Under the pieces are notes generated by a model. That model did not search any database, was not told the origin of the DNA, and saw only the letters and a list, made by a program, of their open reading frames with translations. The position numbers and the translations under genes were made by a program. From positions 2,914,001 through 2,978,000 of the forward strand of contig NC_019776.1 of assembly GCF_000317675.1 (NCBI RefSeq): a stretch of 64,000 bases of DNA, in the 5' to 3' direction. The DNA comes from Cyanobacterium aponinum PCC 10605. Its GTDB lineage: Bacteria; Cyanobacteriota; Cyanobacteriia; Cyanobacteriales; Cyanobacteriaceae. This document shows, piece after piece, positions 1 through 64,000 of this stretch (within the stretch, counting starts at the first letter, position 1; every line of letters starts with the position of its first letter).

Positions 1-51
1 AACGATACAAATGAAAATCCTTCCATAACAAGCCAAAAAACTACTCTATCT

Positions 52-76
52 TAACCTGAGTTCGGGATAAATTTTT
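52..76 (+). repeat. Isolated end of the dispersed TIR repeat family
   Basis: The stretch begins TAACCTGAGTTCGG and continues into an AT-rich run. The same start recurs near 7442, 10359 and 15731, where it forms the left end of TIR-bearing repeats. No matching right end is seen before chlM, so this is a solo or partial copy. The rest of 1-246 holds nothing else recognised apart from the chlM leader. Confidence 0.55.
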
Positions 77-246
77 TTGGTTGCGGTAAGAAAAAAGTAG
101 AAATAATTTGAGTAATTATTGAACAACTAGACTAAAGGGTCAAAAATTATAGCTTAATTAACAAAAGCCTTACAAAACAGAAGACAAAACGATGATACAT
201 TAAGAGATTGTATTTAATCAATTACTTATTTTCAGGCATATATAAA

Positions 247-945
247 ATGGTCAATACGACAAAAAAAACCATAGACGATAAAACCGTTGTCAAAGAATAT
301 TTTAACGCCACCGGTTTCGAGCGCTGGCGTAATATTTACGGCGAAGGAAAAGTTAATAAAGTGCAATTAGACATCCGCCAAGGGCATCAACAAACCATTG
401 ACACCGTTGTTAGTTGGCTTAAAGATGACGGTAACTTATCTCAACTCTCAATTTGTGACGCAGGATGTGGAGTCGGAAGTTTAACCCTTCCCCTTGCCCA
501 AGAAGGTGCAACAGTTTACGCTAGCGATATTTCCGCCAAAATGGTAGGAGAAGCCGCAGAAAGAATTAAACAAGTGATGAAAAATCCCCGCAATATTAGA
601 TTGGGGGTGCAAGATTTAGAATCTATTAGGGGAAGTTATGACACGGTTATCTGTTTAGATGTTCTCATTCACTATCCCACAGAAGATGCCGCAAAAATGA
701 TTAATCACCTATCATCCCTAACAAAATCTCGATTGATTCTTAGCTTTGCTCCTAAAACTTTCTTTCTGACTCTATTAAAACGCATTGGTGAATTTTTCCC
801 TGGCCCCAGCAAGACAACCCGTGCCTATCAACATAAAGAGGAAGATATTGTTAAAATCCTTCAAGATAACGGCTTTCAAATTAAACGCACTGGTATGACG
901 AGTACAAGTTTTTATTATTCTCGCATTTTAGAGGCAGTCAGATAA
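247..945 (+). CDS. chlM: Magnesium-protoporphyrin O-methyltransferase ChlM
   Basis: ChlM transfers a methyl group from SAM to the 13-propionate of Mg-protoporphyrin IX, the step after Mg chelatase in chlorophyll synthesis. The product is a class I SAM methyltransferase of about 232 aa, the usual length for cyanobacterial ChlM. The SAM-binding loop DAGCGVGSLTLPLA and the N-terminal segment NATGFERWRNIYGEG are characteristic. An upstream in-frame TTG at 208 would add 13 residues, but the ATG at 247 gives the normal family N-terminus and was chosen. The gene stands alone, with repeats on both sides, so it is probably monocistronic. The family assignment is strong; function is by homology. Confidence 0.93.
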   Translation: MVNTTKKTIDDKTVVKEYFNATGFERWRNIYGEGKVNKVQLDIRQGHQQTIDTVVSWLKDDGNLSQLSICDAGCGVGSLTLPLAQEGATVYASDISAKMVGEAAERIKQVMKNPRNIRLGVQDLESIRGSYDTVICLDVLIHYPTEDAAKMINHLSSLTKSRLILSFAPKTFFLTLLKRIGEFFPGPSKTTRAYQHKEEDIVKILQDNGFQIKRTGMTSTSFYYSRILEAVR

Positions 946-959
946 TTTTACTGGAACTC

Positions 960-983
960 ACTTCAGTTCGATATAAGAATATC
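960..983 (-). repeat. Partial right end of the dispersed TIR repeat family
   Basis: The segment CTTCAGTTCGATATAAGAAT closely matches the reverse complement of the right ends at about 16024 and 31737, which read AGTTCGGTTTAAGAATATCG. No partner end is visible, so it looks like a degenerate copy between chlM and the MerR-like gene. Confidence 0.45.
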
Positions 984-1145
984 TGCTAAACGGTAGGTAT
1001 TCGGTAAAACAAACTAAATAAGAGACGATTTAACAAATGATTGTGGGTTGAATAGTATTCAACCCCTACGGAAAATTCTATCATCAAAGCGATGACATTG
1101 AAAAATGATATTGACAACTTTTAAGGCAAGTGTTACATTAAAGTT

Positions 1146-1856
1146 ATGGATTTAGAAACATTAGAAAATAACCATCAAGAATGGTTAATTGATGAATTTG
1201 TGGAGGTAGCTAATCGATTATTACCTCTTTATCTTCCTGATATTAAAGGTAATAGCAAAGTTAAAGAAGAAATTAACACTCGCCTAGTGCGCAGTTACAC
1301 CAGTCAAAGGTTGATGGATGAGCCTATTCGCCAAAATCGTTATGCTTTTTATCGTTATCGTCATCTCTTGCAGTTATTGTTGATTAAACGTTTACTCAGT
1401 GATGGTATCGGCACAACAGCAATTAATGATTTACTTACCTCGAAAACTAACGAGGAGTTAAAAAGTTTATTAATCGGAGGTATTTCTCTTAATCTTACTA
1501 CGGCTCATCCCCCGTTACAATCAATCCACAATTCAACTAATTCCGCTTTGGATTTTCTCGCTGATTTAAAAGGAAAAAGAAGTCAATCACCATCAACTAT
1601 CAGAGGTAACGTTAAACAAAAAAGCCAGTCATCACCCGCACCGAATCAAGATACCATGTCTGCGTTAGATGAGACTTATAATCATCAAAATTTATTAGAT
1701 AAGGAAGAGAGTTGGACTCGTTTAAGGATTTTAGATGGTTTGGAGTTACATATTCGTGATGATTTTGTTTATCCCAATAGTCTTAAAGAGCGAGAATCTT
1801 TAATAGAACTTTTCCGCAATATTTTAAGTAAATTCTTCAAAAGGAGACAGTTATGA
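1146..1856 (+). CDS. MerR-like winged-HTH protein coupled to a VWA protein
   Basis: This 236-aa protein has a MerR-type helix-turn-helix at roughly residues 40-110. Telling segments are RLVRSYTSQRLMD and YRYRHLLQLLLIKRLL, which match the second helix and wing of MerR regulators. A low-complexity Ser/Thr/Asn/Gln-rich linker follows (about 120-180). A C-terminal block with W, L and ELHIRDDF completes it. No Cys-based metal site is seen, so this is not a classical metal-sensing MerR. Its stop overlaps the next start by 4 bp (ATGA), so it is translationally coupled to the VWA gene. A regulatory or adaptor role with that partner is inferred. The MerR assignment is by pattern only. Confidence 0.7.
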   Translation: MDLETLENNHQEWLIDEFVEVANRLLPLYLPDIKGNSKVKEEINTRLVRSYTSQRLMDEPIRQNRYAFYRYRHLLQLLLIKRLLSDGIGTTAINDLLTSKTNEELKSLLIGGISLNLTTAHPPLQSIHNSTNSALDFLADLKGKRSQSPSTIRGNVKQKSQSSPAPNQDTMSALDETYNHQNLLDKEESWTRLRILDGLELHIRDDFVYPNSLKERESLIELFRNILSKFFKRRQL

Positions 1857-3088
1857 GCATTATCAAACCTCAAGTACAATTTATCTGTTTAAGGGATGCT
1901 ATTGCTTCTGATAGCGTTACTAATCTCGATGTGATTGTCAGAATCACCATACCAGAAATCCAGACTAATCGACAACGCCCTCCCCTTAATTTAGGGTTGG
2001 TAATTGATCGCTCTGGTTCGATGGGAGGTGATAAAATCAGGTATGCCCGTCAGGCGGCTATTTATGCGGTGCAACAGTTATCGGAGTCAGACAGAATTAG
2101 TGTTACCATTTATGATGATCAAGTAGAAGTGATTATTCCCTCTCAACACGCTACCGATAAACAGAATATCATTAATCGCATCAATGGCATCACTCCTCGC
2201 AATATGACGGCATTGTATGATGGTTGGTTAGAAGGGGCGACTCAAGTGAGTAAGTATCTGCAACCGGAACGTTTAAGCCGTGTTATTCTGTTATCCGATG
2301 GTTTAGCTAATGTGGGGGAAACGAATCCTGATGTCATTGGAAATGATGTTAATGGCTTGAGTAAACGGGGTGTTAACACTACGACTATGGGCATCGGGGA
2401 TGATTTTAATGAAGATTTGATGCAGGGAATGGCGTTATCTGGGGATGGTAATTATTACTTTATCCAAAATCCTGATCAGTTACCAAGTATTTTCAATGCT
2501 GAGTTACAGGGGATTATGGCAACTATCGGGCAGAAGGTGAGTTTGGGCATTAAAACTTTTGCACCTGTGGAATTGGTGGATGTGTTTAATGATTTGGATA
2601 AAACGGAGTTTGGTAATTACAAGTTACCGAATCTAGTGGCAGGAAATGATATTGATGTAGTTTTACGGTTGAAAATCCCCCCTATGACTAATTCTGTACC
2701 GTTGGTGGATTTTCGTTTGGCTTATGATGATAATGAAACTCAGTCAAGAAAGGTAACTCATCATCAGTTACAGTTACCTGTGGTTAATTCCGCCCAGTTG
2801 CATGATTATCTTTTTAATGAGGAGGTAAAGGCAAAAGTCGCTCAGTTAATGGCTTCACGGGCAAAAGAAGAGGCGATCGCATCTTTAGATCGAGGGGATG
2901 TTTGGGGTACAAAAGAGCGTTTACAGGAGGCAAAAGAAGAAATGATGTCTTCTGGGGTGTGTTTTGATATGATAGCCCCTGAAGTGGCAGAAATAGACAA
3001 TTTATTGGAGAATTTAGAAAGGGGAGAGAGTAAATCCATGCGGAAAAAAGCTCTGTTTCAAAATTATAGCAAACGTCGTAATCGTTAA
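1853..3088 (+). CDS. VWA domain-containing protein
   Basis: This 411-aa protein starts with a von Willebrand factor A domain (about residues 25-210). The MIDAS metal site is intact: D52-R-S54-G-S56, with a later conserved Thr region (MTALYDG) and LLSDG. The rest is a beta-rich region and a helical C-terminus, as in bacterial cytosolic VWA proteins of about 400-450 aa. No signal peptide is evident, so it is probably cytoplasmic. It is coupled to the upstream MerR-like gene by an ATGA overlap. VWA proteins usually scaffold metal-dependent protein contacts, and the specific partner is unknown. It is the first of three VWA proteins in this window. Confidence 0.85.
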   Translation: MSIIKPQVQFICLRDAIASDSVTNLDVIVRITIPEIQTNRQRPPLNLGLVIDRSGSMGGDKIRYARQAAIYAVQQLSESDRISVTIYDDQVEVIIPSQHATDKQNIINRINGITPRNMTALYDGWLEGATQVSKYLQPERLSRVILLSDGLANVGETNPDVIGNDVNGLSKRGVNTTTMGIGDDFNEDLMQGMALSGDGNYYFIQNPDQLPSIFNAELQGIMATIGQKVSLGIKTFAPVELVDVFNDLDKTEFGNYKLPNLVAGNDIDVVLRLKIPPMTNSVPLVDFRLAYDDNETQSRKVTHHQLQLPVVNSAQLHDYLFNEEVKAKVAQLMASRAKEEAIASLDRGDVWGTKERLQEAKEEMMSSGVCFDMIAPEVAEIDNLLENLERGESKSMRKKALFQNYSKRRNR

Positions 3089-3106
3089 TAAAGGTGCGAT
3101 CGTTGT

Positions 3107-3122
3107 AAGCCCTTCGGGGCTT
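3107..3122. terminator. TTCG-capped hairpin between VWA and restriction genes
   Basis: AAGCCC-TTCG-GGGCTT forms a 6-bp stem with a stable tetraloop, 18 bp after the VWA stop. A run of A rather than T follows on the plus strand, so it is not a textbook intrinsic terminator on either side. It separates convergent genes and resembles the palindromes found between genes of the 45-61 kb island. Confidence 0.45.
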
Positions 3123-3201
3123 CATCAAAAAATATTAGAGGAAAACTGCATAAATTGCTAAAGTCAACCAAACAAATCTATAAATTTATAAGTCATTCAA
3201 T

Positions 3202-4008
3202 TTATTCTTCTTGTTCACAAATATTCTTAATTTCTTGTTCTGAAATATCATTTTTTAACACTAATTGATAATGTTTTTCTTCCACAACAGAAAGACGAAG
3301 TTTTTCCTGACTTTCTTCTACAGATAACTCTAAAATAGCTACATCATTATCACTTAAAAACTGCAAAGCAATAGGCTTACAAATTAAATTCGGATAGCGA
3401 ATTTTACAAAATTCTATATCTTGCATGACTTGTACAATACCAAAGCTATCACCCGGTGATTTCGCTTGACAAGGTAAAACAAAATGAGCACCTCTTTTAT
3501 TAATTCCTAAATAAATTTCATCTATTTCAATTTGTCCAATAGTATCTATACTGGTTCTTAAATGATTTTGAATTGAATAGCAAGTTAATCCAGTAAATAA
3601 GTCAATTAGTCGATTATATCGAACTTTAGTTAATAAGGCTTGTTCATCCATACCCGGTGCATAACGTTTAACAATTTCAGGAGTCGCATCTGGTATTTTT
3701 ATTAACTGTCTATTTTTTGTTACTTCAATTTTTCCTGGAGTTGCTTGTCTAAATTCGTATGAAGCTCTACCAGTACCAACTATAATCCAATCAGTATTTT
3801 CAGGAGCTTTATTCTTGATGGAATCAGGTAAATCTTTTCTAAATCGATATTTATAGGGAATATCTCCTAAATTTTTTATTCTACTGATATTTAAAGTATC
3901 ACAGGCTTTAGCTAATTCTTCTCTAACAAATGATACTTTTTCATCACCTTCCTTATAATTATTAAAGAAAACTGTTTCTATAATGGCGTCATATTTATAT
4001 TTACTCAT
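3202..4008 (-). CDS. Putative type II restriction endonuclease
   Basis: This 268-aa protein is encoded directly after a C5-cytosine methyltransferase with a 4-bp ATGA overlap, the classic restriction-modification layout. A PD-(D/E)XK-like core is visible: EIDEIYLGI around D163/E164, then a short turn, then the strand HFVLPCQAKS with Q181-A-K183. A Gln in place of the usual Glu of ExK is known in several restriction nuclease families. The length fits a small type II enzyme. No specificity can be read from the sequence. There is no HIP1 octamer in either gene, which agrees with mobility. Nuclease assignment rests on context and this motif. Confidence 0.7.
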   Translation of the reverse strand: MSKYKYDAIIETVFFNNYKEGDEKVSFVREELAKACDTLNISRIKNLGDIPYKYRFRKDLPDSIKNKAPENTDWIIVGTGRASYEFRQATPGKIEVTKNRQLIKIPDATPEIVKRYAPGMDEQALLTKVRYNRLIDLFTGLTCYSIQNHLRTSIDTIGQIEIDEIYLGINKRGAHFVLPCQAKSPGDSFGIVQVMQDIEFCKIRYPNLICKPIALQFLSDNDVAILELSVEESQEKLRLSVVEEKHYQLVLKNDISEQEIKNICEQEE

Positions 4009-5246
4009 AAAACATTCATTTCTAATCTTTTTCTTTTCGGAATTATATCATTAGAAACATTCCAGTAATTTGATGCTTTGTCCATGTTATAAGCCATAAA
4101 TTCTAAATCAATTTTTTCTAATTTTCTCACTTCTAATTGGTTAATATCCACTTCTAAAACTTTAATTATTTCGTCACCAATTCCCTTAGCTAACATGGGA
4201 ATAACTGCGTTGCCAATTTCTCGAAAACCATGCCAAATTGTCTCATGAAATAAAAACCAATCGGGAAATGTGTGCAGTCTTCCAGCTTCCCGAACTGTAA
4301 TACATCTCGGTTGATTGTAGTGGATTGGACGAGCTGCGGTGTAAGCCCCTTTATCTCTGGCAGTTCCCGCCCTTAACGTATTACATAATCCTGTAGGTGA
4401 AAGTTTCAAGAAACGGCTGGTTTTTTCCACTTCCCCTTGAGGGGTATTTTGAAAACGTTGTTTTGATTTTTCTGTATGGTTTGAGCCTACATGATTATAA
4501 ACTAAATTATCTCGTTGTCGATCATGGCATAATCCATAAATACCTTGAGGTTTTAAAGCAAAATTACGTCTAAACCCTGAATAATCCAGTTTATTTGCGT
4601 CTATACTCTCATTTTTCCCGATAAAAGCAGGAATATTGCTTAAATCATTGATAGTATTTTCCACATCATTATATTCCTTTGTTTCGAGGGGATAGTTAAC
4701 AGGTTGCATATCATGACGACTACCCATAAGGATAAGGCGTTTTCGCTTCTGAGGTGCGCCAAAAAGACTTGCATCGAGAATTTTAATAGGTTTGGCGATA
4801 TGATAACCCAATGATTCAAATTCGTTAATTAACTCTTCTAAAAATTGTTTATGACTACCAACAGCGATACCGGGTACATTCTCAAAGACAAAATATTTCG
4901 GTTGTAAATCTCGAATCACTCGCACATACTGGAATACCAATGAGTTACGAGGATCATCTAATTGTCTTTTTCCCATGAGAGAAAAACCTTGACAGGGTGG
5001 ACCTCCTGCGATTAAATCAACCTCATCAATACCTTTAGCTTGGAGAATCCCTTTTAAATAGTCGGTGTTGAGATGGTTTATGTCTTGACAAATAGTGTGG
5101 GTGTAGGGAAAATTGAGATGATGAATTAAGGCATGGATTGCGTCAAATTCTACGGCTACGGCAACATCAAATCCAGAGGCTTCTAAACCTAATGACATTC
5201 CTCCACATCCTGAAAAAAGGTCAATTACGGTTGGTCTCTTCATCAT
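4005..5246 (-). CDS. DNA (cytosine-5) methyltransferase
   Basis: This 413-aa enzyme transfers a methyl group from SAM to C5 of cytosine. The ordered motifs are complete: I (DLFSGCGGMSLGLE), IV with catalytic Cys85 in GGPPCQGFSLMG, VI (ENV at 123-125), VIII (QKRKRLILMG), IX (RCITVREAGRLHTFP) and X (REIGNAVIPMLAKGIG). The region between VIII and IX would be the target-recognition domain. It lies first in a two-gene operon with the putative endonuclease, so it most likely protects the host sites. Start: two adjacent ATG codons (5246 and 5243) are equally possible. This is clearly a Dcm-type enzyme, but its target site is unknown. Confidence 0.95.
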   Translation of the reverse strand: MMKRPTVIDLFSGCGGMSLGLEASGFDVAVAVEFDAIHALIHHLNFPYTHTICQDINHLNTDYLKGILQAKGIDEVDLIAGGPPCQGFSLMGKRQLDDPRNSLVFQYVRVIRDLQPKYFVFENVPGIAVGSHKQFLEELINEFESLGYHIAKPIKILDASLFGAPQKRKRLILMGSRHDMQPVNYPLETKEYNDVENTINDLSNIPAFIGKNESIDANKLDYSGFRRNFALKPQGIYGLCHDRQRDNLVYNHVGSNHTEKSKQRFQNTPQGEVEKTSRFLKLSPTGLCNTLRAGTARDKGAYTAARPIHYNQPRCITVREAGRLHTFPDWFLFHETIWHGFREIGNAVIPMLAKGIGDEIIKVLEVDINQLEVRKLEKIDLEFMAYNMDKASNYWNVSNDIIPKRKRLEMNVL

Positions 5247-5568
5247 TTTAACATAACACTACCTGTTAACTTTATCAGGAAAAAGATTTTATTTCAAGAG
5301 CAATTTATTTAAAAGAGTAGTTATTATGTAATTATCTGTCATTGAATTACTTTAAAATCGTAAACACCGATTTCTGTGGGTGGAGAGGTTCGATCGCATT
5401 TTGTGTAAGGGATGAGGTGCGATCATAATATTTTCCTTTTTAACTTGAAATTTTAAATCCTATTATATTATAATCAGTCAATCAAATCTTTAAATCCTTA
5501 CCCCATTTGACACAATGACAGTAATTTGTCACCGATGACAATTGATTTGGCACTGTACAGTAGAATAA
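5247..5568. other. Intergenic region, no gene seen
   Basis: About 320 bp between the methyltransferase start and the tRNA gene. It should hold the restriction operon promoter. Short stretches with GCGAT/GATCGC-like sequence appear but no full HIP1 octamer. No open frame, hairpin with T-run or recognised RNA was seen. Confidence 0.5.
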
Positions 5569-5642
<74 letters not shown>

Positions 5643-5692
5643 CTATCGTTTAATAATCATAACATATCTTGAATATCAAATCATTTTTCATC

Positions 5693-6469
5693 TTAGAATT
5701 CATCGGGTTTAATTAAATTTCTCATTTTCACAATACCCTTTTTTATTCTTCTGGATACGGTTATCACGCTCACTCCTAAAATATCGGCAGTTTCTTTTTG
5801 GGTTAAATCTTGTAAAAATACGAATTCTAAAACCTTGCGAGTACCATCCTCTAGTTGAGATAAAGCATTTTGTAAACGAATTTTATCTTCCTGTGCCAAC
5901 TGAAAACTACGATATTGATGATCAGGTAAACAGTCCCCTAAAGTGCTACGCTCATCTTCATCATTGGCATTAATATCTAGGCTAATAGGTTCTCGATTTT
6001 GATGAGCTAGTTTAACATCATGCCATTCCTGTAAAGAAACTCCTAATTCCCTTGCAATTTCTTGATCTGTGGGCTGTCGATTTAATTCATTTCTGAGTTT
6101 TCTTACAATGCGGTTAGACTGATTCTTTAACTCTAAGCAACGACGAGGAATCCTAATAGAATAACCTTTATCTCTTAAATAATGTTGTATTTCTCCTCTG
6201 ACATAAGGAACAGCGAAGGAACTAAAAGCAAAACCTTTTTCTATATCGTAGCGATCAATTGCCCTGATTAAACCAATACAACCTACTTGTAATAAATCAT
6301 CATAATTCTCCTGACACTGATTCAACCAATGACACACCTCTTTACGCACCAATCCCATATTCAACTCTAAAATTTGGTTTCTGACCCTCAAATCTCGATT
6401 TTGTCTATAATTTACAAAAAGTTTTTCGTTTTCTTGTTTATACTCAGAGTGTGTTTTTAAAGTAGTCAT
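5693..6469 (-). CDS. sigF: Group 3 RNA polymerase sigma factor, SigF-like
   Basis: This 258-aa alternative sigma factor has region 2 ([17 protein letters not shown], then [19 protein letters not shown]), region 3 ([10 protein letters not shown] onward) and a region 4 HTH ([20 protein letters not shown]). It lacks region 1.1 and most of region 1.2, as expected for group 3. The order and spacing match cyanobacterial SigF, which in Synechocystis controls pilus and motility genes. No anti-sigma gene is adjacent. The tRNA-Pro gene follows on the same strand. The sigma-70 family is certain; the SigF subtype is likely. Confidence 0.85.
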
Positions 6470-6820
6470 AATTCTTATCTCAATTTATACTAAAGTCAAC
6501 ACAGATTGGTCGCATCATAATTAATATCAAAGCAAGATACTATCAAAATTATATTTAAACTTTCATTTTTAATCTATATTTTATTGTATTTGATCAAGTT
6601 ATCTAAAAACAACAGGGTATTCACTGTATTTTTTTATTAATTTTGTCTAAAGCATAAATTATTTATCACTATTTATACTGATAAACTATCGGCAATTTAT
6701 CGGGGGAAAAATTTATCATAATTAAATTATTTTATTGTTTTTGTTTACATTAATTAATATAAAATAACCTAAAGATTTATTAATTTTTTTTCTGAGTAAA
6801 TTTATACAAGATAGATAAAT
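6470..6820. other. AT-rich divergent intergenic region
   Basis: About 350 bp between the minus-strand sigF-like gene and the plus-strand methyltransferase. It is very AT-rich with several TATAAT-like hexamers, so both promoters probably lie here. No convincing gene, repeat or RNA was recognised. Confidence 0.4.
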
Positions 6821-7429
6821 ATGCAAGAAGATATTTTTATTCGGCAAAAACAGTTTTTTTTCGATATTTGGGCTAAATTTTACGACTTTACTCTTACTAC
6901 CGTCTTTTATCAAGCAATTCATACCCGTTTATTAGATTATATTAATTTACCTTCTTCTCCTTTGATTTTGGATTTAGGGTGTGGTACAGGAAAATTGCTG
7001 AATCGATTAGCAGAGAAATTTTCCGATTTAAAAGGGATAGGGGCGGATTTATCGCCAGAAATGCTGACTAAAGCCCGTTTAGCAAATACCCATCATCCCC
7101 GTTTAATCTTTGTCCGTGCTGATGCTCATGATTTACCTTTTGCAAATAATCAATTTGATGCAGTTTTTAATACAATTAGCTTTTTGCATTATCTACAGCC
7201 AGAAAAGGTTTTTCAGGAAGTGGCTAGGGTTTTAAAAAAAGGCGGTTATTTTTATTTAGCGGATTATTTAGGAAATAATCAAATGAAAAAAATATTTTTC
7301 ACTCCGGGAGGTATTCGTTTTTATGATCAAGTTCAAAGACAAAAATTAGCTTCACAGGCTGGATTAATTACAGTTGACCATCAGTATATTTTAGGTGGGG
7401 TGGTTTTAACGATTTTCCAACGTCCATAA
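6821..7429 (+). CDS. Class I SAM-dependent methyltransferase
   Basis: This 202-aa protein has the UbiE/COQ5-like methyltransferase fold. Motif I is LDLGCGTGKLLNRL, followed by the acidic end of strand 2 (GADLSPEML), then DAHDLPF and the strand-4 region FDAVFNTISFLHY. A C-terminal VARVLKKGGYFYLADY corresponds to motif III. The substrate cannot be told; lipid, quinone or small-molecule targets are all possible. It is short for quinone methyltransferases and carries no membrane segment. The neighbours (SigF-like, sugar kinase) give no pathway clue. A divergent promoter with sigF is likely. Confidence 0.85.
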   Translation: MQEDIFIRQKQFFFDIWAKFYDFTLTTVFYQAIHTRLLDYINLPSSPLILDLGCGTGKLLNRLAEKFSDLKGIGADLSPEMLTKARLANTHHPRLIFVRADAHDLPFANNQFDAVFNTISFLHYLQPEKVFQEVARVLKKGGYFYLADYLGNNQMKKIFFTPGGIRFYDQVQRQKLASQAGLITVDHQYILGGVVLTIFQRP

Positions 7430-7441
7430 TTAAGAAATACT

Positions 7442-7530
7442 TAACCTGAGTTCGACTTACCTAATATTTATTGGACATGAATGGGTTTCGGGTGGCAGGT
7501 TTCAGGTTTTTTATTAGCAACATTAACATT
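7442..7530 (+). repeat. Partial dispersed repeat with heptamer-like core
   Basis: It starts TAACCTGAGTTCG, the left end of the TIR repeat family, and continues with GGTGGCAGGTTTCAGG, which resembles the GGTTTCA heptamers seen elsewhere. No right end is recognised before the FGGY kinase gene. The rest of the 238-bp gap is AT-rich and has no supported gene. Confidence 0.45.
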
Positions 7531-7667
7531 GAGTTAAGTCAGTTAAAAATTAAGAAGAAAAAAATCAATAAACATAAGTTTTTTGTCAATTATTATCACT
7601 TTTCTTTCTTTCCTCTTCCCTTCTCTCTCTATTATTTTTTGTTACTTTATTATGGTTAAAGTTTTTT

Positions 7668-8927
7668 ATGGTTTGTTATTATTTAGGACTTGATTTTGGT
7701 ACTTCGGGAGCAAGGGGTATAGTTATCGATGAAAATCAAAATCAAATTCTTTGTCTAAAAACAGCTGATTTTCCTGCTCAAATTCCCTATTATTGGCAGA
7801 GAGGATTAGATGAGTTACTCTCACAAATACCTCGTTATGTTACTCAAAAATTAGATGCGATCGCACTTGATGCAACTTCTAGCACTACTCTTTTATTAGA
7901 TAAAAATGGGCAAATTTTGAGTGAGCCACTTTGGTACAATGACGCAAGGGGAAAACAATACTTAGAGGAAATCAAATCTTTTGCCCCAGAAAATCATCTG
8001 GTTTTGAGTGCCACTTCTACCTTAGCGAAAATTTTTTGGTGGTATCGTCAAGGATTAACAGAAAAAGCCACTCATTTGCTACATCAAGCAGATTGGTTAG
8101 GATTCCTATTGCATGGAAAAAGAGGCGTTAGCGACTACCACAACGCTCTTAAATTAGGTTATGATGTGGAATCTTTGAGTTACCCTTCTTGGCTGGAAAA
8201 CTTACCCTTTTTCTCTCTTTTGCCGAACGTAAAAGCACCGGGTGAGACTATAGGGGAAATAATACCTTCCGTGGCGGAAAAATATCAAATTAACCCCCAT
8301 TGCTTAATTAAAGCAGGAACAACAGACAGTATCGCCGCTTTTCTTGCCAGTGGTGTAAAAACTTCAGGGGAGGCAGTTACTTCTTTAGGCTCGACCTTAG
8401 TTTTGAAGTTACTGAGTAAGACAAAGATTGATGATAGTCGTTATGGGATTTATAGCCATCGATTGGGGGATTTATGGTTAGTAGGTGGAGCATCAAATAC
8501 AGGAGGGGCAGTTTTAAAACATTTTTTCTCCGATGATGAATTAAATGACCTTAGCCAAAAAATTGACTATAATACCTGTACTAATTTACAATACTATCCC
8601 TTATTAGAAAAAGGCGATCGCTTTCCTCTCAATAATCCTGATTTAGAACCAAAATTATCCCCCCGCCCTGATAACCCAATCTTATTCTTACAAGGTTTAC
8701 TCGAGGGCATAGCTGCGATCGAATCTCAAGGTTACAAATTATTACAAAAATTAGGAGCAACACCCCTTTCTCAAGTTTATACTGCTGGAGGAGGGGCAAA
8801 AAACGAGACATGGCGCTTAATCAGAGAAAAATATCTACAAGTACCCATATCTATTTCCGCTAACACCGAAGCGGCTTATGGCAGTGCCTTAATAGCTAGT
8901 GGACTGAGTATTTCCAATTTAAGTTAG
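7668..8927 (+). CDS. FGGY-family carbohydrate kinase (D-ribulose/xylulose kinase-like)
   Basis: This 419-aa ATP-dependent sugar kinase has the N-terminal phosphate-1 loop LGLDFGTSGARGIV and the C-terminal FGGY signature region around AGGGAKNETWRLI and AAYGSALIASG. It is shorter than classical XylB (about 480-500 aa). Its size and N-terminal sequence fit the plant/cyanobacterial XK-1 group, for which D-ribulose kinase activity has been described. Substrate specificity is therefore inferred. Two HIP1 octamers lie in the gene, consistent with long residence. It sits 56 bp before moeB on the same strand, though co-transcription is unproven. Confidence 0.85.
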   Translation: MVCYYLGLDFGTSGARGIVIDENQNQILCLKTADFPAQIPYYWQRGLDELLSQIPRYVTQKLDAIALDATSSTTLLLDKNGQILSEPLWYNDARGKQYLEEIKSFAPENHLVLSATSTLAKIFWWYRQGLTEKATHLLHQADWLGFLLHGKRGVSDYHNALKLGYDVESLSYPSWLENLPFFSLLPNVKAPGETIGEIIPSVAEKYQINPHCLIKAGTTDSIAAFLASGVKTSGEAVTSLGSTLVLKLLSKTKIDDSRYGIYSHRLGDLWLVGGASNTGGAVLKHFFSDDELNDLSQKIDYNTCTNLQYYPLLEKGDRFPLNNPDLEPKLSPRPDNPILFLQGLLEGIAAIESQGYKLLQKLGATPLSQVYTAGGGAKNETWRLIREKYLQVPISISANTEAAYGSALIASGLSISNLS

Positions 8928-8983
8928 AATAGAAAATTAGAGAATAAATGGCAGAATCGATTTTCTGATAATTAAACAAAATA

Positions 8984-10162
8984 ATGCTTAATCCGAACTT
9001 AGAAGCAATAGAACTTAATAAGGAAGAGTACGAAAGGTATGCCAGACATATTATTTTGCCTGAAGTGGGTTTAGAAGGGCAAAAACGTCTGAAAGCCGCT
9101 AGTGTACTCTGTGTTGGAACAGGAGGACTAGGTTCTCCTTTAATTCTTTACTTAGCCGCCTCTGGTATTGGTAGAATCGGTATAGTTGATTTTGATGTGG
9201 TTGACACTTCCAACCTGCAAAGACAAATTATCCACAGTACTTCATGGGTTGGAAAACCCAAAATTGAATCGGCAAAACATCGTATTTTGGAAATTAATCC
9301 CGCCTGTCAAGTTGACTTATATGAGACTCGTTTGAGTTCAGAAAATGCCCTTTCTATTTTTGAACCCTACGACATTATTATTGACGGTACAGATAATTTC
9401 CCCACCCGTTATTTAGTCAACGATGCTTGTGTTTTGTTGAACAAACCTAATGTATATGGCTCTATTTTCCGCTTTGAAGGACAAGCAACAGTCTTTAACT
9501 ATGAGGGAGGCCCCAACTATCGTGACTTATATCCTGAACCACCACCACCAGGAATGGTACCCTCTTGTGCAGAAGGCGGAGTTTTAGGGGTTTTACCCGG
9601 TATTATCGGCACAATTCAAGCCACCGAGGCTATTAAAATTATTTTGGGGGCAGAGACAACTTTAAGTGGTCGTTTATTGTTATTTAATGCTTGGGATATG
9701 AAATTCAGAGAACTGAAGTTACGTCCCAATCCCGTGCGCCCCGTAATTGAAAAATTAGTGGATTACGAAGAGTTTTGTGGTATTCCCCAAGCTCAAGCAG
9801 AGTCAGAAAAAGCTCAAGAAGAACTCCCAGAAATTACGGTACAAGAACTGAAATTCTTGTTAGAATCTCATCCCCATGATTATGTATTAATTGATGTGCG
9901 TAATCCTAATGAGCATGAAATTGCTCGTATCCCCGGCTCTGTTTTAGTTCCTTTATCTGATATTGAAAGTGGAGAAGGAGTACAAAAAATTAGAGAATTA
10001 GTTGATGTAAAAGGTCATCGTTTAATTGCTCATTGTAAAATGGGCGGACGTTCAACTAAGGCATTGCAAATTCTCAAAGAAGCAGGTATTGAGGGTATTA
10101 ACGTCAAAGGGGGCATCTTGGCTTGGAGTCAGGAAGTTGATCCTTCCGTACCTTCTTATTAA
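8984..10162 (+). CDS. moeB: MoeB/ThiF-type adenylyltransferase with C-terminal rhodanese domain
   Basis: This 392-aa fusion adenylates the C-terminal glycine of a ubiquitin-like sulfur carrier (MoaD or ThiS) and likely passes sulfur to it. Residues about 10-260 form the E1-like domain with ATP loop GTGGLGSPLILYLA and DFDVVDTSNLQRQI. A catalytic-type Cys lies in PSCAEGGVLGV. Residues about 280-390 form a rhodanese domain with active-site loop CKMGGRS. This MOCS3-like architecture is normal in cyanobacteria. With moaB (24.8 kb) it belongs to molybdopterin synthesis, and a role in thiamine or tRNA thiolation is also possible. Confidence 0.9.
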   Translation: MLNPNLEAIELNKEEYERYARHIILPEVGLEGQKRLKAASVLCVGTGGLGSPLILYLAASGIGRIGIVDFDVVDTSNLQRQIIHSTSWVGKPKIESAKHRILEINPACQVDLYETRLSSENALSIFEPYDIIIDGTDNFPTRYLVNDACVLLNKPNVYGSIFRFEGQATVFNYEGGPNYRDLYPEPPPPGMVPSCAEGGVLGVLPGIIGTIQATEAIKIILGAETTLSGRLLLFNAWDMKFRELKLRPNPVRPVIEKLVDYEEFCGIPQAQAESEKAQEELPEITVQELKFLLESHPHDYVLIDVRNPNEHEIARIPGSVLVPLSDIESGEGVQKIRELVDVKGHRLIAHCKMGGRSTKALQILKEAGIEGINVKGGILAWSQEVDPSVPSY

Positions 10163-10232
10163 TTCAGGCAATAAAAAGGCAATTAACAATGGCTCTCTTA
10201 TTTCTCATTGTGTAAATTATTGCTTAGGAAAA

Positions 10233-10264
10233 GGTGTCAGGTTGCAGGTGTCAGGTGTCAGGTG
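10233..10264 (+). repeat. Heptamer tandem repeat (STRR type)
   Basis: Four tandem 7-bp units are seen: GGTGTCA, GGTTGCA, GGTGTCA, GGTGTCA. Heptameric short tandemly repeated repetitive sequences are a known feature of cyanobacterial genomes. The same units recur at 11936, 13712, 21400, 43575 and 63392. Confidence 0.85.
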
Positions 10265-10358
10265 AAATAAAAATTGTTAATTTATAAAAAATTCATTTTG
10301 GTTATAATTTGCCCCATATCTTATAAGGTAATCAAGAAGGTTTTAGCAAAAGACTTGA

Positions 10359-10610
10359 TAACCTTGAGTTCGGGATAAATTTTCATCTATAAGTGATGGC
10401 GAAAAGGGCAAGGGGCAAACCCCCCTTTGTCCCCCCTCGAGAGGGGGGAGGGCAAAGGTAAATAGTTGATAATTAAAAATTAAGAATTAAAAACCCCGAA
10501 CCCTTGTACGGGCGCATGGCCATTCGCCCCTAACTAACTCCTAACTCATTACTTGTTTCTCCCATTTTCCATTACCGAACAGGCGAATATCACTACAGTA
10601 GAGTTCGGTG
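10359..10610 (+). repeat. Dispersed TIR repeat, left end plus G/C-rich palindrome
   Basis: It opens with TAACCTTGAGTTCGG and ATAAATTTTCATCTAT, shared with the copy at 15731. A near-palindrome CCCCCCTCGAGAGGGGGG follows, also present at about 13613-13630. The tail has the minisatellite-like words AATTAAGAATTAA and TAACTCATTACTTG found in other copies. A right terminal repeat is not clear, so the end is approximate. Together with the STRR it fills the moeB-sigma gap. Confidence 0.6.
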
Positions 10611-10686
10611 ATCACACAAAAAATTACCCTAGCCTTCTTTAGATAAATCTGTCATCATAGAAGCAAGGCGCGCAATCTAGTTATTT

Positions 10687-10715
10687 TTGTTAAGAAAATT
10701 AACACTATTCATAAT
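10687..10715 (+). promoter_or_regulatory. Candidate sigma-70 promoter for the group 2 sigma gene
   Basis: TTGTTA (10687-10692) and CATAAT (10710-10715) are separated by exactly 17 bp, about 210 bp before the ATG. A long leader would result. Other TATAAT-like words lie closer to the gene, so this is only a candidate. Confidence 0.3.
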
Positions 10716-10923
10716 AGTCGATAGCTTAAATTGATCTGGTGCTTTAATTCAAAAATATTTTTGTAAAAGTGAACTTTTGTAAATAAATAAACGTCTATAT
10801 AAAAAGTACAATAATGTTAAAAAAATAGTTTAAGCCATTAAAACTAGCATTATTATTAACAGGTTGGAAAAGTCCCGCCCAGAAAAACTACATTGAGCTG
10901 AAAGTTAGGAGAGAAAAAGCCCT

Positions 10924-11922
10924 ATGTCCAATGCTAAAGTTACTGCAAATATTAATGATGTTGATAAAAGAAGAGTAAATACTGTAGATATGGTTCGTAC
11001 CTATCTACAAGAGATCGGGAAAGTTCCTCTTTTAAGTCATGAGCAAGAAATTGTTTTTGGGAAACAGGTGCAACAAATGATGTCTCTCTACGAGGTGAAA
11101 GAAAACTTAGAGAAAAATTTGGAAAGAGAAGTAACCCTAGAGGAATGGGCTCAAAAAGCAGATAAAACCCCCAATGAGGTGAAAAAAATTATTCATCAGG
11201 GCAAACGGGCAAAACAAAAAATGATTGAGGCGAATTTACGGCTTGTGGTGGCGATCGCCAAAAAATATCAAAAGCGTAATATGGAGTTTTTAGATTTAAT
11301 TCAAGAGGGTAGTCTTGGGTTAGAAAGAGGGGTGGAAAAATTTGACCCCACCAAGGGTTTTAAATTCTCTACTTACGCTTACTGGTGGATTCGTCAAGCC
11401 ATTACCCGTGCGATCGCACAACAGGCTAGAACGATTCGTCTTCCTATTCATATCACAGAAAAACTTAATAAAATCAAAAAAACTCAGAGAGAATTATCTC
11501 AAAAATTGGGTAGAAGTCCTAGTCCTAATGAAATAGCCGAGGCTTTACAGTTAGAACCTGCTCAGATTAGGGAATATTTCAGTATTGCTCGTCAACCCAT
11601 CTCTTTAGATGTCAAAGTTGGGGATAATCAAGATACGGAATTATCGGAACTTTTAGAAGACGAGGGCGTATCTCCAGATAACTATATTACTCAAGAGTTG
11701 ATGCGTCAGGACTTACAAAAACTGTTGGGAGAATTAACTCCTCAACAACAGCAAGTAGTCAGACTCAGATTTGGTTTGGAAGATGGCAAGGAATTATCTC
11801 TGGCAAAAATTGGGCAAAGAATGAATATTAGTCGTGAAAGAGTACGTCAGTTAGAGCAACAGGCATTAGCTCATTTACGCAAAAAAAGAAGCAGTGTTAA
11901 AGAGTATATTGTTGCCAGTTAA
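10924..11922 (+). CDS. Group 2 RNA polymerase sigma factor (SigB/SigD-like)
   Basis: This 332-aa sigma-70 factor has region 1.2 (VRTYLQEIGKVPLLSHEQEI), region 2 (RLVVAIAKKYQKRNMEFLDL, then FKFSTYAYWWIRQAI), region 3 (RLPIHITEKLNKI) and a region 4.2 HTH (SLAKIGQRMNISRERVRQLE). It lacks the long region 1.1 and spacer of the primary SigA. It is therefore a non-essential group 2 factor of the SigB/SigD/SigE type, used in stress and dark responses. SigB fits best by length and by the EYIVAS end, but the exact subtype needs a tree. A purine-rich SD (TTAGGAGAG) precedes the ATG. Confidence 0.9.
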   Translation: MSNAKVTANINDVDKRRVNTVDMVRTYLQEIGKVPLLSHEQEIVFGKQVQQMMSLYEVKENLEKNLEREVTLEEWAQKADKTPNEVKKIIHQGKRAKQKMIEANLRLVVAIAKKYQKRNMEFLDLIQEGSLGLERGVEKFDPTKGFKFSTYAYWWIRQAITRAIAQQARTIRLPIHITEKLNKIKKTQRELSQKLGRSPSPNEIAEALQLEPAQIREYFSIARQPISLDVKVGDNQDTELSELLEDEGVSPDNYITQELMRQDLQKLLGELTPQQQQVVRLRFGLEDGKELSLAKIGQRMNISRERVRQLEQQALAHLRKKRSSVKEYIVAS

Positions 11923-11935
11923 TTAGGGGTTATGA

Positions 11936-11966
11936 GGTGTCAGGTGTCAGGTGTCAGGTGTCAGGT
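11936..11966 (+). repeat. Heptamer tandem repeat (GGTGTCA)n
   Basis: Four perfect GGTGTCA units begin 14 bp after the sigma gene stop and run into a T-rich stretch. They belong to the same STRR family as the arrays at 10233 and 43575. Confidence 0.88.
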
Positions 11967-12086
11967 TTTTTTAATTAACTACAAACTATAAACTATAAAC
12001 TATTCACCTTTGCCTTTTTAAAAGAAGACACAGAGGGGTTTACCAGTTCCTTTGTCTCAATCACTAATTGTTAATTGCCTTTATCT

Positions 12087-13484
12087 TTACCCTAACTTTG
12101 AACTCAGTTTGTTTCCTGTCTCCAGTTGATGGGCTATTTGTAAGAGGGTTTTTTCATCTGCTGGTTTCCCTATTAGTTGCACCCCGATGGGTAAATTATC
12201 TTCTGTAAATCCCGTGGGAAGTGCGATCGCAGGTTGTCCTGTCGCATTAAAAGGAGGACAGGGATTAATCCAGTGAATAATCTTTTCTAGGGTTTTTTCA
12301 GGGGGTAAATCTGCCCATGCACCGATTTTGATTGGTGGTGACATATAAGTCGGTAAAAGCAATAAATCAAAATGGTCAAAAAAGCCGACTATCTGTCGAG
12401 AAATAACTTGCATTTGATGAACTGCCCTTAAGTAAGTACCTAAATCGGGAGAGTTTTGTTTTAACCACTGATTCATCGGATTAAGGATTTGTTCAGGGAA
12501 TCCTGCCGCCGTAATGCCCGATTGCCAAATGATTTTAAAGGGTTCAACTAAGGTTGTAAAATCTGGACAAGCCTCTACTAACTCATGACCCATTTCTTGT
12601 AAATGAAGTGCGATCGCATCTACTTGGGTTTTTAAAATGGGGTCAACTTCTCCAGCAGGTAATACAGAAGTAGCAAAAGCAATTTTTAACTTACCGGTTT
12701 CCTGTGTTAAAGCGGAAAGAAACGAAGTCTCAGGATTTGGTAGCCAATAAGGATCCCCTGTAATATAACCTGCGATCGCATCTAATAAAGCGGCACTGTC
12801 TGCCACCGTACGACTTAAACAACCATGGGTTGCAATTCCCCCTTGATAATCCCCCACAGGGGCATTAGAAACTCGTCCTCGACTGGGCTTTAAACCCACT
12901 AAACCACAACAAAAAGCAGGACCTCTCACAGACCCTCCTCCATCAGAACCCGGAGCGATGGGCAATAATCCTCCCGCCACAGCGGAAGCCGCCCCTCCAC
13001 TTGAGCCTCCGGCTGTATAATCAAGGTTATGAGGGTTACGACAAGGAAGTAAACCAATAGATTCGGTATAAGGTAGTGAACCTAACTCAGAGGTTGCGGT
13101 TTTGCCCACAATAATAAATCCTGCTTCCTTTATTTTACCTGTTATACCACAATCATAATCTGCAATTTGGTCTTTAACAAAACCATTACCATAACTTGTC
13201 GGCATACCTTTAACGGGGTATAAATCTTTAATGGCGGTGGGAATACCAAAAAAGAAGGGTAAGCAAGAGGTATCATCTACTTGGGCTAAGATTTCAGTTT
13301 TCTCCTTGGCTTCCTTGTGAGCTAAATCTAAGTCTAAATAAGTAAAAGCACCTAGTTTTGGGTTTTTTTCTTCTATTTGTGGAGCATAAAATTCAAGAAC
13401 TTCTAGGGGAGAAATTTCTTTGCTGTGAATTAATTTACTCAACTCTACCGTTGATATTAAGCTAATATTTTTTTGATTGGTCAT
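12087..13484 (-). CDS. Amidase signature (AS) family hydrolase
   Basis: The product (465 aa from the ATG) is an amidase-signature serine hydrolase. It has the catalytic Lys in GIPTAIKDLYPVKG and the Gly/Ser-rich signature YTAGGSSGGAASAVAGGLLP with SDGGGSVRGPA downstream, giving the Ser-cisSer-Lys triad. An upstream TTG at 13502 is possible, but the ATG at 13484 is a better start. It resembles GatA but is probably a stand-alone amidase, since no gatB or gatC neighbour is present. The substrate is unknown. It is flanked on both sides by dispersed repeats and is transcribed away from the PP2C gene region. Confidence 0.85.
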   Translation of the reverse strand: MTNQKNISLISTVELSKLIHSKEISPLEVLEFYAPQIEEKNPKLGAFTYLDLDLAHKEAKEKTEILAQVDDTSCLPFFFGIPTAIKDLYPVKGMPTSYGNGFVKDQIADYDCGITGKIKEAGFIIVGKTATSELGSLPYTESIGLLPCRNPHNLDYTAGGSSGGAASAVAGGLLPIAPGSDGGGSVRGPAFCCGLVGLKPSRGRVSNAPVGDYQGGIATHGCLSRTVADSAALLDAIAGYITGDPYWLPNPETSFLSALTQETGKLKIAFATSVLPAGEVDPILKTQVDAIALHLQEMGHELVEACPDFTTLVEPFKIIWQSGITAAGFPEQILNPMNQWLKQNSPDLGTYLRAVHQMQVISRQIVGFFDHFDLLLLPTYMSPPIKIGAWADLPPEKTLEKIIHWINPCPPFNATGQPAIALPTGFTEDNLPIGVQLIGKPADEKTLLQIAHQLETGNKLSSKLG

Positions 13485-13579
13485 AAAAAAGAATTTGATC
13501 AAAAACTTAATTCCTAATGCCTAATTCCTGATTAATATATCCTTGATGAATAGTGTTAGGGTGAATAGATATTTCAGAA

Positions 13580-13842
13580 GTGTGATGTTAAAAGGGCAAA
13601 CCCCCCTTTATCCCCCCTCGAGAGGGGGGAGGGCAAAGGAAAAATTAAGAATTAAGAATTAAAAACTTCGAACACTTATTACTCATTACTCGTTACTTAT
13701 TACTTTCTCCAACACCTGCAACCTGAAACCTGAAACCTTATCTCCCTCTCCCCTCTCCCCTCATCTCCTCATCACCCTAACACCTGCAACCTGCAACCTG
13801 ACACCTAACCTTATCAGATATTTTTAAACTAAACTGAGGTTA
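13580..13842. repeat. Dispersed repeat copy; its end supplies the PP2C stop codon
   Basis: It contains the CCCCCCTCGAG palindrome, the CTCATTACTCGTTACTTATT words, and two groups of heptamers (CACCTGCAACCTGAAACC near 13712 and again near 13780). It ends TTTTTAAACTAAACTGAGGTTA, the right terminal repeat. The final TTA at 13840-13842 is the reverse complement of the TAA stop of the minus-strand PP2C gene. The left end near 13560 is degenerate. Almost the whole 355-bp gap is this repeat. Confidence 0.7.
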
Positions 13843-15624
13843 AAAAAGTCCACTTTGTCCATCTAAATTAGGTTGTACTTTAATACGTACTAAAACACAA
13901 GTTAGATTGTCATGACCATTTACTTGGTTGCCAAGGTCAATTATGTGAGCAACTCCTTCTTCTAAATTAGCCTTGGAACTAATTAAGGGTAAAAGGATTT
14001 TTTCCCAGTTACTTTCAAATAAATCATTATCATATAAACCATCGGAACACATTAAAAATAAGGTATCTTCTTTAATGTCTAAAAATCTGATGTCTGGATT
14101 AACAAAGCTATTATCTCTCGGACCTAGGGCTTGGGTTAATTGGTAAGCATCAGGGCGCGCATAAGCAATTTCTGGATCAACTCCTTGTCTGATTTCTGCT
14201 TGCGCAACACAATGATCTACGGTTAGTAGCTCTAAACCCCATTTACGGGTAACTCGATAAATTCGACTATCTCCCACATGCGCGATCGCAGCTTTTGTGT
14301 CTTGTACTAGAGTTAAAGTGAGAGTTGTTCCCATTCTACCAGCACCAACTTGTCCTTTATCCTTATTCAGAGAATAAATTGTTTCATTTGCATTTAAAAT
14401 TCCTTCCCGAATAGTTTGAGCAGAAGGCAATTCATCACCCCAATTTTGTTGAAAATACTCCGACAAACACTTCACAGCCGTAGCACTCGCAACCTCACCT
14501 CCAGCATGACCCCCCATACCATCACAAACTAAAAAGAGTCCTTTTGCAGAAACATAAGTACCACGAGAACTTTCCGACTTTTTGATGGTTGTATCCATCG
14601 CAAAATAGTCCTCATTATGTCCTCGACGACGACCAATATCTGTTAATCCTACTTCTTTAACGCTTAATAAACGCATCGGTAAAACTAAAGTGGGTTGATC
14701 ATCTCCATCACTGTTAATTTGCGTAGCTTGGGATTCAGAAGATAACTCATCATCTCCAAATGACTCAGCAATAGTATTTAATTCGTCACTCTCACCGAGA
14801 AAACTCAAATCTTCTTCTTCTAATAATGATTCAATTTCCGCTTGTTGAATAAGCAATTCTATTTCTGAACGCAATTGTTTCGCATCTTCTACTTCTCCTG
14901 ACTCAATTTTGATCATCAAATCTGTGATCAACGACTCATAATCCTCTCCAAAATCAGCAATTAAATTAGCCCACGTTTCCACTAGCTCTCTCAACAGAGG
15001 AGGATCATTGTCAGAATCTTGATATATATGCTCTATTAAAAGTGTTTGGTTAAAATCAATTTTTAGGTTATTAATATGTAGTAAAGTAGAGCGACAATTA
15101 AGTTTACTAAGAGTTCTCCATAACTTAGTCATGGTTTGTAAATAACCTAGTATAGTCCCCTTGTCCGGGGTATTGTTTTGCCAATATTCCGTTAGAGTTT
15201 TAAATATTTGATTGTTGGTAACAATTACAACTTCCTGATCAAGTTGGGAATCTTGCCAAGCGTCTAAAAGTTCTGGTACGGTGGGATTATATTCAGTTAG
15301 AGTAAGATAAATAAAGGCTAAGTCTGGAATACCTACTTTTTTTAAATTATCCTTTTCAAAATCTTCTATTTTTTCCAAATTTTCATCTAATATGCTTTTT
15401 TGTTCGGGATTTATATCTACGACTTCTAAAGCAAAATATTGACGATTATTAATTTTTATATAAGGGGTGAGAGAACTGAGTTCTAATGAATTTACTAAAG
15501 CGTATTTGCTAGAAGATTGCCCTTTTGTTTCTTGTACGGTTTTAAAAGGGATATGGGGAGTTTTATCGGCAGGAGTGCTAATGATACATTTATAAATAGT
15601 CGTGTCAAAATCGCTCATGGACAT
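13840..15624 (-). CDS. PP2C-type Ser/Thr protein phosphatase with long N-terminal domain
   Basis: This 594-aa protein has a C-terminal PPM/PP2C domain (about residues 320-585). Metal-binding motifs are complete: RRGHNEDYF, LVCDGMGGHAGGE, VGDSRIYR, LMCSDGLYDND and GHDNLTCVLV. The N-terminal half is not a known catalytic domain to me. It has an acidic Glu/Asp-rich linker around 240-310 and a region that may be a degenerate kinase-like or protein-binding module. Cyanobacteria carry similar long PP2Cs that reverse Ser/Thr phosphorylation. No signal peptide or TM is seen. The stop codon lies inside a dispersed repeat, so the native C-terminus may have been slightly altered. Confidence 0.88.
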   Translation of the reverse strand: MSMSDFDTTIYKCIISTPADKTPHIPFKTVQETKGQSSSKYALVNSLELSSLTPYIKINNRQYFALEVVDINPEQKSILDENLEKIEDFEKDNLKKVGIPDLAFIYLTLTEYNPTVPELLDAWQDSQLDQEVVIVTNNQIFKTLTEYWQNNTPDKGTILGYLQTMTKLWRTLSKLNCRSTLLHINNLKIDFNQTLLIEHIYQDSDNDPPLLRELVETWANLIADFGEDYESLITDLMIKIESGEVEDAKQLRSEIELLIQQAEIESLLEEEDLSFLGESDELNTIAESFGDDELSSESQATQINSDGDDQPTLVLPMRLLSVKEVGLTDIGRRRGHNEDYFAMDTTIKKSESSRGTYVSAKGLFLVCDGMGGHAGGEVASATAVKCLSEYFQQNWGDELPSAQTIREGILNANETIYSLNKDKGQVGAGRMGTTLTLTLVQDTKAAIAHVGDSRIYRVTRKWGLELLTVDHCVAQAEIRQGVDPEIAYARPDAYQLTQALGPRDNSFVNPDIRFLDIKEDTLFLMCSDGLYDNDLFESNWEKILLPLISSKANLEEGVAHIIDLGNQVNGHDNLTCVLVRIKVQPNLDGQSGLF

Positions 15625-15730
15625 ATGGGGCTTTTTAGTTACTTATAATTAAACATTATAATTAGGTTCTATCTTCAAATACTATCAAATGCCAGAACTC
15701 GAAATCATTTTGCTAAAGTATTGTTAACAA

Positions 15731-16024
15731 AACCTGAGTTCGGGATAAATTTTCATCTATGAATGATGGAGAAAAGGGCAATGGGCAATGAGCAAGGGGC
15801 AAGGGGCAAAGGGCAAAGGGCAAGGGGCAAGGGGCAAGGGGCAAGGGGCAAGGGGCAAGGGGCAAGGGGCAAGGGGCAGAGGAAAAATTAAGAATTAAGA
15901 ACACTCATTACTTTCTTCTAAAACCTGAAACCTGACACCTCATCCCCTCATCCCCCCATCTCTTAACTAATTCCGAACCCTGACATCTACCCTTATACGA
16001 TATTCTTAAACCGAACTGAAGTTA
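15731..16024. mobile_element. MITE-like dispersed element with TIRs and STRR core
   Basis: This is the most complete copy of the family. The left end is AACCTGAGTTCGGGATAA, and the reverse complement of the right end reads AACTTCAGTTCGGTTTAA, so the two ends are imperfect terminal inverted repeats. The roughly 294-bp body holds a heptamer array and words shared with the other copies, and no transposase. It lies between the PP2C start and sfsA. No clear target duplication was found. Partial copies occur throughout the window. Confidence 0.65.
15774..15880 (+). repeat. Heptamer array (GGGGCAA)n
   Basis: At least twelve consecutive 7-bp units of GGGGCAA, with GGGCAAT and GGGCAAA variants at the left, form the longest STRR array in the window. 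It lies inside the TIR element at 15731-16024. An open frame on the minus strand here is only repeat-encoded. Confidence 0.9.
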
Positions 16025-16067
16025 TGTTATTATTTTGCTGTAATATAGTTTTTGTTGATATTCAAAA

Positions 16068-16793
16068 TTGAGCTTTTTATATAAATATCCCCCTTTAATT
16101 TCAGGCACTTTGGTTCGTCGTTACAAACGTTTTTTATCGGATATAGAATTAGATAATGGTGAATTAATTACAGCCCATTGTGCTAACACAGGACCAATGA
16201 TAGGTTTATGTAAAGTAGGAAGCCGAGTCATGGTATCGAAAAGTGACAATCCCAAACGTAAACTTGCATATACTTGGGAAATGATCGATGTAGGAGAAGA
16301 AAATCATCCGATATGGGTAGGAATTAATACTGGTTTACCAAATCGTATTGTTAAACTTGCTTTGGAAAAACATATAATTAATGAGTTAGCACACCAATAT
16401 ACTCAGATTAAAAATGAAGTAAAATTTGGTCATGATGGCAAAAGTCGTATTGATTTTGTTTTAAAAGCAGAAGAATCTCAACCACCGATATATCTCGAAG
16501 TCAAAAACACAACCCTAGCAGAAAATAATATTGCTATGTTTCCAGATACGGAGACGATAAGGGGGCAAAAACATCTAAAAGAATTAATTGAATTATCTGC
16601 AGATGCTAAACCTGTAATGCTTTATTTTATTAATAGAAGTGATTGTAAACACTTTACTGTTGGTAGGGAGTTTGATCAGATTTATGGAAGACTATTTGAT
16701 GAAGCCTTAGATAAAGGGGTAAAAATATTACCTTGTCGTTTTGATATTTCTCCTCAAGGGATAAACTACTTAGGTATAGCACAAATTCTTTAA
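16068..16793 (+). CDS. sfsA: SfsA-family sugar fermentation stimulation protein / nuclease
   Basis: This 241-aa protein matches SfsA in full. The N-terminal LISGTLVRRYKRFLSDIEL, the middle HCANTGPMIGL, and the nuclease-like RIDFVL...YLEVKNTTL and AMFPDTETIRGQKHL segments are all family hallmarks. SfsA proteins have an OB-like N-terminal domain and a PD-(D/E)XK-like core, and were named for maltose metabolism in E. coli. The true role in cyanobacteria is unknown. The start is the TTG at 16068: translation from it gives the conserved FLYKYPPLISG N-terminus, and no ATG is available nearby. The upstream gap is filled by a dispersed element, which may hold or disrupt the promoter. Confidence 0.92.
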   Translation: MSFLYKYPPLISGTLVRRYKRFLSDIELDNGELITAHCANTGPMIGLCKVGSRVMVSKSDNPKRKLAYTWEMIDVGEENHPIWVGINTGLPNRIVKLALEKHIINELAHQYTQIKNEVKFGHDGKSRIDFVLKAEESQPPIYLEVKNTTLAENNIAMFPDTETIRGQKHLKELIELSADAKPVMLYFINRSDCKHFTVGREFDQIYGRLFDEALDKGVKILPCRFDISPQGINYLGIAQIL

Positions 16794-16911
16794 GGACTTT
16801 TTTAATCAAAGATTTTTCTCAACGTTAAAGTTGGTTCTTGAATTACTTTTTATCTTGTTAGATAAGCTAGAATAATTATTGATAACAAATTTTGATGTGG
16901 AGACAAAGACA

Positions 16912-17100
16912 ATGTCAAGACTAAAAAGTTGGGAATCTCCCCGTCGTCAAGGAAGAAATGACAAGGGAAAGGGGGGCTCTGCAAGAAAGCGACAGCTAAA
17001 GAAACGATTACAAATGTTGCGTAATCAATTAAAAAATAAAGGAGGGGAAAGTCATCTCTTCCTTTTTTTATGTTTGACAGAATTTATCAAGAGATATTAG
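16912..17100 (+). CDS. Small basic protein, uncharacterised
   Basis: This 62-aa frame begins at an ATG preceded by GTGGAG, a plausible SD. The first 45 residues are extremely basic (SWESPRRQGRNDKGKGGSAR, then KRQLKKRL), which suggests RNA or ribosome binding. The last 15 residues are hydrophobic and run through a sequence with weak inverted repeats, so the native stop may have shifted. A terminator-like hairpin follows at 17128. I do not recognise the family. The strong N-terminal composition and SD make it likely to be real. Confidence 0.5.
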   Translation: MSRLKSWESPRRQGRNDKGKGGSARKRQLKKRLQMLRNQLKNKGGESHLFLFLCLTEFIKRY

Positions 17101-17127
17101 CATCTTATGGCTGACAAAAAACGGCTA

Positions 17128-17160
17128 GGGAATATTATTCATGTAATAAAGCCCTTTTTT
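17128..17160 (+). terminator. Candidate intrinsic terminator
   Basis: GGG, a TTATT-CATGT-AATAA stem-loop and CCC form an imperfect hairpin (17128-17154). It is followed by six T residues (17155-17160), 28 bp after the small basic ORF. The orientation fits termination of that gene. Confidence 0.5.
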
Positions 17161-17636
17161 ATGGAAAGCGATGGGGAAGAATTTTTTGACACTAAAAATC
17201 TTTACTTTTAATTTTCTAAATATTAAACCTCTTGCAAAACTAAAATGAATTTCTATGGCAAAATAGTCGATTTTCTCAACTTTTGCCTGAGAAAGCAACA
17301 AGTCTATTGACTCTGTGTCAAAGTATTATTACTCTTATTTAATTCCTAGCAACTTTAGCTTCTTAGTTTTGATACAATATCATTAATGTTATTAAGAACA
17401 AAAATAGATTATCAAATGTCATTGGAAGAAAGAATAAAATATTGCAGATGTTGATAAAATAAGACAAAGATAAAACAGTAAAATAGTTGAAATTAACTTT
17501 AAATTACGTTTATTTTCTTGTTTTTCAACAAGGAGTAGATTTTATTCTAGGTGATGTTTGCATTCTTAATAAAAAATCAATTTTCATTTGCATTCTTAAT
17601 TAATTATATATTTTCATAACCAATCATAACCTCAGT
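17161..17636. other. Intergenic region upstream of the LOV-GGDEF-EAL gene
   Basis: About 475 bp, AT-rich, with no supported gene, repeat or RNA. A direct duplication of TTGCATTCTTAAT is visible near 17558 and 17589, shortly before the start. The promoter of the signalling gene should lie here. Confidence 0.4.
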
Positions 17637-20600
17637 ATGCAGAATGCTTTTATCTTAACTTTATTGATATCTTTAATTTGTTTCTGTTTCTATAAAATAT
17701 ACCATTTAAATAAAAAAAATAGTCAATTAAGAAGGCAGTATTTAGAATATAAGCAAAAAAATACTCACATAGAAACTCTTAAAAATCAATTAGAAAATGA
17801 CTTACAACATGAAAAAAATATTGTTTATGCCTATGAAATTTTATTTAAAGTTATACCCCAAGGAAATTTAGATATTTTTCAGCAATTAATTAGAATTATT
17901 CATCAAGACTTAAATTTAGAGTTAAGTTATTTTGTTTGGGCTGAAAAAAATGATCAATTTTCTATTTATTATTTATTAGATGATAAGTGGCAAAAAATCA
18001 GTATAAAAAAAACTATTGTAGATAATATTTTTCTCTTATTTAAAGATAAGTATTCTCAAAAAAGAAAATACTTTTTTGATAGTAATTTAGAAATAATAAA
18101 ACGCCTTAACTTTAGTATTCAAAATATAAAAAAAGGACTAAATTTTTCTATTATACATTCTCAATTTAATAGTAATTACTTATTAGGTTTTTATAGTAAC
18201 AATATCAATATTTTCGATGATAAAACTTTTGACTTCATTGATAAAATAATTAGTATTATTGAAAATGGGGTTGATAATAATTATTTAAATCAACAATTTT
18301 ATTTATTAAGAAGAGCGATCGACTCTTGTCGAAACGGTGTTATAATTGCTTCTGCTCAAGAAGGCAATCCAATTGTTTTTGTCAATAAAGGTTTTGAAAA
18401 TATCACTGGTTATTCTTTTGAAGAAATAAAAGGAAAAAATTGTCGTTTTTTGCAAAAAAATGATTGTCAAGAAACTGAAAAAAAAATATTTAGAGAGGCA
18501 ATTCAAAATAAAGAAAGTCAAAAAATTGTATTAAGAAATTACCGCAAAAATGGAGAAGTTTTTTGGAATGAAGTTTATATCTCTCCAGTATATAACCAAG
18601 AAGGTAAGGTAATTAATTTCATTGGGATTCAAAATGATATTACTGATAAATATATAACAGAGCAAAAACTGCGGAAAAAAACTGCGGAAATAGAAACCTT
18701 AAATAAGCAACTAAATTTAGTCAATAAGCTAAATAATCTACCAAGTCAAAATTTACAACAAGTTTTTAATTATTATTTAGAAGAAATTACTAAAATTTTA
18801 GATTTGGATGTCGCCATAATCTCTGAAGTTTTCGGATATAGAGTCAGTATTACAGCTTCTTATAATCGATTTTCAGGAAATTTAGAAAACAATATCTATC
18901 TTCAAACAAATGAATTAGTTGATTATTTATCAACTAAGGTTATTCAACAACAGCAAATTATTAATACTGATTTTCTCAAAAAAGATGAATTTATAGTCAA
19001 TAAACTAGAAGAATTTAATATTTATTTTTATCTGGGAATTCCTATTTTCATAAATAAAAAAATTTATGGAATTTTGCACTTTTTTAATGTTAATAAAAAT
19101 AAAGCTAACTCTAATTATTCTAATAGCCTAATTGATTCAATCTCTCAGACAATTAGTAGAATAATTATTTCTCAAGAAATAGAACTAGAAAAAGAACAAA
19201 TTAGTGTTGCACTCAAAGAAAGTCAGGAAAGGTTATACGATATATTATCATCTTTAGATGACGTTATTTGGTCAATTCATCCTCAAACATTACAATTAAC
19301 TTATATTAATCAAGCTGGAGAAAAGTTATTTCAAACTTCCCTAAGCAAAATTCTAAAAAAAAGAACTTATTGGCTAGATTTAGTTAATCCTCAAGATAAG
19401 CAAAAGGTACAGGAATATTATGCTAATTTATTTAGTATATCTTTGTTAGGTGATGAAGTTAAATCCCATGATATTGAGTATGGAATTATCCTTGAAAATG
19501 GTACGGAAAAATATATTCGCGATCGCGCCAACATTGTTTATGATGAAAAAGGTAAAAAGCTAAGAATAGCCGGAATTTTAACAGATATTACCAATAGAAC
19601 GATTACCAAACAAGCATTAGAAAAAAGTGAACAAGAATTTCGTTTAATATTTGAACTTGCTCCCATTGGTATGATTATCACAGATTTTGATGGTAATATT
19701 ATTCAAGTTAATAATTCTTTATGTGATTTATTAAAATATTCTGCCATTGATTTATTGAATAAAAACGAAGCAACATTTTATCATCCTGATGATCAGGAAA
19801 AATCATCGTTTTTTAAGCATAAAATAATTACTGAAAATTTAGACCAATATAGTGAAGAAAGAAGATTTTTAGCAAGTAATGGTTCAATTGTTCATACCAT
19901 TGTAAATATTACGGCTTTAAGAAATAACGAAAACAAAATTATTCAGTTTATTCAACAAATAGTAGATATATCTGAATTAAAAGTAATGGAACAACAAATA
20001 TTTTATGATGCTTTTTATGATAAGTTAACAGGTTTACCCAATAGATTTTTACTAACAGATAGACTAAAACAATTTTTTAATATCCGTCAATATGACTCTC
20101 AAAAGTTGTGTGCAATTCTCCTCATTGATGTGGATAAATTTAAAAAAATTAATGATAGTTTAGGACATAAAATTGGAGATGAATTACTCAGAATAATTGC
20201 AGATAAAATTGTCGATTGCGTAACCGAGAAAGATACTGTTGCGAGAATAAGTAGTGACGAGTTTATTGTTTTGTTACCTGATATAACTTTGGAAAAAGAA
20301 GTCTATAATATAGTTGAGCAGATAAGAATTGCTTGTTTATTTAATACGACCCTACAGAATCAAGAAGTATATTCATCTGTTAGCATTGGGGTTACATTAA
20401 GTTCTTTTGGTTATAAAAAAGCAGAGGAAATGATACGAGATGCGGATATTGCCATGTATCATGCAAAAGAAAAAGGCGGAAATTGCTATCAAATATTTAG
20501 TGCTTCTATGCACACAGATTTACTTAAAAGATTAAATTTAGAATCAGCATTAGTTAAAGCGTTAGAAAATGAAGAATTAGAATTATATTATCAACCAATA

Positions 20601-21299
20601 ATTAATTTAAAAACAGGGTTTATTGCTGGGTTTGAGGCTTTAATTCGTTGGCATAGTCCTAGTTTAGGATTTATTTCTCCTGTGGAATTTATTCCCATTG
20701 CAGAAGAAACCAGTTTAATTATACCATTGGGAAATTGGATTTTATCTCAAGCGGTGCAACAGATAGAAAAATGGGAAAAAGAATATCCTAATTTAGAATT
20801 ATTTATAGCGGTTAACGTTTCTAGTAAACAATTATTACATCCTAATTTTCTTGATGAAATTGATAATATTTTGGAAGAAAATAATATTAATCGTAAACTC
20901 TTAAAAATTGAAATCACAGAAAGTATTTTAATGGATAATTTTGACTATGCCAAAGAAGTTTTAGAACAAATACAGGAGCGTAATTTAAAAATATCTTTAG
21001 ATGATTTTGGAACAGGATATTCTTCTTTAAGTTATCTACATCGTTTACCGTTTAATACCCTAAAAATCGATCGCATCTTTATTCAACCCTTAACTTCTGC
21101 CAGTGTATCTAGCCCTATTGTAGAAGCAATTGTCAACCTAGCTCATAACCTTTCCTTAGATGTTGTTGCCGAAGGTATTGAGACGGAAATTCAAGAACAA
21201 ATTTTAAAAAAAATTAACTGTAATTACGGACAAGGATACCTATATTCTCGTCCAGTGAATGGGAGGGATGCTGATAATTTAATCAAACAATGGTCTTAG
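17637..21299 (+). CDS. LOV-PAS-GGDEF-EAL blue-light c-di-GMP signalling protein
   Basis: This 1220-aa membrane-anchored protein starts with one TM helix (about 3-20) and a short coiled coil. A GAF-like region (about 50-215) comes next, then a LOV domain (about 222-340), a GAF (about 345-515), two PAS (about 525-785), a GGDEF (about 790-955) and an EAL (about 965-1215). The LOV motif GKNCRFLQ contains the photoactive Cys269, and NYRKNGEVFWN and FIGIQNDIT supply the flavin-binding Asn, Asn and Gln. The GGDEF motif is SSDEF (872-876), probably inactive or GTP-binding only. The EAL site looks complete: E1000-A-L, NVSSKQL, EITES, DDFGTGYSS, VVAEGIE. It is thus most likely a blue-light-controlled phosphodiesterase. 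Similar LOV-GGDEF-EAL proteins are known in Synechococcus elongatus and Synechocystis. Confidence 0.9.
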   Translation: MQNAFILTLLISLICFCFYKIYHLNKKNSQLRRQYLEYKQKNTHIETLKNQLENDLQHEKNIVYAYEILFKVIPQGNLDIFQQLIRIIHQDLNLELSYFVWAEKNDQFSIYYLLDDKWQKISIKKTIVDNIFLLFKDKYSQKRKYFFDSNLEIIKRLNFSIQNIKKGLNFSIIHSQFNSNYLLGFYSNNINIFDDKTFDFIDKIISIIENGVDNNYLNQQFYLLRRAIDSCRNGVIIASAQEGNPIVFVNKGFENITGYSFEEIKGKNCRFLQKNDCQETEKKIFREAIQNKESQKIVLRNYRKNGEVFWNEVYISPVYNQEGKVINFIGIQNDITDKYITEQKLRKKTAEIETLNKQLNLVNKLNNLPSQNLQQVFNYYLEEITKILDLDVAIISEVFGYRVSITASYNRFSGNLENNIYLQTNELVDYLSTKVIQQQQIINTDFLKKDEFIVNKLEEFNIYFYLGIPIFINKKIYGILHFFNVNKNKANSNYSNSLIDSISQTISRIIISQEIELEKEQISVALKESQERLYDILSSLDDVIWSIHPQTLQLTYINQAGEKLFQTSLSKILKKRTYWLDLVNPQDKQKVQEYYANLFSISLLGDEVKSHDIEYGIILENGTEKYIRDRANIVYDEKGKKLRIAGILTDITNRTITKQALEKSEQEFRLIFELAPIGMIITDFDGNIIQVNNSLCDLLKYSAIDLLNKNEATFYHPDDQEKSSFFKHKIITENLDQYSEERRFLASNGSIVHTIVNITALRNNENKIIQFIQQIVDISELKVMEQQIFYDAFYDKLTGLPNRFLLTDRLKQFFNIRQYDSQKLCAILLIDVDKFKKINDSLGHKIGDELLRIIADKIVDCVTEKDTVARISSDEFIVLLPDITLEKEVYNIVEQIRIACLFNTTLQNQEVYSSVSIGVTLSSFGYKKAEEMIRDADIAMYHAKEKGGNCYQIFSASMHTDLLKRLNLESALVKALENEELELYYQPIINLKTGFIAGFEALIRWHSPSLGFISPVEFIPIAEETSLIIPLGNWILSQAVQQIEKWEKEYPNLELFIAVNVSSKQLLHPNFLDEIDNILEENNINRKLLKIEITESILMDNFDYAKEVLEQIQERNLKISLDDFGTGYSSLSYLHRLPFNTLKIDRIFIQPLTSASVSSPIVEAIVNLAHNLSLDVVAEGIETEIQEQILKKINCNYGQGYLYSRPVNGRDADNLIKQWS

Positions 21300-21309
21300 A
21301 AGGCAATGG

Positions 21310-21480
21310 GCAAAGTAAAAAGGGCAAAGGAAAAATTAAGAATTAAAAATTAAAAACTCCGAACACTTATTACTCATTACTCGTTACTTATTACTTTCTC
21401 CAACACCTGCAACCTGAAACCTGAAACCTGACACCTTATCTCCCTCTCCCCTCATCTCCTCATCTCCCATCCCCTCTATA
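21310..21480. repeat. Dispersed repeat overlapping the CHAT gene 3' end
   Basis: This segment shares the words AAATTAAGAATTAA, CTCATTACTCGTTACTTATT and the heptamer block CACCTGCAACCTGAAACC with the copies at 13.6 and 63.4 kb. Its TCATCTCCTCATCTCCCATC part encodes the last residues and stop of the minus-strand CHAT gene. Clear terminal repeats are missing. Confidence 0.65.
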
Positions 21481-22866
21481 ACAAACAGGAGTTGTACCGC
21501 CGGGGCGACTATAAGCGGATTTATTACCACATTCTCTCCCCATGGTGTCAATATCATAAGGACATTCGCACACACCAATTAAAGGCTTTCTTACTGGTTC
21601 AAGAATGGGAGACTGTCTTCCCCCAAAAGTGTTAAAAATAAATAATCCTAGCAGTAAAAATGCGGTCACTGAAAGTGCGGCTATGCCGAACGCACCTCCT
21701 GCCCACAGTAATATCGGACTAAAAATCGTCTTCCATAGGCTTTGAAGTGAGAAATTAGGAACTTTAGACGTATAATTAGTCAAATCAGACCAAAGAGGAG
21801 GATTAACTGCCAAATTTTGACAAATAACGGGCAACCAAGAAGAGCCGGGGGCTTTTTGTTCAAGATGATATAATTCCTGAATTTTCGCCTTTGCCTCTTT
21901 CACTGCTTGATATAAAGTTTCACCATTAGCATAGGCTTGAAGGAAAAATTTAAGAAATTCTTGGGCTACCTCATCGGGTACAGGTTCACGCATAATAATA
22001 GCTTGAGGTAGTTGTAAATCCGCAAGATTAAACCCCAATCCTAAACCATCACAAGAGTTAAAAATTGCTAACTCTAAGCCATTATAAACAGCTTTAGCAA
22101 GGGTATTTTTTAACTTCTGAATATCGATAGTTTCATAGGGATTAATTTGTAACAAGCCCGATTGGGTATTATTATTACTACTACTATGACCTGCAAAAAA
22201 GAGAATTTGCCAAGATTGCTCCCATAAAGGAGTTAATTCCGCTAAATTGGGTTGATCTAAAAAAACTACTTCCGCATTTGGTAAACTATTTAAAACTCGT
22301 CTATCTCTATCTACATCTATACCACGGCGATCGCCCAAAATTGCTAAAATTCTTACCTTACCCTTAGTATTAATATCACTACTACGACTGGGTTTTTGAC
22401 AATTAGGTTTACTCAATGCAAACTCAGTATGAGGATAACGTTGCCACACATCCCATAGATACCAAGGTAATTGCCATAAACGTACATCGGCGGTTTGAAT
22501 TACAAAACGAATTAAATCCTGTTGATCAAGATGAGGAAATAAATCAAATAATACCGACTGCACTAAAGAATCTTGTAACCATTGATTCAAATTAATTTCT
22601 AAGGCATTAATATAACCCAAACACTCATCTATCGCCACATTTGTCACTTGAGTTTGATTTGCCCCTAAACGCAAACAATTAGCTAAATTACGATAACTAC
22701 ATTGCCAGTCAATATAACTTTTGTATAAATTAGGAGCAGGGGGTAATTTTCCCTCCGTTTCTACTAATAACTCTCTGGTTTCGTCATGGCTAAGTCTGAG
22801 ACTAAAGGGAAATCCGATGTCAAAACTTCCCTCACCTATTTTGAAGATAATTACTTTTTTAGCCAT
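21460..22866 (-). CDS. CHAT-domain (caspase-like) membrane protein with Cys-rich tail
   Basis: This 468-aa protein has a CHAT-like peptidase domain at about residues 170-350, with the candidate His-Cys dyad H227 (FFAGHSSS) and C272 (FNSCDG). A single TM helix lies at about 385-411. A short Cys-rich tail (433-462; CECPYDIDTMGRECG, then SAYSRPGG) follows. I have seen this tail motif at the C-terminus of many cyanobacterial proteins. The layout suggests a cytosolic protease-like domain and a periplasmic tail, or the reverse. The last five residues (RGDGR) come from a dispersed repeat, so the native protein probably ended at ...PVCY. Substrate and trigger are unknown. Confidence 0.75.
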   Translation of the reverse strand: MAKKVIIFKIGEGSFDIGFPFSLRLSHDETRELLVETEGKLPPAPNLYKSYIDWQCSYRNLANCLRLGANQTQVTNVAIDECLGYINALEINLNQWLQDSLVQSVLFDLFPHLDQQDLIRFVIQTADVRLWQLPWYLWDVWQRYPHTEFALSKPNCQKPSRSSDINTKGKVRILAILGDRRGIDVDRDRRVLNSLPNAEVVFLDQPNLAELTPLWEQSWQILFFAGHSSSNNNTQSGLLQINPYETIDIQKLKNTLAKAVYNGLELAIFNSCDGLGLGFNLADLQLPQAIIMREPVPDEVAQEFLKFFLQAYANGETLYQAVKEAKAKIQELYHLEQKAPGSSWLPVICQNLAVNPPLWSDLTNYTSKVPNFSLQSLWKTIFSPILLWAGGAFGIAALSVTAFLLLGLFIFNTFGGRQSPILEPVRKPLIGVCECPYDIDTMGRECGNKSAYSRPGGTTPVCYRGDGR

Positions 22867-23073
22867 GTAGATAATTAATCCGCCATTATTCTTCTCAATA
22901 ATACTTTATCAGAAATTTTATCTATCTAATAATTATAACCACACTGTAGAAGAACCATAAAAATTGAATAAATTGCTTCTTCATTCTTTTGCAGATAATC
23001 TGTTATGATTACTGAGAAAAATTTTATCTCAACTATTTTCTTTCTTGTTTACCCTAGGATATAATTTCAGGTT

Positions 23074-23844
23074 ATGCCTCAATCTAATGATTCGATTCTT
23101 CAAGCGATTAACCTTTCTAAAAGTTTTGGTGGTTTAAAAGCAGTTCATCAAGCTAGTATAGATGTCAAAAATCATAGCATTACTGGTTTAATCGGTCCTA
23201 ATGGTGCAGGAAAAAGTACTTTATTTAATCTCCTCTCCAATTTTTTAACCGCCGATGAAGGGCAAGTTTTATTTGAGGGAAATCCTGTGCAAAATTTACC
23301 TCCTCATCAGATTGCAAGATTGGGCTTTTTGCGAACATTTCAGGTTGCAAGGGTGTTGTCCCGTTTGACAGTTTTAGAGAATATGTTGTTGGGTACGCAA
23401 AATCAGATAGGAGAGCATTTATTTTCCGTATTGTTACAACCAAAAAAAATCAGGAAACAAGAGAGAGAGAGTAAAGAGAAAGCGATGAATATTTTGGAGT
23501 CGGTGGGGTTAGCAGAAAAAGCCTATGATTATGCTGGTGCGTTATCAGGTGGACAAAGAAAGTTATTAGAAATGGCTCGAACTTTAATGACTAATCCTAA
23601 GTTAATTTTACTGGATGAACCGGCGGCGGGAGTTAATCCCACTCTGATTAATCAAATTTGTGAGCATATTCTTAGTTGGAATCAACAGGGTATTTCTTTT
23701 CTAATTATTGAACATAATATGGACGTGATTATGTCTTTGTGTAGTCATGTTTGGGTGTTAGCAGAAGGTACTAATTTAGCAGATGGTACTCCAGAGGAAA
23801 TACAAAATAATGAGCAAGTTTTGTCGGCTTATTTGGGAGAGTAA
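23074..23844 (+). CDS. LivG-type amino-acid ABC transporter ATPase (NatA-like)
   Basis: This 256-aa ATPase belongs to the HAAT (branched-chain/neutral amino-acid) class. Walker A is GPNGAGKST, the ABC signature is LSGGQRK, Walker B is LILLDEPAAGVNP, and the switch His is in IIEHNMDVIM. The C-terminal LADGTPEEIQNNEQVLSAYL end is typical of LivG. It sits alone, away from its permeases, which is usual in cyanobacteria for the scattered N-I system (Nat). UrtD is an alternative, but the N-terminal sequence fits NatA/LivG better. It acts at the cytoplasmic face of the inner membrane. Confidence 0.85.
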   Translation: MPQSNDSILQAINLSKSFGGLKAVHQASIDVKNHSITGLIGPNGAGKSTLFNLLSNFLTADEGQVLFEGNPVQNLPPHQIARLGFLRTFQVARVLSRLTVLENMLLGTQNQIGEHLFSVLLQPKKIRKQERESKEKAMNILESVGLAEKAYDYAGALSGGQRKLLEMARTLMTNPKLILLDEPAAGVNPTLINQICEHILSWNQQGISFLIIEHNMDVIMSLCSHVWVLAEGTNLADGTPEEIQNNEQVLSAYLGE

Positions 23845-24005
23845 TTAAGCAATAATTTCTGTTCTACGCAATAATATGTAAATTCAGGGAGGTTTCAGGT
23901 AACAGGTTTAATTCGTTATAATCTTAATGAAATGTATTAATAAATACGAATTTTAATTGACAAATAACTAAAAATATTATAAGAATCCTCCTCAGTAAGT
24001 TAAGC

Positions 24006-24764
24006 ATGAATCAATCTCAGTGTATAGGGAAAGTATATTTAGTCGGTGCGGGTCCAGGAGATCCGGGGTTAATAACTGTTAAGGGCAAAGTCTTGTTGGA
24101 AATGGCGGATGTAGTAGTTTATGATGCTCTTGTTAGCCCTGAAATTTTGGCAATGATTAATCCCCAAGCAGAAAAAATTGATGCGGGGAAGCGCAGAGGC
24201 AGACATTCTCTTTTACAATCTGATACCACTAAGTTACTAATTAAAAAGGCTCGTCAACATCCCATCATTGTGCGTTTAAAGGGGGGAGACCCTTTTGTGT
24301 TTGGTAGGGGGGGAGAAGAAATGGAGGATTTGGTAGCCGCAGGAGTTGCCGTAGAGGTTGTCCCCGGTATTACGTCTGGTATTGCCGCCCCTGCTTATGC
24401 TGGTATTCCCGTTACCCATCGTAATTATAGCTCTTCTGTTACTTTCATTACTGGTCATGAAGCCGCAGGAAAATATCGTCCTCAAGTTAATTGGGGTGCG
24501 ATCGCACAAAGCTCTGAAACTATTGTGATTTATATGGGAATACATAATTTAGGGCAAATTATCCCTCAGTTGAAGGAGGGAGGGTTAAAAGGTGATACAG
24601 ATATTGCTTTAATTCGTTGGGGTACAACTCCTCAGCAGGAAGAATTATATGGTACTCTTGATGATATTTTATACAAGGTAGAAGCTCACAATTTTGAAGC
24701 ACCTGCGATCGCAATTATTGGTCAGGTAGTTCAATTTAAAAATCAATTGGGAAATGAAAAATAA
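24006..24764 (+). CDS. cobA: Uroporphyrinogen-III C-methyltransferase
   Basis: CobA adds two SAM-derived methyls to uroporphyrinogen III to make precorrin-2, the branch point to siroheme and cobalamin. The 252-aa product has the hallmark VGAGPGDPGLITVKG, VVYDALVSPEIL, the central RLKGGDPFVFGRGGEE and the VPGITSGIAAPAYAGIP motifs. It is the single-domain form with no CysG or HemD fusion. A HIP1 octamer lies within the gene. Together with the CbiX-like chelatase at the window end it fits siroheme/corrin synthesis, though the two are far apart. Confidence 0.94.
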   Translation: MNQSQCIGKVYLVGAGPGDPGLITVKGKVLLEMADVVVYDALVSPEILAMINPQAEKIDAGKRRGRHSLLQSDTTKLLIKKARQHPIIVRLKGGDPFVFGRGGEEMEDLVAAGVAVEVVPGITSGIAAPAYAGIPVTHRNYSSSVTFITGHEAAGKYRPQVNWGAIAQSSETIVIYMGIHNLGQIIPQLKEGGLKGDTDIALIRWGTTPQQEELYGTLDDILYKVEAHNFEAPAIAIIGQVVQFKNQLGNEK

Positions 24765-24795
24765 TAAATAATAATTGGTTTTATTTTTAATTTAG

Positions 24796-25296
24796 TTAAT
24801 TGTTAATTTGTGTCCATAAATGGTTTAATTCTGGCAAAATCAGCTTCTCTAAACCTAACTTTACCGCCCCCGTAGAACCGGGTAAAGAAAAGACCAATTT
24901 CCCCTGATAAACTCCTGCTAATGCCCTAGATGCGATCGCTCTTGAGCCAATTTCTTGGTAGCTTAAAAAACGGAATATTTCCCCAAAACCAGATAAAGTT
25001 TTATCCAGTAAATTTGCCAATACATCATAAGTATGATCCCGATTAGAAATGCCTGTACCACCATTAAAAATTAAACAGTGTACATTATCATTTTTAGCTA
25101 TGTTTTTTAATGTTATTTCTATTAACTCTTTATTATCTTTAATAATTATATAATTAACAATCTTATGTCCCGATTTTATCAACAATTCTTGCATTATTTG
25201 TCCACTTTCATCATTAACAACAGTGCGACTGTCACTAACTGTTATAATGGCACAGTTGACGGAGATAAACTTCTTATCTGGATGGGGAATAGACAC
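24796..25296 (-). CDS. moaB: Molybdenum cofactor biosynthesis protein MoaB
   Basis: The 166-aa protein is a MoaB/MogA-fold molybdopterin-binding protein that likely adenylates molybdopterin. The conserved IFNGGTGISNRDHTYDVL and FSLPGSTGAVKLGL segments mark the family. The length is typical of MoaB. The start is GTG at 25296; no better upstream ATG in frame was noticed. It converges with cobA, with only 31 bp between the stops. With moeB at 9 kb it shows that the organism makes Moco, as needed for nitrate reductase. Confidence 0.92.
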   Translation of the reverse strand: MSIPHPDKKFISVNCAIITVSDSRTVVNDESGQIMQELLIKSGHKIVNYIIIKDNKELIEITLKNIAKNDNVHCLIFNGGTGISNRDHTYDVLANLLDKTLSGFGEIFRFLSYQEIGSRAIASRALAGVYQGKLVFSLPGSTGAVKLGLEKLILPELNHLWTQINN

Positions 25297-25395
25297 AATT
25301 TGAATTAACTATTTTGAGCTAAAAACTTGATCATAAACAAAATTATTATACCATCAAAATTAACAAAGTTTAGTGATATTTTATATTTAATTAAA

Positions 25396-26244
25396 TTACC
25401 CTAACTCAAAGCTAGTAACACCAAAAATTTTATCAACAGGTAAAGAAGGAATTTCTCTATTATACATTCTTGCTGTTTCAAAAACTAAATTCAAATTATA
25501 TTTATCAACTAAAATATTAGCTTGATGATTAACTTCAGGAATATCTAAATAAAAAGTTTTTCCTTCGGGAATATTAGATTGTAAAGCAACAAAAATTGAT
25601 TCTGCAAAAGAAAAATTTTCTGCAAATAAAGGAGCAATTTTATATCCAAAATCACAAACTTTAACCATTCCATAACCTCTTAGTTTATCACACTCAATAA
25701 TTCCTAAAACTTTACTTTCAGGTTGGCGAATCCATTGCTTAAGAAAATTGGTTCTGTCATCGGGAAAAAATTGTTTATCATAATTATTAATTATTTCAAA
25801 AGATATAGAAGATAAATCAATAACTGTTTTGTTTATTTCTATATTATGATTACTAATTCCTTGATAGCGAATATTTCGATAAGCCAACTTAAAACCAGAT
25901 TTTCGGTAATTATCTTGTTGGCTAACAACTCCATCCAAACCAATATTTCTATCTGATAAACTTTTTATTGCCTCCTGCCAAATTTTTAAACCATAACCCT
26001 GTTTTCGATAGTCTGGTTTGACAATGTAAAAACCTATAAAACCAAATTTTTCTCCATACTTTACTGCAGAAATTGTTGCGATGAGTTGATTATTGATAAA
26101 CCCGCCTAGAAATCCTCCTGAATCAGCTTGATAAAAACAATCTTTGTCATATAATCCCGGATTCCAGCCCTCTTGTTTTGCCCACTCTATAGGAAAATTT
26201 ATTTCTTCGTAAGTTAGTTTTCTAATCCAATAATTTTCATCCAT
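25396..26244 (-). CDS. GNAT-family N-acetyltransferase (YitH-like)
   Basis: This 282-aa protein has an N-terminal GNAT domain (about residues 1-130), with the acetyl-CoA loop in YRKQGYGLKIWQEAI. A second C-terminal domain (about 140-280) resembles the YitH/HdeD-type GNAT extension, ending in PSLPVDKIFGVTSFELG. Such two-domain acetyltransferases are common in cyanobacteria and of unknown substrate. The length and segment order agree with that group. It is flanked by short AT-rich gaps and shows no operon partner. Confidence 0.78.
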   Translation of the reverse strand: MDENYWIRKLTYEEINFPIEWAKQEGWNPGLYDKDCFYQADSGGFLGGFINNQLIATISAVKYGEKFGFIGFYIVKPDYRKQGYGLKIWQEAIKSLSDRNIGLDGVVSQQDNYRKSGFKLAYRNIRYQGISNHNIEINKTVIDLSSISFEIINNYDKQFFPDDRTNFLKQWIRQPESKVLGIIECDKLRGYGMVKVCDFGYKIAPLFAENFSFAESIFVALQSNIPEGKTFYLDIPEVNHQANILVDKYNLNLVFETARMYNREIPSLPVDKIFGVTSFELG

Positions 26245-26417
26245 ATTATTAATATTTTTAACCTAATTAAAGAACATTTTTTGTAAGTATAAATTCCTAC
26301 AGTATTTTAATGATTAATTTGCTTAATTAAACTTAATAATTAATTGTAAAAATACTTAATAGAGAAAAGCCTATAAATGAGTTAATTTAAAGATAATAGA
26401 GAAAAGAGGTCAGAAAG

Positions 26418-26933
26418 ATGTTTAACATAGCGTTTTCTCACGATCATAATAGACAAATAAATTGGTCTGCAATCATTTTATTTACTTTAGGATTTTGGCT
26501 TAGTGCTAGTTTTGTTTTGGATTTTGTCTTAATACCATCATTATCCGTTACAGGAATGATGACGGAAAGTGGATTTGCTAGTGCTGGTTTTGTGATTTTT
26601 GGTATTTTTAATCGAGTAGAATTAATTTGTGCTTCTCTGGTTTTAACCACTGCGTTGGTTTTTGGTTCACAACATTATTTCACTCAAAGAAAACAGGTTT
26701 TATCAATTATCTTTTCGAGTTTATTATTAGCTATTGCTTTAGCTTATACTTATGTTTTTACCCCTCATTTAACAGCATGGGGATTATGTTTAAATCAGTT
26801 TGGTGTTAATCAAACAATGCCCACAAATATGATTTCATGGCATGAAGGTTACTGGTTTTTAGAGTTAGTCAAATACATCTTAGCTGGTACTTTGTTACGT
26901 TGGAGTTATCAGGGTTTATTAGGTCATAATTAA
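26418..26933 (+). CDS. Four-helix membrane protein, DUF4149-like
   Basis: This 171-aa protein has four predicted TM helices, at about 15-40, 50-80, 88-112 and 140-165. It has a short loop with TMPTNMISWHEGYWF before the last helix. The pattern and size resemble DUF4149 or related cyanobacterial membrane proteins. I cannot assign a function. An SD-like AGAGGTCAG precedes the ATG. A MITE begins 6 bp after its stop. Confidence 0.6.
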   Translation: MFNIAFSHDHNRQINWSAIILFTLGFWLSASFVLDFVLIPSLSVTGMMTESGFASAGFVIFGIFNRVELICASLVLTTALVFGSQHYFTQRKQVLSIIFSSLLLAIALAYTYVFTPHLTAWGLCLNQFGVNQTMPTNMISWHEGYWFLELVKYILAGTLLRWSYQGLLGHN

Positions 26934-26938
26934 AGACC

Positions 26939-27149
26939 ATTATTTATCTGAGGTTACGCAAAAATATAATTAATTGTCGGTGAGAGGTAACAGGTGGTAG
27001 GTTAATAGTATATATAAGTTAAGTATTTTCAGGTGATGGCTTTAAATTAATTCTTTTTTCTTAATATGGAAGTCTGAGTTCAAGTCACACCCACCCTGAA
27101 ACCTTATAAAACTAAACAGATGAATGAGTGCGTAACTTCAATTATTTAT
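26939..27149. mobile_element. MITE with 12-bp TIRs and 9-bp target duplication
   Basis: TGAGGTTACGCA (26949-26960) and TGCGTAACTTCA (27129-27140) are inverted repeats matching at 11 of 12 positions. They bound a body of about 190 bp with no ORF. ATTATTTAT occurs directly outside both ends (26939-26947 and 27141-27149), an apparent 9-bp target-site duplication; one extra C lies next to the left TIR. A 9-bp duplication suits an IS1- or IS4-type transposase in trans. The family differs from the TAACCTGAG repeats. Confidence 0.75.
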
Positions 27150-27230
27150 GGTTCTTTCAAAGAGGATAAGGATTAGTGGTGCAGAAAAGTATTGAAAAGC
27201 ATATAAACTAATCTTAAGGGAAAGACTATA

Positions 27231-27809
27231 ATGATCATCGATTTACCCCACAGTGAAATTAGCTATCATAAAAATTTTTGGTCTGAAAAAGAAGCTACTT
27301 TGTTGTTAGAAAAGTTGAAATCAGAAATACAATGGCAACAAAAAACAATAACATTATTCGGGAAAACTCATTTAGAACCCCGTTTAACGGCATGGTATGG
27401 TGATGAGGGTAAGATCTATACTTACTCTAATAGTACTATGTTTCCCCACAAGTGGAATAAAACTTTGATTACCATTAAAAATAGAATTGAAAACATTATC
27501 GGTATTGAGTTTAATAGCGTTTTACTAAACTATTATCGTCACGGGAAAGATAGTATGGGATGGCATAGCGATAACGAACCGGAATTAGGTAAAAATCCTG
27601 TGATAGCTTCTGCTAGTTTTGGGGGAGAAAGAAGATTTTTGTTAAAACCGAGGGATAAAAACCAATCTCAAAGAAAAGAAATTATTTTGCGTCATGGTAG
27701 TTTATTGATTATGGCAGGAGAAACTCAACATTATTGGTTACATCAAATTCCCAAAACCAGTAAACCTGTTTCTGAAAGAATTAATCTGACTTTTCGTTGG
27801 ATTAAATAA
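27231..27809 (+). CDS. AlkB-like Fe(II)/2-oxoglutarate dioxygenase
   Basis: This 192-aa protein is an AlkB-family oxygenase, likely repairing alkylated bases by oxidative demethylation. The iron ligands are in MGWHSDNEPELG (HxD) and in TQHYWLHQIPK (distal His). The 2-oxoglutarate Arg lies in the ERINLTFRWI end. The sequence LNYYRHGKDSMGWHSD is close to the ALKBH2/3 and short bacterial AlkB homologues. It is preceded by a MITE and by about 80 bp of AT-rich sequence. Substrate (DNA or RNA) is not known. Confidence 0.9.
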   Translation: MIIDLPHSEISYHKNFWSEKEATLLLEKLKSEIQWQQKTITLFGKTHLEPRLTAWYGDEGKIYTYSNSTMFPHKWNKTLITIKNRIENIIGIEFNSVLLNYYRHGKDSMGWHSDNEPELGKNPVIASASFGGERRFLLKPRDKNQSQRKEIILRHGSLLIMAGETQHYWLHQIPKTSKPVSERINLTFRWIK

Positions 27810-27919
27810 TGTAGATTTGGTTAAAAATAGTAAATAATGTTATCCCTAAAACGTTGGTTTTCCTAGACTGAAGTTAAGCTGTAAATAGTAATTGTTGACA
27901 AAAATCACATAACTTCACT

Positions 27920-29098
27920 ATGACTAACTTATTAGATCAATTAAAACGATACACTACCGTTGTGGCAGATACAGGGGATATTCAAGCCATTAAAACCTTC
28001 ACTCCTCAAGATGCTACGACAAATCCATCTCTGATTACTGCGGCCGCTCAAATGTCTGAGTATCAAAGTATTGTAGATGATACCCTCACTGAAGCGAGAA
28101 GGGAATTAGGGGCAGATGCCAAGGTTGATGAAGTGGTAAAATTAGCCATTGATTGGTTAGCGGTTGCTTTTGGCAGAAAAATTCTTGATATTGTGCCCGG
28201 GAGAGTTTCCACTGAAGTTGATGCCCGTTTATCTTATGATACTGAAGCTACGATCGAAAAAGCTCGTTATTTAATTTCTCAATATGAAAAAGCAGGTATC
28301 AGTAGAAAACGTATTTTAATCAAAATTGCATCCACATGGGAGGGAATTAGAGCCGCCGAAGTTCTTGAAAAAGAGGGAATACACTGTAATTTAACTCTTT
28401 TATTTGGTTTCCATCAAGCCGTAGCCTGTGCGGAGGCTGGAGTTACTTTAATTTCTCCGTTTGTGGGTAGAATCCTTGATTGGTACAAAAAAGAAACAGG
28501 TAGGGAAGATTTTCCTGGAGCGGAAGACCCCGGAGTACAATCTGTAACAGAAATTTATAATTATTATAAAAAGTTTGGTTACAAAACAGAAGTAATGGGA
28601 GCTAGTTTCCGTAATATCAGCGAAATTTGTGAATTAGCTGGATGTGACTTATTAACTATTTCTCCTAAACTATTAGAGCAATTACAAAATACAGAGGAAG
28701 AATTACCCCTCAAATTATCTGTAGAAAAAGCTCAAAAGATGGATATTGAAAAAATCACTGTGGACAAAGCTACTTTTGATAAAATGCACAGTGAGGACAG
28801 AATGGCAAATGAGAAGTTAGATGAGGGCATAAAAGGTTTTACAAAGGCTTTGGAAACTTTAGAGCAATTATTAGCTAGTCGTTTAGCGAGATTAGAAGGA
28901 GAAGAAACCTTAGCCCATGCAGTAGATGATATTTTCCATGTCTATGATTTAGATGGAGACGGTTTTATCACCCGTGAAGAATGGGCAGGGGCAGATGTGG
29001 TTTTTGATGCCCTTGATGCCAACCATGATGGTAAAATCACTCCTGAAGAAATGGCTTGTGGTTTAGGGGCTGTTGTTTATTTAGCGAAGGCTAGTTAA
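27920..29098 (+). CDS. tal: Transaldolase with C-terminal EF-hands
   Basis: This 392-aa enzyme transfers a dihydroxyacetone unit between sugar phosphates in the pentose phosphate pathway. The Schiff-base Lys is K135 in RILIKIAST, with NPSLI and [18 protein letters not shown] around the active site. After the TalB-like barrel (about 1-325), two EF-hand loops occur: [13 protein letters not shown] and [13 protein letters not shown]. Both keep D, N/D, D, G, I and E at ligand positions, so Ca2+ binding is likely. The fusion is known in cyanobacterial transaldolases of about 390 aa. Ca2+ may regulate or stabilise the enzyme, an inference. Confidence 0.94.
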
Positions 29099-29330
29099 AT
29101 TAAAGTCAAAAAGGGCAAGGGGTAAAGTTAAAAGGGTAATGGGCAGTGGGCAAAAGGCAAAAGGCAAACCCCTCTTTATCCCCCCTAAATAGGCAGAGCT
29201 GTTTCGTTACTCTGAAGAGCCTTATATTTTTTATCTCTTCCAATTTATCACTAATCTTTTTTGGTAAATCTTTATAATTATTCCATGTAGATACTTGACG
29301 TGTTATTTGTCTTCCATGACCAAAACTTTT
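29099..29330. repeat. Repeat-rich segment with a degraded TIR-like end
   Basis: The first 80 bp contain GGGCAAGG-type words and the CCCCTCTTTATCCCCCC block of the dispersed family. GGCAGAGCTGTTTCGTT (29192-29208) matches the 16-bp TIR of the island MITE at 57395 with two changes. Past it, a minus-strand frame encodes a lysine-rich fragment (KDLPKKISDKLEEIKN) that may be the 3' remnant of a broken gene. No intact gene is supported. Confidence 0.45.
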
Positions 29331-29334
29331 TGGG

Positions 29335-29700
29335 ATACAAGCCCCGTCGTTCACGACGGCTTTAATGGTACAATGAGGATGGTTGAAATCCCCACCTAAG
29401 TTTGCAGTCGATATACTGAGCCTTGAGCCGTGAAACCGAGCCTGAACCAGCAATAGGGAAATAGTTGAGGGGCAATGATTTAGTCAACCCTAAGACGATT
29501 CAAAAAAACTAAACCAGAATTTTAATTAGTTGCCGTCGGGCAGTCGGAAACTTAAAACGGACGTGGAGCAGACGTAAGACTATCCCATAGATAGCAGTAA
29601 GCTAAAATCAGCGTCAACCCCATTCAGCGACCTCACTTCTAAAGTGTGGCGTGGCGAGGAATTCTTGTGCGTTTACGACAAGGAGGATGTCAATATTATC
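29335..29700. mobile_element. Remnant of an IS200/IS605-type TnpB element with hairpin ends
   Basis: CCGTCGT-TC-ACGACGG (29344-29359) is a perfect hairpin within AAGCCCCGTCGTTCACGACGG, a motif like subterminal ends of IS200/IS605 elements. A second hairpin, CTTGTGCGTTTACGACAAG (29664-29682), is followed by GAGGATGTC, the usual right-end context. Between them, frames such as GQSETLKT and VEQT look like degraded TnpB C-terminal sequence, but no ORF for TnpA or TnpB survives. The region may keep an omega-RNA-like transcript. Boundaries are approximate. The rest of the gap to bioA has no supported gene. Confidence 0.5.
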
Positions 29701-29819
29701 TTGCTCAATATATACTGTATTTGGTCTATTTTCTTTTATAATTCTCTCAGGAGTAATATAAAGTTTTTTGATTCTTTTTTACAGGAATTAAATAATGATT
29801 ATTTCTTTCATCAAACATA

Positions 29820-31136
29820 ATGAGTGACAATTTATCTAATCATTTTAGTCAGAAATTATTGGATTTTGATCGCAATCATATTTGGCATCCCTACACATCA
29901 TTAATTAATCCTTTACCGACTTATCCCATTGTCTGTGCCGAAGGAGTGAGGTTAATAATGGATAATGGGAAACAACTTATAGATGGAATGTCTAGTTGGT
30001 GGACTGCAATTCATGGGTATAACGTGCCAGAATTAAATCAGGTGGCAAATGAGCAGTTACAGAAAATGTCTCATGTTATGTTCGGAGGGATTACCCATAA
30101 ACCAGCCATCTTACTATGTCAAAAACTGGTGGAAATTACCCCGAAGGGTTTAGAGAAAGTCTTTTTAGCGGATTCAGGTTCGGTTTCTGTAGAAGTAGCT
30201 CTGAAAATGGCAATACAGTTTCAACACTCCCTCGGACAACCCCAGAAAAATAAGTTTATGACTATCAGAAGGGGCTATCATGGTGATACAACAGGGGCAA
30301 TGTCTGTATGTGATCCTGAAGGCGGTATGCACCACTTATTTAGGGATTTTTTACCGAAACATTTTTTTATAGAAAAGCCTCAGAAAAGATTTGGCGAAAC
30401 CTATGAGGAGGAGGAGCTTTTTTTCTTAGAAGAATTTTTCCGTCTCCATAGTCATCAATGTGCAGGTTTTATTTTAGAGCCTATCGTACAAGGGGCGGGG
30501 GGAATGTGGTTTTATTCTTCTCAATTTTTAAAGAAAATAAAAAGTCTGTGCGAAGTCCATAATATGCTTCTAATTGCCGATGAAATCGCCACCGGTTTTG
30601 GGAGAACGGGAAAACTATTTGCTTGTGAACACGCTGGTATTTCTCCTGATATTCTTTGTCTGGGAAAAGCCTTAACGGGGGGTTATATGACCCTTGCGGC
30701 GACTATTTGCACCCAACGGGTAGCAGAAACTATTTGTCAGGGAGAAGCGGGTGTATTCATGCACGGACCCACTTTTATGGCTAATCCTTTGGCTTGTGCG
30801 ATCGCATCTAAAAGTATTGAATTATTATTGAAGTCTGATTGGCAATCTAAGATACTGACCATTGAAAAAGAGTTAAAACAAGGGCTGAATGAAGCAAAAA
30901 CCTTAGAAAATGTGAAGGATGTTAGGGTATTAGGTGCGATCGGTGTAATCGAACTTCATCAACCCGTTAATGTTGCCCATGCTCAAAAATTTTTTGTGGA
31001 AAAAGGGGTTTGGATTAGACCATTCAGGAATTTAATTTACATCATGCCTCCCTATATTATCAGCCAAAAAGATCTCAGATTATTAACTTCTACTATGGTT
31101 GACTATTGCCAAAAAATTAATACGTTGGTGAATTAA
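29820..31136 (+). CDS. bioA: Adenosylmethionine-8-amino-7-oxononanoate aminotransferase
   Basis: BioA makes 7,8-diaminopelargonate (DAPA) from KAPA, using SAM as amino donor, in biotin synthesis. The 438-aa class III PLP aminotransferase starts with HIWHPYTSLI, a BioA hallmark. It has SSWWTAIHGYN, RRGYHGDTTGAMSV and LLIADEIATGFGRTGKL, and the PLP Lys is K283 in CLGKALTGGYMT. The length is normal. A HIP1 octamer occurs in the gene. Biotin made here would serve the carboxylase whose subunit AccC is encoded at 62-63 kb. Confidence 0.94.
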   Translation: MSDNLSNHFSQKLLDFDRNHIWHPYTSLINPLPTYPIVCAEGVRLIMDNGKQLIDGMSSWWTAIHGYNVPELNQVANEQLQKMSHVMFGGITHKPAILLCQKLVEITPKGLEKVFLADSGSVSVEVALKMAIQFQHSLGQPQKNKFMTIRRGYHGDTTGAMSVCDPEGGMHHLFRDFLPKHFFIEKPQKRFGETYEEEELFFLEEFFRLHSHQCAGFILEPIVQGAGGMWFYSSQFLKKIKSLCEVHNMLLIADEIATGFGRTGKLFACEHAGISPDILCLGKALTGGYMTLAATICTQRVAETICQGEAGVFMHGPTFMANPLACAIASKSIELLLKSDWQSKILTIEKELKQGLNEAKTLENVKDVRVLGAIGVIELHQPVNVAHAQKFFVEKGVWIRPFRNLIYIMPPYIISQKDLRLLTSTMVDYCQKINTLVN

Positions 31137-31164
31137 GCTATTATTTCTGCTAAATCTGACACCT

Positions 31165-31201
31165 ACCGTTATCCAATATTCTTAAACCCAATTGAGATTA
31201 C
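31165..31201. repeat. Partial right end of the TIR repeat family
   Basis: CCAATATTCTTAAACCCAAT followed by TGAGATTA matches the right terminal repeats at 16024 and 31737. It is preceded by TGACACCTACC, a heptamer-like word. Only this end is present between bioA and the next small gene. Confidence 0.5.
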
Positions 31202-31253
31202 TTAGAACCGAAAGGAAAATGCTAACCTATAGAAAACGTACAAAAAAATAAGT

Positions 31254-31460
31254 ATGTGGAAAGCACTAATTAGTTTGATTATTTTTATCACTGCTGGTTA
31301 CTGGTTTGTAAATCAATATTTAAGTCAACAATCATCTGAGCCAACTCCAGAAGAAAAAGCAAAAGAAAATAAGGTTGTAGAAGAATATAAAGATAAACTT
31401 AATGAGAATCTGGAAAAAGGTAGTGAAAGATTTAAAAATTTAGATCCCCAGAATCAATAA
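31254..31460 (+). CDS. Small single-TM hypothetical protein
   Basis: This 68-aa protein has one N-terminal TM helix (about residues 3-22, ALISLIIFITAGYWFV) followed by a highly charged Glu/Lys-rich helix. Such small anchored proteins are widespread in cyanobacteria and mostly uncharacterised. There is no strong SD. It lies between two dispersed repeats. I do not recognise a family. Confidence 0.55.
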   Translation: MWKALISLIIFITAGYWFVNQYLSQQSSEPTPEEKAKENKVVEEYKDKLNENLEKGSERFKNLDPQNQ

Positions 31461-31491
31461 ATATGGCTCTATCACTTCTCGTCGTGTAAAT

Positions 31492-31737
31492 TAACTTGAG
31501 TTTTGGATAAGCTGAAAGCAGACCAACTCGTAGTCAGAAAACCTTATAGCTTCTTCTTAGAAATAACGATAAAATTGCCTTAACCCAAACTGACGTTAAA
31601 TATATTCAATCCCTAGCACCCCAAAACCCTAAGCCCCTACTTCCCCCTCTCACCCTCTCCCCTCATCTGGTCATCACCCTACCACCTGCAACCTCACACC
31701 TAACCTTATCCGATATTCTTAAACCAAACTAAGGTTA
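31492..31737. mobile_element. MITE-like dispersed element with TIRs
   Basis: The left end reads TAACTTGAGTTTTGGATAAG. The reverse complement of the right end reads TAACCTTAGTTTGGTTTAAG, so the two ends are imperfect TIRs of about 15-20 bp. The 246-bp body has CACCTGCAACCT heptamer-like words and no ORF. It is a second near-complete copy of the family at 15731-16024. The remaining 31738-31842 is the Hsp70-like gene leader. Confidence 0.65.
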
Positions 31738-31842
31738 CTTATTTTAATTCCGAACTCAGATGAAGTTGATTTAATCCTAGTACGACAGTAAAGTATAATT
31801 GGGAATTATTTTCTATCTATAACTAACTTTATTTTCCTAAAA

Positions 31843-33426
31843 ATGGCAATCGCAATTGATTTTGGTACAAGTAACACTGTCATTACTCGCATCAACCCTG
31901 TGACAGGGGAATCAGAAATTGTTAAATTAGCCAATCTTGCTCAAAAAAATAGCAGTATTCCCCCGATAATTCCTAGTTTAGTATATATAAATAATGCTAA
32001 TAATGACGATGTAATTATTGGTCAAAAAGTTAGAAATAAAGGTTTGGATAGTAAAAATAATCAGCGTTTTTTTAGTAATTTTAAAAGAGGTATAGGTACT
32101 GATATTCAGGGTTTTTTACCTATTTTAGATGATAAACAATTAGATTTTGAAAAAATTGGAGATTTATTTTTAAGTAATATTTTACAAGAATTAAACGGTG
32201 AGTTAGACTCTTTAATTATGACTGTGCCAGTAGATAGCTTTGAAAGTTATCGCTATTGGTTAACTGGGGTGTGCGAAAAGTGGAATATTGACAAAGTCAG
32301 AATTATTGATGAGCCAACGGCGGCGGCTTTAGGTTATGGTACGGAAGAAGATAATTTAATTTTAGTGGTAGATTTCGGCGGAGGTACGATCGATTTTTCT
32401 TTGGTAGAGTTAGATTTAGGAGAAAAGAAAAAACCTCAAGGATTTATATTGAAATGGGGTGAGAAGCTGTTAGGGGAAAGCTCGGCTCAAAAAACGAAGT
32501 TAGCCAAAGTGATAGCTAAGGCAGGGGCCAATTTAGGGGGTTGTGACATAGATAACTGGATTTTAGACTATTTTCATGAAAAACAAGGGGTAACAAAGTC
32601 TTCTCTAACTAGCCGTTTAGCAGAAAGAATTAAGATTCGTCTTTCTCAGACTGAGGAGGCTCAAGAAGTCTTTTTTAATGATTTAACCCTAGAAACTTAC
32701 GATTTAAGCCTAAATAGAGAAACTTTTGAGGAAATACTCAACCATAATCAGTTTTTTGCTCAACTAGATACTCTGATGGAAAGAGTCTTACAACAAGCAA
32801 GAAGTAACGGTGTCAATATCAATGACGTTAATCGAGTTTTGTTGGTGGGGGGAAGTGGACAAATTCCTGCCGTTAATCAATGGTTACAGCAATACTTCCC
32901 TCTCGAAAAAATAAAATGCGATCGCCCTTTTGACGCTATTGCCATGGGTGCATTAAAATTAGAACAGAATTTACAGATCAAAGACTTTCTTTATCATAGC
33001 TACGGAATTAGATATTGGAATCGTCGGCAAAAACGTCATGATTGGCACACCATTATTCCTAGTGGGCAACCTTACCCCATGACACAACCCAGAGAGTTAA
33101 TTTTGGGGGCTTCAGTGGAAAATCAACCTAGTATTGAATTGATTATTGGTGAGTTAGGGCAAGACAATACCTCTACGGAAGTTTATTTCGATGGTGAGCG
33201 TTTAGTTACTCGTAGTATAAGTCGAGGGACAGGTCAAGTACAACCGTTAAATGATACGGAAGGAGGGAAAACTATCGCCCAATTAAATCCTCTGGGCAAT
33301 CCGGGGAGCGATCGCATTAAGGTATTATTTAGAGTAGATGAGGATAGATGTTTAAAAATTACTGTGGAAGACTTATTAACCGATGAGATTTTGTTAGATA
33401 ATGTTATGGTAGCCGAGTTGAGTTAA
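31843..33426 (+). CDS. Hsp70-family (DnaK-like) ATPase
   Basis: This 527-aa protein has a full Hsp70 nucleotide-binding domain: phosphate-1 IAIDFGTSNTVI, RIIDEPTAAALGYG, phosphate-2 VVDFGGGTIDFSLVEL and the adenosine motif LLVGGSGQIPAVNQWL. After about residue 370 only a short beta-like region follows, well below the length of the DnaK substrate-binding domain plus lid. It is therefore one of the divergent cyanobacterial Hsp70-like proteins rather than a general chaperone. Partner J-domain or nucleotide-exchange genes are not adjacent. HIP1 octamers at about 32923 and 33308 suggest old residence. Confidence 0.88.
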   Translation: MAIAIDFGTSNTVITRINPVTGESEIVKLANLAQKNSSIPPIIPSLVYINNANNDDVIIGQKVRNKGLDSKNNQRFFSNFKRGIGTDIQGFLPILDDKQLDFEKIGDLFLSNILQELNGELDSLIMTVPVDSFESYRYWLTGVCEKWNIDKVRIIDEPTAAALGYGTEEDNLILVVDFGGGTIDFSLVELDLGEKKKPQGFILKWGEKLLGESSAQKTKLAKVIAKAGANLGGCDIDNWILDYFHEKQGVTKSSLTSRLAERIKIRLSQTEEAQEVFFNDLTLETYDLSLNRETFEEILNHNQFFAQLDTLMERVLQQARSNGVNINDVNRVLLVGGSGQIPAVNQWLQQYFPLEKIKCDRPFDAIAMGALKLEQNLQIKDFLYHSYGIRYWNRRQKRHDWHTIIPSGQPYPMTQPRELILGASVENQPSIELIIGELGQDNTSTEVYFDGERLVTRSISRGTGQVQPLNDTEGGKTIAQLNPLGNPGSDRIKVLFRVDEDRCLKITVEDLLTDEILLDNVMVAELS

Positions 33427-33457
33427 AGCAAGACACTTTTTTTATAGTCAATAAAAT

Positions 33458-33952
33458 ATGGATCAAAAAATATTTTCTCCTAGTTTAAGTCAACACATCG
33501 AAGCGATTTTATATCTAAAGGCTCAACCAACTACTCTACAAGAAATTGTTACCCTAACCAATCATTCTACAGAAGAAGTGCAAGAGGCTCTCATTCAATT
33601 AATGTCTGATTATGCTTATCGTAACAGTGCTTTAGAAATTATTGAAACAGAGCAAGGTTATAGTTTACAATTACAGTCGGAATATTTATCTCTCCTTTCT
33701 AATCTTGTACCCGCAGAGTTAAATACCGCTACTCTTAAAACCTTAGCTGCGATCGCACTTCAAAGCCCTATACTTCAGAGTGATTTAATAAATCTAAGGG
33801 GAAGCACCGCTTATCAACACGTTAGCGAATTAGTGGAATCTGGCTTTATCCGTAAACGGCGACAAGAAGAGGGGCGATCGTATTGGTTAGAAGTTACTGA
33901 TAAGTTTCATAAATATTTTGAATTTAATCAAGCCCAAACAGAAGAAGAATGA
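33458..33952 (+). CDS. scpB: Segregation and condensation protein ScpB
   Basis: ScpB is the winged-helix kite subunit of the SMC-ScpAB condensin, needed for chromosome segregation. The 164-aa protein begins SQHIEAILYLKAQPTTLQEI and has LKTLAAIALQSPILQSDLI and VSELVESGFIRKRR, the paired winged helices of ScpB. The size fits. No scpA or smc is in the window. It lies 31 bp after the Hsp70-like gene on the same strand, possibly co-transcribed. Confidence 0.9.
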   Translation: MDQKIFSPSLSQHIEAILYLKAQPTTLQEIVTLTNHSTEEVQEALIQLMSDYAYRNSALEIIETEQGYSLQLQSEYLSLLSNLVPAELNTATLKTLAAIALQSPILQSDLINLRGSTAYQHVSELVESGFIRKRRQEEGRSYWLEVTDKFHKYFEFNQAQTEEE

Positions 33953-33990
33953 AAATGAAATTCAATTAAGAATTAACTACAAGCAAAACA

Positions 33991-34434
33991 ATGAATTTAA
34001 CTCCATTAATAGGCATTACAACCTCAATCTTTCTCCTTAGTCAAAACCCAACTCAAGATAAATTCAACACCCTAAAAAGGACCTTAGAAAACTATAATTT
34101 CAACGTAAAAATAGAGCCTCCTCCCCTGAGAAGCACCTATGGTTTATTGCAAGTAAAAAACCGCACTATTTGGATAAACCCCATTGTATTTGATTTACAA
34201 ATTGCCCTCCCCACCTTAATTCATGAAGCAACCCACGCCGCCCAATTATGTGCAGGGAAAAACGAAATTACCGCTCTTAATCTGTCTTTATCTCCTCCCA
34301 ATATTGCCCGTCCTTATTTTACTCACTACAATCATGGTTTAAGGAGACATTTAGAAGCTGAAGCCTATGCGGTACAAACTCACCCTGAAGGCTATGATTT
34401 AGTTATATCCCTATTGAATAAACATTGTGAATAA
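33991..34434 (+). CDS. Small HExxH metallopeptidase-like protein
   Basis: This 147-aa protein has a hydrophobic N-terminus (LTPLIGITTSIFLLS), possibly a signal or anchor. A zinc-peptidase motif HEATH follows in TLIHEATHAAQLC, with a downstream LEAEAYAVQ Glu as the likely third ligand. The pattern suggests a gluzincin-type minimal protease. The family is unknown to me, and activity is inferred. It lies 38 bp after scpB on the same strand. Confidence 0.65.
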   Translation: MNLTPLIGITTSIFLLSQNPTQDKFNTLKRTLENYNFNVKIEPPPLRSTYGLLQVKNRTIWINPIVFDLQIALPTLIHEATHAAQLCAGKNEITALNLSLSPPNIARPYFTHYNHGLRRHLEAEAYAVQTHPEGYDLVISLLNKHCE

Positions 34435-34529
34435 ACAAAATTTTGAGTTTCTATGTAAGTTTACTATACTCAGCAAGGGAATAAAACATCTTCATGAAGC
34501 TAGGAAAAAGCGATGTAACTATAATTCAG

Positions 34530-36743
34530 TTAAGAACTAAGATTATGATATTCTCGAATATATTTAAATGGAAAAGGAATAACTGTACTTTGTCCTGTAC
34601 GCACAAAGTCAACATCCATAGTTTTTAATAAGTCTTGAAAAACTAATTGAGAATTTTTCACCGCTACAATTTTGCGAAGATGACAGCTATCCTTAAAAGA
34701 TGAGTTAATCGCCTCAACACTACAGCCGACAAAATAATGGGCTTCTGTCTCTGTTTCTCCAAAATAATTAATATTTATATTATTAAAAAAGAAAGAATAT
34801 TTACTGTCATTATCTTTGGGAAAAGTGAACCTAACTTGATATTTTTCTAGTAAATAATCTCTAAATTGTGTAGCTTCTTTAGTACTAGCACTATTATTTT
34901 TTCCTCCCAAATATTGCTTAATTAAACCATATAATTCTTTTTTGGAAATATGACGGGGATAGTTATTCTTCAATTCTTGACAAAAAATATCAAATTTTTC
35001 ATTGTTGTTAAACTGAGGGTAAATAGTTAGAAAGTCTTGGACAATATTTGTTATCGTAAAACCGTTACTGAGATACTCAGATAATTCTTTTTCTTGTTCT
35101 TCAAGCACGAATTTTATTTGATCTAAATTTGGTAAAGTGATTTCATCGGAGCGAAAAATTAAATTAATATCATGATTTTCTGACAAGATAAACCCTTCAA
35201 ATTTAAAATAAGATTCGGCTTTCTTTTCCTGTTTAATAACTTGCTCAATATACTCTTTATACTCATCATATTTATGAGTTTGTAAAAACATATTATCATC
35301 TGATGTTAATGTGTCTAATTCAAAGCTACCATCATGATTAATCGTCATAAAAGTTAAAGATTTATTTTGATTTTTATCGTCATTATTTTCATCGTACATC
35401 GCAAATATCCATTTTTTATTAGATAATTGTGTTATTTTACTCCAATCAAAAAGACTTATTTTTTGACGAGAAATATCTTGTTTAATAATTAATTCTTTTA
35501 TTATAGTTTTAATAATCGTTTTTATTTCTTTTGTTGGTATTGATTCAATGGTAAGATTTTGTCTTTGAATATTATTCTCAGAAGATAAATATTTATCCTC
35601 AATATTATTTCTTTTATAATAGTTTTTATCCCGAATAATTCTGACATTAAAAGCATCATTAATATCATGATTACTAACAGAAATTAAAGTTTCATTTTGA
35701 AAATAAGGTATCAGCTCTTTTTTTATCTTTTCAACTAAATTTTGAGATTCTTCATTATTAACTAAATCTATAATGTTAATTGACTGGTTTTCAATAATAG
35801 AATTAAGTTTTTTTGTTGCTTTGTTTTGTTGAGTAAAAATAAAATTGGTGCGATCGAACCTTAAACATTTTTTAGTTTCCAATGGAATAAACTCCACAGT
35901 TAAATATGATTTTAAATATTTTCTCATATCTAAAATTACTTGATGAAGAATACCAGCTTTACTATTTTCAAAATCTGCTAAGGAATCAAAATTTAAAAAA
36001 TTTTTATGAGCTTTTTTTCCTTTTTTCCCCGCTTTAATATATGTACTATTGGGATTATTTTTATCTTCTGAACCTAACCATCTTATTAAAGTAGCCTTAC
36101 CTTCATCAATTACATATCGTGGTCTTTTTAAGTACTTTAATAGTTGTTTTTTATCTTTACCTTTTGCATTTTTTAATTCAGCTCTAATATCTTTTTCTAA
36201 GCGATAATTTCCCATACTTACATTTAGTAAAAACTCATTATCAGTATTCTTAATATAATTAAGATTTACCTGTGCTACCAAAATAGATCGAGCTAATTTA
36301 CCTATTTTTAAGGATGGAATTTTTAATAAAGAACCAGTTAAATTGGAAAAATGAAGATTACTAAATCTTGACCTTGAAGAGCCAAGATAATTTAATAATA
36401 AGCGACCAAGAACTTCATTATTAATAAAATTTTCTTCATCACAACTATTTATTTTTTCAATTTCAACTTCTTTTGCTATACAGTCTTGCAAACAATCATC
36501 ATTATTTCTAATTCTTTTTTCCAATTCATAACCATTATTTCCCTGCTTTTTAAACATAGCATAAGCATAATTATCTTTATAGCAAACTGCCAAGGCTTTA
36601 TACTCGTCTCCTATAATATAATCCAGCTGCTTTGCTCCCCACCACTTACTATTTTTCTCTCTTTGAAGGGAAAGGAAAATAAAATCTCTTTTAATATTAT
36701 CTATGTGAAAAGTAAATTTTAAACGGTTAGTAATAATATTCAT
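34530..36743 (-). CDS. Large partner protein, possible Argonaute-like DdmE
   Basis: This 737-aa protein is encoded 10 bp after the helicase-nuclease gene, so the two form one operon. No catalytic motif is obvious. The order of mixed alpha/beta blocks, with a basic centre (about 190-260) and an end reading QSTVIPFPFKYIREY, is compatible with a catalytically dead prokaryotic Argonaute. PIWI domains often end in a similar Pro-rich beta strand near the C-terminus. DdmE, the guide-binding partner of DdmD, has about 690 aa and the same gene order, as far as I recall. I see no DEDX tetrad. Codon use is very AT-rich and no HIP1 octamer is present. pPIWI-RE is an alternative. Confidence 0.5.
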   Translation of the reverse strand: MNIITNRLKFTFHIDNIKRDFIFLSLQREKNSKWWGAKQLDYIIGDEYKALAVCYKDNYAYAMFKKQGNNGYELEKRIRNNDDCLQDCIAKEVEIEKINSCDEENFINNEVLGRLLLNYLGSSRSRFSNLHFSNLTGSLLKIPSLKIGKLARSILVAQVNLNYIKNTDNEFLLNVSMGNYRLEKDIRAELKNAKGKDKKQLLKYLKRPRYVIDEGKATLIRWLGSEDKNNPNSTYIKAGKKGKKAHKNFLNFDSLADFENSKAGILHQVILDMRKYLKSYLTVEFIPLETKKCLRFDRTNFIFTQQNKATKKLNSIIENQSINIIDLVNNEESQNLVEKIKKELIPYFQNETLISVSNHDINDAFNVRIIRDKNYYKRNNIEDKYLSSENNIQRQNLTIESIPTKEIKTIIKTIIKELIIKQDISRQKISLFDWSKITQLSNKKWIFAMYDENNDDKNQNKSLTFMTINHDGSFELDTLTSDDNMFLQTHKYDEYKEYIEQVIKQEKKAESYFKFEGFILSENHDINLIFRSDEITLPNLDQIKFVLEEQEKELSEYLSNGFTITNIVQDFLTIYPQFNNNEKFDIFCQELKNNYPRHISKKELYGLIKQYLGGKNNSASTKEATQFRDYLLEKYQVRFTFPKDNDSKYSFFFNNININYFGETETEAHYFVGCSVEAINSSFKDSCHLRKIVAVKNSQLVFQDLLKTMDVDFVRTGQSTVIPFPFKYIREYHNLSS

Positions 36744-36753
36744 TTTTTTACTC

Positions 36754-39700
36754 TTAGGATAAATATAACTCTTGAAATAGATACTTTAACGCTTCTGGAT
36801 GAATTTTATTATCTTGGCATAGAAACGGTATTCTAATAATTTTATTATTATCGGAAGGGATAGGCTCAAATTTACAATTATCTTTATCGGCTAAGATATT
36901 AATTATTAATACTTTTTCCGCATTAATATTTCTCATCTTTTGTCTAATTTTCTCTAATTCAGCTTCTTCTTCTTTATCAAAATTATTCCAAAATTTAAAA
37001 TCCACATAAATACCATCTCTAGTTTTAAAGTCGAATCTCTCATATTCATTTTCTTCAAGTTCTAATAAATGAATATTAAAGGTTTTTTCTAAAATATGTT
37101 TACCGCAAACTTCTCCTAAAGCACCCTTATAAATATTATTAAAAATAGGTGGACTAATAATTAATTCTCCGGGTACAAAATTGGTAGCCCAATTATTCTT
37201 AATAAATAAATCTTTTAAGATACTGATTTTCATTAATTCTGGTAACCGACAAGCAGTTTCACTGACTTCTTGTAAACCGTTATCTTTGTCAAAGAAAATT
37301 TCTACCTCTCCATAATCATTTGTTTGGGTAAATCGATAACAATTATTCGGTGTAGGCAATTCTACATAAACTTTTAACCATCGGCTTTCGCAATCTGATT
37401 GATTAGTAATAGTTGGTTGGAATAAAACTTGTTGTCTCAAGGATTGCCATTGTTCTATACTTGATTTATTCCATGTCCTTGTCAAGCTACTTTGAATATA
37501 TTGAAAGGCCCGATGACTGTTATTTTCAGCTTTAATTTTTGCCTCTTTTTCTTCTTCTGAAGGGGGAATCAATTGAGTACAATTTTTAACTAATTCTTGA
37601 TATTCTCGAACAGGAATAATATCAGGGGGTAATGAGACAGAGTGAAGATATGATTTCATACTATTATCAGCTAATATATGAATAGTAGATGCTTTCATGT
37701 TAGTACGGCAAATTCTTCCTAATGCCTGAATTATTACTTTGTTTAAATACTTAGTAAATGCTGAAGTTTGGTAAAGATTATTATTATCAGTATTTATTTT
37801 TTTACTCCTGTAATTAGGGTTGAGATATTTACGGAATGCTTCATCTAATTTATGCTTAAATTGTTGACGAGACATAGCACCATTTTCAAACAAAAATTCT
37901 AATTGAAAAAGATACTTAATGAAATTTTTGTCTTTTTCTTTTTGTTCTATTTCTTCAAAGTTAAGAGGAGTCAGTAAATTAGTAGGCTTTTCTAAATACA
38001 CCCCATTAATATCCATTTTTTTTCTACTTTTAAAATCATTAATTTTGATAGGGGTAAAATTCTGAGGAATAGGATATTGCAAATTAACCCCAGCTCCTAA
38101 AGTTTGGTAAGTTGAAATAATAAAAATTCGTTCTCCTTTACTGAGTTTTTTTTCTAATTTTGTTTGTTCTTCCTCAAAGTTTTCGCTATTTAAAATAAAG
38201 TACTCCCCTTCGATTGATTTTTGATTTTCTTTCGTGGCTGGAAGATTTTTTATATAACAAAAATACTCTTTAATAATATCCAAGTCTAACTTATCATCCC
38301 CTGATTTAGGTAACTTATTGAGAAAACAAATAAAACACTGACAATCTTCATTTTTATTGAAATATTCCCAGACTTCTAATAATCTTACATAACGACAAAA
38401 AATATAATTATCATCGTTGTATTTATTACATAATTTGTTGGCACTTTCTTCATCATTAAGCATTTGCTTTAGGGTTTCTAGCGCTTCATGTTTATCTTTT
38501 TTATCTTTTGTACCAATAAATTTAGATTTAATCTGAATTTTCTCGTATCCTTTAATTATTTCTTGATATTCAGTTTTTAACTGATTAATTTCATCTTGAG
38601 AAAGAGAATAAAAAGAATCTTTAAGATATTGTTTTAAATATTTAATGTCATAGTTACCAATATTTGTGTCTATATGAGCAGTGGCAGAAATTCCTATGAC
38701 CATTCCCCGTTGACAAATTTGTGTTAGGATACTCTCAGGAGTGCGATCGAAGCTATACAAATAAATTTTTGAGGTCAAATCGTGATTATCATTATCTACG
38801 ATGTCATGATATTTAAAACCCACTTCGTAAAAACTTTGTAACTGATTATTAATTTTTGAGGCTTTTTCTTTAGTAAAAGAATAACGATTTTCTAGTATTT
38901 TATTAGTTAGTAATTCAATAGTTTTTTCATCTGTTAATTGGAACCCAAGAACCAGAATTGAGTCAATGGCAGATTTGAGAGAAAAAACTTCATCTCCATT
39001 TTCTTTTCTCAACTCTTTATAATTCGTACCAAACAAATAAATAACCTTTTGGAAGTAACTAAAAAATCCACCAATTCTTCCTAGTAAAGATGATATTGTT
39101 TTATAGTTTTTATAACTTTTGTCCTCACGCAAAACTACTTTTAACCAATTAACATTATCTTCCTGTATCGTTTCAATCATGAGATTAGATTTACGATCTA
39201 AAACGTGATGAGATTCATAGTCATAGAATAAAAAATTTCTGGATTTTTTAAAATCGGATGGAAAAGTTTTATGGGTATATACCAAAGAAAAGTCTTTAAA
39301 TATTTCTCTCGCATCTTTCTTTAGGTTGGCTAAAATTTTTGATAGTGATTGCCGTTTTTTCTTAGAAATTTCTTTTTTTCTCACTAAGGAATCTTTAAGT
39401 ATAAAAGAGGGAAATTTCCTACCATTAAGATTATTATGGATATTAGAAAATAAAGTAATTAAATCAATAGGATTTTCTGTTCCCTTTTCTATAATTTGAT
39501 TTAAGATAGTATCTTTAGTGGCGTCAAATTCATCGATAAAGATTAAGGAATTTTCAGTTAATTCTTGATAACAGTAATAGGCTGGTTCAATCAAAGTAGA
39601 ATTTTTTACAAGAAATTTATCCATACTCATAAATAATATTGTCTTTTCATCTGTAAAAACTGTGGGGTATAGCTTCCCTATCCATTGATAATCAGAATTA

Positions 39701-40224
39701 TTTTTTATTAACTGTAAACGATTATTTTTATTCTTATGTCGCTTGTCTAATTCTTGTACAATTTCTGCTCGAAAAGCAGGTTCATATTTCTCTCTAATTT
39801 CTTTTTTTATTAGTTTTTTATATGTTTTTAAATAATTATTATCCCAACAATTATTGTATGCTTTTATTTCTTCAATTAATGTATCATAATTTTTACTTTT
39901 AGAAAATTTTTCAGGAATTTCTAAATCAGGTAAATTTTCCAAGACAAAATCTAAATTAGATTTGATAAATAATACGTTATCCTCATATTCACTTTGTTTA
40001 TTATCTTTATCAAACCGCTTTTTCAAATCTTCATGGGGTAAATTCTTTTTTAAATTAGTAATAAAGATGATTTTTCTCTTTTCTGTTTTAAATTTATGAT
40101 AGTTTTGATATATAAAATCTAAAACATTATGGGTTTTACCAAAACCAGTAGGCATACTCAGGAGTAATAAACCTTTTTTTTGATCGAGGGCGTATTCTCT
40201 TAATATATTTTGTAGAGTACTCAT
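36754..40224 (-). CDS. SF2 helicase-PD-(D/E)XK nuclease fusion, DdmD-like
   Basis: This 1156-aa protein has SF2 helicase motifs: Walker A LSMPTGFGKTHN (K30), DEFD box IDEFDATKD (231-234), SAT in GISATAHID, motif V STYQTLGAGVNLQYP, and motif VI QALGRICR. The C-terminus holds a PD-(D/E)XK nuclease: E1038 in GALGEVCG, D1065, D1075 and K1077 in YERFDF and YVDFKFW. This fusion, its length and its position just upstream of a roughly 700-aa partner match DdmD of the DdmDE plasmid-defence system. A possible -10 TATAAT lies on the minus strand at 40245-40250. By eye, no GCGATCGC octamer occurs in either gene, in contrast to most neighbours. Confidence 0.68.
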   Translation of the reverse strand: MSTLQNILREYALDQKKGLLLLSMPTGFGKTHNVLDFIYQNYHKFKTEKRKIIFITNLKKNLPHEDLKKRFDKDNKQSEYEDNVLFIKSNLDFVLENLPDLEIPEKFSKSKNYDTLIEEIKAYNNCWDNNYLKTYKKLIKKEIREKYEPAFRAEIVQELDKRHKNKNNRLQLIKNNSDYQWIGKLYPTVFTDEKTILFMSMDKFLVKNSTLIEPAYYCYQELTENSLIFIDEFDATKDTILNQIIEKGTENPIDLITLFSNIHNNLNGRKFPSFILKDSLVRKKEISKKKRQSLSKILANLKKDAREIFKDFSLVYTHKTFPSDFKKSRNFLFYDYESHHVLDRKSNLMIETIQEDNVNWLKVVLREDKSYKNYKTISSLLGRIGGFFSYFQKVIYLFGTNYKELRKENGDEVFSLKSAIDSILVLGFQLTDEKTIELLTNKILENRYSFTKEKASKINNQLQSFYEVGFKYHDIVDNDNHDLTSKIYLYSFDRTPESILTQICQRGMVIGISATAHIDTNIGNYDIKYLKQYLKDSFYSLSQDEINQLKTEYQEIIKGYEKIQIKSKFIGTKDKKDKHEALETLKQMLNDEESANKLCNKYNDDNYIFCRYVRLLEVWEYFNKNEDCQCFICFLNKLPKSGDDKLDLDIIKEYFCYIKNLPATKENQKSIEGEYFILNSENFEEEQTKLEKKLSKGERIFIISTYQTLGAGVNLQYPIPQNFTPIKINDFKSRKKMDINGVYLEKPTNLLTPLNFEEIEQKEKDKNFIKYLFQLEFLFENGAMSRQQFKHKLDEAFRKYLNPNYRSKKINTDNNNLYQTSAFTKYLNKVIIQALGRICRTNMKASTIHILADNSMKSYLHSVSLPPDIIPVREYQELVKNCTQLIPPSEEEKEAKIKAENNSHRAFQYIQSSLTRTWNKSSIEQWQSLRQQVLFQPTITNQSDCESRWLKVYVELPTPNNCYRFTQTNDYGEVEIFFDKDNGLQEVSETACRLPELMKISILKDLFIKNNWATNFVPGELIISPPIFNNIYKGALGEVCGKHILEKTFNIHLLELEENEYERFDFKTRDGIYVDFKFWNNFDKEEEAELEKIRQKMRNINAEKVLIINILADKDNCKFEPIPSDNNKIIRIPFLCQDNKIHPEALKYLFQELYLS

Positions 40225-40326
40225 TTTCTTACCAAAGTTAACAAATTATAGAAAAACCCTAAGAGTAAATATCATGGTCAAAACATACTCAATGTCTTAC
40301 AATTAATATATACATTAATCACCATG

Positions 40327-40343
40327 AGTAGCATTCAGCTACT
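40327..40343. other. Small hairpin in the larB-helicase gap
   Basis: AGTAGC-ATTCA-GCTACT is a 6-bp stem with a 5-nt loop. It lies downstream of larB and upstream of the helicase-nuclease gene, both on the minus strand. There is no clear T-run, so a terminator role is uncertain. Confidence 0.35.
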
Positions 40344-40442
40344 AAAATATTTACCCTTTTGGGAACGAGAAAAATGTCATATATTCATATATCAGTGGCA
40401 AAATTGAATTTTATGCAGTATTTCACGAGAAATTTATGTGCT

Positions 40443-41219
40443 TTACTCCTTTTTTTCCGAAAATCTATTGGCTAATCTCAAAATTTGTCCTGCTAACATG
40501 GCCGCTCCAAAACCATTATCGATGTTAACCACACCTATACCAGTGGCACAAGAATTAAGCATAGTTAACAATGCTGATAAACCTCCAAAACTTGTACCAT
40601 AACCGATACTTGTTGGCACAGCAATGACTGGGCAATTAGCCAAACCTGCCACAACACTGGGTAAAGCCCCTTCCATTCCCGCCACCACTATTAAAATATC
40701 TGCTTGGGTGATGAGATGACGATGATTTAATAAACGATGTATTCCTGCCACTCCCACATCCCATAAACGCTCAACGGTAAATCCACATAATTCCCCTGTT
40801 ATAGCGGCTTCTTCGGCTACTGGCAAGTCGGCTGTACCCGCAGTCACGATCGAAATTTTACCCTTGTATTTATTGCTATTTTGCCCGATCGCAGCTATTT
40901 TTGCCAGAGGGTAGTAACGCAAATCTTGTATCTGTTCTTGTAAAGTTTCAGCTACATCAGCTTCTAAACGGGTGGCCATCACAAGGGGAGAATTTTGTCT
41001 CATGACATGGATAATTTGTCTAATTTGTTCTGGAGTTTTGCCCTGACTCCAAATCACTTCTGGAAAGCCCGTGCGTAGCTGACGATGATGATCAATTTTT
41101 GCAAAGTTGTCTATGGCTTCAAAATTCAAATATTTCAGTTTTTCCACCCCTTCACTGGGTGTAATTTTTCCTTCTGCTATCTGTTTTAATAGTATCTCTA
41201 ATGAGGTGCGATCGACCAT
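40443..41219 (-). CDS. larB: Pyridinium-3,5-biscarboxylic acid mononucleotide synthase LarB
   Basis: LarB carboxylates and hydrolyses nicotinic acid adenine dinucleotide, the first step of the nickel-pincer (NPN) cofactor. The 258-aa protein matches in full: EVIWSQGKTPEQI, VTAGTADLPVAEEA, VAGMEGALPSVVAGL, PVIAVPTSIGYG, and VNIDNGFGAAM at the end. No larC, larE or larA gene is adjacent. Many cyanobacteria carry larB alone, so the product may have another use (inference). Confidence 0.92.
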   Translation of the reverse strand: MVDRTSLEILLKQIAEGKITPSEGVEKLKYLNFEAIDNFAKIDHHRQLRTGFPEVIWSQGKTPEQIRQIIHVMRQNSPLVMATRLEADVAETLQEQIQDLRYYPLAKIAAIGQNSNKYKGKISIVTAGTADLPVAEEAAITGELCGFTVERLWDVGVAGIHRLLNHRHLITQADILIVVAGMEGALPSVVAGLANCPVIAVPTSIGYGTSFGGLSALLTMLNSCATGIGVVNIDNGFGAAMLAGQILRLANRFSEKKE

Positions 41220-41311
41220 TATTAATGATTAAGTAATGAGTAATAAGTAAGGAGATTCGGGGTTCAGAGTTATTAATTGTTAATTGCTAATTGCTAATTA
41301 CTAATTCTTTA

Positions 41312-42274
41312 TTATTGTTTCCAGATTTGTTCTAGGATTTTATCAGTAGGAATATCGGCAATTTGGGAACTTAAAGACTGAATACCAAAAACTCGATCGC
41401 ATTTTGGTGGTAATAATTTAGTTGTCTTAGTCGGTCCAAATAAAGCAATAGTATAGACTCCTACTGCGATGGCCAATTGCATGGGTGCGCTATCAGTACA
41501 AAGCATTAAATTTGCTCCAGCAATTATTGCCGCTAATTTACCAATATCAGGAGGACTAACCACTTTCACATAAGGACATAAAGAAACTATTTCCGTTGTC
41601 CATTCTAAATCATCAGGTCCACACAATAAGACAATAGGAATATCAGGTTGCTTCATTCGTATGTCCTCAATCACCCTTTGCCATTTTGGAACAGGATAAA
41701 TTTTATTAATACCCTGATAAGCAGTTAAAATACTAGCACCACCATGAATGATAATATACCCAGTATCTTTAATTTTCAATCTTTTTTGTTCTGACTCAGC
41801 CCATTCAATATCCTCCCTCGGTACATTAACACTTAAATCAGGACAAGGATCGTCTATTTTCAAGGCTTTGAGTAAATCATGATACATAAAAGGGATATAT
41901 TGATCGGTATTTTTGGGAATAGTACAATTGAGAAACCAAGAATTAGAGCTTTGATAACCCACCCGAGTAGGAATACCATCTAGCCAAAGTAAGAAATTAA
42001 CAATCCAATTCTGTTCAAGAGTAATCACTAACTCATACTCTCTATCTCTAATCATACCCAAGAGATTAAGGTAATCAGCTAATCCATTACGATCTTGAAA
42101 ATCAAATACTAACACTTCTTGCACGTGCTTACAAATGCGATAGCTATTCTTACTTCTTGGCTCAACAATTACATCAATAGTTGCTTGAGGATATTTATTT
42201 TTTAAGGTTTGTAGAGTTGGGAAAAAGAGAATTTGATCGCTAATGCCACCCGGAATCAAAACTAAAACACGCAT
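41312..42274 (-). CDS. Glycosyltransferase family 9 (heptosyltransferase-like)
   Basis: This 320-aa protein resembles GT9 ADP-heptose:LPS heptosyltransferases. Typical segments are VLIPGGISDQILFFPTLQTL, IIHGGASILTAY, VLLCGPDDLEW and LMLCTDSAPMQLAIAVG with ALFGPT, the GT9 signature. The role is probably LPS or exopolysaccharide assembly. Cyanobacterial LPS often lacks heptose, so the sugar donor may differ. It stands 92 bp upstream of larB, on the same strand. Confidence 0.85.
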   Translation of the reverse strand: MRVLVLIPGGISDQILFFPTLQTLKNKYPQATIDVIVEPRSKNSYRICKHVQEVLVFDFQDRNGLADYLNLLGMIRDREYELVITLEQNWIVNFLLWLDGIPTRVGYQSSNSWFLNCTIPKNTDQYIPFMYHDLLKALKIDDPCPDLSVNVPREDIEWAESEQKRLKIKDTGYIIIHGGASILTAYQGINKIYPVPKWQRVIEDIRMKQPDIPIVLLCGPDDLEWTTEIVSLCPYVKVVSPPDIGKLAAIIAGANLMLCTDSAPMQLAIAVGVYTIALFGPTKTTKLLPPKCDRVFGIQSLSSQIADIPTDKILEQIWKQ

Positions 42275-42450
42275 AATAAAAATATTTTATAAATAATTTC
42301 TGAGGATAATTTTAACCTTTAAATAGCACCTAAAACCCAACATCAACAATTATGAATTATGAATTACAAATCATAAATTAAGGGCAAAGGGCAGAAAAAA
42401 TTATTCCTTTATTCCTTAGCTTATACTAATCCTTTACCCCTATTAGTAAG

Positions 42451-43068
42451 TTAGTCGATAACTGCATTGAGTAAAACATCAGTCAAACTCATATTGTCCA
42501 AATCATCCATTGTGATGGTATCAACAATATCAAATTTCGCCCCCGCTTCTTGCAATAAATCGTCAAGGGCTTTGAAATACTCTTTAGCTTTGACATCTTG
42601 CCCAATTTGGATAAAAGAAATTCCTAATTCTTCATCTCGATCGATTTTTTGACTAGCATTAATAATTAAACGAATTATCTCTTTTGGTTCATCGGGAATG
42701 CCGTCAGTGATAACTAAAATAGTTTCGCCATTTTCCTTTGCTTTGCCTTCTGCCTTACGTTGGAAATAATTATCCAAAGCATCTTGTAAAACACTCTTTA
42801 AATCTGAACTGCCCATAGGCTCGTTTTGAGCGTAGATTTCCCTAATCTTGTCAGAATTAACATTATCATAACGTCTAAAACGCCCTGAAAATAAATAAAC
42901 AGTAATACCATCACTATCTAATTCATCGCATTTTTTGGCTAACGCAATGGTGGACTCTTGGGCAATTTCCCATCTAGTTTTTCCTTTGCCATCATCACTG
43001 TTTAAACTACCACTTTTATCAATAATTAAAGTATAGTCTCGATTAGTAACAATTGATTCAATATTCAT
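42451..43068 (-). CDS. Stand-alone VWA domain protein
   Basis: This 205-aa protein is almost only a VWA domain. The MIDAS is D17-K-S19-G-S21 (IIDKSGSLNS), with VITDGIPDEP and SFIQIGQD, as in TerY-like and other small cytosolic VWA proteins. It does not lie in the kinase-phosphatase island but resembles its TerY-type member. No partner is obvious next to it. It is the second of three VWA proteins here. Confidence 0.82.
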   Translation of the reverse strand: MNIESIVTNRDYTLIIDKSGSLNSDDGKGKTRWEIAQESTIALAKKCDELDSDGITVYLFSGRFRRYDNVNSDKIREIYAQNEPMGSSDLKSVLQDALDNYFQRKAEGKAKENGETILVITDGIPDEPKEIIRLIINASQKIDRDEELGISFIQIGQDVKAKEYFKALDDLLQEAGAKFDIVDTITMDDLDNMSLTDVLLNAVID

Positions 43069-43227
43069 AAAATATTATTCCTTGTATTGCCTTCTAATCA
43101 AAATCATAGCTAAAAAAATTGTTTTGGAATTGTAAATTATTCTTGCGATTTTTTTCAGAAATTTTAGATCTAAGTTACAACGGATTTATGAGTAAAATTT
43201 ACAGTTTGTAAAATTATTATTTTCACT

Positions 43228-43539
43228 ATGGAAAATCAGCAAAAATATCGTATGATTTGTACCCTAACTTTTGGGGATATTTATGGTCAAATAATTGTAT
43301 GGTTAGGGGTCATTTTTATCAGTTTGGCTAGCACACTAGCTTTATGGAGTAGCACCCGTCAAATTTATGCTTTTGCCACCGTTGCCATTGTTTTAGTTTT
43401 ATCTCTGCCTTTTCTGTTATTTGCATTTGTAACCACTTTATTTAATCATATTGAGTTTGTGCCTATGGAACAAACCGAGAGCAGTAAATCCTCCAATCGT
43501 GCTAAATTCAGTGGCAAAACTGCTCAAGTACCTAGTTAA
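43228..43539 (+). CDS. Two-TM hypothetical protein
   Basis: This 103-aa protein has two TM helices (about 17-39 and 46-70) and a polar C-terminal tail rich in Ser and Lys. It is divergent from the VWA gene and converges with urtC. I do not recognise the family. Such conserved small membrane proteins are common in cyanobacteria. Confidence 0.6.
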   Translation: MENQQKYRMICTLTFGDIYGQIIVWLGVIFISLASTLALWSSTRQIYAFATVAIVLVLSLPFLLFAFVTTLFNHIEFVPMEQTESSKSSNRAKFSGKTAQVPS

Positions 43540-43574
43540 TTTTAATTCTTCAATAATAATATTGGGTTTAGGCA

Positions 43575-43602
43575 GGTTTCAGGTTGCAGGTTGCAGGTTT
43601 TA
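43575..43602 (+). repeat. Heptamer tandem repeat
   Basis: Four tandem heptamers, GGTTTCA, GGTTGCA, GGTTGCA and GGTTTTA, lie between the small membrane gene and urtC. They belong to the STRR family seen at 10233 and 11936. Confidence 0.8.
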
Positions 43603-43630
43603 GGTAAATATTTTATTTAATGATGTGAGA

Positions 43631-44788
43631 TTAACCAATGTTTTCTTTTTCCATCTCAACTTCAGGATTTTGTTCAATGGCAGGATAAGTGCTGAGTTTG
43701 GGTTGTAAGCCCAGAACTGATTTTAATTTAATCCATGCCCAATTATTCCACCACCCGACAATACCATCAGGTAATACCGTTACTACCATCAGGAATAATG
43801 CCCCCTGAAAGAAAAGCCAAATTTCTGGAAATTCTTCACTCAGGAATGTTTGTCCGAATCTTACTAATAAAGTACCAATTATCGCCCCTAATAATGTTCC
43901 CCTACCGCCAACGGCAACCCAAATAACCATTTCAATGGAGAAAGCAACTTCCATAATACTAGGAGTTATAATCCCTGTTTGTAGAGTATATAAAGCTCCT
44001 GAAATTCCTGCGATCGCACCTGAAACCGCAAATACTAAAACCTTAAATCCTGTAGGATTATAGCCAGAAAACCTAACTCTATTTTCATCATCTCGAATAG
44101 CTATCAATAAACGTCCGAATCTGCCACTGGTTAACCAACGACAAAGAAGATAAGCCAAAAGTAAAAAAAGAATTGTAAATTGATAAAAGGCAAATTGAGC
44201 AGTTTGAGAACTAGCAACCACACCAAAAATAGTTTCAGTATCTGTTTTTAAACCATTAGTACCATTAATTAATTTCTGTTGCCCGTTAAAAAAATTAAAA
44301 AAGACAATGAGTGCCGCTTGAGTAATAATCGAAAAATAAACCCCTTTGATGCGATTACGAAAAACTAAATATCCCAATATACCAGCAACAATGGCGGGAA
44401 TCACAAAAATGGCAACAACGGTAAAAGGGAAAGAGTAAAAAGGCTTCCAAAACCAAGGTAAATCACTCACACCATAAAGAGTAAAAAATTCTGGTAACTG
44501 CCCATCGGGTAATTGTAATTTAAGGTGCATGGCAATACCATAACCACCTAAAGCAAAGAAAATTCCATGACCTAAGCTGAGTAAACCCGTGTATCCCCAA
44601 ATTAAATCAATCCCTAAAGCAACAATAGTCAAAGCTAAAAACCTACCCAACAACTGCAATCGAAAAGGACTGAGTATAAGAGGCAAAATCAACGACAGAA
44701 TAATTATTGCCCCAACGGCTATAGCTATTTCTATTAGAATTTTACGCTTTTGTTCTTGTCTAACTTGAGAAAACGTAATATTAGTCAC
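43631..44788 (-). CDS. urtC: Urea ABC transporter permease UrtC
   Basis: This 385-aa inner-membrane permease belongs to the LivM class. The stretch LLGRFLALTIVALGIDLIWG and the following GYTGLLSLGHGIFFALGGYG are hallmarks of UrtC. About ten TM helices are seen. An insert with QLPDGQLPEFFTLYG matches UrtC rather than LivM. The EAA-like loop is in LIAIRDDENRVRFSGYNP. The start is GTG at 44788. No other urt gene is within the window, although urt genes are often clustered. NatC is the alternative, but the insert favours UrtC. Confidence 0.8.
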   Translation of the reverse strand: MTNITFSQVRQEQKRKILIEIAIAVGAIIILSLILPLILSPFRLQLLGRFLALTIVALGIDLIWGYTGLLSLGHGIFFALGGYGIAMHLKLQLPDGQLPEFFTLYGVSDLPWFWKPFYSFPFTVVAIFVIPAIVAGILGYLVFRNRIKGVYFSIITQAALIVFFNFFNGQQKLINGTNGLKTDTETIFGVVASSQTAQFAFYQFTILFLLLAYLLCRWLTSGRFGRLLIAIRDDENRVRFSGYNPTGFKVLVFAVSGAIAGISGALYTLQTGIITPSIMEVAFSIEMVIWVAVGGRGTLLGAIIGTLLVRFGQTFLSEEFPEIWLFFQGALFLMVVTVLPDGIVGWWNNWAWIKLKSVLGLQPKLSTYPAIEQNPEVEMEKENIG

Positions 44789-44910
44789 AGTTTTTAATTC
44801 GTCATGAAGTTTACTTTTAGATCATCTCATTATCAATAAAAGTGTATGTATATTTAGTTAAATTGAATACATTTTTGGCTTTACCAAATTTTTGAAGAAA
44901 TAAAACTATC

Positions 44911-45075
44911 GTGGAGCGAATGAAACGGGGTTCGGTTCATAGGGCGGTAAATAAACGATGCCCTCAAGTAAATGCTTGTGCTTGGGAGAGAAATACCTCT
45001 ACATTGAAAAACCCAAAGAATTCAATGTAAGTGAACTCGGTGGGTGAACGATAAATCAACTCACTTTTAAGTAGT
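44911..45075. other. Structured intergenic segment (possible ncRNA or IS remnant)
   Basis: The segment contains a perfect 9-bp hairpin TACATTGAA (45000-45008) / TTCAATGTA (45021-45029) with a 12-nt loop. Shorter stems AGGGC/GCCCT, CAAG/CTTG and AAGTGA/TCACTT lie around it. It is more GC-rich than its flanks. On the minus strand it has frames with fragments such as HLLEGIVYLPPYEPNP, so a decayed mobile-element ORF is possible. It fills the urtC-DUF488 gap (about 300 bp). Confidence 0.45.
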
Positions 45076-45088
45076 GAAGGTCAACAAT

Positions 45089-45526
45089 TCACAGATGCTT
45101 AATTCTTATATCACCCCATTTTTCGTTAAGATACTCTGCTAATACCCTTCTATGACAATGATGAGGTTTTTTCTCACTACATAACAAACATCCATTTTCA
45201 AATAATTCTGGGGATAATTTTTTCTCAATTTTTCGGTTATCGATTAAGTTTAAATAAGATTGCTCATATTCTATCCACGACATATTTTTCTGCTTCTTAA
45301 ATTGGTCTAACATTTCTTTCGTTGGTGCTAAATCTAAAATATGTACATAATGAATATCACATAATGCTTTTAAAAAATATTTTAGATCGTTTTTTTTTGC
45401 ATAACCTGCAAGTTGAGAAGAATTATTTAATCTCACATCTATTAGTGTTTTAATGTGATTTTTTTTTAATGATTCAAAAAATTCCTCTGCTGATGTTTGC
45501 GTGAAACCAATAGTAAATAAATCCAT
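45089..45526 (-). CDS. DUF488-family protein (second copy)
   Basis: This 145-aa protein has the DUF488 fold markers: FTIGFTQTSAEEF at the N-terminus, LIDVR near residue 40, and CSEKKPHHCHRRVLAEYL near the end. Two Cys/His pairs there could form a metal or catalytic centre. It follows the longer DUF488 gene with a 2-bp gap and is the last gene of the island. It is shorter and more divergent than its neighbour, suggesting tandem duplication or a heterodimer. DUF488 function is unknown, and association with defence modules is known from genome surveys. Confidence 0.78.
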   Translation of the reverse strand: MDLFTIGFTQTSAEEFFESLKKNHIKTLIDVRLNNSSQLAGYAKKNDLKYFLKALCDIHYVHILDLAPTKEMLDQFKKQKNMSWIEYEQSYLNLIDNRKIEKKLSPELFENGCLLCSEKKPHHCHRRVLAEYLNEKWGDIRIKHL

Positions 45527-45528
45527 TT

Positions 45529-46134
45529 TTATTCCTGTAAATAAGCTATTTTTTCCCCTTGAAGAGTATATGCTTCTTCTATTAACTCTTCTTCCGATTT
45601 TGTAAAATTTATATTTTGTTCAAATAAGTTTAATTGTTGTGATAAGTTCAATTCAAAAAAGGCAATTAATCTTTGTTCTAGTTCTGTTTGAGATTCTAGT
45701 TGACCATTGGGTAAAATATGCCATATATCTATTTTATTTTTTTTTAAATACCGAGAAATTAATATGGCTCGATGACAATTAATAGGATCTTTTTCTGCAC
45801 ACATTAAGGCAATTTTATATTGTTTTAAGCCTTTTTTTAATCTTTTTAAACCTTTTAAAAATTCTTCTGTTTGGGCTATTTTGTCATATACTACTTTATT
45901 TTCTTCATAACAATTTGGGTTATCACTTCTTGCACCTAATTCTTTTCCAAGAAAGCTATAGCTAATATTATTTCTTCTGAGTTCATGTTTTAATTTTTCT
46001 TGATTATACTGTTGATTATATCGAGAATAAGGTGTAGAACGAACATCTGCGATCGCACTTATTTGATGTTGTTTTAACAGGTCAATAAATTTTTCTATAC
46101 TATGATTGCTATGTCCAATAGTAAATATTTTCAT
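45529..46134 (-). CDS. DUF488-family protein (first copy)
   Basis: This 201-aa protein has the classic DUF488 pattern: IFTIGHSNHSIEKFIDLL, AIADVRSTPYSRYN, and CAEKDPINCHRAILISRYL. The GHSN and CHR motifs are the invariant ones. A C-terminal extension of about 60 residues is rich in Gln and Glu. It is separated by 19 bp from the upstream dual-OB-like gene and 2 bp from the second copy, so the three are surely co-transcribed. One HIP1 octamer lies in it. Exact activity is unknown. Confidence 0.82.
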   Translation of the reverse strand: MKIFTIGHSNHSIEKFIDLLKQHQISAIADVRSTPYSRYNQQYNQEKLKHELRRNNISYSFLGKELGARSDNPNCYEENKVVYDKIAQTEEFLKGLKRLKKGLKQYKIALMCAEKDPINCHRAILISRYLKKNKIDIWHILPNGQLESQTELEQRLIAFFELNLSQQLNLFEQNINFTKSEEELIEEAYTLQGEKIAYLQE

Positions 46135-46153
46135 TCATCAAAAAGTAGGTTTG

Positions 46154-46837
46154 TTATTGAGGAAAATAAGGTATAACTGCCGCTACAAGTTTATAACAGT
46201 CACCGTTATAAGGGACTCCTAAACTTATTGTAAATAAAAATTTGACTTGTTGAGGTAATCCAATATCTTCGGAAGTATAGTAACCTAAATCGAATTGTGC
46301 TAATTTTTTGAGCCAATCGAGGTCTGTTACCACTAAATCATATTCAACATTATGTAAATAAAATATAGCTCTGATTTGCCGATTACCAGAATAGTTATTT
46401 TTTATCACCCATTTAACTCCCACTGGTTGAATAATTTCCAAAGAACTTTTAGCTGGATATTGTTCTAATTGGATATAGGGGATACGATCTGATGTTGTAC
46501 CAAATAAATTATCACCTTGAAAAAAAGCATTTTTGATTAATCGCAGATGAGACTGATTGAGAGAATTAGAGACTAATCGCCATGGGATTGTTTCAATTAG
46601 CCAGTTTTCAGGCTGATATGGTTTTGGTTTTGGGGTTGAAATACCGATTTCTATAACAGATAATTTTCTGGGTTCACTACCATCAATCAGAATATAATCT
46701 TCGGGGAAAAGTGCACCGTGATCATCATTTCTGCCAATGGGGCGAATCCATCCTTTTTCATCGGTGCGAATACCCGCAATACAACGCCCACCATGTTTTT
46801 TAGAATTAGCCAAACAAATAATTTCCACTTTTGTCAT
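46154..46837 (-). CDS. Dual-OB-domain-like protein
   Basis: This 227-aa protein begins with VEIICLANSKKHGGRCIAGI, a segment I associate with the dual OB domain (DuOB) proteins of bacterial conflict systems. A second beta-rich half follows (about 120-225). OB folds usually bind nucleic acid or nucleotides. Its place between the DUF2357-like and DUF488 genes supports a sensor or effector accessory role. The family call is by memory of the motif and should be checked. Confidence 0.6.
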   Translation of the reverse strand: MTKVEIICLANSKKHGGRCIAGIRTDEKGWIRPIGRNDDHGALFPEDYILIDGSEPRKLSVIEIGISTPKPKPYQPENWLIETIPWRLVSNSLNQSHLRLIKNAFFQGDNLFGTTSDRIPYIQLEQYPAKSSLEIIQPVGVKWVIKNNYSGNRQIRAIFYLHNVEYDLVVTDLDWLKKLAQFDLGYYTSEDIGLPQQVKFLFTISLGVPYNGDCYKLVAAVIPYFPQ

Positions 46838-46928
46838 TAATCCTTTCGGAAAAAATAGTCTTAAATATCTTCTATTTATAATTTACGAGCTATTTTTATT
46901 TATGTCTTTTGTTTTATGCGAATGACGA

Positions 46929-49124
46929 TTATTTTGAACCACAAAAACAACAAATAAAACCGATATTATGATCATCTTTTCTTGTGGGAATGGCTAAAAT
47001 ATCTCTACCAAAAACTCGATCGAGATTAAGAGGATTATAATTTAGTTCTTTATTTTCTATTCCTTGAACGGCGATAAAGGGATAATTTTTATCACAATTA
47101 CCGCAATGTTTTGTTCCCCAGCTACTTCCACATTGACTACAATGGCATTGAAAACTATGATTATTGAGTTTTTCTATATTTTTTAAATCTTCTTGATGAT
47201 TACAAACAGGACAAATTGTAAAAGGTTGAATTAGTTGATTTATTTGATTAGGTAAATCATGATTTTGAATATTTCTTAATTCTGCTAACTGCGATCGCCC
47301 TTGTCTTCCCATACTTTCAACCCTCTTTATTTCTTTAGTTAATTCTCTATTAAAATCATTAATATTTTCATTAGAAATAAAAGCAGTAATGTTCAATTCT
47401 CGATTATTTTTTATTGTTAAATAGCCATGAAAATAAGTCAGTAAATTGTCAGGAATTTGCAAAGGAAGATTCAAAATAGGAGGATAAGATAAGTATAAGT
47501 TGCCATATAACCACCATTTAATTGTATAAGCAACCCTTTCTAAGCTAAGAATTTCAAAGGGATTAACGGGAAATATCCCAGTTAAATTATTATTTTGAAT
47601 AAGAATATTGTTTAGTCTATTTTGTAAATTTTTAGATAATAAATTTTGTTCTTCTTTTGTGCCTAAATAGAGAATAATATTATGACAAGAGTTATCAACT
47701 TGAGCGAATAACTTATCTAAGATATTATTAATTTCTTTTTCATCGTTTATTCCTGTTAAATTAATCCCTAGAGGAATTAAACATAAATCTTGATTAATTA
47801 AATCAGAACTTAAATAGAAAGTGCGATTTTTTGATAAATATAAGTCAATTTTTCCTAATAATCCTTGAAAAGAAAGAAGTAGATTATTTTGATTATTGGT
47901 ATCTTGTTGATTATGCTTTAAATCTTGATTAAAAATAGGCTCAAAATTTAAGCCTTGATCGTTATTATCGTTATTTCCACAGAAGGTTTTACAAATGAGT
48001 AATAAACAGAAAGCCTCAAAACCTTGAAAAAATTGTTGATACTCTTCAAAGAATTGTTGAGGATTTTTTATTTGTCTTGTTTTCCATTTACTCCAATTTC
48101 TCCAGAGCAAATCTATGTATTTATAATGTTGATCATTAACAAAAATATTTGTCCTTTTTAAAGTCATTGGTACATAAGTTTGTTTAGGAATTGCTTTATA
48201 TAAATCAGTGGTAATTAAGCCTAATAATTTACGCTTTTTATCATTTAATTCTTTTAAAGTTTCTTCAAGTTCTAAAATTCTTTCTTTTGCATTAAATTGT
48301 TCTCCCCACAAGGATGATATACGCTTTCTATTTTTCCAATGTACTTTATACATTTCATCAGAAAAATTCATCGCTTCTTTTAATTCATTTTCAATTAATT
48401 TTAATTCTGCTATACGGCGAGAAATATATTCTAATAAGTTGTCTATTAATTTTGCTGTAACTTGATTTTCATAGATGTTTAATAAGTCTTCCCTCACTAA
48501 ACAAAGTAATTTATTCGGTTTGACAGAATTAAAGTTACGGCGATACCAGTCTTCGGAATGGGATGCTAAATGTTTGATCGCACCGTTGGCTATTTTTTTA
48601 GTACGAGAAATGGCTAATTTTTCTGTTTCCATTTTCAAATAAGTGCGGGGACGACGGCAAACATTTTCTAAATGCCCCCATTGTTTTTGTAGGTCAATTT
48701 CTAAGGTTTGTAAGTGAATTTTTGCGTTAATTTCTGGTACTAAAGGAGATAAATTAAGCCAATTTTTCCAGTTATCTTGATTAATATTTAAGTTATGAGA
48801 TTGATAATAAAAATAAGCAATGCTTTCTCTTAAAATATCGCTAGCGATTTGCCATTTAGGAATTTTTATATTGCCTAAATTCTGAGTTTGAGAATCACTG
48901 AATAAATGAATATTATTACTATTATTCACCCATAAATAAAATCTTAAATTTGAGGGTATTAAAACATCATTAACCTTGAGATTATCTGATTCATTTATTA
49001 TTAACCATTCACCTAAAAGGGCATTTTCTGGTAATTGATTAAAGATTTGTCCAGTTATACGATTAACAAATTTCATAGTTTTTTTTGGATTATTATAAAT
49101 AAGTTTGTAGTAATGGCTAAACAT
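46929..49124 (-). CDS. DUF2357-like protein with C-terminal zinc ribbons
   Basis: This 731-aa protein is encoded just after the McrB-like AAA+ gene (60-bp gap). The N-terminal part (about 1-300) has a helical region with CRRPRTYLKMETEKLAISRT and LVREDLLNIYENQVTAKLID, resembling DUF2357, the usual partner of McrB-type AAA+ proteins. The C-terminus holds several CxxC pairs (CPVCN, CHCSQCG, CGNC and CCFCG), so two or three zinc ribbons. I cannot point to a nuclease motif. It may act as the McrC-like activator or DNA-binding subunit. ATG at 49124 or 49076 are both possible starts. Confidence 0.55.
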   Translation of the reverse strand: MFSHYYKLIYNNPKKTMKFVNRITGQIFNQLPENALLGEWLIINESDNLKVNDVLIPSNLRFYLWVNNSNNIHLFSDSQTQNLGNIKIPKWQIASDILRESIAYFYYQSHNLNINQDNWKNWLNLSPLVPEINAKIHLQTLEIDLQKQWGHLENVCRRPRTYLKMETEKLAISRTKKIANGAIKHLASHSEDWYRRNFNSVKPNKLLCLVREDLLNIYENQVTAKLIDNLLEYISRRIAELKLIENELKEAMNFSDEMYKVHWKNRKRISSLWGEQFNAKERILELEETLKELNDKKRKLLGLITTDLYKAIPKQTYVPMTLKRTNIFVNDQHYKYIDLLWRNWSKWKTRQIKNPQQFFEEYQQFFQGFEAFCLLLICKTFCGNNDNNDQGLNFEPIFNQDLKHNQQDTNNQNNLLLSFQGLLGKIDLYLSKNRTFYLSSDLINQDLCLIPLGINLTGINDEKEINNILDKLFAQVDNSCHNIILYLGTKEEQNLLSKNLQNRLNNILIQNNNLTGIFPVNPFEILSLERVAYTIKWWLYGNLYLSYPPILNLPLQIPDNLLTYFHGYLTIKNNRELNITAFISNENINDFNRELTKEIKRVESMGRQGRSQLAELRNIQNHDLPNQINQLIQPFTICPVCNHQEDLKNIEKLNNHSFQCHCSQCGSSWGTKHCGNCDKNYPFIAVQGIENKELNYNPLNLDRVFGRDILAIPTRKDDHNIGFICCFCGSK

Positions 49125-49152
49125 TAAAAACCTGTTTCCCTCACCCCCAACC

Positions 49153-49165
49153 CCTCTCCCAGAGG
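49153..49165. other. Hairpin in the McrB-DUF2357 gap
   Basis: CCTCT-CCC-AGAGG is a compact hairpin inside a G/C-rich block (CTCACCCCCAACCCCTCTCC). The block recurs in cyanobacterial intergenic DNA (from memory). Confidence 0.5.
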
Positions 49166-49184
49166 AGAAGGGAGACCTTTATTT

Positions 49185-51893
49185 TTAGATTTGAGGTTCA
49201 ATACGATTGATTTCAGTGTCAATAATATTTAAAGATTTAATTGGGTCATATTGATAATCTAATTCACCCCAAAAAACAGTTATTTGTTCTCTTAATTCCC
49301 TTAAATAAATGGCAGGAATATCATAACGATTTTTAATTTTGCGTAAAATCTTAGTTGCTAATAAGTGATCTGTTGCTTCTCCAATCGTGCCACCAGATGC
49401 AATTACAACGGGAATAAATGCCTCTATTTGTCTTTCTAAACGATTTCCCCAACCGATTTTAAATTTTATTTCCAACAAATCAGCTAAATAGTCTTTCAAA
49501 AATTGATCGGCTTGTTTTGCTTGTGATTGATACTGATTTTGGGCTTGTTGAAAAGCTAATTTTAAGGCTTGATAAGAAATGGGGTTTCGATAATTTAATT
49601 CAGGAATATCAAATTTTACTTGATTTCTGCCTAATTCCATAATATGGGCGCGATCGTAAGTTTTATCAGCAAATTCAAGGGTAGTTTCATCTTGGTTAGC
49701 TGTACCAATAAACCAGATATTTTCGGGAATTTTTAGGGTTTTATGATCCTCAAATAAGGCAGGGTAACGGCGATTTAAGTCGGTGGTAAGGGTTAGTGTG
49801 GGTGATTCTTGTTCTAATTTAGAGAGAAAATCGGCAAAATATTGTTCAGGGCGAGAAAGATTCATTTCATCCAAGACAATAATGTAAATGCGATCTCGAT
49901 AAAATGGGCATTGTGCTTGATAAAGTGCCTGTAAAAATTCCGATTCATAAAATCTCTTTTCAAAGGCGTTGTAATAACCGATTAAGTCTTGTCTGTCTCT
50001 CCATCCTGCTTGTACTTCAATTAATTTATAGTCAGTTCTTTTGTTTGGTTCTAACTTATATTCATTATTGGGATCATTTACTGCACTGGAAAAAGCTGTT
50101 GCCAAGCTAGTTTTACCTGTACCGCTAATACCTTCGAGCAAGTGTAGGCGACTCATGGCTAAACCACCAAGAAAAGTACGAATATCTTGGGCTGAGTAAT
50201 AAAGGCGTTTTTGCTCATGTTCAGAAGAAACTGCAATACGATAACGCAAATCTTCAGCAAATTCTCTTAAATTGGGGATACTTTCTTCTAAAGGTGTAAT
50301 GGTTTGCAGTGTTTCATTCTCATCCATCGCAATACATTCCGGGAAGGGGCTAGTATCTTTACTTTTTTCTATTTCTTGCCCTACTTCTTTTCTCAATTCT
50401 TCTAAGGCATTTCGGAGGCGATCGTTATTTACTTGTAATGATTCTTTTTCATCTCGTAGTGTTTCTACTTCTGTCACTGCCATTTTGCTATAAGTGTTAT
50501 TTCTTTTTAATTCCTGTAATTCCGTTACTAATCGAAATCTATCTCTTTCCCATTGTTCTTTTTCACTTTCTAATTGAGCTAATTTTTCCGTAGCAATGTC
50601 ACTAGGTTTTGAGGCTAATTCAATTTCTAATTCCTCTTTAATTCTGCGTAAATTTTCCAACTCGGTTAATATTTCATGGGGCGATCTATTGCCAAATCTG
50701 CGATCGCTTTCTTCTCGATTAATTATCGTTGTTTGTAATAAATTAATAATTCTTTTTCTTTCGTCTAGTTGTTCTTTTTGATAGGTTATTTTTGCTTCTA
50801 AAAGTTCTATTTTTTGTGCTGACTTTTGATTAATTTTTACTTCTAAATTTTCTCTATCCTCCTCTAATATAGTGCGATCGCACTCCAGTTGGGTTTGCTG
50901 TATTTTTAACTCTTTTCTTGCTTCTCCTAACTGCTGATATTCTTTTTCTAACTCTAATTTATTATTGATTTTTTCTGTTTCCAGTTGATTTTTCTTATTA
51001 ATAAACTCCTGTTCAAGTTGTTGTCTTGTGATGTCTAACTTTTTATATTCTTCCTCTATCTTTTGTTGTAAATCTTGATTTTTTTGAGTAATTTCTGATT
51101 CTAATTCTTGATGCTTTCTTGCTAATTCTTGATAAAGTTTATTCCGTTCTTCATGTAAATTATCAATTTGTTTTTCTAACTCTTTAATAATGCTAGTATT
51201 TTGTTCAATAAAACCTGATTGAGCTTGTAATTTTAATTCCTCTAGTTCTTGTTTTCTGTGGTTAATTTCTTGTTCTTGTTGACGTAAATATCGATATTTT
51301 TCTTGAATCTTCTCATTTTCTTGCTCAAGATATGCTTTTTCTTCCCTTAAATTATTTTTTTCTCTTTGTAACTCAAACTGCTCATGATCAAAATTTTCTA
51401 AAGCCGTTTTTAACGTAGTCTCTTTTTCTTTAATTTCATTTATTTTCTGTTGTAAATACTGCTTTTCTTCCTCAAGAATATTTTGTTCTTTCGTTAATTC
51501 TTCTCGCACTAAATTTAAACGAGTTTTATCTCTTTCTAAATCATTTTTTTCCTGATTAATAACTTGCCATTCTTTATTTTTTTGCCGTTCAAATTCATTT
51601 CTTTTTTGCTCAATTTCTATCTCTAAGTTTTGATATAAATTTTGTTCTTTGTCAAGTAATTCTCTCTCACGAGTAATTAATGCTTGTTTCTCTTGGTTTA
51701 ATTGTTCCAGTTGTTCTTGATACATCTGTTTTTGTTGATTTAATAAATCTTTTTCTTGTTTTAACTGATTAATTTGAAGCTCTAATTCCTGTTGTTTTTC
51801 TTGGACTAATTGGCTATCTTTTTGAGCTTTTTCTAAAGAAATTTCTAAATCTTGATTATCAGGTAAATTATTTTGATTGTTTAATTCATTCAT
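49185..51893 (-). CDS. Coiled-coil McrB-type AAA+ ATPase/GTPase
   Basis: This 902-aa protein has a very long Gln/Glu/Lys-rich coiled coil (about 10-530) followed by an AAA+ domain of the McrB class. Walker A is EGISGTGKTSLA (K594), Walker B is IIVLDEMNLSRPEQYF (D675-E-M-N) and the sensor is FIGTANQDETT. DEMN and GTANxD are the diagnostic McrB features. McrB-type proteins form NTP-driven hexamers that move DNA to a nuclease. The coiled coil could tether other subunits. A good SD (AGAGGAAAT) precedes the ATG. HIP1 octamers occur in the gene. Confidence 0.85.
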   Translation of the reverse strand: MNELNNQNNLPDNQDLEISLEKAQKDSQLVQEKQQELELQINQLKQEKDLLNQQKQMYQEQLEQLNQEKQALITRERELLDKEQNLYQNLEIEIEQKRNEFERQKNKEWQVINQEKNDLERDKTRLNLVREELTKEQNILEEEKQYLQQKINEIKEKETTLKTALENFDHEQFELQREKNNLREEKAYLEQENEKIQEKYRYLRQQEQEINHRKQELEELKLQAQSGFIEQNTSIIKELEKQIDNLHEERNKLYQELARKHQELESEITQKNQDLQQKIEEEYKKLDITRQQLEQEFINKKNQLETEKINNKLELEKEYQQLGEARKELKIQQTQLECDRTILEEDRENLEVKINQKSAQKIELLEAKITYQKEQLDERKRIINLLQTTIINREESDRRFGNRSPHEILTELENLRRIKEELEIELASKPSDIATEKLAQLESEKEQWERDRFRLVTELQELKRNNTYSKMAVTEVETLRDEKESLQVNNDRLRNALEELRKEVGQEIEKSKDTSPFPECIAMDENETLQTITPLEESIPNLREFAEDLRYRIAVSSEHEQKRLYYSAQDIRTFLGGLAMSRLHLLEGISGTGKTSLATAFSSAVNDPNNEYKLEPNKRTDYKLIEVQAGWRDRQDLIGYYNAFEKRFYESEFLQALYQAQCPFYRDRIYIIVLDEMNLSRPEQYFADFLSKLEQESPTLTLTTDLNRRYPALFEDHKTLKIPENIWFIGTANQDETTLEFADKTYDRAHIMELGRNQVKFDIPELNYRNPISYQALKLAFQQAQNQYQSQAKQADQFLKDYLADLLEIKFKIGWGNRLERQIEAFIPVVIASGGTIGEATDHLLATKILRKIKNRYDIPAIYLRELREQITVFWGELDYQYDPIKSLNIIDTEINRIEPQI

Positions 51894-51970
51894 GGTAATT
51901 TCCTCTTGATTGATAAATTATTGAGTATAAAATAAGTTTTTGAAGTAGTTAGAATTGGAAAGCAATAAAA

Positions 51971-52010
51971 TCCTCTTTTAAAACACCCTAGCTCTCTTAT
52001 TAAAAGAGGA
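51971..52010. other. 11-bp hairpin in the wHTH-McrB gap
   Basis: TCCTCTTTTAA (51971-51981) and TTAAAAGAGGA (52000-52010) are perfect inverted repeats with an 18-nt loop. The hairpin lies in the 193-bp gap between two island genes, upstream of the AAA+ gene start. Confidence 0.65.
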
Positions 52011-52086
52011 GAATTTACAGGCAAATGATGAAAAAAGTCACTCTTACTAAGGGGGTTTTAGGGGAATATAAAACTCTTTTAGATTT

Positions 52087-53727
52087 TTAAACATAAATAA
52101 CTTCCTCCTCTAGTTCTATGGGTTTATGAAAATTTGTTTGTAAAAATAATTCGATTAATTGATAGACTAAAGCTATTTGTTTTTTAACTATCTCTTGAGT
52201 TAATTTTTGTGAACTATAATGACCACTTTTATTTCTTAGGTCAGCTAATTTATCTAACTCAAAAAGTAAATTTGGCATCTTTTCAGCAAAGAAATATAGC
52301 GGATGTTGCTCATAATTATAAGCAGTTAATAAACTAGCTATTACATAACCTCTCAGTGAACCACTTTGATGATCTGACGCAGATTTTATTTTATTAATAT
52401 CCACTGATAATAAAGACTTCGGTAATTTTAATTTGCTGTCGTGAGACTCATTTTTTAAGGGTTTGAATCCTATTTTTTCGACTATTTGTTCGAGAATAAT
52501 TTTATTATATTCTTTGTCTCGATGATCTAAGATTTCCCAACATTTTTCTGTAGGATATTGATCTCCTATAATTAGGAATATATTTTCTAATAATTTTTGA
52601 CATTTTATGACAATATCTTCTAACTTATCATTAATAAAGTAATTAATGTAATTTATATTTTGTTTATTTTTGCTAGATAATTCTAGTTCTAAATAGGTTC
52701 TTTCTATTACTATTAATCCTTTATATAAATCATCCCATTTAAGTATTTCTAAACTTAATTTATTTTCGATGATATTAATAGCTTCTTCATGATAAATCAT
52801 CAAGTCTTGACGTTTTTCTTGTCTTTCCTTTGATTCATTCAATTTAGTGTTACTATTCAGCAAATTATTAATGGACTTTTGTAAGGGGAAATTATCTTGT
52901 TTTTGGCAACATTTATTAATTTGACGATATAACCAAGGGCTATCTCCTAAACCGAAAGGATCTGATATTTGCCAATTATTCTCTGTAAATTCATCAAAAT
53001 TTGATTCAGGAGTATAAATAAAAGTCGCTAACCAAACAGGTTGAGGTTGTTCTTCAATAAATGAAATACGTTTTAAATCTGGTTGTTTTTCAATATTCCA
53101 TAATTGTTCATTAGCTTCAACGTCGTTTTCCCGATGACGATTAGTTAAAGTTTGATTATGAGTTTTTATTGCTCTTAAAATATCTCTGGGAGTCGGTTTA
53201 ACCATCAAAGTATTATTAATGGGTAAAGGCATGAAAATTTTTTGATAAAAGGGTTTTCCCGTTGTGCCTAAAACTAATTCAGGGTAATCATTGTCATTAA
53301 ATCGAGTTTCGGCATATTCTAAGTTTTCGATAAATCGGGGAAATAACTCACCCTGCCAAGGCTCTTGAAATACATAACCTGCTATTAAATCTTCTGTTTC
53401 TATCAATTCATTTTCTAAAATTTGCTTTCCTTTTTTAGTGATTAAACCTTGATGATCAATAAAATTGTTATATTGAAGTTCACTGATAATTAAAGCGGAT
53501 AAATCCCCGCCTATATCTAATTTTTCCCCTATTTCTTGGGCTGTAAAAGCCCCTATTCGACAAATTCCTAACACGGCTTTTTCTAAAATATTTAGTTTGC
53601 GACTTGAGACACGGGGGGCTAAAACTCGATAGTAGTAAGCTGGAAATAATATATATTCACGATTAAGCCAACGTTGGTGCGATCGCGCTTCATAATATAA
53701 GATGGGAGTTTCTTTGGTAAATAACAT
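52087..53727 (-). CDS. Winged-helix protein with HEPN-like motif
   Basis: This 546-aa protein starts with a winged HTH (about 45-110; LGICRIGAFTAQEIGEKLDI, then LITKKGKQILENE). A long helical middle region follows. Near the C-terminus is R498-N-K-S-G-H503 in DLRNKSGHYSS, which fits the RNxxxH motif of HEPN nucleases. Around it are long helices (QIALVYQLIELFLQ), also HEPN-like. HEPN proteins are RNases used in phage defence. The gene lies between the SF1 helicase and McrB-like genes and could be the effector. No other domain was recognised. Confidence 0.6.
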   Translation of the reverse strand: MLFTKETPILYYEARSHQRWLNREYILFPAYYYRVLAPRVSSRKLNILEKAVLGICRIGAFTAQEIGEKLDIGGDLSALIISELQYNNFIDHQGLITKKGKQILENELIETEDLIAGYVFQEPWQGELFPRFIENLEYAETRFNDNDYPELVLGTTGKPFYQKIFMPLPINNTLMVKPTPRDILRAIKTHNQTLTNRHRENDVEANEQLWNIEKQPDLKRISFIEEQPQPVWLATFIYTPESNFDEFTENNWQISDPFGLGDSPWLYRQINKCCQKQDNFPLQKSINNLLNSNTKLNESKERQEKRQDLMIYHEEAINIIENKLSLEILKWDDLYKGLIVIERTYLELELSSKNKQNINYINYFINDKLEDIVIKCQKLLENIFLIIGDQYPTEKCWEILDHRDKEYNKIILEQIVEKIGFKPLKNESHDSKLKLPKSLLSVDINKIKSASDHQSGSLRGYVIASLLTAYNYEQHPLYFFAEKMPNLLFELDKLADLRNKSGHYSSQKLTQEIVKKQIALVYQLIELFLQTNFHKPIELEEEVIYV

Positions 53728-53792
53728 TGTTTGTTCTGGTTTGTAAATAATTAAAGATGTTCAGAATGAGAGTTTTTGATTAGGTTTGTAGT

Positions 53793-53808
53793 AAGCCTTT
53801 TAAGGCTT
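53793..53808. repeat. GTAGT palindrome in the helicase-wHTH gap
   Basis: AAGCCTT-TT-AAGGCTT (7-bp stem, 2-nt loop) is preceded by GGTTTGTAGT. The word TTTAAGGCTTTTCAT recurs at the helicase stop (about 53860), overlapping its end. It is a member of the island palindrome family. Confidence 0.7.
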
Positions 53809-53866
53809 TTCATCAAATGAGTTGAGATTCCTCATATTCGTTCGGAATGACAGGATCATAATTTTT

Positions 53867-56800
53867 TTAAGGCTTTTCATAACATTGATAAATTTTTCCC
53901 TGTTGACTCTGACAAAGTTGATAAAAATTAACCAGTTGAGGAATAGCAACACGAGCAGATTTATGATTTACCATATCCCCATCACCCACAGCGATTAATA
54001 ATCTTTGTTGCCGACTCATTGCCACACAAAGACGATTTTCCAACATCAAAAAGCCGTATTTTCGGCGATACATTCTTTCATCGATAGGGTTAATATTGTT
54101 ACTTCTAGTTAAAGAAAGAAAAACTACATCAAACTCTTTCCCTTGAAAAGCATCCACAGTACCGACTCTCAACCTTTCCACAATCTTATTTTCATAGTTA
54201 GTAGTTTCTTGCCATTGTTTCGCCACTTGAAAAAATCCCTCCTCTGATTTTTCCGCAATGCCCACTTCTTCTAAGGCTTTCCAAATTTCCGTCACTTGAG
54301 CAGAATAAAAAGCAATAATGCCGAAAGTTAGTTTTTGATCATGTTCAATCAATCTTTTTAGTTCAAATGCGATCGCCCTTGCTTCCACTGGGCGAGATTT
54401 ACTTTGCCCTTGTATTTCACCCCCCGCAGAAAAAGGAACATTAAGCCAAGCAGTAACGCTATTTTCATAACCCGGTAAATTGTGAATAAAATCATTGGCA
54501 CATCTTCCCGAATTAATATGAGATTCCCCATGACATTCATAAAAATTTTCACTGACAAAATCCCCTAAAATGGGGTGCATTCGATACTGAGTATCAAGGG
54601 TGACAGTTCTTTTGATGCCGTCTTTTCTTTCCAACTCCTGTAATTGATTAAAAAGCCGTTCAAATAAACTTTTTTTGAGGGCATCTTGAGTATCGAAGGT
54701 TGATTTAGTTAACTCCTTTTCCACATCATCCTCTAAAATATGGGGTAATTGACGATGATCTCCCACTAAAATAATTCGCCTTTCAGCCTTAGCCATAGGA
54801 ATAAATAAATCTAAGGGATTCGCCCTCGCCGCCTCATCAATAATCACACTCTCAAATACATGATCTTTATTTTCTGTTGCCTCAATCATTTTTTTGCCCA
54901 CCGATTGCTGACAGGTTGCCGCTAAAACTACCGTATATTTGCGAATAGTACGAGCTACTTCTTCGGGATCTGTTTCTAAATCGTTCAAATATTCTGTCAA
55001 TACTCCTTCAATGCCATCGGGGGATTGTTTAACATAATTATCGAGGGATAAACGAACTTGTTTGAACAAATCAAGAATTTTGGGATTTGCTACGGGAGTT
55101 GTCACGGGTTGAGTTTCTTTGGGAATTAATCTTTCTAATAGTTTTTGCTGTAAATCCGCCAATTCTCCTAAAAAAGGAGGTTCTGATTCTTCTACCCAAA
55201 CCCCTGCTTGTTTTAATAAGTCTTCTTCTTCTTTACTTAAAATATCTAATGGTTTTAGTCTAGCTAGAGCTTTGAGAGCATTTTCATCACCGTCATCAGA
55301 AAAAGTAGCCCAAGTAACTCTAATTCCTTGCACCGCTTTGAGTGCTAATTCTCTTTTTTCTGAGTCTTCTTGATTTAGGTGCGATCGATTTTGTTTTAAT
55401 TCTTGACTTAATCGTAAAAGTTGATCCGATAAATCAGGGGAAATACAACAGATGGTTAACTCGTAAATATCTTTTAGTAATTTAACGGTGTCTTCTTGAT
55501 TACCGGGGGTTAACTGATACATAGCCGTTAATTGTTTTACTTTCCTTAAGGTTTCTTGTCCCGTTAATTTGGGTAAATGAGCTAAACTAGCCCTAACTCT
55601 TTGGATTCTTTCCCTACGCCATCGATCAACATTATCCAATTCTGAATTTTTGCCTTTTTTGCCTCCAATTCTCACCGCAGGAAGTTGAAACAAAGTTGTT
55701 CTCTCGGCGGCATTTTCTACCGCATCATGTTGATAACTGGTTAATAAAATACGATGATTAACCGAGCGATTAGCGTCTTCTGCTTCTTCTGCTAATCTAG
55801 CCTCAATGGCAGTAATTACCTTGGTTTTACCCGTGCCGGGGGGTCCTTGTATCAAAGCAATATCGGGGGTATTCAAGGCTATATTGATGGCTTCTTCTTG
55901 GCGCGGTGTCGGTGATAAACCATTAAATAATTTTTTGACTTCTTTGGTAATAGGTTTTATGTTTCTGGTACGTCTGAAGCTAACTGCATGGTTTTCTAAC
56001 AGTAAAGCTAATTGGGGCATGGGATTTTGAGCCATTCTAATGGCAGATTCTGCTAATGTTCTTCTCTGTAGTCTGATGCGATCGCCCAACAGGGAAATAA
56101 AAATATATCCTTGATGTGGGGGGGTTATTTCTTCATCATCCGCATTAGATGGTTTAATTTCAATCTCTAATTTTTGCGAATCAATTTCTACAACTTCCCC
56201 TAAAAAACTTTTACCATCTTGAGAAAATTCTCTTTTTAAAAGCCCTGAATCTTGTTCATTATTATCATCTTTATCATGGCTAAAATTAGGCGGTTTTTTA
56301 TTAACTTCCAAAGATAAAGTTGGATTTTCCCTTAATAGCTTAAATTTTGCTTTTAATTCCTTTTTTCTGTTTACTGTATTTTCTAATTTAAAACGGTAAT
56401 TGCCATTTTTTAAAGCAATTTGTTTTACATATTTTAACCAACCAAATTCTCTCGCATTATCCCAAATAATTTTTCGTTCTATATTATTATATTCCTGCCA
56501 TAAAGCGAGGTAGCTATCAGATTTTTTGACAATATCATCTAATTCTGTTTGTATATTACCCCTTAAACTACCTGCGATCGAAGCATCACAAAAATAAATA
56601 TCAGCTTCTAAAATAATCATCGGGCGTTGCTCATTAATATCTTTAGGTTGTCTTGCCCTTTCTACTCTGTTAATTAAAAACTTATTATCGGCAGTTTTTT
56701 TGATATTAATAACGATGCCATTACCCCATAATTGAAAACTACTTTCTAAACTGTTTTTAATTTTATTTCCTGCTTGTAATAATGCTCTTTTAAGTTGATT

Positions 56801-57265
56801 ATTTTTAGGATGAGGTAATAATATTTTTTTGTTCAACCATTCAATAATTTTATCAATGGGTTCTGATTTTCTCAGATGTCGATCGCGAATATCATCAACA
56901 ATTCTTTCATCAATACCAATTTCTATTTTTTCATTAGGTAAATACAACTTATTAGGGAATTCATGAACTTGTAAAAAAATAGTATCAGGAGTTTGTAGAT
57001 TAGGTTGTAAAGCCATTACCCAACATAAACGAGGTAAACTTCTATCTATTAAGTCTAATAATTTATTTTGATTATCCTGATTTACCCCTTCAATTACCCA
57101 AGAATCTTGTTGATTAGTTATAAAAATTTCTCCAGTTAATTGAGATTGTAAAATACTTATTTCTTGCTCAATATTGAAAGATTTTTCAGGTAAAAAAAGA
57201 TTATCATGAACTTGTTTAATTTCTAAACTTAACTTTCTTCCTGCTTGAACTTCACTAACTTTCAT
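53867..57265 (-). CDS. SF1 helicase, DNA2/NAM7 (UvrD-like) family
   Basis: This 1132-aa protein has the core motifs of the DNA2/NAM7/SETX branch of superfamily 1: Walker A IQGPPGTGKTK (K480), Walker B VIIDEAARANPLD (D810-E811), GDHRQLPH, TLDTQYRMHP, VDAFQGKEFDVVFLS (motif V), and AMSRQQRLL. The first 430 residues are a beta-rich region without a known catalytic motif. This helicase type is a recurring member of TerY-P-type islands. ATG at 57265 is preceded by TTAGGAGT. It probably unwinds or translocates on DNA or RNA. Confidence 0.92.
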   Translation of the reverse strand: MKVSEVQAGRKLSLEIKQVHDNLFLPEKSFNIEQEISILQSQLTGEIFITNQQDSWVIEGVNQDNQNKLLDLIDRSLPRLCWVMALQPNLQTPDTIFLQVHEFPNKLYLPNEKIEIGIDERIVDDIRDRHLRKSEPIDKIIEWLNKKILLPHPKNNQLKRALLQAGNKIKNSLESSFQLWGNGIVINIKKTADNKFLINRVERARQPKDINEQRPMIILEADIYFCDASIAGSLRGNIQTELDDIVKKSDSYLALWQEYNNIERKIIWDNAREFGWLKYVKQIALKNGNYRFKLENTVNRKKELKAKFKLLRENPTLSLEVNKKPPNFSHDKDDNNEQDSGLLKREFSQDGKSFLGEVVEIDSQKLEIEIKPSNADDEEITPPHQGYIFISLLGDRIRLQRRTLAESAIRMAQNPMPQLALLLENHAVSFRRTRNIKPITKEVKKLFNGLSPTPRQEEAINIALNTPDIALIQGPPGTGKTKVITAIEARLAEEAEDANRSVNHRILLTSYQHDAVENAAERTTLFQLPAVRIGGKKGKNSELDNVDRWRRERIQRVRASLAHLPKLTGQETLRKVKQLTAMYQLTPGNQEDTVKLLKDIYELTICCISPDLSDQLLRLSQELKQNRSHLNQEDSEKRELALKAVQGIRVTWATFSDDGDENALKALARLKPLDILSKEEEDLLKQAGVWVEESEPPFLGELADLQQKLLERLIPKETQPVTTPVANPKILDLFKQVRLSLDNYVKQSPDGIEGVLTEYLNDLETDPEEVARTIRKYTVVLAATCQQSVGKKMIEATENKDHVFESVIIDEAARANPLDLFIPMAKAERRIILVGDHRQLPHILEDDVEKELTKSTFDTQDALKKSLFERLFNQLQELERKDGIKRTVTLDTQYRMHPILGDFVSENFYECHGESHINSGRCANDFIHNLPGYENSVTAWLNVPFSAGGEIQGQSKSRPVEARAIAFELKRLIEHDQKLTFGIIAFYSAQVTEIWKALEEVGIAEKSEEGFFQVAKQWQETTNYENKIVERLRVGTVDAFQGKEFDVVFLSLTRSNNINPIDERMYRRKYGFLMLENRLCVAMSRQQRLLIAVGDGDMVNHKSARVAIPQLVNFYQLCQSQQGKIYQCYEKP

Positions 57266-57306
57266 TATTTAATTTACTCCTAAATTTAATTGTATAGGTT
57301 TGTAGT

Positions 57307-57322
57307 AAAGACTTTAGTCTTT
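57307..57322. repeat. GTAGT palindrome downstream of the kinase gene
   Basis: AAAGACT-TT-AGTCTTT (7-bp stem, 2-nt loop) follows GGTTTGTAGT, the same lead-in as at 53793. Stem letters differ but remain paired, so the structure rather than the sequence is kept. Confidence 0.7.
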
Positions 57323-57385
57323 GTTTTCTAAGTTTTAGATAGTGCAATCAGAAACTTATTTGAGAAATTGAGAGTTATATTCCCC

Positions 57386-57608
57386 GTTTTTTAGGCAGGG
57401 CTGTTTCATTCTAAAATTTTTGGTTAAGAGAGAGTAATGAGTAACGAGTAATAAGGAATGATTTTTGATAATTTAAAATGATTAATTGATTGTTTTAAGA
57501 TTTTTTACTATTACTTAAAATCTGCAAGTCAAAAATCTCCCCATCTCCCCCTCCCCTTATCTCCCGCTCTTTTTTTTCCCTCGAAAATGAAACAGCCCTG
57601 CGTTTTTT
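57386..57608. mobile_element. MITE with perfect 16-bp TIRs between kinase and helicase
   Basis: GCAGGGCTGTTTCATT (57395-57410) and AATGAAACAGCCCTGC (57586-57601) are perfect inverted repeats bounding about 207 bp with no ORF. GTTTTTT lies just outside both ends (57386-57392 and 57602-57608), a likely target duplication, with two extra bases on the left. The body contains TAATGAGTAACGAGTAATAA words. A degraded single end occurs at about 29192. It separates the kinase from the helicase in the island, so the 405-bp gap is explained. Confidence 0.75.
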
Positions 57609-57670
57609 GGGGGGATTAGAGGGAATCTTTTTTAAGAGATTTTGGGGTGATATTATATTATTTTTCAAGT

Positions 57671-59041
57671 TTAATCACCTCCTTTAATTAAGCGAAAAGA
57701 AGCGTATCGATGAGGACAACTTAAAGAACCAAAATGTAAAAGCCAATCACCATATTTTCCAGCTTCCACAGGAAATTTTAACCATCTATCTTCAGAAATT
57801 TCTCTCTCAATTTTATTATTTTCTTGATTTTGAGAAGTCAATAAAAAAGTTTGATTATTACACTTATGAACTCGCAAATAATGATCAGTAAATTCTATTT
57901 CTAAATTAGGTTGATGGGCATCTATTCCCAATCTTCCGTTAATAATTCTGTTAGTTAAAATTACAGAGCTATCTCTTTGTAAAGCCATAACTTGTAATAA
58001 TTTACCCTTTTTTTCTGGTTTTTCATCAGGATGCCAACGATAAATTTCAACAATTACTAAATCTGGGCGAGGATATTCACACCAAGAACAATCTTTTTGA
58101 TTTGCATAGTAGGTACTGTGACAGCTAGGACAGGTAATGGTAAAATCGGCGGCATTGTATAAATATTCAGCCCATTGATTCAACCCCGGGCGTTTTTGAG
58201 GGTTTAAAAGTCCTTCACCAAAGCATTTATTGGCTAATGTTTGCAATCGAGGAGAAAGAGTTATATCTCTAGGAAATCCTTTGTCTGTGTAATTACTGTT
58301 GTCATTAGGATTATCTATCCAAGGGATTTCTCCTTGTAAGGCTTTTTCTTCCAATTCTGGTTCACCATAACTAACTAAATCACCATCAGTTAAAGGGTGC
58401 AGTGTTGTTAAAATTTGAAAAGCTATCACGGCAAAAGCGTGGGCATCTGTGAGAGTATTAACTCCTGATTTGCCTTTGACTAATTCGGGAGCTCCATAAC
58501 CGGGGGTATAAAATGAGGATGAAACATTACTTTCATAGCAAAGATTATCAGCATCAATAAATCTAATTTCATTCGCATCTAAGTCTGAGGATACAAAAAT
58601 ATTATTCGGTGAAGGATCGGCATAGACTAATCCTCTACCATGTAATTGAGATAGGGCTTCGGCGGATTTTGCCAATAAAATTAATCTTCGCCGTAAACCT
58701 CCCCCCTGCAAATACCATGTAACTGGACATTCAATTTTTTGGGGTAGGTAAGTTAATTTACTAATGGGTATCATTCCTGTTAATAGTTCCATTACATAAC
58801 CTACATGGGGCGGTTGTAACATTTCTAAGGGCATGGCAATGGGTAATTGTTGGATGTCAAATAACATTCTTACTTGACTGAGTTGACGACGAAGACGATC
58901 GCGCCTAACGGTTGATTTATCTGGAATTAACTTAATTGCTTTTCTTCCTCCTTTGATACTGTAAACTCTACCTTGCCCCCCTTCTCCTAATTTTTGATCC
59001 AATTCATAAACCGTATTTTGTTCATCAACTATTATTTTCAT
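57671..59041 (-). CDS. TerY-P-type protein kinase with zinc ribbon
   Basis: This 456-aa protein has a kinase domain: G-loop GEGGQG (19-24), the VAIK-type Lys37 in RKAIKL, a catalytic loop YADPSPNN (D142, N147) and a DFG-like IDADN (D163). The usual HRD and DFG are altered, but Asp, Asn and Lys remain, so activity is plausible. A C-terminal zinc ribbon (C304, C307, C318, C321) and a beta-rich, possibly FHA-like end follow. An in-frame TTG at 59083 would add 14 residues; the ATG at 59041 has a GGATG-like SD and is preferred. It is preceded by PP2C and VWA genes, forming a TerY-P triad. Confidence 0.8.
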   Translation of the reverse strand: MKIIVDEQNTVYELDQKLGEGGQGRVYSIKGGRKAIKLIPDKSTVRRDRLRRQLSQVRMLFDIQQLPIAMPLEMLQPPHVGYVMELLTGMIPISKLTYLPQKIECPVTWYLQGGGLRRRLILLAKSAEALSQLHGRGLVYADPSPNNIFVSSDLDANEIRFIDADNLCYESNVSSSFYTPGYGAPELVKGKSGVNTLTDAHAFAVIAFQILTTLHPLTDGDLVSYGEPELEEKALQGEIPWIDNPNDNSNYTDKGFPRDITLSPRLQTLANKCFGEGLLNPQKRPGLNQWAEYLYNAADFTITCPSCHSTYYANQKDCSWCEYPRPDLVIVEIYRWHPDEKPEKKGKLLQVMALQRDSSVILTNRIINGRLGIDAHQPNLEIEFTDHYLRVHKCNNQTFLLTSQNQENNKIEREISEDRWLKFPVEAGKYGDWLLHFGSLSCPHRYASFRLIKGGD

Positions 59042-59107
59042 GGTGTTTTCATCCTTTTTTGATTGAGTGATTAGTAAATCCAATTAAATAAAAGAAAGTT
59101 CGTAGTT

Positions 59108-59121
59108 ACCCCTTTAGGGGT
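59108..59121. repeat. GTAGT palindrome in the PP2C-kinase gap
   Basis: ACCCCT-TT-AGGGGT (6-bp stem) follows CGTAGTT. It shares layout with palindromes at 53793, 57307 and 60000. Confidence 0.65.
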
Positions 59122-59223
59122 TTCAAACGTTCTTGAAATAACGGAACTGAAGCCTTCACTACTAACCGAGCCTATTTTACGTTTAATTAAATGGGGCTAC
59201 TTAAGTCTTTTAGTTCAACAAAA

Positions 59224-59955
59224 CTATTTAGGGCGATGCCATAAAACGGCAAGGGTTTTATCATCAAGATGTTTAGGAGTAGGCCAGTTTTTGAGTTCTT
59301 TAGTAAGCGATCGCCACCTTTTTTGTGGGGCTAAAGTACCAAAATCATCTAAAATAAATTGCACAAAATCCCCCAAAGTATCGCTTTTTAAATCATCAGC
59401 AATGCCGTCAGTGGCTAATAACACCGCCGAGTTAGGAGGAAAATTAGGTACAGTAAAAAATGACCATTCTTGAGTGGATTTAGCTACACCTAAGCCAGTG
59501 GTTTGATTGCCAAAAGTTTTATTTTTCTCGCTTAAAATTGTCAGTTGCCCGTTATTTTCCCTTAAAATCGCAATACCATCCCCTAATTGAGCCATAATTA
59601 ATTGCCCGTTAGGAATTACCACAGCAAATAAACAAGTGGCGACACTATCTTTTTTCAATGCAGGTAATATATTCAATTCCCAATGTATGTGAATAAGCCT
59701 CAACAATAAACTAGGGAAAGCAGAAGGAGCTTTTACCCAAGCTAATAAGGATTGCTTCACTGCTAAACAAGCCATTTTTGCACCCATACGAGCATTAGAT
59801 TTTGAACCCATGCCATCACTAACAACAATCCCCACCCCAGAGTTATTATTAATTCTTCCCCAAGCGTCTTCATTAAGGCGGTTTTTTTGTTGATGAAACG
59901 GCCCAATTACTGAAGTGCCAAAGGTTTCATAATTAATTCTATTACGAGATGACAT
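59224..59955 (-). CDS. PP2C-type phosphatase of the TerY-P triad
   Basis: This 243-aa PPM/PP2C phosphatase is a compact single domain. Metal residues are in LNEDAWG (D30), VVSDGMGSKSNARMG (D47-G-M-G), AQLGDGIAIL, LLATDGIADDL and LDDKTLAVLWHRP. The small size and its place between a VWA and a kinase gene define the TerY-P triad. It would reverse phosphorylation by the kinase next to it. The ATG start at 59955 gives a normal family N-terminus. A HIP1 site occurs in the gene. Confidence 0.88.
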   Translation of the reverse strand: MSSRNRINYETFGTSVIGPFHQQKNRLNEDAWGRINNNSGVGIVVSDGMGSKSNARMGAKMACLAVKQSLLAWVKAPSAFPSLLLRLIHIHWELNILPALKKDSVATCLFAVVIPNGQLIMAQLGDGIAILRENNGQLTILSEKNKTFGNQTTGLGVAKSTQEWSFFTVPNFPPNSAVLLATDGIADDLKSDTLGDFVQFILDDFGTLAPQKRWRSLTKELKNWPTPKHLDDKTLAVLWHRPK

Positions 59956-59999
59956 AATTAAATTTTGGTTGCTTCATACATTTTTACTATTTTCGTAGT

Positions 60000-60015
60000 A
60001 AGGGCTAAAGCCCTT
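60000..60015. repeat. GTAGT palindrome in the VWA-PP2C gap
   Basis: AAGGGCT-AA-AGCCCTT (7-bp stem) follows TCGTAGT. It is the clearest member of the island palindrome family and lies 44 bp upstream of the PP2C start. Confidence 0.72.
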
Positions 60016-60060
60016 TTTAATGATTACCAGAGAAATAAAACTGAAATAAATTAAGGATGC

Positions 60061-60756
60061 TTAAAAACAACCAGTATATTCATCATCGAGATCATCAAAA
60101 TTATCAAGAGCATCAAAATTAAGAACAGGAATACTATTGGGATTAACACTTTTGGAAGCATTAGTAATTGTCATGGTGACAAAGCGGAAAAACTGTTTAA
60201 TTTGATTGGCTTCATCAGCTCTAAATACTGGAATTTCAGGATGTTGATTTTGTAAAAAACTTTGTAAAGGTTCGTTATCAGCTTCAGCACCGATTGCCAT
60301 TGATAACCGTAGTGCTTTAGATGCCCTTTCTGAGGTAATTAAATTATTAAGAGGTGGTATCCATTCATCGGTAGGAATGCCGTCAGATACTAAAATAATA
60401 GTGGGGTGATAGTCTCGACTAGCAATAATCGATCGATCTTCCACCATTGCCTGAGCTACTCCAAAAGCATTACCCATAGGAGTTCGCCCCATGGCACTCA
60501 TGTCTTGCCATTCGATTTTTTCTGCTGGTTGTAAGGGTATATGAATCTGAGCTTTTTCTCCTCCGAAGGTAATCACAGAAACGTTAATTTCTGCCCTCAC
60601 ATCTTCCTCTTGGGCAAAACTATCAATCATAGATGCGATCGCACGGTTGAGAGTTTGAATTTTGCCGTTGCTTTCCATACTGCCACTGACATCAGCGAGA
60701 ATGATAACTGGTAACTTTCGGGGAGAATGCACAGTAAATTTTTTAAGATTACTCAT
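60061..60756 (-). CDS. TerY-type VWA domain protein
   Basis: This 231-aa protein is a single VWA domain with MIDAS D22-V-S24-G-S26 in LADVSGSMES. The conserved Thr is in MGRTPMGNA, and ILVSDGIPTDEW follows. Such TerY proteins are scaffolds in the Ter/TerY-P stress and defence systems. It is the first gene of a ten-gene minus-strand operon and so may set the operon level. It has a HIP1 octamer. The family assignment is firm, though its interaction partners are inferred. Confidence 0.9.
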   Translation of the reverse strand: MSNLKKFTVHSPRKLPVIILADVSGSMESNGKIQTLNRAIASMIDSFAQEEDVRAEINVSVITFGGEKAQIHIPLQPAEKIEWQDMSAMGRTPMGNAFGVAQAMVEDRSIIASRDYHPTIILVSDGIPTDEWIPPLNNLITSERASKALRLSMAIGAEADNEPLQSFLQNQHPEIPVFRADEANQIKQFFRFVTMTITNASKSVNPNSIPVLNFDALDNFDDLDDEYTGCF

Positions 60757-61117
60757 TAATCAATTTTTAGATTTAGTTCTATATATCTATCAGGATCATT
60801 TTTTGTTTTTATGCAGATTTTGCCAAAAATTTTTGATCTATTTATCAAAACCTCTACCAATAGCGATTGTGGGGTAATATTTCCTCATTTCCCTTTCTTT
60901 TTAGTTTTTCACCACTAAATATTAAATATTGACCAACTATACGCTAATGTTATTCGTATAATTAACGCTATTAAACGCTCATTTTCAAAAAATCTAGCTA
61001 AAAATATATTTTTATGGGAATTATGGTGACCTTTAGCTAAAAAATTGTTTGTTTCTCTATTTCTTTTTTATCGGATTATAATGAAAATTGTAAAGAAATG
61101 TTGAGAAAATTAAAATT
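60757..61117. other. Divergent promoter region of the island
   Basis: About 360 bp between the TerY-like gene (minus) and the HEAT-repeat gene (plus). The sequence is AT-rich and should hold both promoters. No repeat or ORF of note was seen, and no clear operator was recognised. Confidence 0.4.
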
Positions 61118-61786
61118 ATGAGTCAGATTAATTTAGCAGAAATAGATCGCCAATTGGAAAGCAACAACTCAAAAGATAGACTATTAGCCCTTGCATCCCT
61201 TAGAGAAGTTGAAGCCAAGGATGCTGTACCATTAATAAAGAAGGTAATTTATGATGAAATGTTGCCCGTGCGTTCCATGGCAATTTTTGCCTTAGGAGTT
61301 AAACAAACTGAGGAATGTTTACCAATCTTAGTAAAATTATTAGAAACTGATCCAGACTATGGTATTCGTGCGGATGCGGCGGGGGCTTTAGGATACTTAA
61401 AAGATATTCGTGCTTTCGAGTCTTTAGTTAGGGCTTTCTATGAAGATACTGAATGGTTAGTACGTTTTAGTGCGGCTGTCTCTTTAGGCAATTTAGGAGA
61501 TATTCGTGCTAAAAAATTACTTTTAGATGCTCTGCATAGCAATGAAACCGCCCTACAACAAGCGGCTATTTCTGCTTTGGGGGAAGTTAAAGCGGAAGAT
61601 TGTATCGAGGAAATCTTAGTGTTTGTTCAATCGGATGATTGGTTAATTCGCCAAAGGGTATCTGAATCTTTAGGTAATTTTAAGGGTAACAAAAAAGCAA
61701 TATCTGCCCTTAATTTCTTAGTAAAAGACCCTCATCCCCAAGTATGTCAGGCGGCAGAGTATTCTTTACAAAAGATTTCTGTTTAA
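61118..61786 (+). CDS. HEAT-repeat protein (NblB/phycobilin-lyase-like)
   Basis: This 222-aa protein is made of about six HEAT repeats with lengths and motifs (AVSLGNLGD, AAGALGYLKD) typical of the cyanobacterial CpcE/NblB HEAT group. NblB helps degrade phycobilisomes, and CpcE/F attach bilins. The size of about 220 aa and lack of a lyase-specific insert favour NblB-type or an unassigned HEAT protein. It is divergent from the island. Confidence in the fold is high and in the exact role low. Confidence 0.85.
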   Translation: MSQINLAEIDRQLESNNSKDRLLALASLREVEAKDAVPLIKKVIYDEMLPVRSMAIFALGVKQTEECLPILVKLLETDPDYGIRADAAGALGYLKDIRAFESLVRAFYEDTEWLVRFSAAVSLGNLGDIRAKKLLLDALHSNETALQQAAISALGEVKAEDCIEEILVFVQSDDWLIRQRVSESLGNFKGNKKAISALNFLVKDPHPQVCQAAEYSLQKISV

Positions 61787-61910
61787 TATGATTGTTAATA
61801 TTATTAATTATTAGTAAGGCTAGGAAAAAGGGAAGAAGTTAATTTCCCTGTATTCCCCCTCAATAGGTAGCAATAATAGAACTCAAAAAAACTTCGCCAA
61901 TAGCTTTTTA

Positions 61911-63254
61911 TTACAATAAATTTTGTTCGATAAAGTTAGTATAAACATTCCCTGCTAAAAATTCGGGGTTGTTGAGAATTTTTTGGTGGAAGTTAATGGT
62001 GGTTTGTACTCCTGTAATCGCACATTCTCTTAAAGCCCTTTTCATTCTTTTGATTGCGGTTTCTCTATCTTCTCCCCAAACAATCAATTTACCAATCAAA
62101 GAATCATAATAAGGGGGAATTTCATAGTCAGGATAAACAAAAGAATCCATCCTTACGCCAGGTCCTCCGGGGGGCAAATAGGCGATAATTTTCCCGGGAT
62201 TTGGTCTAAAATCATGATCAGGATCTTCTGCATTAATCCGACATTCGATCGCATGACCTTTCAATTGTATTTGTTCTTGAGTAAAAGCTAATCTTTCTCC
62301 TTGCGCGATCGCAATTTGTTCTTTAATTAAATCTAATCCAGTAATCATTTCTGTTACAGGATGTTCTACTTGGATACGAGTATTCATCTCCATAAAATAG
62401 AAATTACCGTATTTATCCACTAAAAATTCTACTGTACCAGCACCAACATAATTGATATATTTGGCGGCTTTAACCGCCGCTTCTCCCATTTTCTGCCTTA
62501 ATTCAGGATTAAGAGCAGGAGAAGGGGCTTCTTCTAGTAATTTCTGATGACGGCGTTGAATAGAGCAATCTCTCTCTCCTAAATGGACAACATTGCCGTA
62601 ACTGTCTGCTAATATTTGAAACTCAATATGACGGGGTAATTCAATAAACTTTTCTAAATAAACTCCAGCATTACCAAAAGCCGCTTCTGCTTCTCCTTGG
62701 GCGGCTCTTAATAAACGACTCAATTCTGTTTCGTCAGAGACAAAACGCATTCCTCTGCCACCACCTCCAGCAGTGGCTTTAATAATCACAGGATAGCCAA
62801 TTTCGGCAGCAACTCTAGCGGCCTCCTCCTCATCAGTAATTAAACCCTTACTACCTGGAATAGTTGGCACACCTGCCTCTTGCATCGTTTTCTTGGCGGT
62901 GGATTTATCGCCCATGGCAATAATTGCCTCTGGGGAAGGTCCAATAAACTGAAGATTATGATCAGCACAAATTTGGGCAAAACGGGCATTTTCTGCCAAA
63001 AATCCATAGCCCGGGTGGATTGCCTCTGCACCTCTGGTTAAAGCGGCGGCAATAATATTAGGAATATTCAAATAACTTTTATTACTTGGAGGAGGTCCAA
63101 TACAAACACTCTCATCGGCTAATTTAACGTGAAGGGCATGGCGATCAATAGTAGAATGTACCGCTACGGTGGCAATCCCCATTTCTTCACAACTATGAAT
63201 AATCCTTAAAGCAATTTCACCTCGGTTCGCAATTAAGATTTTGGCAAAGGGCAT
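61911..63254 (-). CDS. accC: Biotin carboxylase subunit AccC
   Basis: AccC carboxylates biotin on BCCP in acetyl-CoA carboxylase, starting fatty acid synthesis. The 447-aa protein has [10 protein letters not shown], the Gly-rich loop [12 protein letters not shown], the ATP-grasp [29 protein letters not shown] and [13 protein letters not shown]. The length is standard. HIP1 octamers occur in the gene. AccB, AccA and AccD are not in the window, as is usual in cyanobacteria where they are scattered. Confidence 0.96.
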
Positions 63255-63353
63255 CGTTGATCATTAAAACTAATATCATTTGTATCATATTTGGTTTTGG
63301 CACTTCTGGCAATTGCTTCTTTAATCTTGGAAAGAGTAAAAAAATTTTTTAAG

Positions 63354-63584
63354 TAACCTCTGTTCGGTTTAAGAATATCGGGTAAGGTTAGGTGTTAGGT
63401 TTCAGGTTTCAGGTGTTAGGGTGTTTAGGGGATGAGGAGATAAGGGGATGAGGGGAGAGGGAGACAAGGTGTCAGGTTTCAGGTTTCAGGTTGCAGGTGT
63501 TGGAGAAAGTAATAAGTAACGAGTAATGAGTATTTGGAGTTATTAATTATTAATTATTCACTATTCACTATTTACCATTGCCCT
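63354..63584 (+). repeat. Dispersed repeat copy, left end plus heptamers
   Basis: It begins TAACCTCTGTTCGGTTTAAG and ATATCGGGTAAGG, the inverse orientation of the right ends at 16024 and 31737. It continues with GGTTTCA/GGTGTTA heptamers (about 63392-63420 and 63468-63500) and GTAACGAGTAATGAGTA words. A right end is not clear. It fills the accC-CbiX gap. Confidence 0.65.
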
Positions 63585-63998
63585 TTATTTTTCTGTCAGA
63601 AGTATATTGACAATAATATCTGAGAAACCATCAATCTGTGTCAGAGGTGGCAATAACTTCAATTCGCAACTTAGTTCTTTTTGTAACTCCTCTACTTCAG
63701 ATGCGATCGCATCTATGATTTTTCCCGTAAAGAGAAAATAAGGCATAATCATGATTTTTGGGGGATCATTTAGAGCTAATTTGGCTATAACAGAGTGTAA
63801 ATTCGGTTTTATTGACCAATAAGCCACATGGGCGTTAATTTTACCTGCCAAGCCTTCTATTTCTTCATTTCCCTTTTGTAAACTTGTACCATGACAAAAC
63901 AAAATGCGTTCAATACTAGAATCTTTATGATGGTCTAAATTTTCCTGCCTTTCATATTCAGCACATAATAAGGAAATTAAAGATAAACTCCTTCCCAA
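63585..63998 (-). CDS. CbiX/sirohydrochlorin chelatase-like protein, 5' truncated
   Basis: About 137 C-terminal residues are present; the frame runs off the window at 63998, where the first codon (TTG) need not be the start. The segments RILFCHGTSLQKGNEEIE and IMIMPYFLFTGKIIDAI match the chelatase fold of CbiX/SirB, which inserts Fe2+ or Co2+ into sirohydrochlorin. Together with cobA it would complete siroheme or corrin synthesis. The catalytic His is probably H40 in the CHG segment, but the missing N-terminus prevents certainty. Confidence 0.75.
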   Translation of the reverse strand: MGRSLSLISLLCAEYERQENLDHHKDSSIERILFCHGTSLQKGNEEIEGLAGKINAHVAYWSIKPNLHSVIAKLALNDPPKIMIMPYFLFTGKIIDAIASEVEELQKELSCELKLLPPLTQIDGFSDIIVNILLTEK

Positions 63999-64000
63999 AT

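What the first reader, a model, noticed from the sequence alone, without database searches (positions are those of the whole stretch)
34530..40224. Candidate DdmDE-like plasmid-defence pair in a cyanobacterium
The 1156-aa protein has SF2 motifs (K30, DEFD 231-234, QALGRICR) and a C-terminal PD-(D/E)XK nuclease (E1038, D1065, D1075, K1077). It is followed 10 bp later by a 737-aa protein without a known enzyme motif. Helicase-nuclease first, Argonaute-like partner second, and the lengths recall DdmD and DdmE, known as a guide-dependent plasmid-elimination system. If right, it extends this system to a cyanobacterium and could explain poor plasmid maintenance. The Argonaute identity of the partner is an inference.
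Basis: partly seen in the sequence, partly recalled or inferred. Interest (0 to 1): 0.82.

Follow-up and report, generated by a model that had tools for sequence, protein, structure and literature searches.

The report
DdmDE plasmid-defence pair in a cyanobacterium
Two neighbouring genes in a cyanobacterium encode a DNA-cutting motor and an Argonaute-like guide protein that closely match a known bacterial system for destroying plasmids, and near relatives of the pair also occur in methane-metabolising archaea.

Summary
Observation and interpretation both hold. The genes lie on the minus strand: ddmD 36754-40224 (1156 aa), then after 10 bp ddmE 34530-36743 (737 aa). DdmD matches PADLOC DdmD (E 1.7e-43) and solved DdmD (2.9e-51). 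DdmE matches solved DdmE by sequence (1.1e-10), and its predicted fold matches six DdmE chains ahead of every other Argonaute listed. Genome and plasmid sizes equal those of Cyanobacterium aponinum PCC 10605. The pair is a 5.8-kb two-gene insertion missing from a same-genus genome. In cyanobacteria it is patchy: 8 of 386 genomes, host and one broken copy included. ApsAB-like cyanobacterial members of the wider family are in print (PMC11096173, passages). Less expected: pairs in five archaeal records, three beside a UvrD-type helicase-nuclease gene; two literature searches showed no report, but the key structure papers are not held. Related pairs also sit on plasmids. Activity is inferred from homology. 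New member of a known kind.

The parts
36754..40224 (-). ddmD: SF2 helicase with C-terminal PD-(D/E)XK nuclease, 1156 aa
   Evidence: PADLOC DdmD E 1.7e-43; PDB DdmD 9ix4 E 2.9e-51; Foldseek ranks 1-20 DdmD chains
34530..36743 (-). ddmE: long Argonaute-like guide protein, 737 aa
   Evidence: PDB DdmE 9iw3 E 1.1e-10; predicted fold matches six DdmE chains first
34435..40248 (.). inserted stretch (about 5.8 kb, both genes) absent from a same-genus genome, where 168 bp lie between the same flanks; right edge approximate
   Evidence: blastn of G001 (L080) against the window: window 31676-34434 and 40249-42441 match L080 up to 15665 and from 15834; no exact direct or inverted repeat of 10 bp or more between the 200-bp edges
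36744..36753 (-). 10-bp gap between ddmD and ddmE, consistent with one transcript (inference)

Best explanation
This is a DdmDE plasmid-elimination module. By homology, DdmE is a catalytically inactive long Argonaute that carries a short DNA guide and pairs with invading plasmid DNA. It then recruits DdmD, normally an autoinhibited dimer, which loads on the displaced strand, runs along it as a helicase and cuts it with its nuclease domain. Shown here: gene identity, predicted fold, conserved helicase and nuclease residues, constant pairing, and a mobile two-gene cassette. Inferred from the Vibrio cholerae and Lactobacillus casei systems: guide use, recruitment and plasmid loss.
For: PADLOC DdmD 1.7e-43. 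PDB sequence matches to DdmD 2.9e-51 and DdmE 1.1e-10. DdmE fold: six DdmE chains rank first. DdmD fold: Foldseek ranks 1-20 and VIA ranks 1-14. Named helicase and nuclease residues, L835 apart, invariant in 27 of 27. DdmE beside DdmD in 11 of 11 and 33 of 37 (sets overlap). D and E identities correlate, r = 0.96 over 31 pairs and 0.92 over 21 cyanobacterial pairs, 0 of 2000 permutations as high, though shared phylogeny contributes. Empty site in a same-genus genome. Mechanism in V. cholerae: PMC12409362 (passages).
Against: No functional data. DdmE against V. cholerae DdmE is only E 0.014 by sequence and 16-17% identical by structure. The host keeps a 62,874-bp plasmid (PMC11577773, passages), although DdmDE is reported to act mainly on small plasmids (PMC12409362, passages). 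Catalytic inactivity of the PIWI domain was judged only from alignment columns. No promoter or terminator signal above chance.
Confidence: 0.9

Rival explanations
1. The pair is an ApsAB-type antiplasmid system, the sister branch of the family: a DdmD-like helicase-nuclease with an ApsB-type Argonaute-like protein.
For: PMC11096173 (passages) places ApsA and DdmD in one family and reports ApsAB-like systems in cyanobacteria. Two of 11 cyanobacterial partners (L016, L022) have a K four residues after the conserved Y, as in ApsB (read).
Against: P0002 matches DdmE in the PDB by sequence and fold. In the window protein N380, not K, stands four residues after Y376. ApsB itself was not available for comparison.
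Confidence: 0.05
2. The pair acts on other invading DNA (phage, or DNA taken up by transformation) rather than on plasmids.
For: SeAgo of Synechococcus elongatus lowers natural transformation as well as RSF1010 maintenance (PMC10653904, passages). The window also holds a candidate phage-defence module, PDC-M45.
Against: Characterised DdmDE acts on plasmids (PMC12409362, passages). Carriage of related pairs on plasmids suits competition between plasmids.
Confidence: 0.15
3. The locus is an inactive relic in this genome.
For: Broken copies are common among relatives: L024, and L043, L049, L052, L060 and L061 with split frames.
Against: Both window ORFs are full length and the ddmD motifs are intact.
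Confidence: 0.07

Closest known systems
DdmDE of Lactobacillus casei (PDB 9ix4, 9iw3, 9ixm)
   Same: Helicase-nuclease plus Argonaute-like partner; best sequence match for both proteins
   Different: Only 18-23% identical in the structure alignments
DdmDE of Vibrio cholerae (PDB 8u3k, 9ezy, 9bgk)
   Same: Same two-protein architecture and folds; nuclease E, D, D and K aligned
   Different: Its genes sit in island VPI-2 with other defence systems (PMC12409362, passages); here a lone two-gene insertion
ApsAB of Escherichia coli ST38 (PMC11096173)
   Same: Helicase-nuclease of the same broad family plus an Argonaute-like protein, antiplasmid activity (passages)
   Different: ApsB carries a Y[X]3K...QG...K MID motif; the window protein lacks the K. 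No comparison with an ApsB sequence was made
SeAgo of Synechococcus elongatus PCC 7942 (PMC10653904)
   Same: Argonaute-based exclusion of a replicon (RSF1010) in a cyanobacterium (passages)
   Different: A stand-alone active Argonaute nuclease; the window genome has no Pfam Piwi match

Membership tests
DdmDE | DdmD: SF2 helicase with C-terminal PD-(D/E)XK nuclease, homologous to known DdmD | tested here: met
DdmDE | DdmE: long Argonaute-like fold, closest to DdmE among Argonautes | tested here: met
DdmDE | ddmD followed directly by ddmE | tested here: met
   10-bp gap; paired in 11 of 11 and 33 of 37. Co-transcription itself not tested
DdmDE | PIWI catalytic tetrad missing from DdmE | tested here: inconclusive
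   From residue 440 on, only E516, D712 and E731 are invariant acidic columns in 27 rows, which does not look like a D-E-D-X set; no residue-level superposition was made
DdmDE | DdmE binds short DNA guides | not testable with these tools
   Y376, Q395 and K421 of the MID region are invariant in 27 of 27 and line up with V. cholerae DdmE; binding itself needs biochemistry
DdmDE | Eliminates plasmids | not testable with these tools
   Needs deletion and expression assays
ApsAB | ApsB MID motif Y[X]3K...Q...K | tested here: not met
   Window: N380 four residues after Y376. In that column of the 11 rows: N in 7, K in 2 (L016, L022), E in 1, G in 1
ApsAB | Sequence similarity of the partner to ApsB | not tested
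   No ApsB sequence was fetched
Stand-alone prokaryotic Argonaute nuclease (SeAgo type) | Pfam Piwi domain | tested here: not met
   P0002 has no Piwi match; genome search for PF02171 0 of 1, while the control genomes ring in 1 of 14

The most novel reading that the evidence does not exclude
The window pair belongs to a cyanobacterial-methanogen branch of DdmDE that moves as a bare two-gene cassette across the bacteria-archaea boundary. In archaea it has been joined by a UvrD-type helicase with a PD-(D/E)XK nuclease, which may finish plasmid degradation or supply guides. That would give the nuclease step a named candidate where the V. cholerae work leaves it open whether host nucleases are needed.
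Probability: 0.3. Interest if true: 0.65.

Novelty: new member of a known kind. Interest (0 to 1): 0.5.

Why it matters
Relatives of Cyanobacterium aponinum PCC 10605 are being considered as chassis strains. Its close relative UTEX 3222 (98.45% ANI) could not be transformed with RSF1010, pBBR1 or pCB plasmids by the methods tried (PMC11577773, passages). Integrating suicide plasmids failed there too, and the strain has restriction-modification genes, so ddmDE could not be the whole answer; whether UTEX 3222 carries ddmDE is unknown. Still, the pair gives PCC 10605 one gene deletion to test as a barrier to replicating vectors. The archaeal pairs extend a system that, in what I read, was characterised in bacteria, and suggest a test of what completes plasmid destruction.

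Tried and rejected
Phage carriage: no relative confirmed in IMG/VR viral contigs (pattern-based scan) or in 50,697 phage records. A third conserved cassette gene in cyanobacteria: apart from ddmD and ddmE, no cluster of ORFs was shared by more than 4 of 12 loci in the stretches held, and several shared clusters were small ORFs inside the two genes. Repeats at the insertion: only one exact 9-bp AT-rich direct match between the edges. Promoters and terminators: 33 promoter-like sites against 37.8 expected and 2 terminator-like sites against 1.7, uninformative. NCBIfam: no family above its cut-off for either protein. The UvrD-nuclease of the archaeal loci was sought in ORFs of L014-L024, L026-L062, L084-L087 and the window: none besides the three. 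DdmD in the archaeal phylum: 16 of 294 genomes pass the E limit, but 14 are short Walker-A matches of E 1e-5 or weaker, leaving 2 of 294, both already known. Direction of transfer between cyanobacteria and archaea: a quick DdmE tree put the archaea inside the cyanobacteria; in the careful tree the cyanobacteria form one group in 8% of bootstrap trees but the attachment point is open, and in the DdmD tree too. The three outgroup rows had very long branches and were dropped from the careful DdmE tree. Low G+C alone is weak evidence: four other window ORFs are about as low.

Full report
Observation. All but L835 of QALGRICR are invariant in 11 of 11 cyanobacterial DdmD and in 27 of 27 mixed DdmD. 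One search used the window and 26 of the 37 loci; the DdmE alignment likewise used 26 of 37.

Host. The window's genome has 4,176,973 bases in two contigs, the second 62,874 bp long. PMC11577773 (passages, Table 1) gives Cyanobacterium aponinum PCC 10605 a chromosome of 4,114,099 bp and a circular episome of 62,874 bp; the sum is the same.

Identity. DdmD matches PADLOC DdmD (E 1.7e-43) and solved DdmD of L. casei (2.9e-51) and V. cholerae (about 3e-41) (species from the titles). DdmE has no Pfam match above a cut-off and no PADLOC match, but it matches L. casei DdmE at 1.1e-10 and V. cholerae DdmE at 0.014. Its predicted structure (27-row alignment, mean pLDDT 80.2, pTM 0.79) finds six DdmE chains first. 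VIA-align gives these Z 15.1-18.8 and other listed Argonautes at most 12.1. The DdmD model (pLDDT 77.3, pTM 0.69) finds DdmD chains at Foldseek ranks 1-20 and VIA ranks 1-14, Z 22.4-27.3, ahead of DinG and XPD helicases at 18.6 or less. DdmD rmsd values are large (11-13 A over about 1000 residues), which I read as differences in domain arrangement.

Guide pocket (inference). PMC11096173 (passages) says DdmE lacks the MID motif. Here Y376, Q395 and K421 are invariant in 27 of 27 DdmE. They line up with Y, Q and K of V. cholerae DdmE in the printed alignment. The K that follows Y by four residues in ApsB is N in the window protein and K in only 2 of 11 cyanobacterial rows. A partly kept pocket is possible. 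The L. casei alignment is weak there and has a gap at the Y.

Mobility. In G001, a same-genus genome, the flanking stretches are 93-95% identical and 168 bp apart where the window has about 5.8 kb holding just the two genes. Gain here or loss in G001 cannot be told apart from two genomes. ddmE and ddmD have 25.9% and 27.4% G+C, against 36.6% and 35.3% for the flanks and a mean of 35.5% for 40 other window ORFs, though four of those are about as low. In 10 of 10 other intact cyanobacterial loci the pair is 7-13 points lower in G+C than its flanks. Flanks differ from locus to locus. I saw no repeat at the edges and no integrase between the shared flanks.

Distribution. P0001 hits 7 of 60 relatives and 8 of 386 genomes of the phylum, one of them a broken copy; both counts include the host. 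The PADLOC profile hits 7 of 386. A genome-contig scan, limited to two peptide patterns, gave 37 loci. By record title 22 are cyanobacterial (L048 and L062, from one MAG, look like halves of one locus), 8 Bacteroidota, 5 archaeal (Methanolobus, two Methanoperedens, Methanoculleus, Methanosarcina; one labelled MAG), one Methylobacter and one Desulfuromonas. DdmE follows in 33 of 37; the other 4 (L029, L048, L053, L055) end within or just after the ddmD frame.

Archaea. The five archaeal pairs form one group in the DdmD tree (96/100) and the DdmE tree (96/100). They are 45-46% (D) and 37-42% (E) identical to the window pair (one archaeal DdmE is cut by its contig). Archaeal and cyanobacterial pairs average 53% (D) and 46% (E), Bacteroidota and cyanobacterial ones 36% and 28%. 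In 3 of 5 archaeal loci (L034, L041, L037) a UvrD helicase with a PD-(D/E)XK nuclease domain is the neighbour: 29 bp and 117 bp upstream on the same strand in L034 and L041, downstream and opposite in L037. Two of the three are 58% identical to each other, the third only about 27%. Such proteins occur in 9 of 100 genomes of that phylum at E 1e-50; one of the nine is the Methanolobus genome itself, which holds two. L038 shows none within the held stretch; L050 shows none upstream and ends at its contig downstream. Ordinary clustering of defence genes is a plain alternative to a working partnership.

Plasmids. Five plasmid records match P0001. Four were opened: Nostoc sp. UHCC 0926 pn2, Persicobacter pPP11, Lactobacillus intestinalis and Cetobacterium p6. 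In each a second gene follows directly, and both genes are annotated as hypothetical proteins. In Persicobacter and L. intestinalis the pair lies near replication and partition genes. Apart from the Nostoc pair, whose DdmE was confirmed (as L021), these are distant (21-30% identity over part of DdmD) and their second genes were only placed in a tree. I made no literature search on plasmid-borne DdmDE, so I claim no novelty for it.

What is known. In V. cholerae, DdmE guides and DdmD translocates and cuts, and it is open whether host nucleases finish the job (PMC12409362, passages). ApsAB-like systems in cyanobacteria are in print (PMC11096173, passages). For DdmDE with defence systems and cyanobacteria, one search listed two papers: that one and one on Vibrio pili (listing only). 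For archaea I searched 'DdmDE' with 'archaea' (16 papers, listing seen) and with 'methanogen' (2 papers). I opened only PMC12259885 for this, where the term occurs only in the reference list. The main DdmDE structure papers are not held, so archaeal or cyanobacterial pairs may be reported there.

Verdict. The finding is a true DdmDE pair, a new member of a known kind, with function inferred. The archaeal branch and its helicase-nuclease neighbour are the less expected part.

Noticed in passing
window 45089-46837 (-): Three adjacent genes (two DUF488, one DuOB) match PADLOC candidate phage-defence set PDC-M45 C, B and A (E 1.7e-68, 7.4e-76, 2.2e-39), about 5 kb from ddmD; the next two genes at 46929-51893 have no Pfam family above a cut-off.
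   Followed up: partly
L034:4915-7980, L041:4575-7883, L037:8367-11636: A UvrD helicase with PD-(D/E)XK nuclease neighbours archaeal ddmDE in 3 of 5 loci.
   Followed up: partly
L085, L087: DdmDE-like pairs near plasmid replication and partition genes in Lactobacillus intestinalis and Persicobacter, which suggests competition between plasmids.
   Followed up: partly
L024, L043, L049, L052, L060, L061: Split or broken ddmD or ddmE frames in relatives; decay of the module seems common.
   Followed up: no
window 42451-43068 (-): A von Willebrand A protein resembling the TerF C terminus near the insertion.
   Followed up: no
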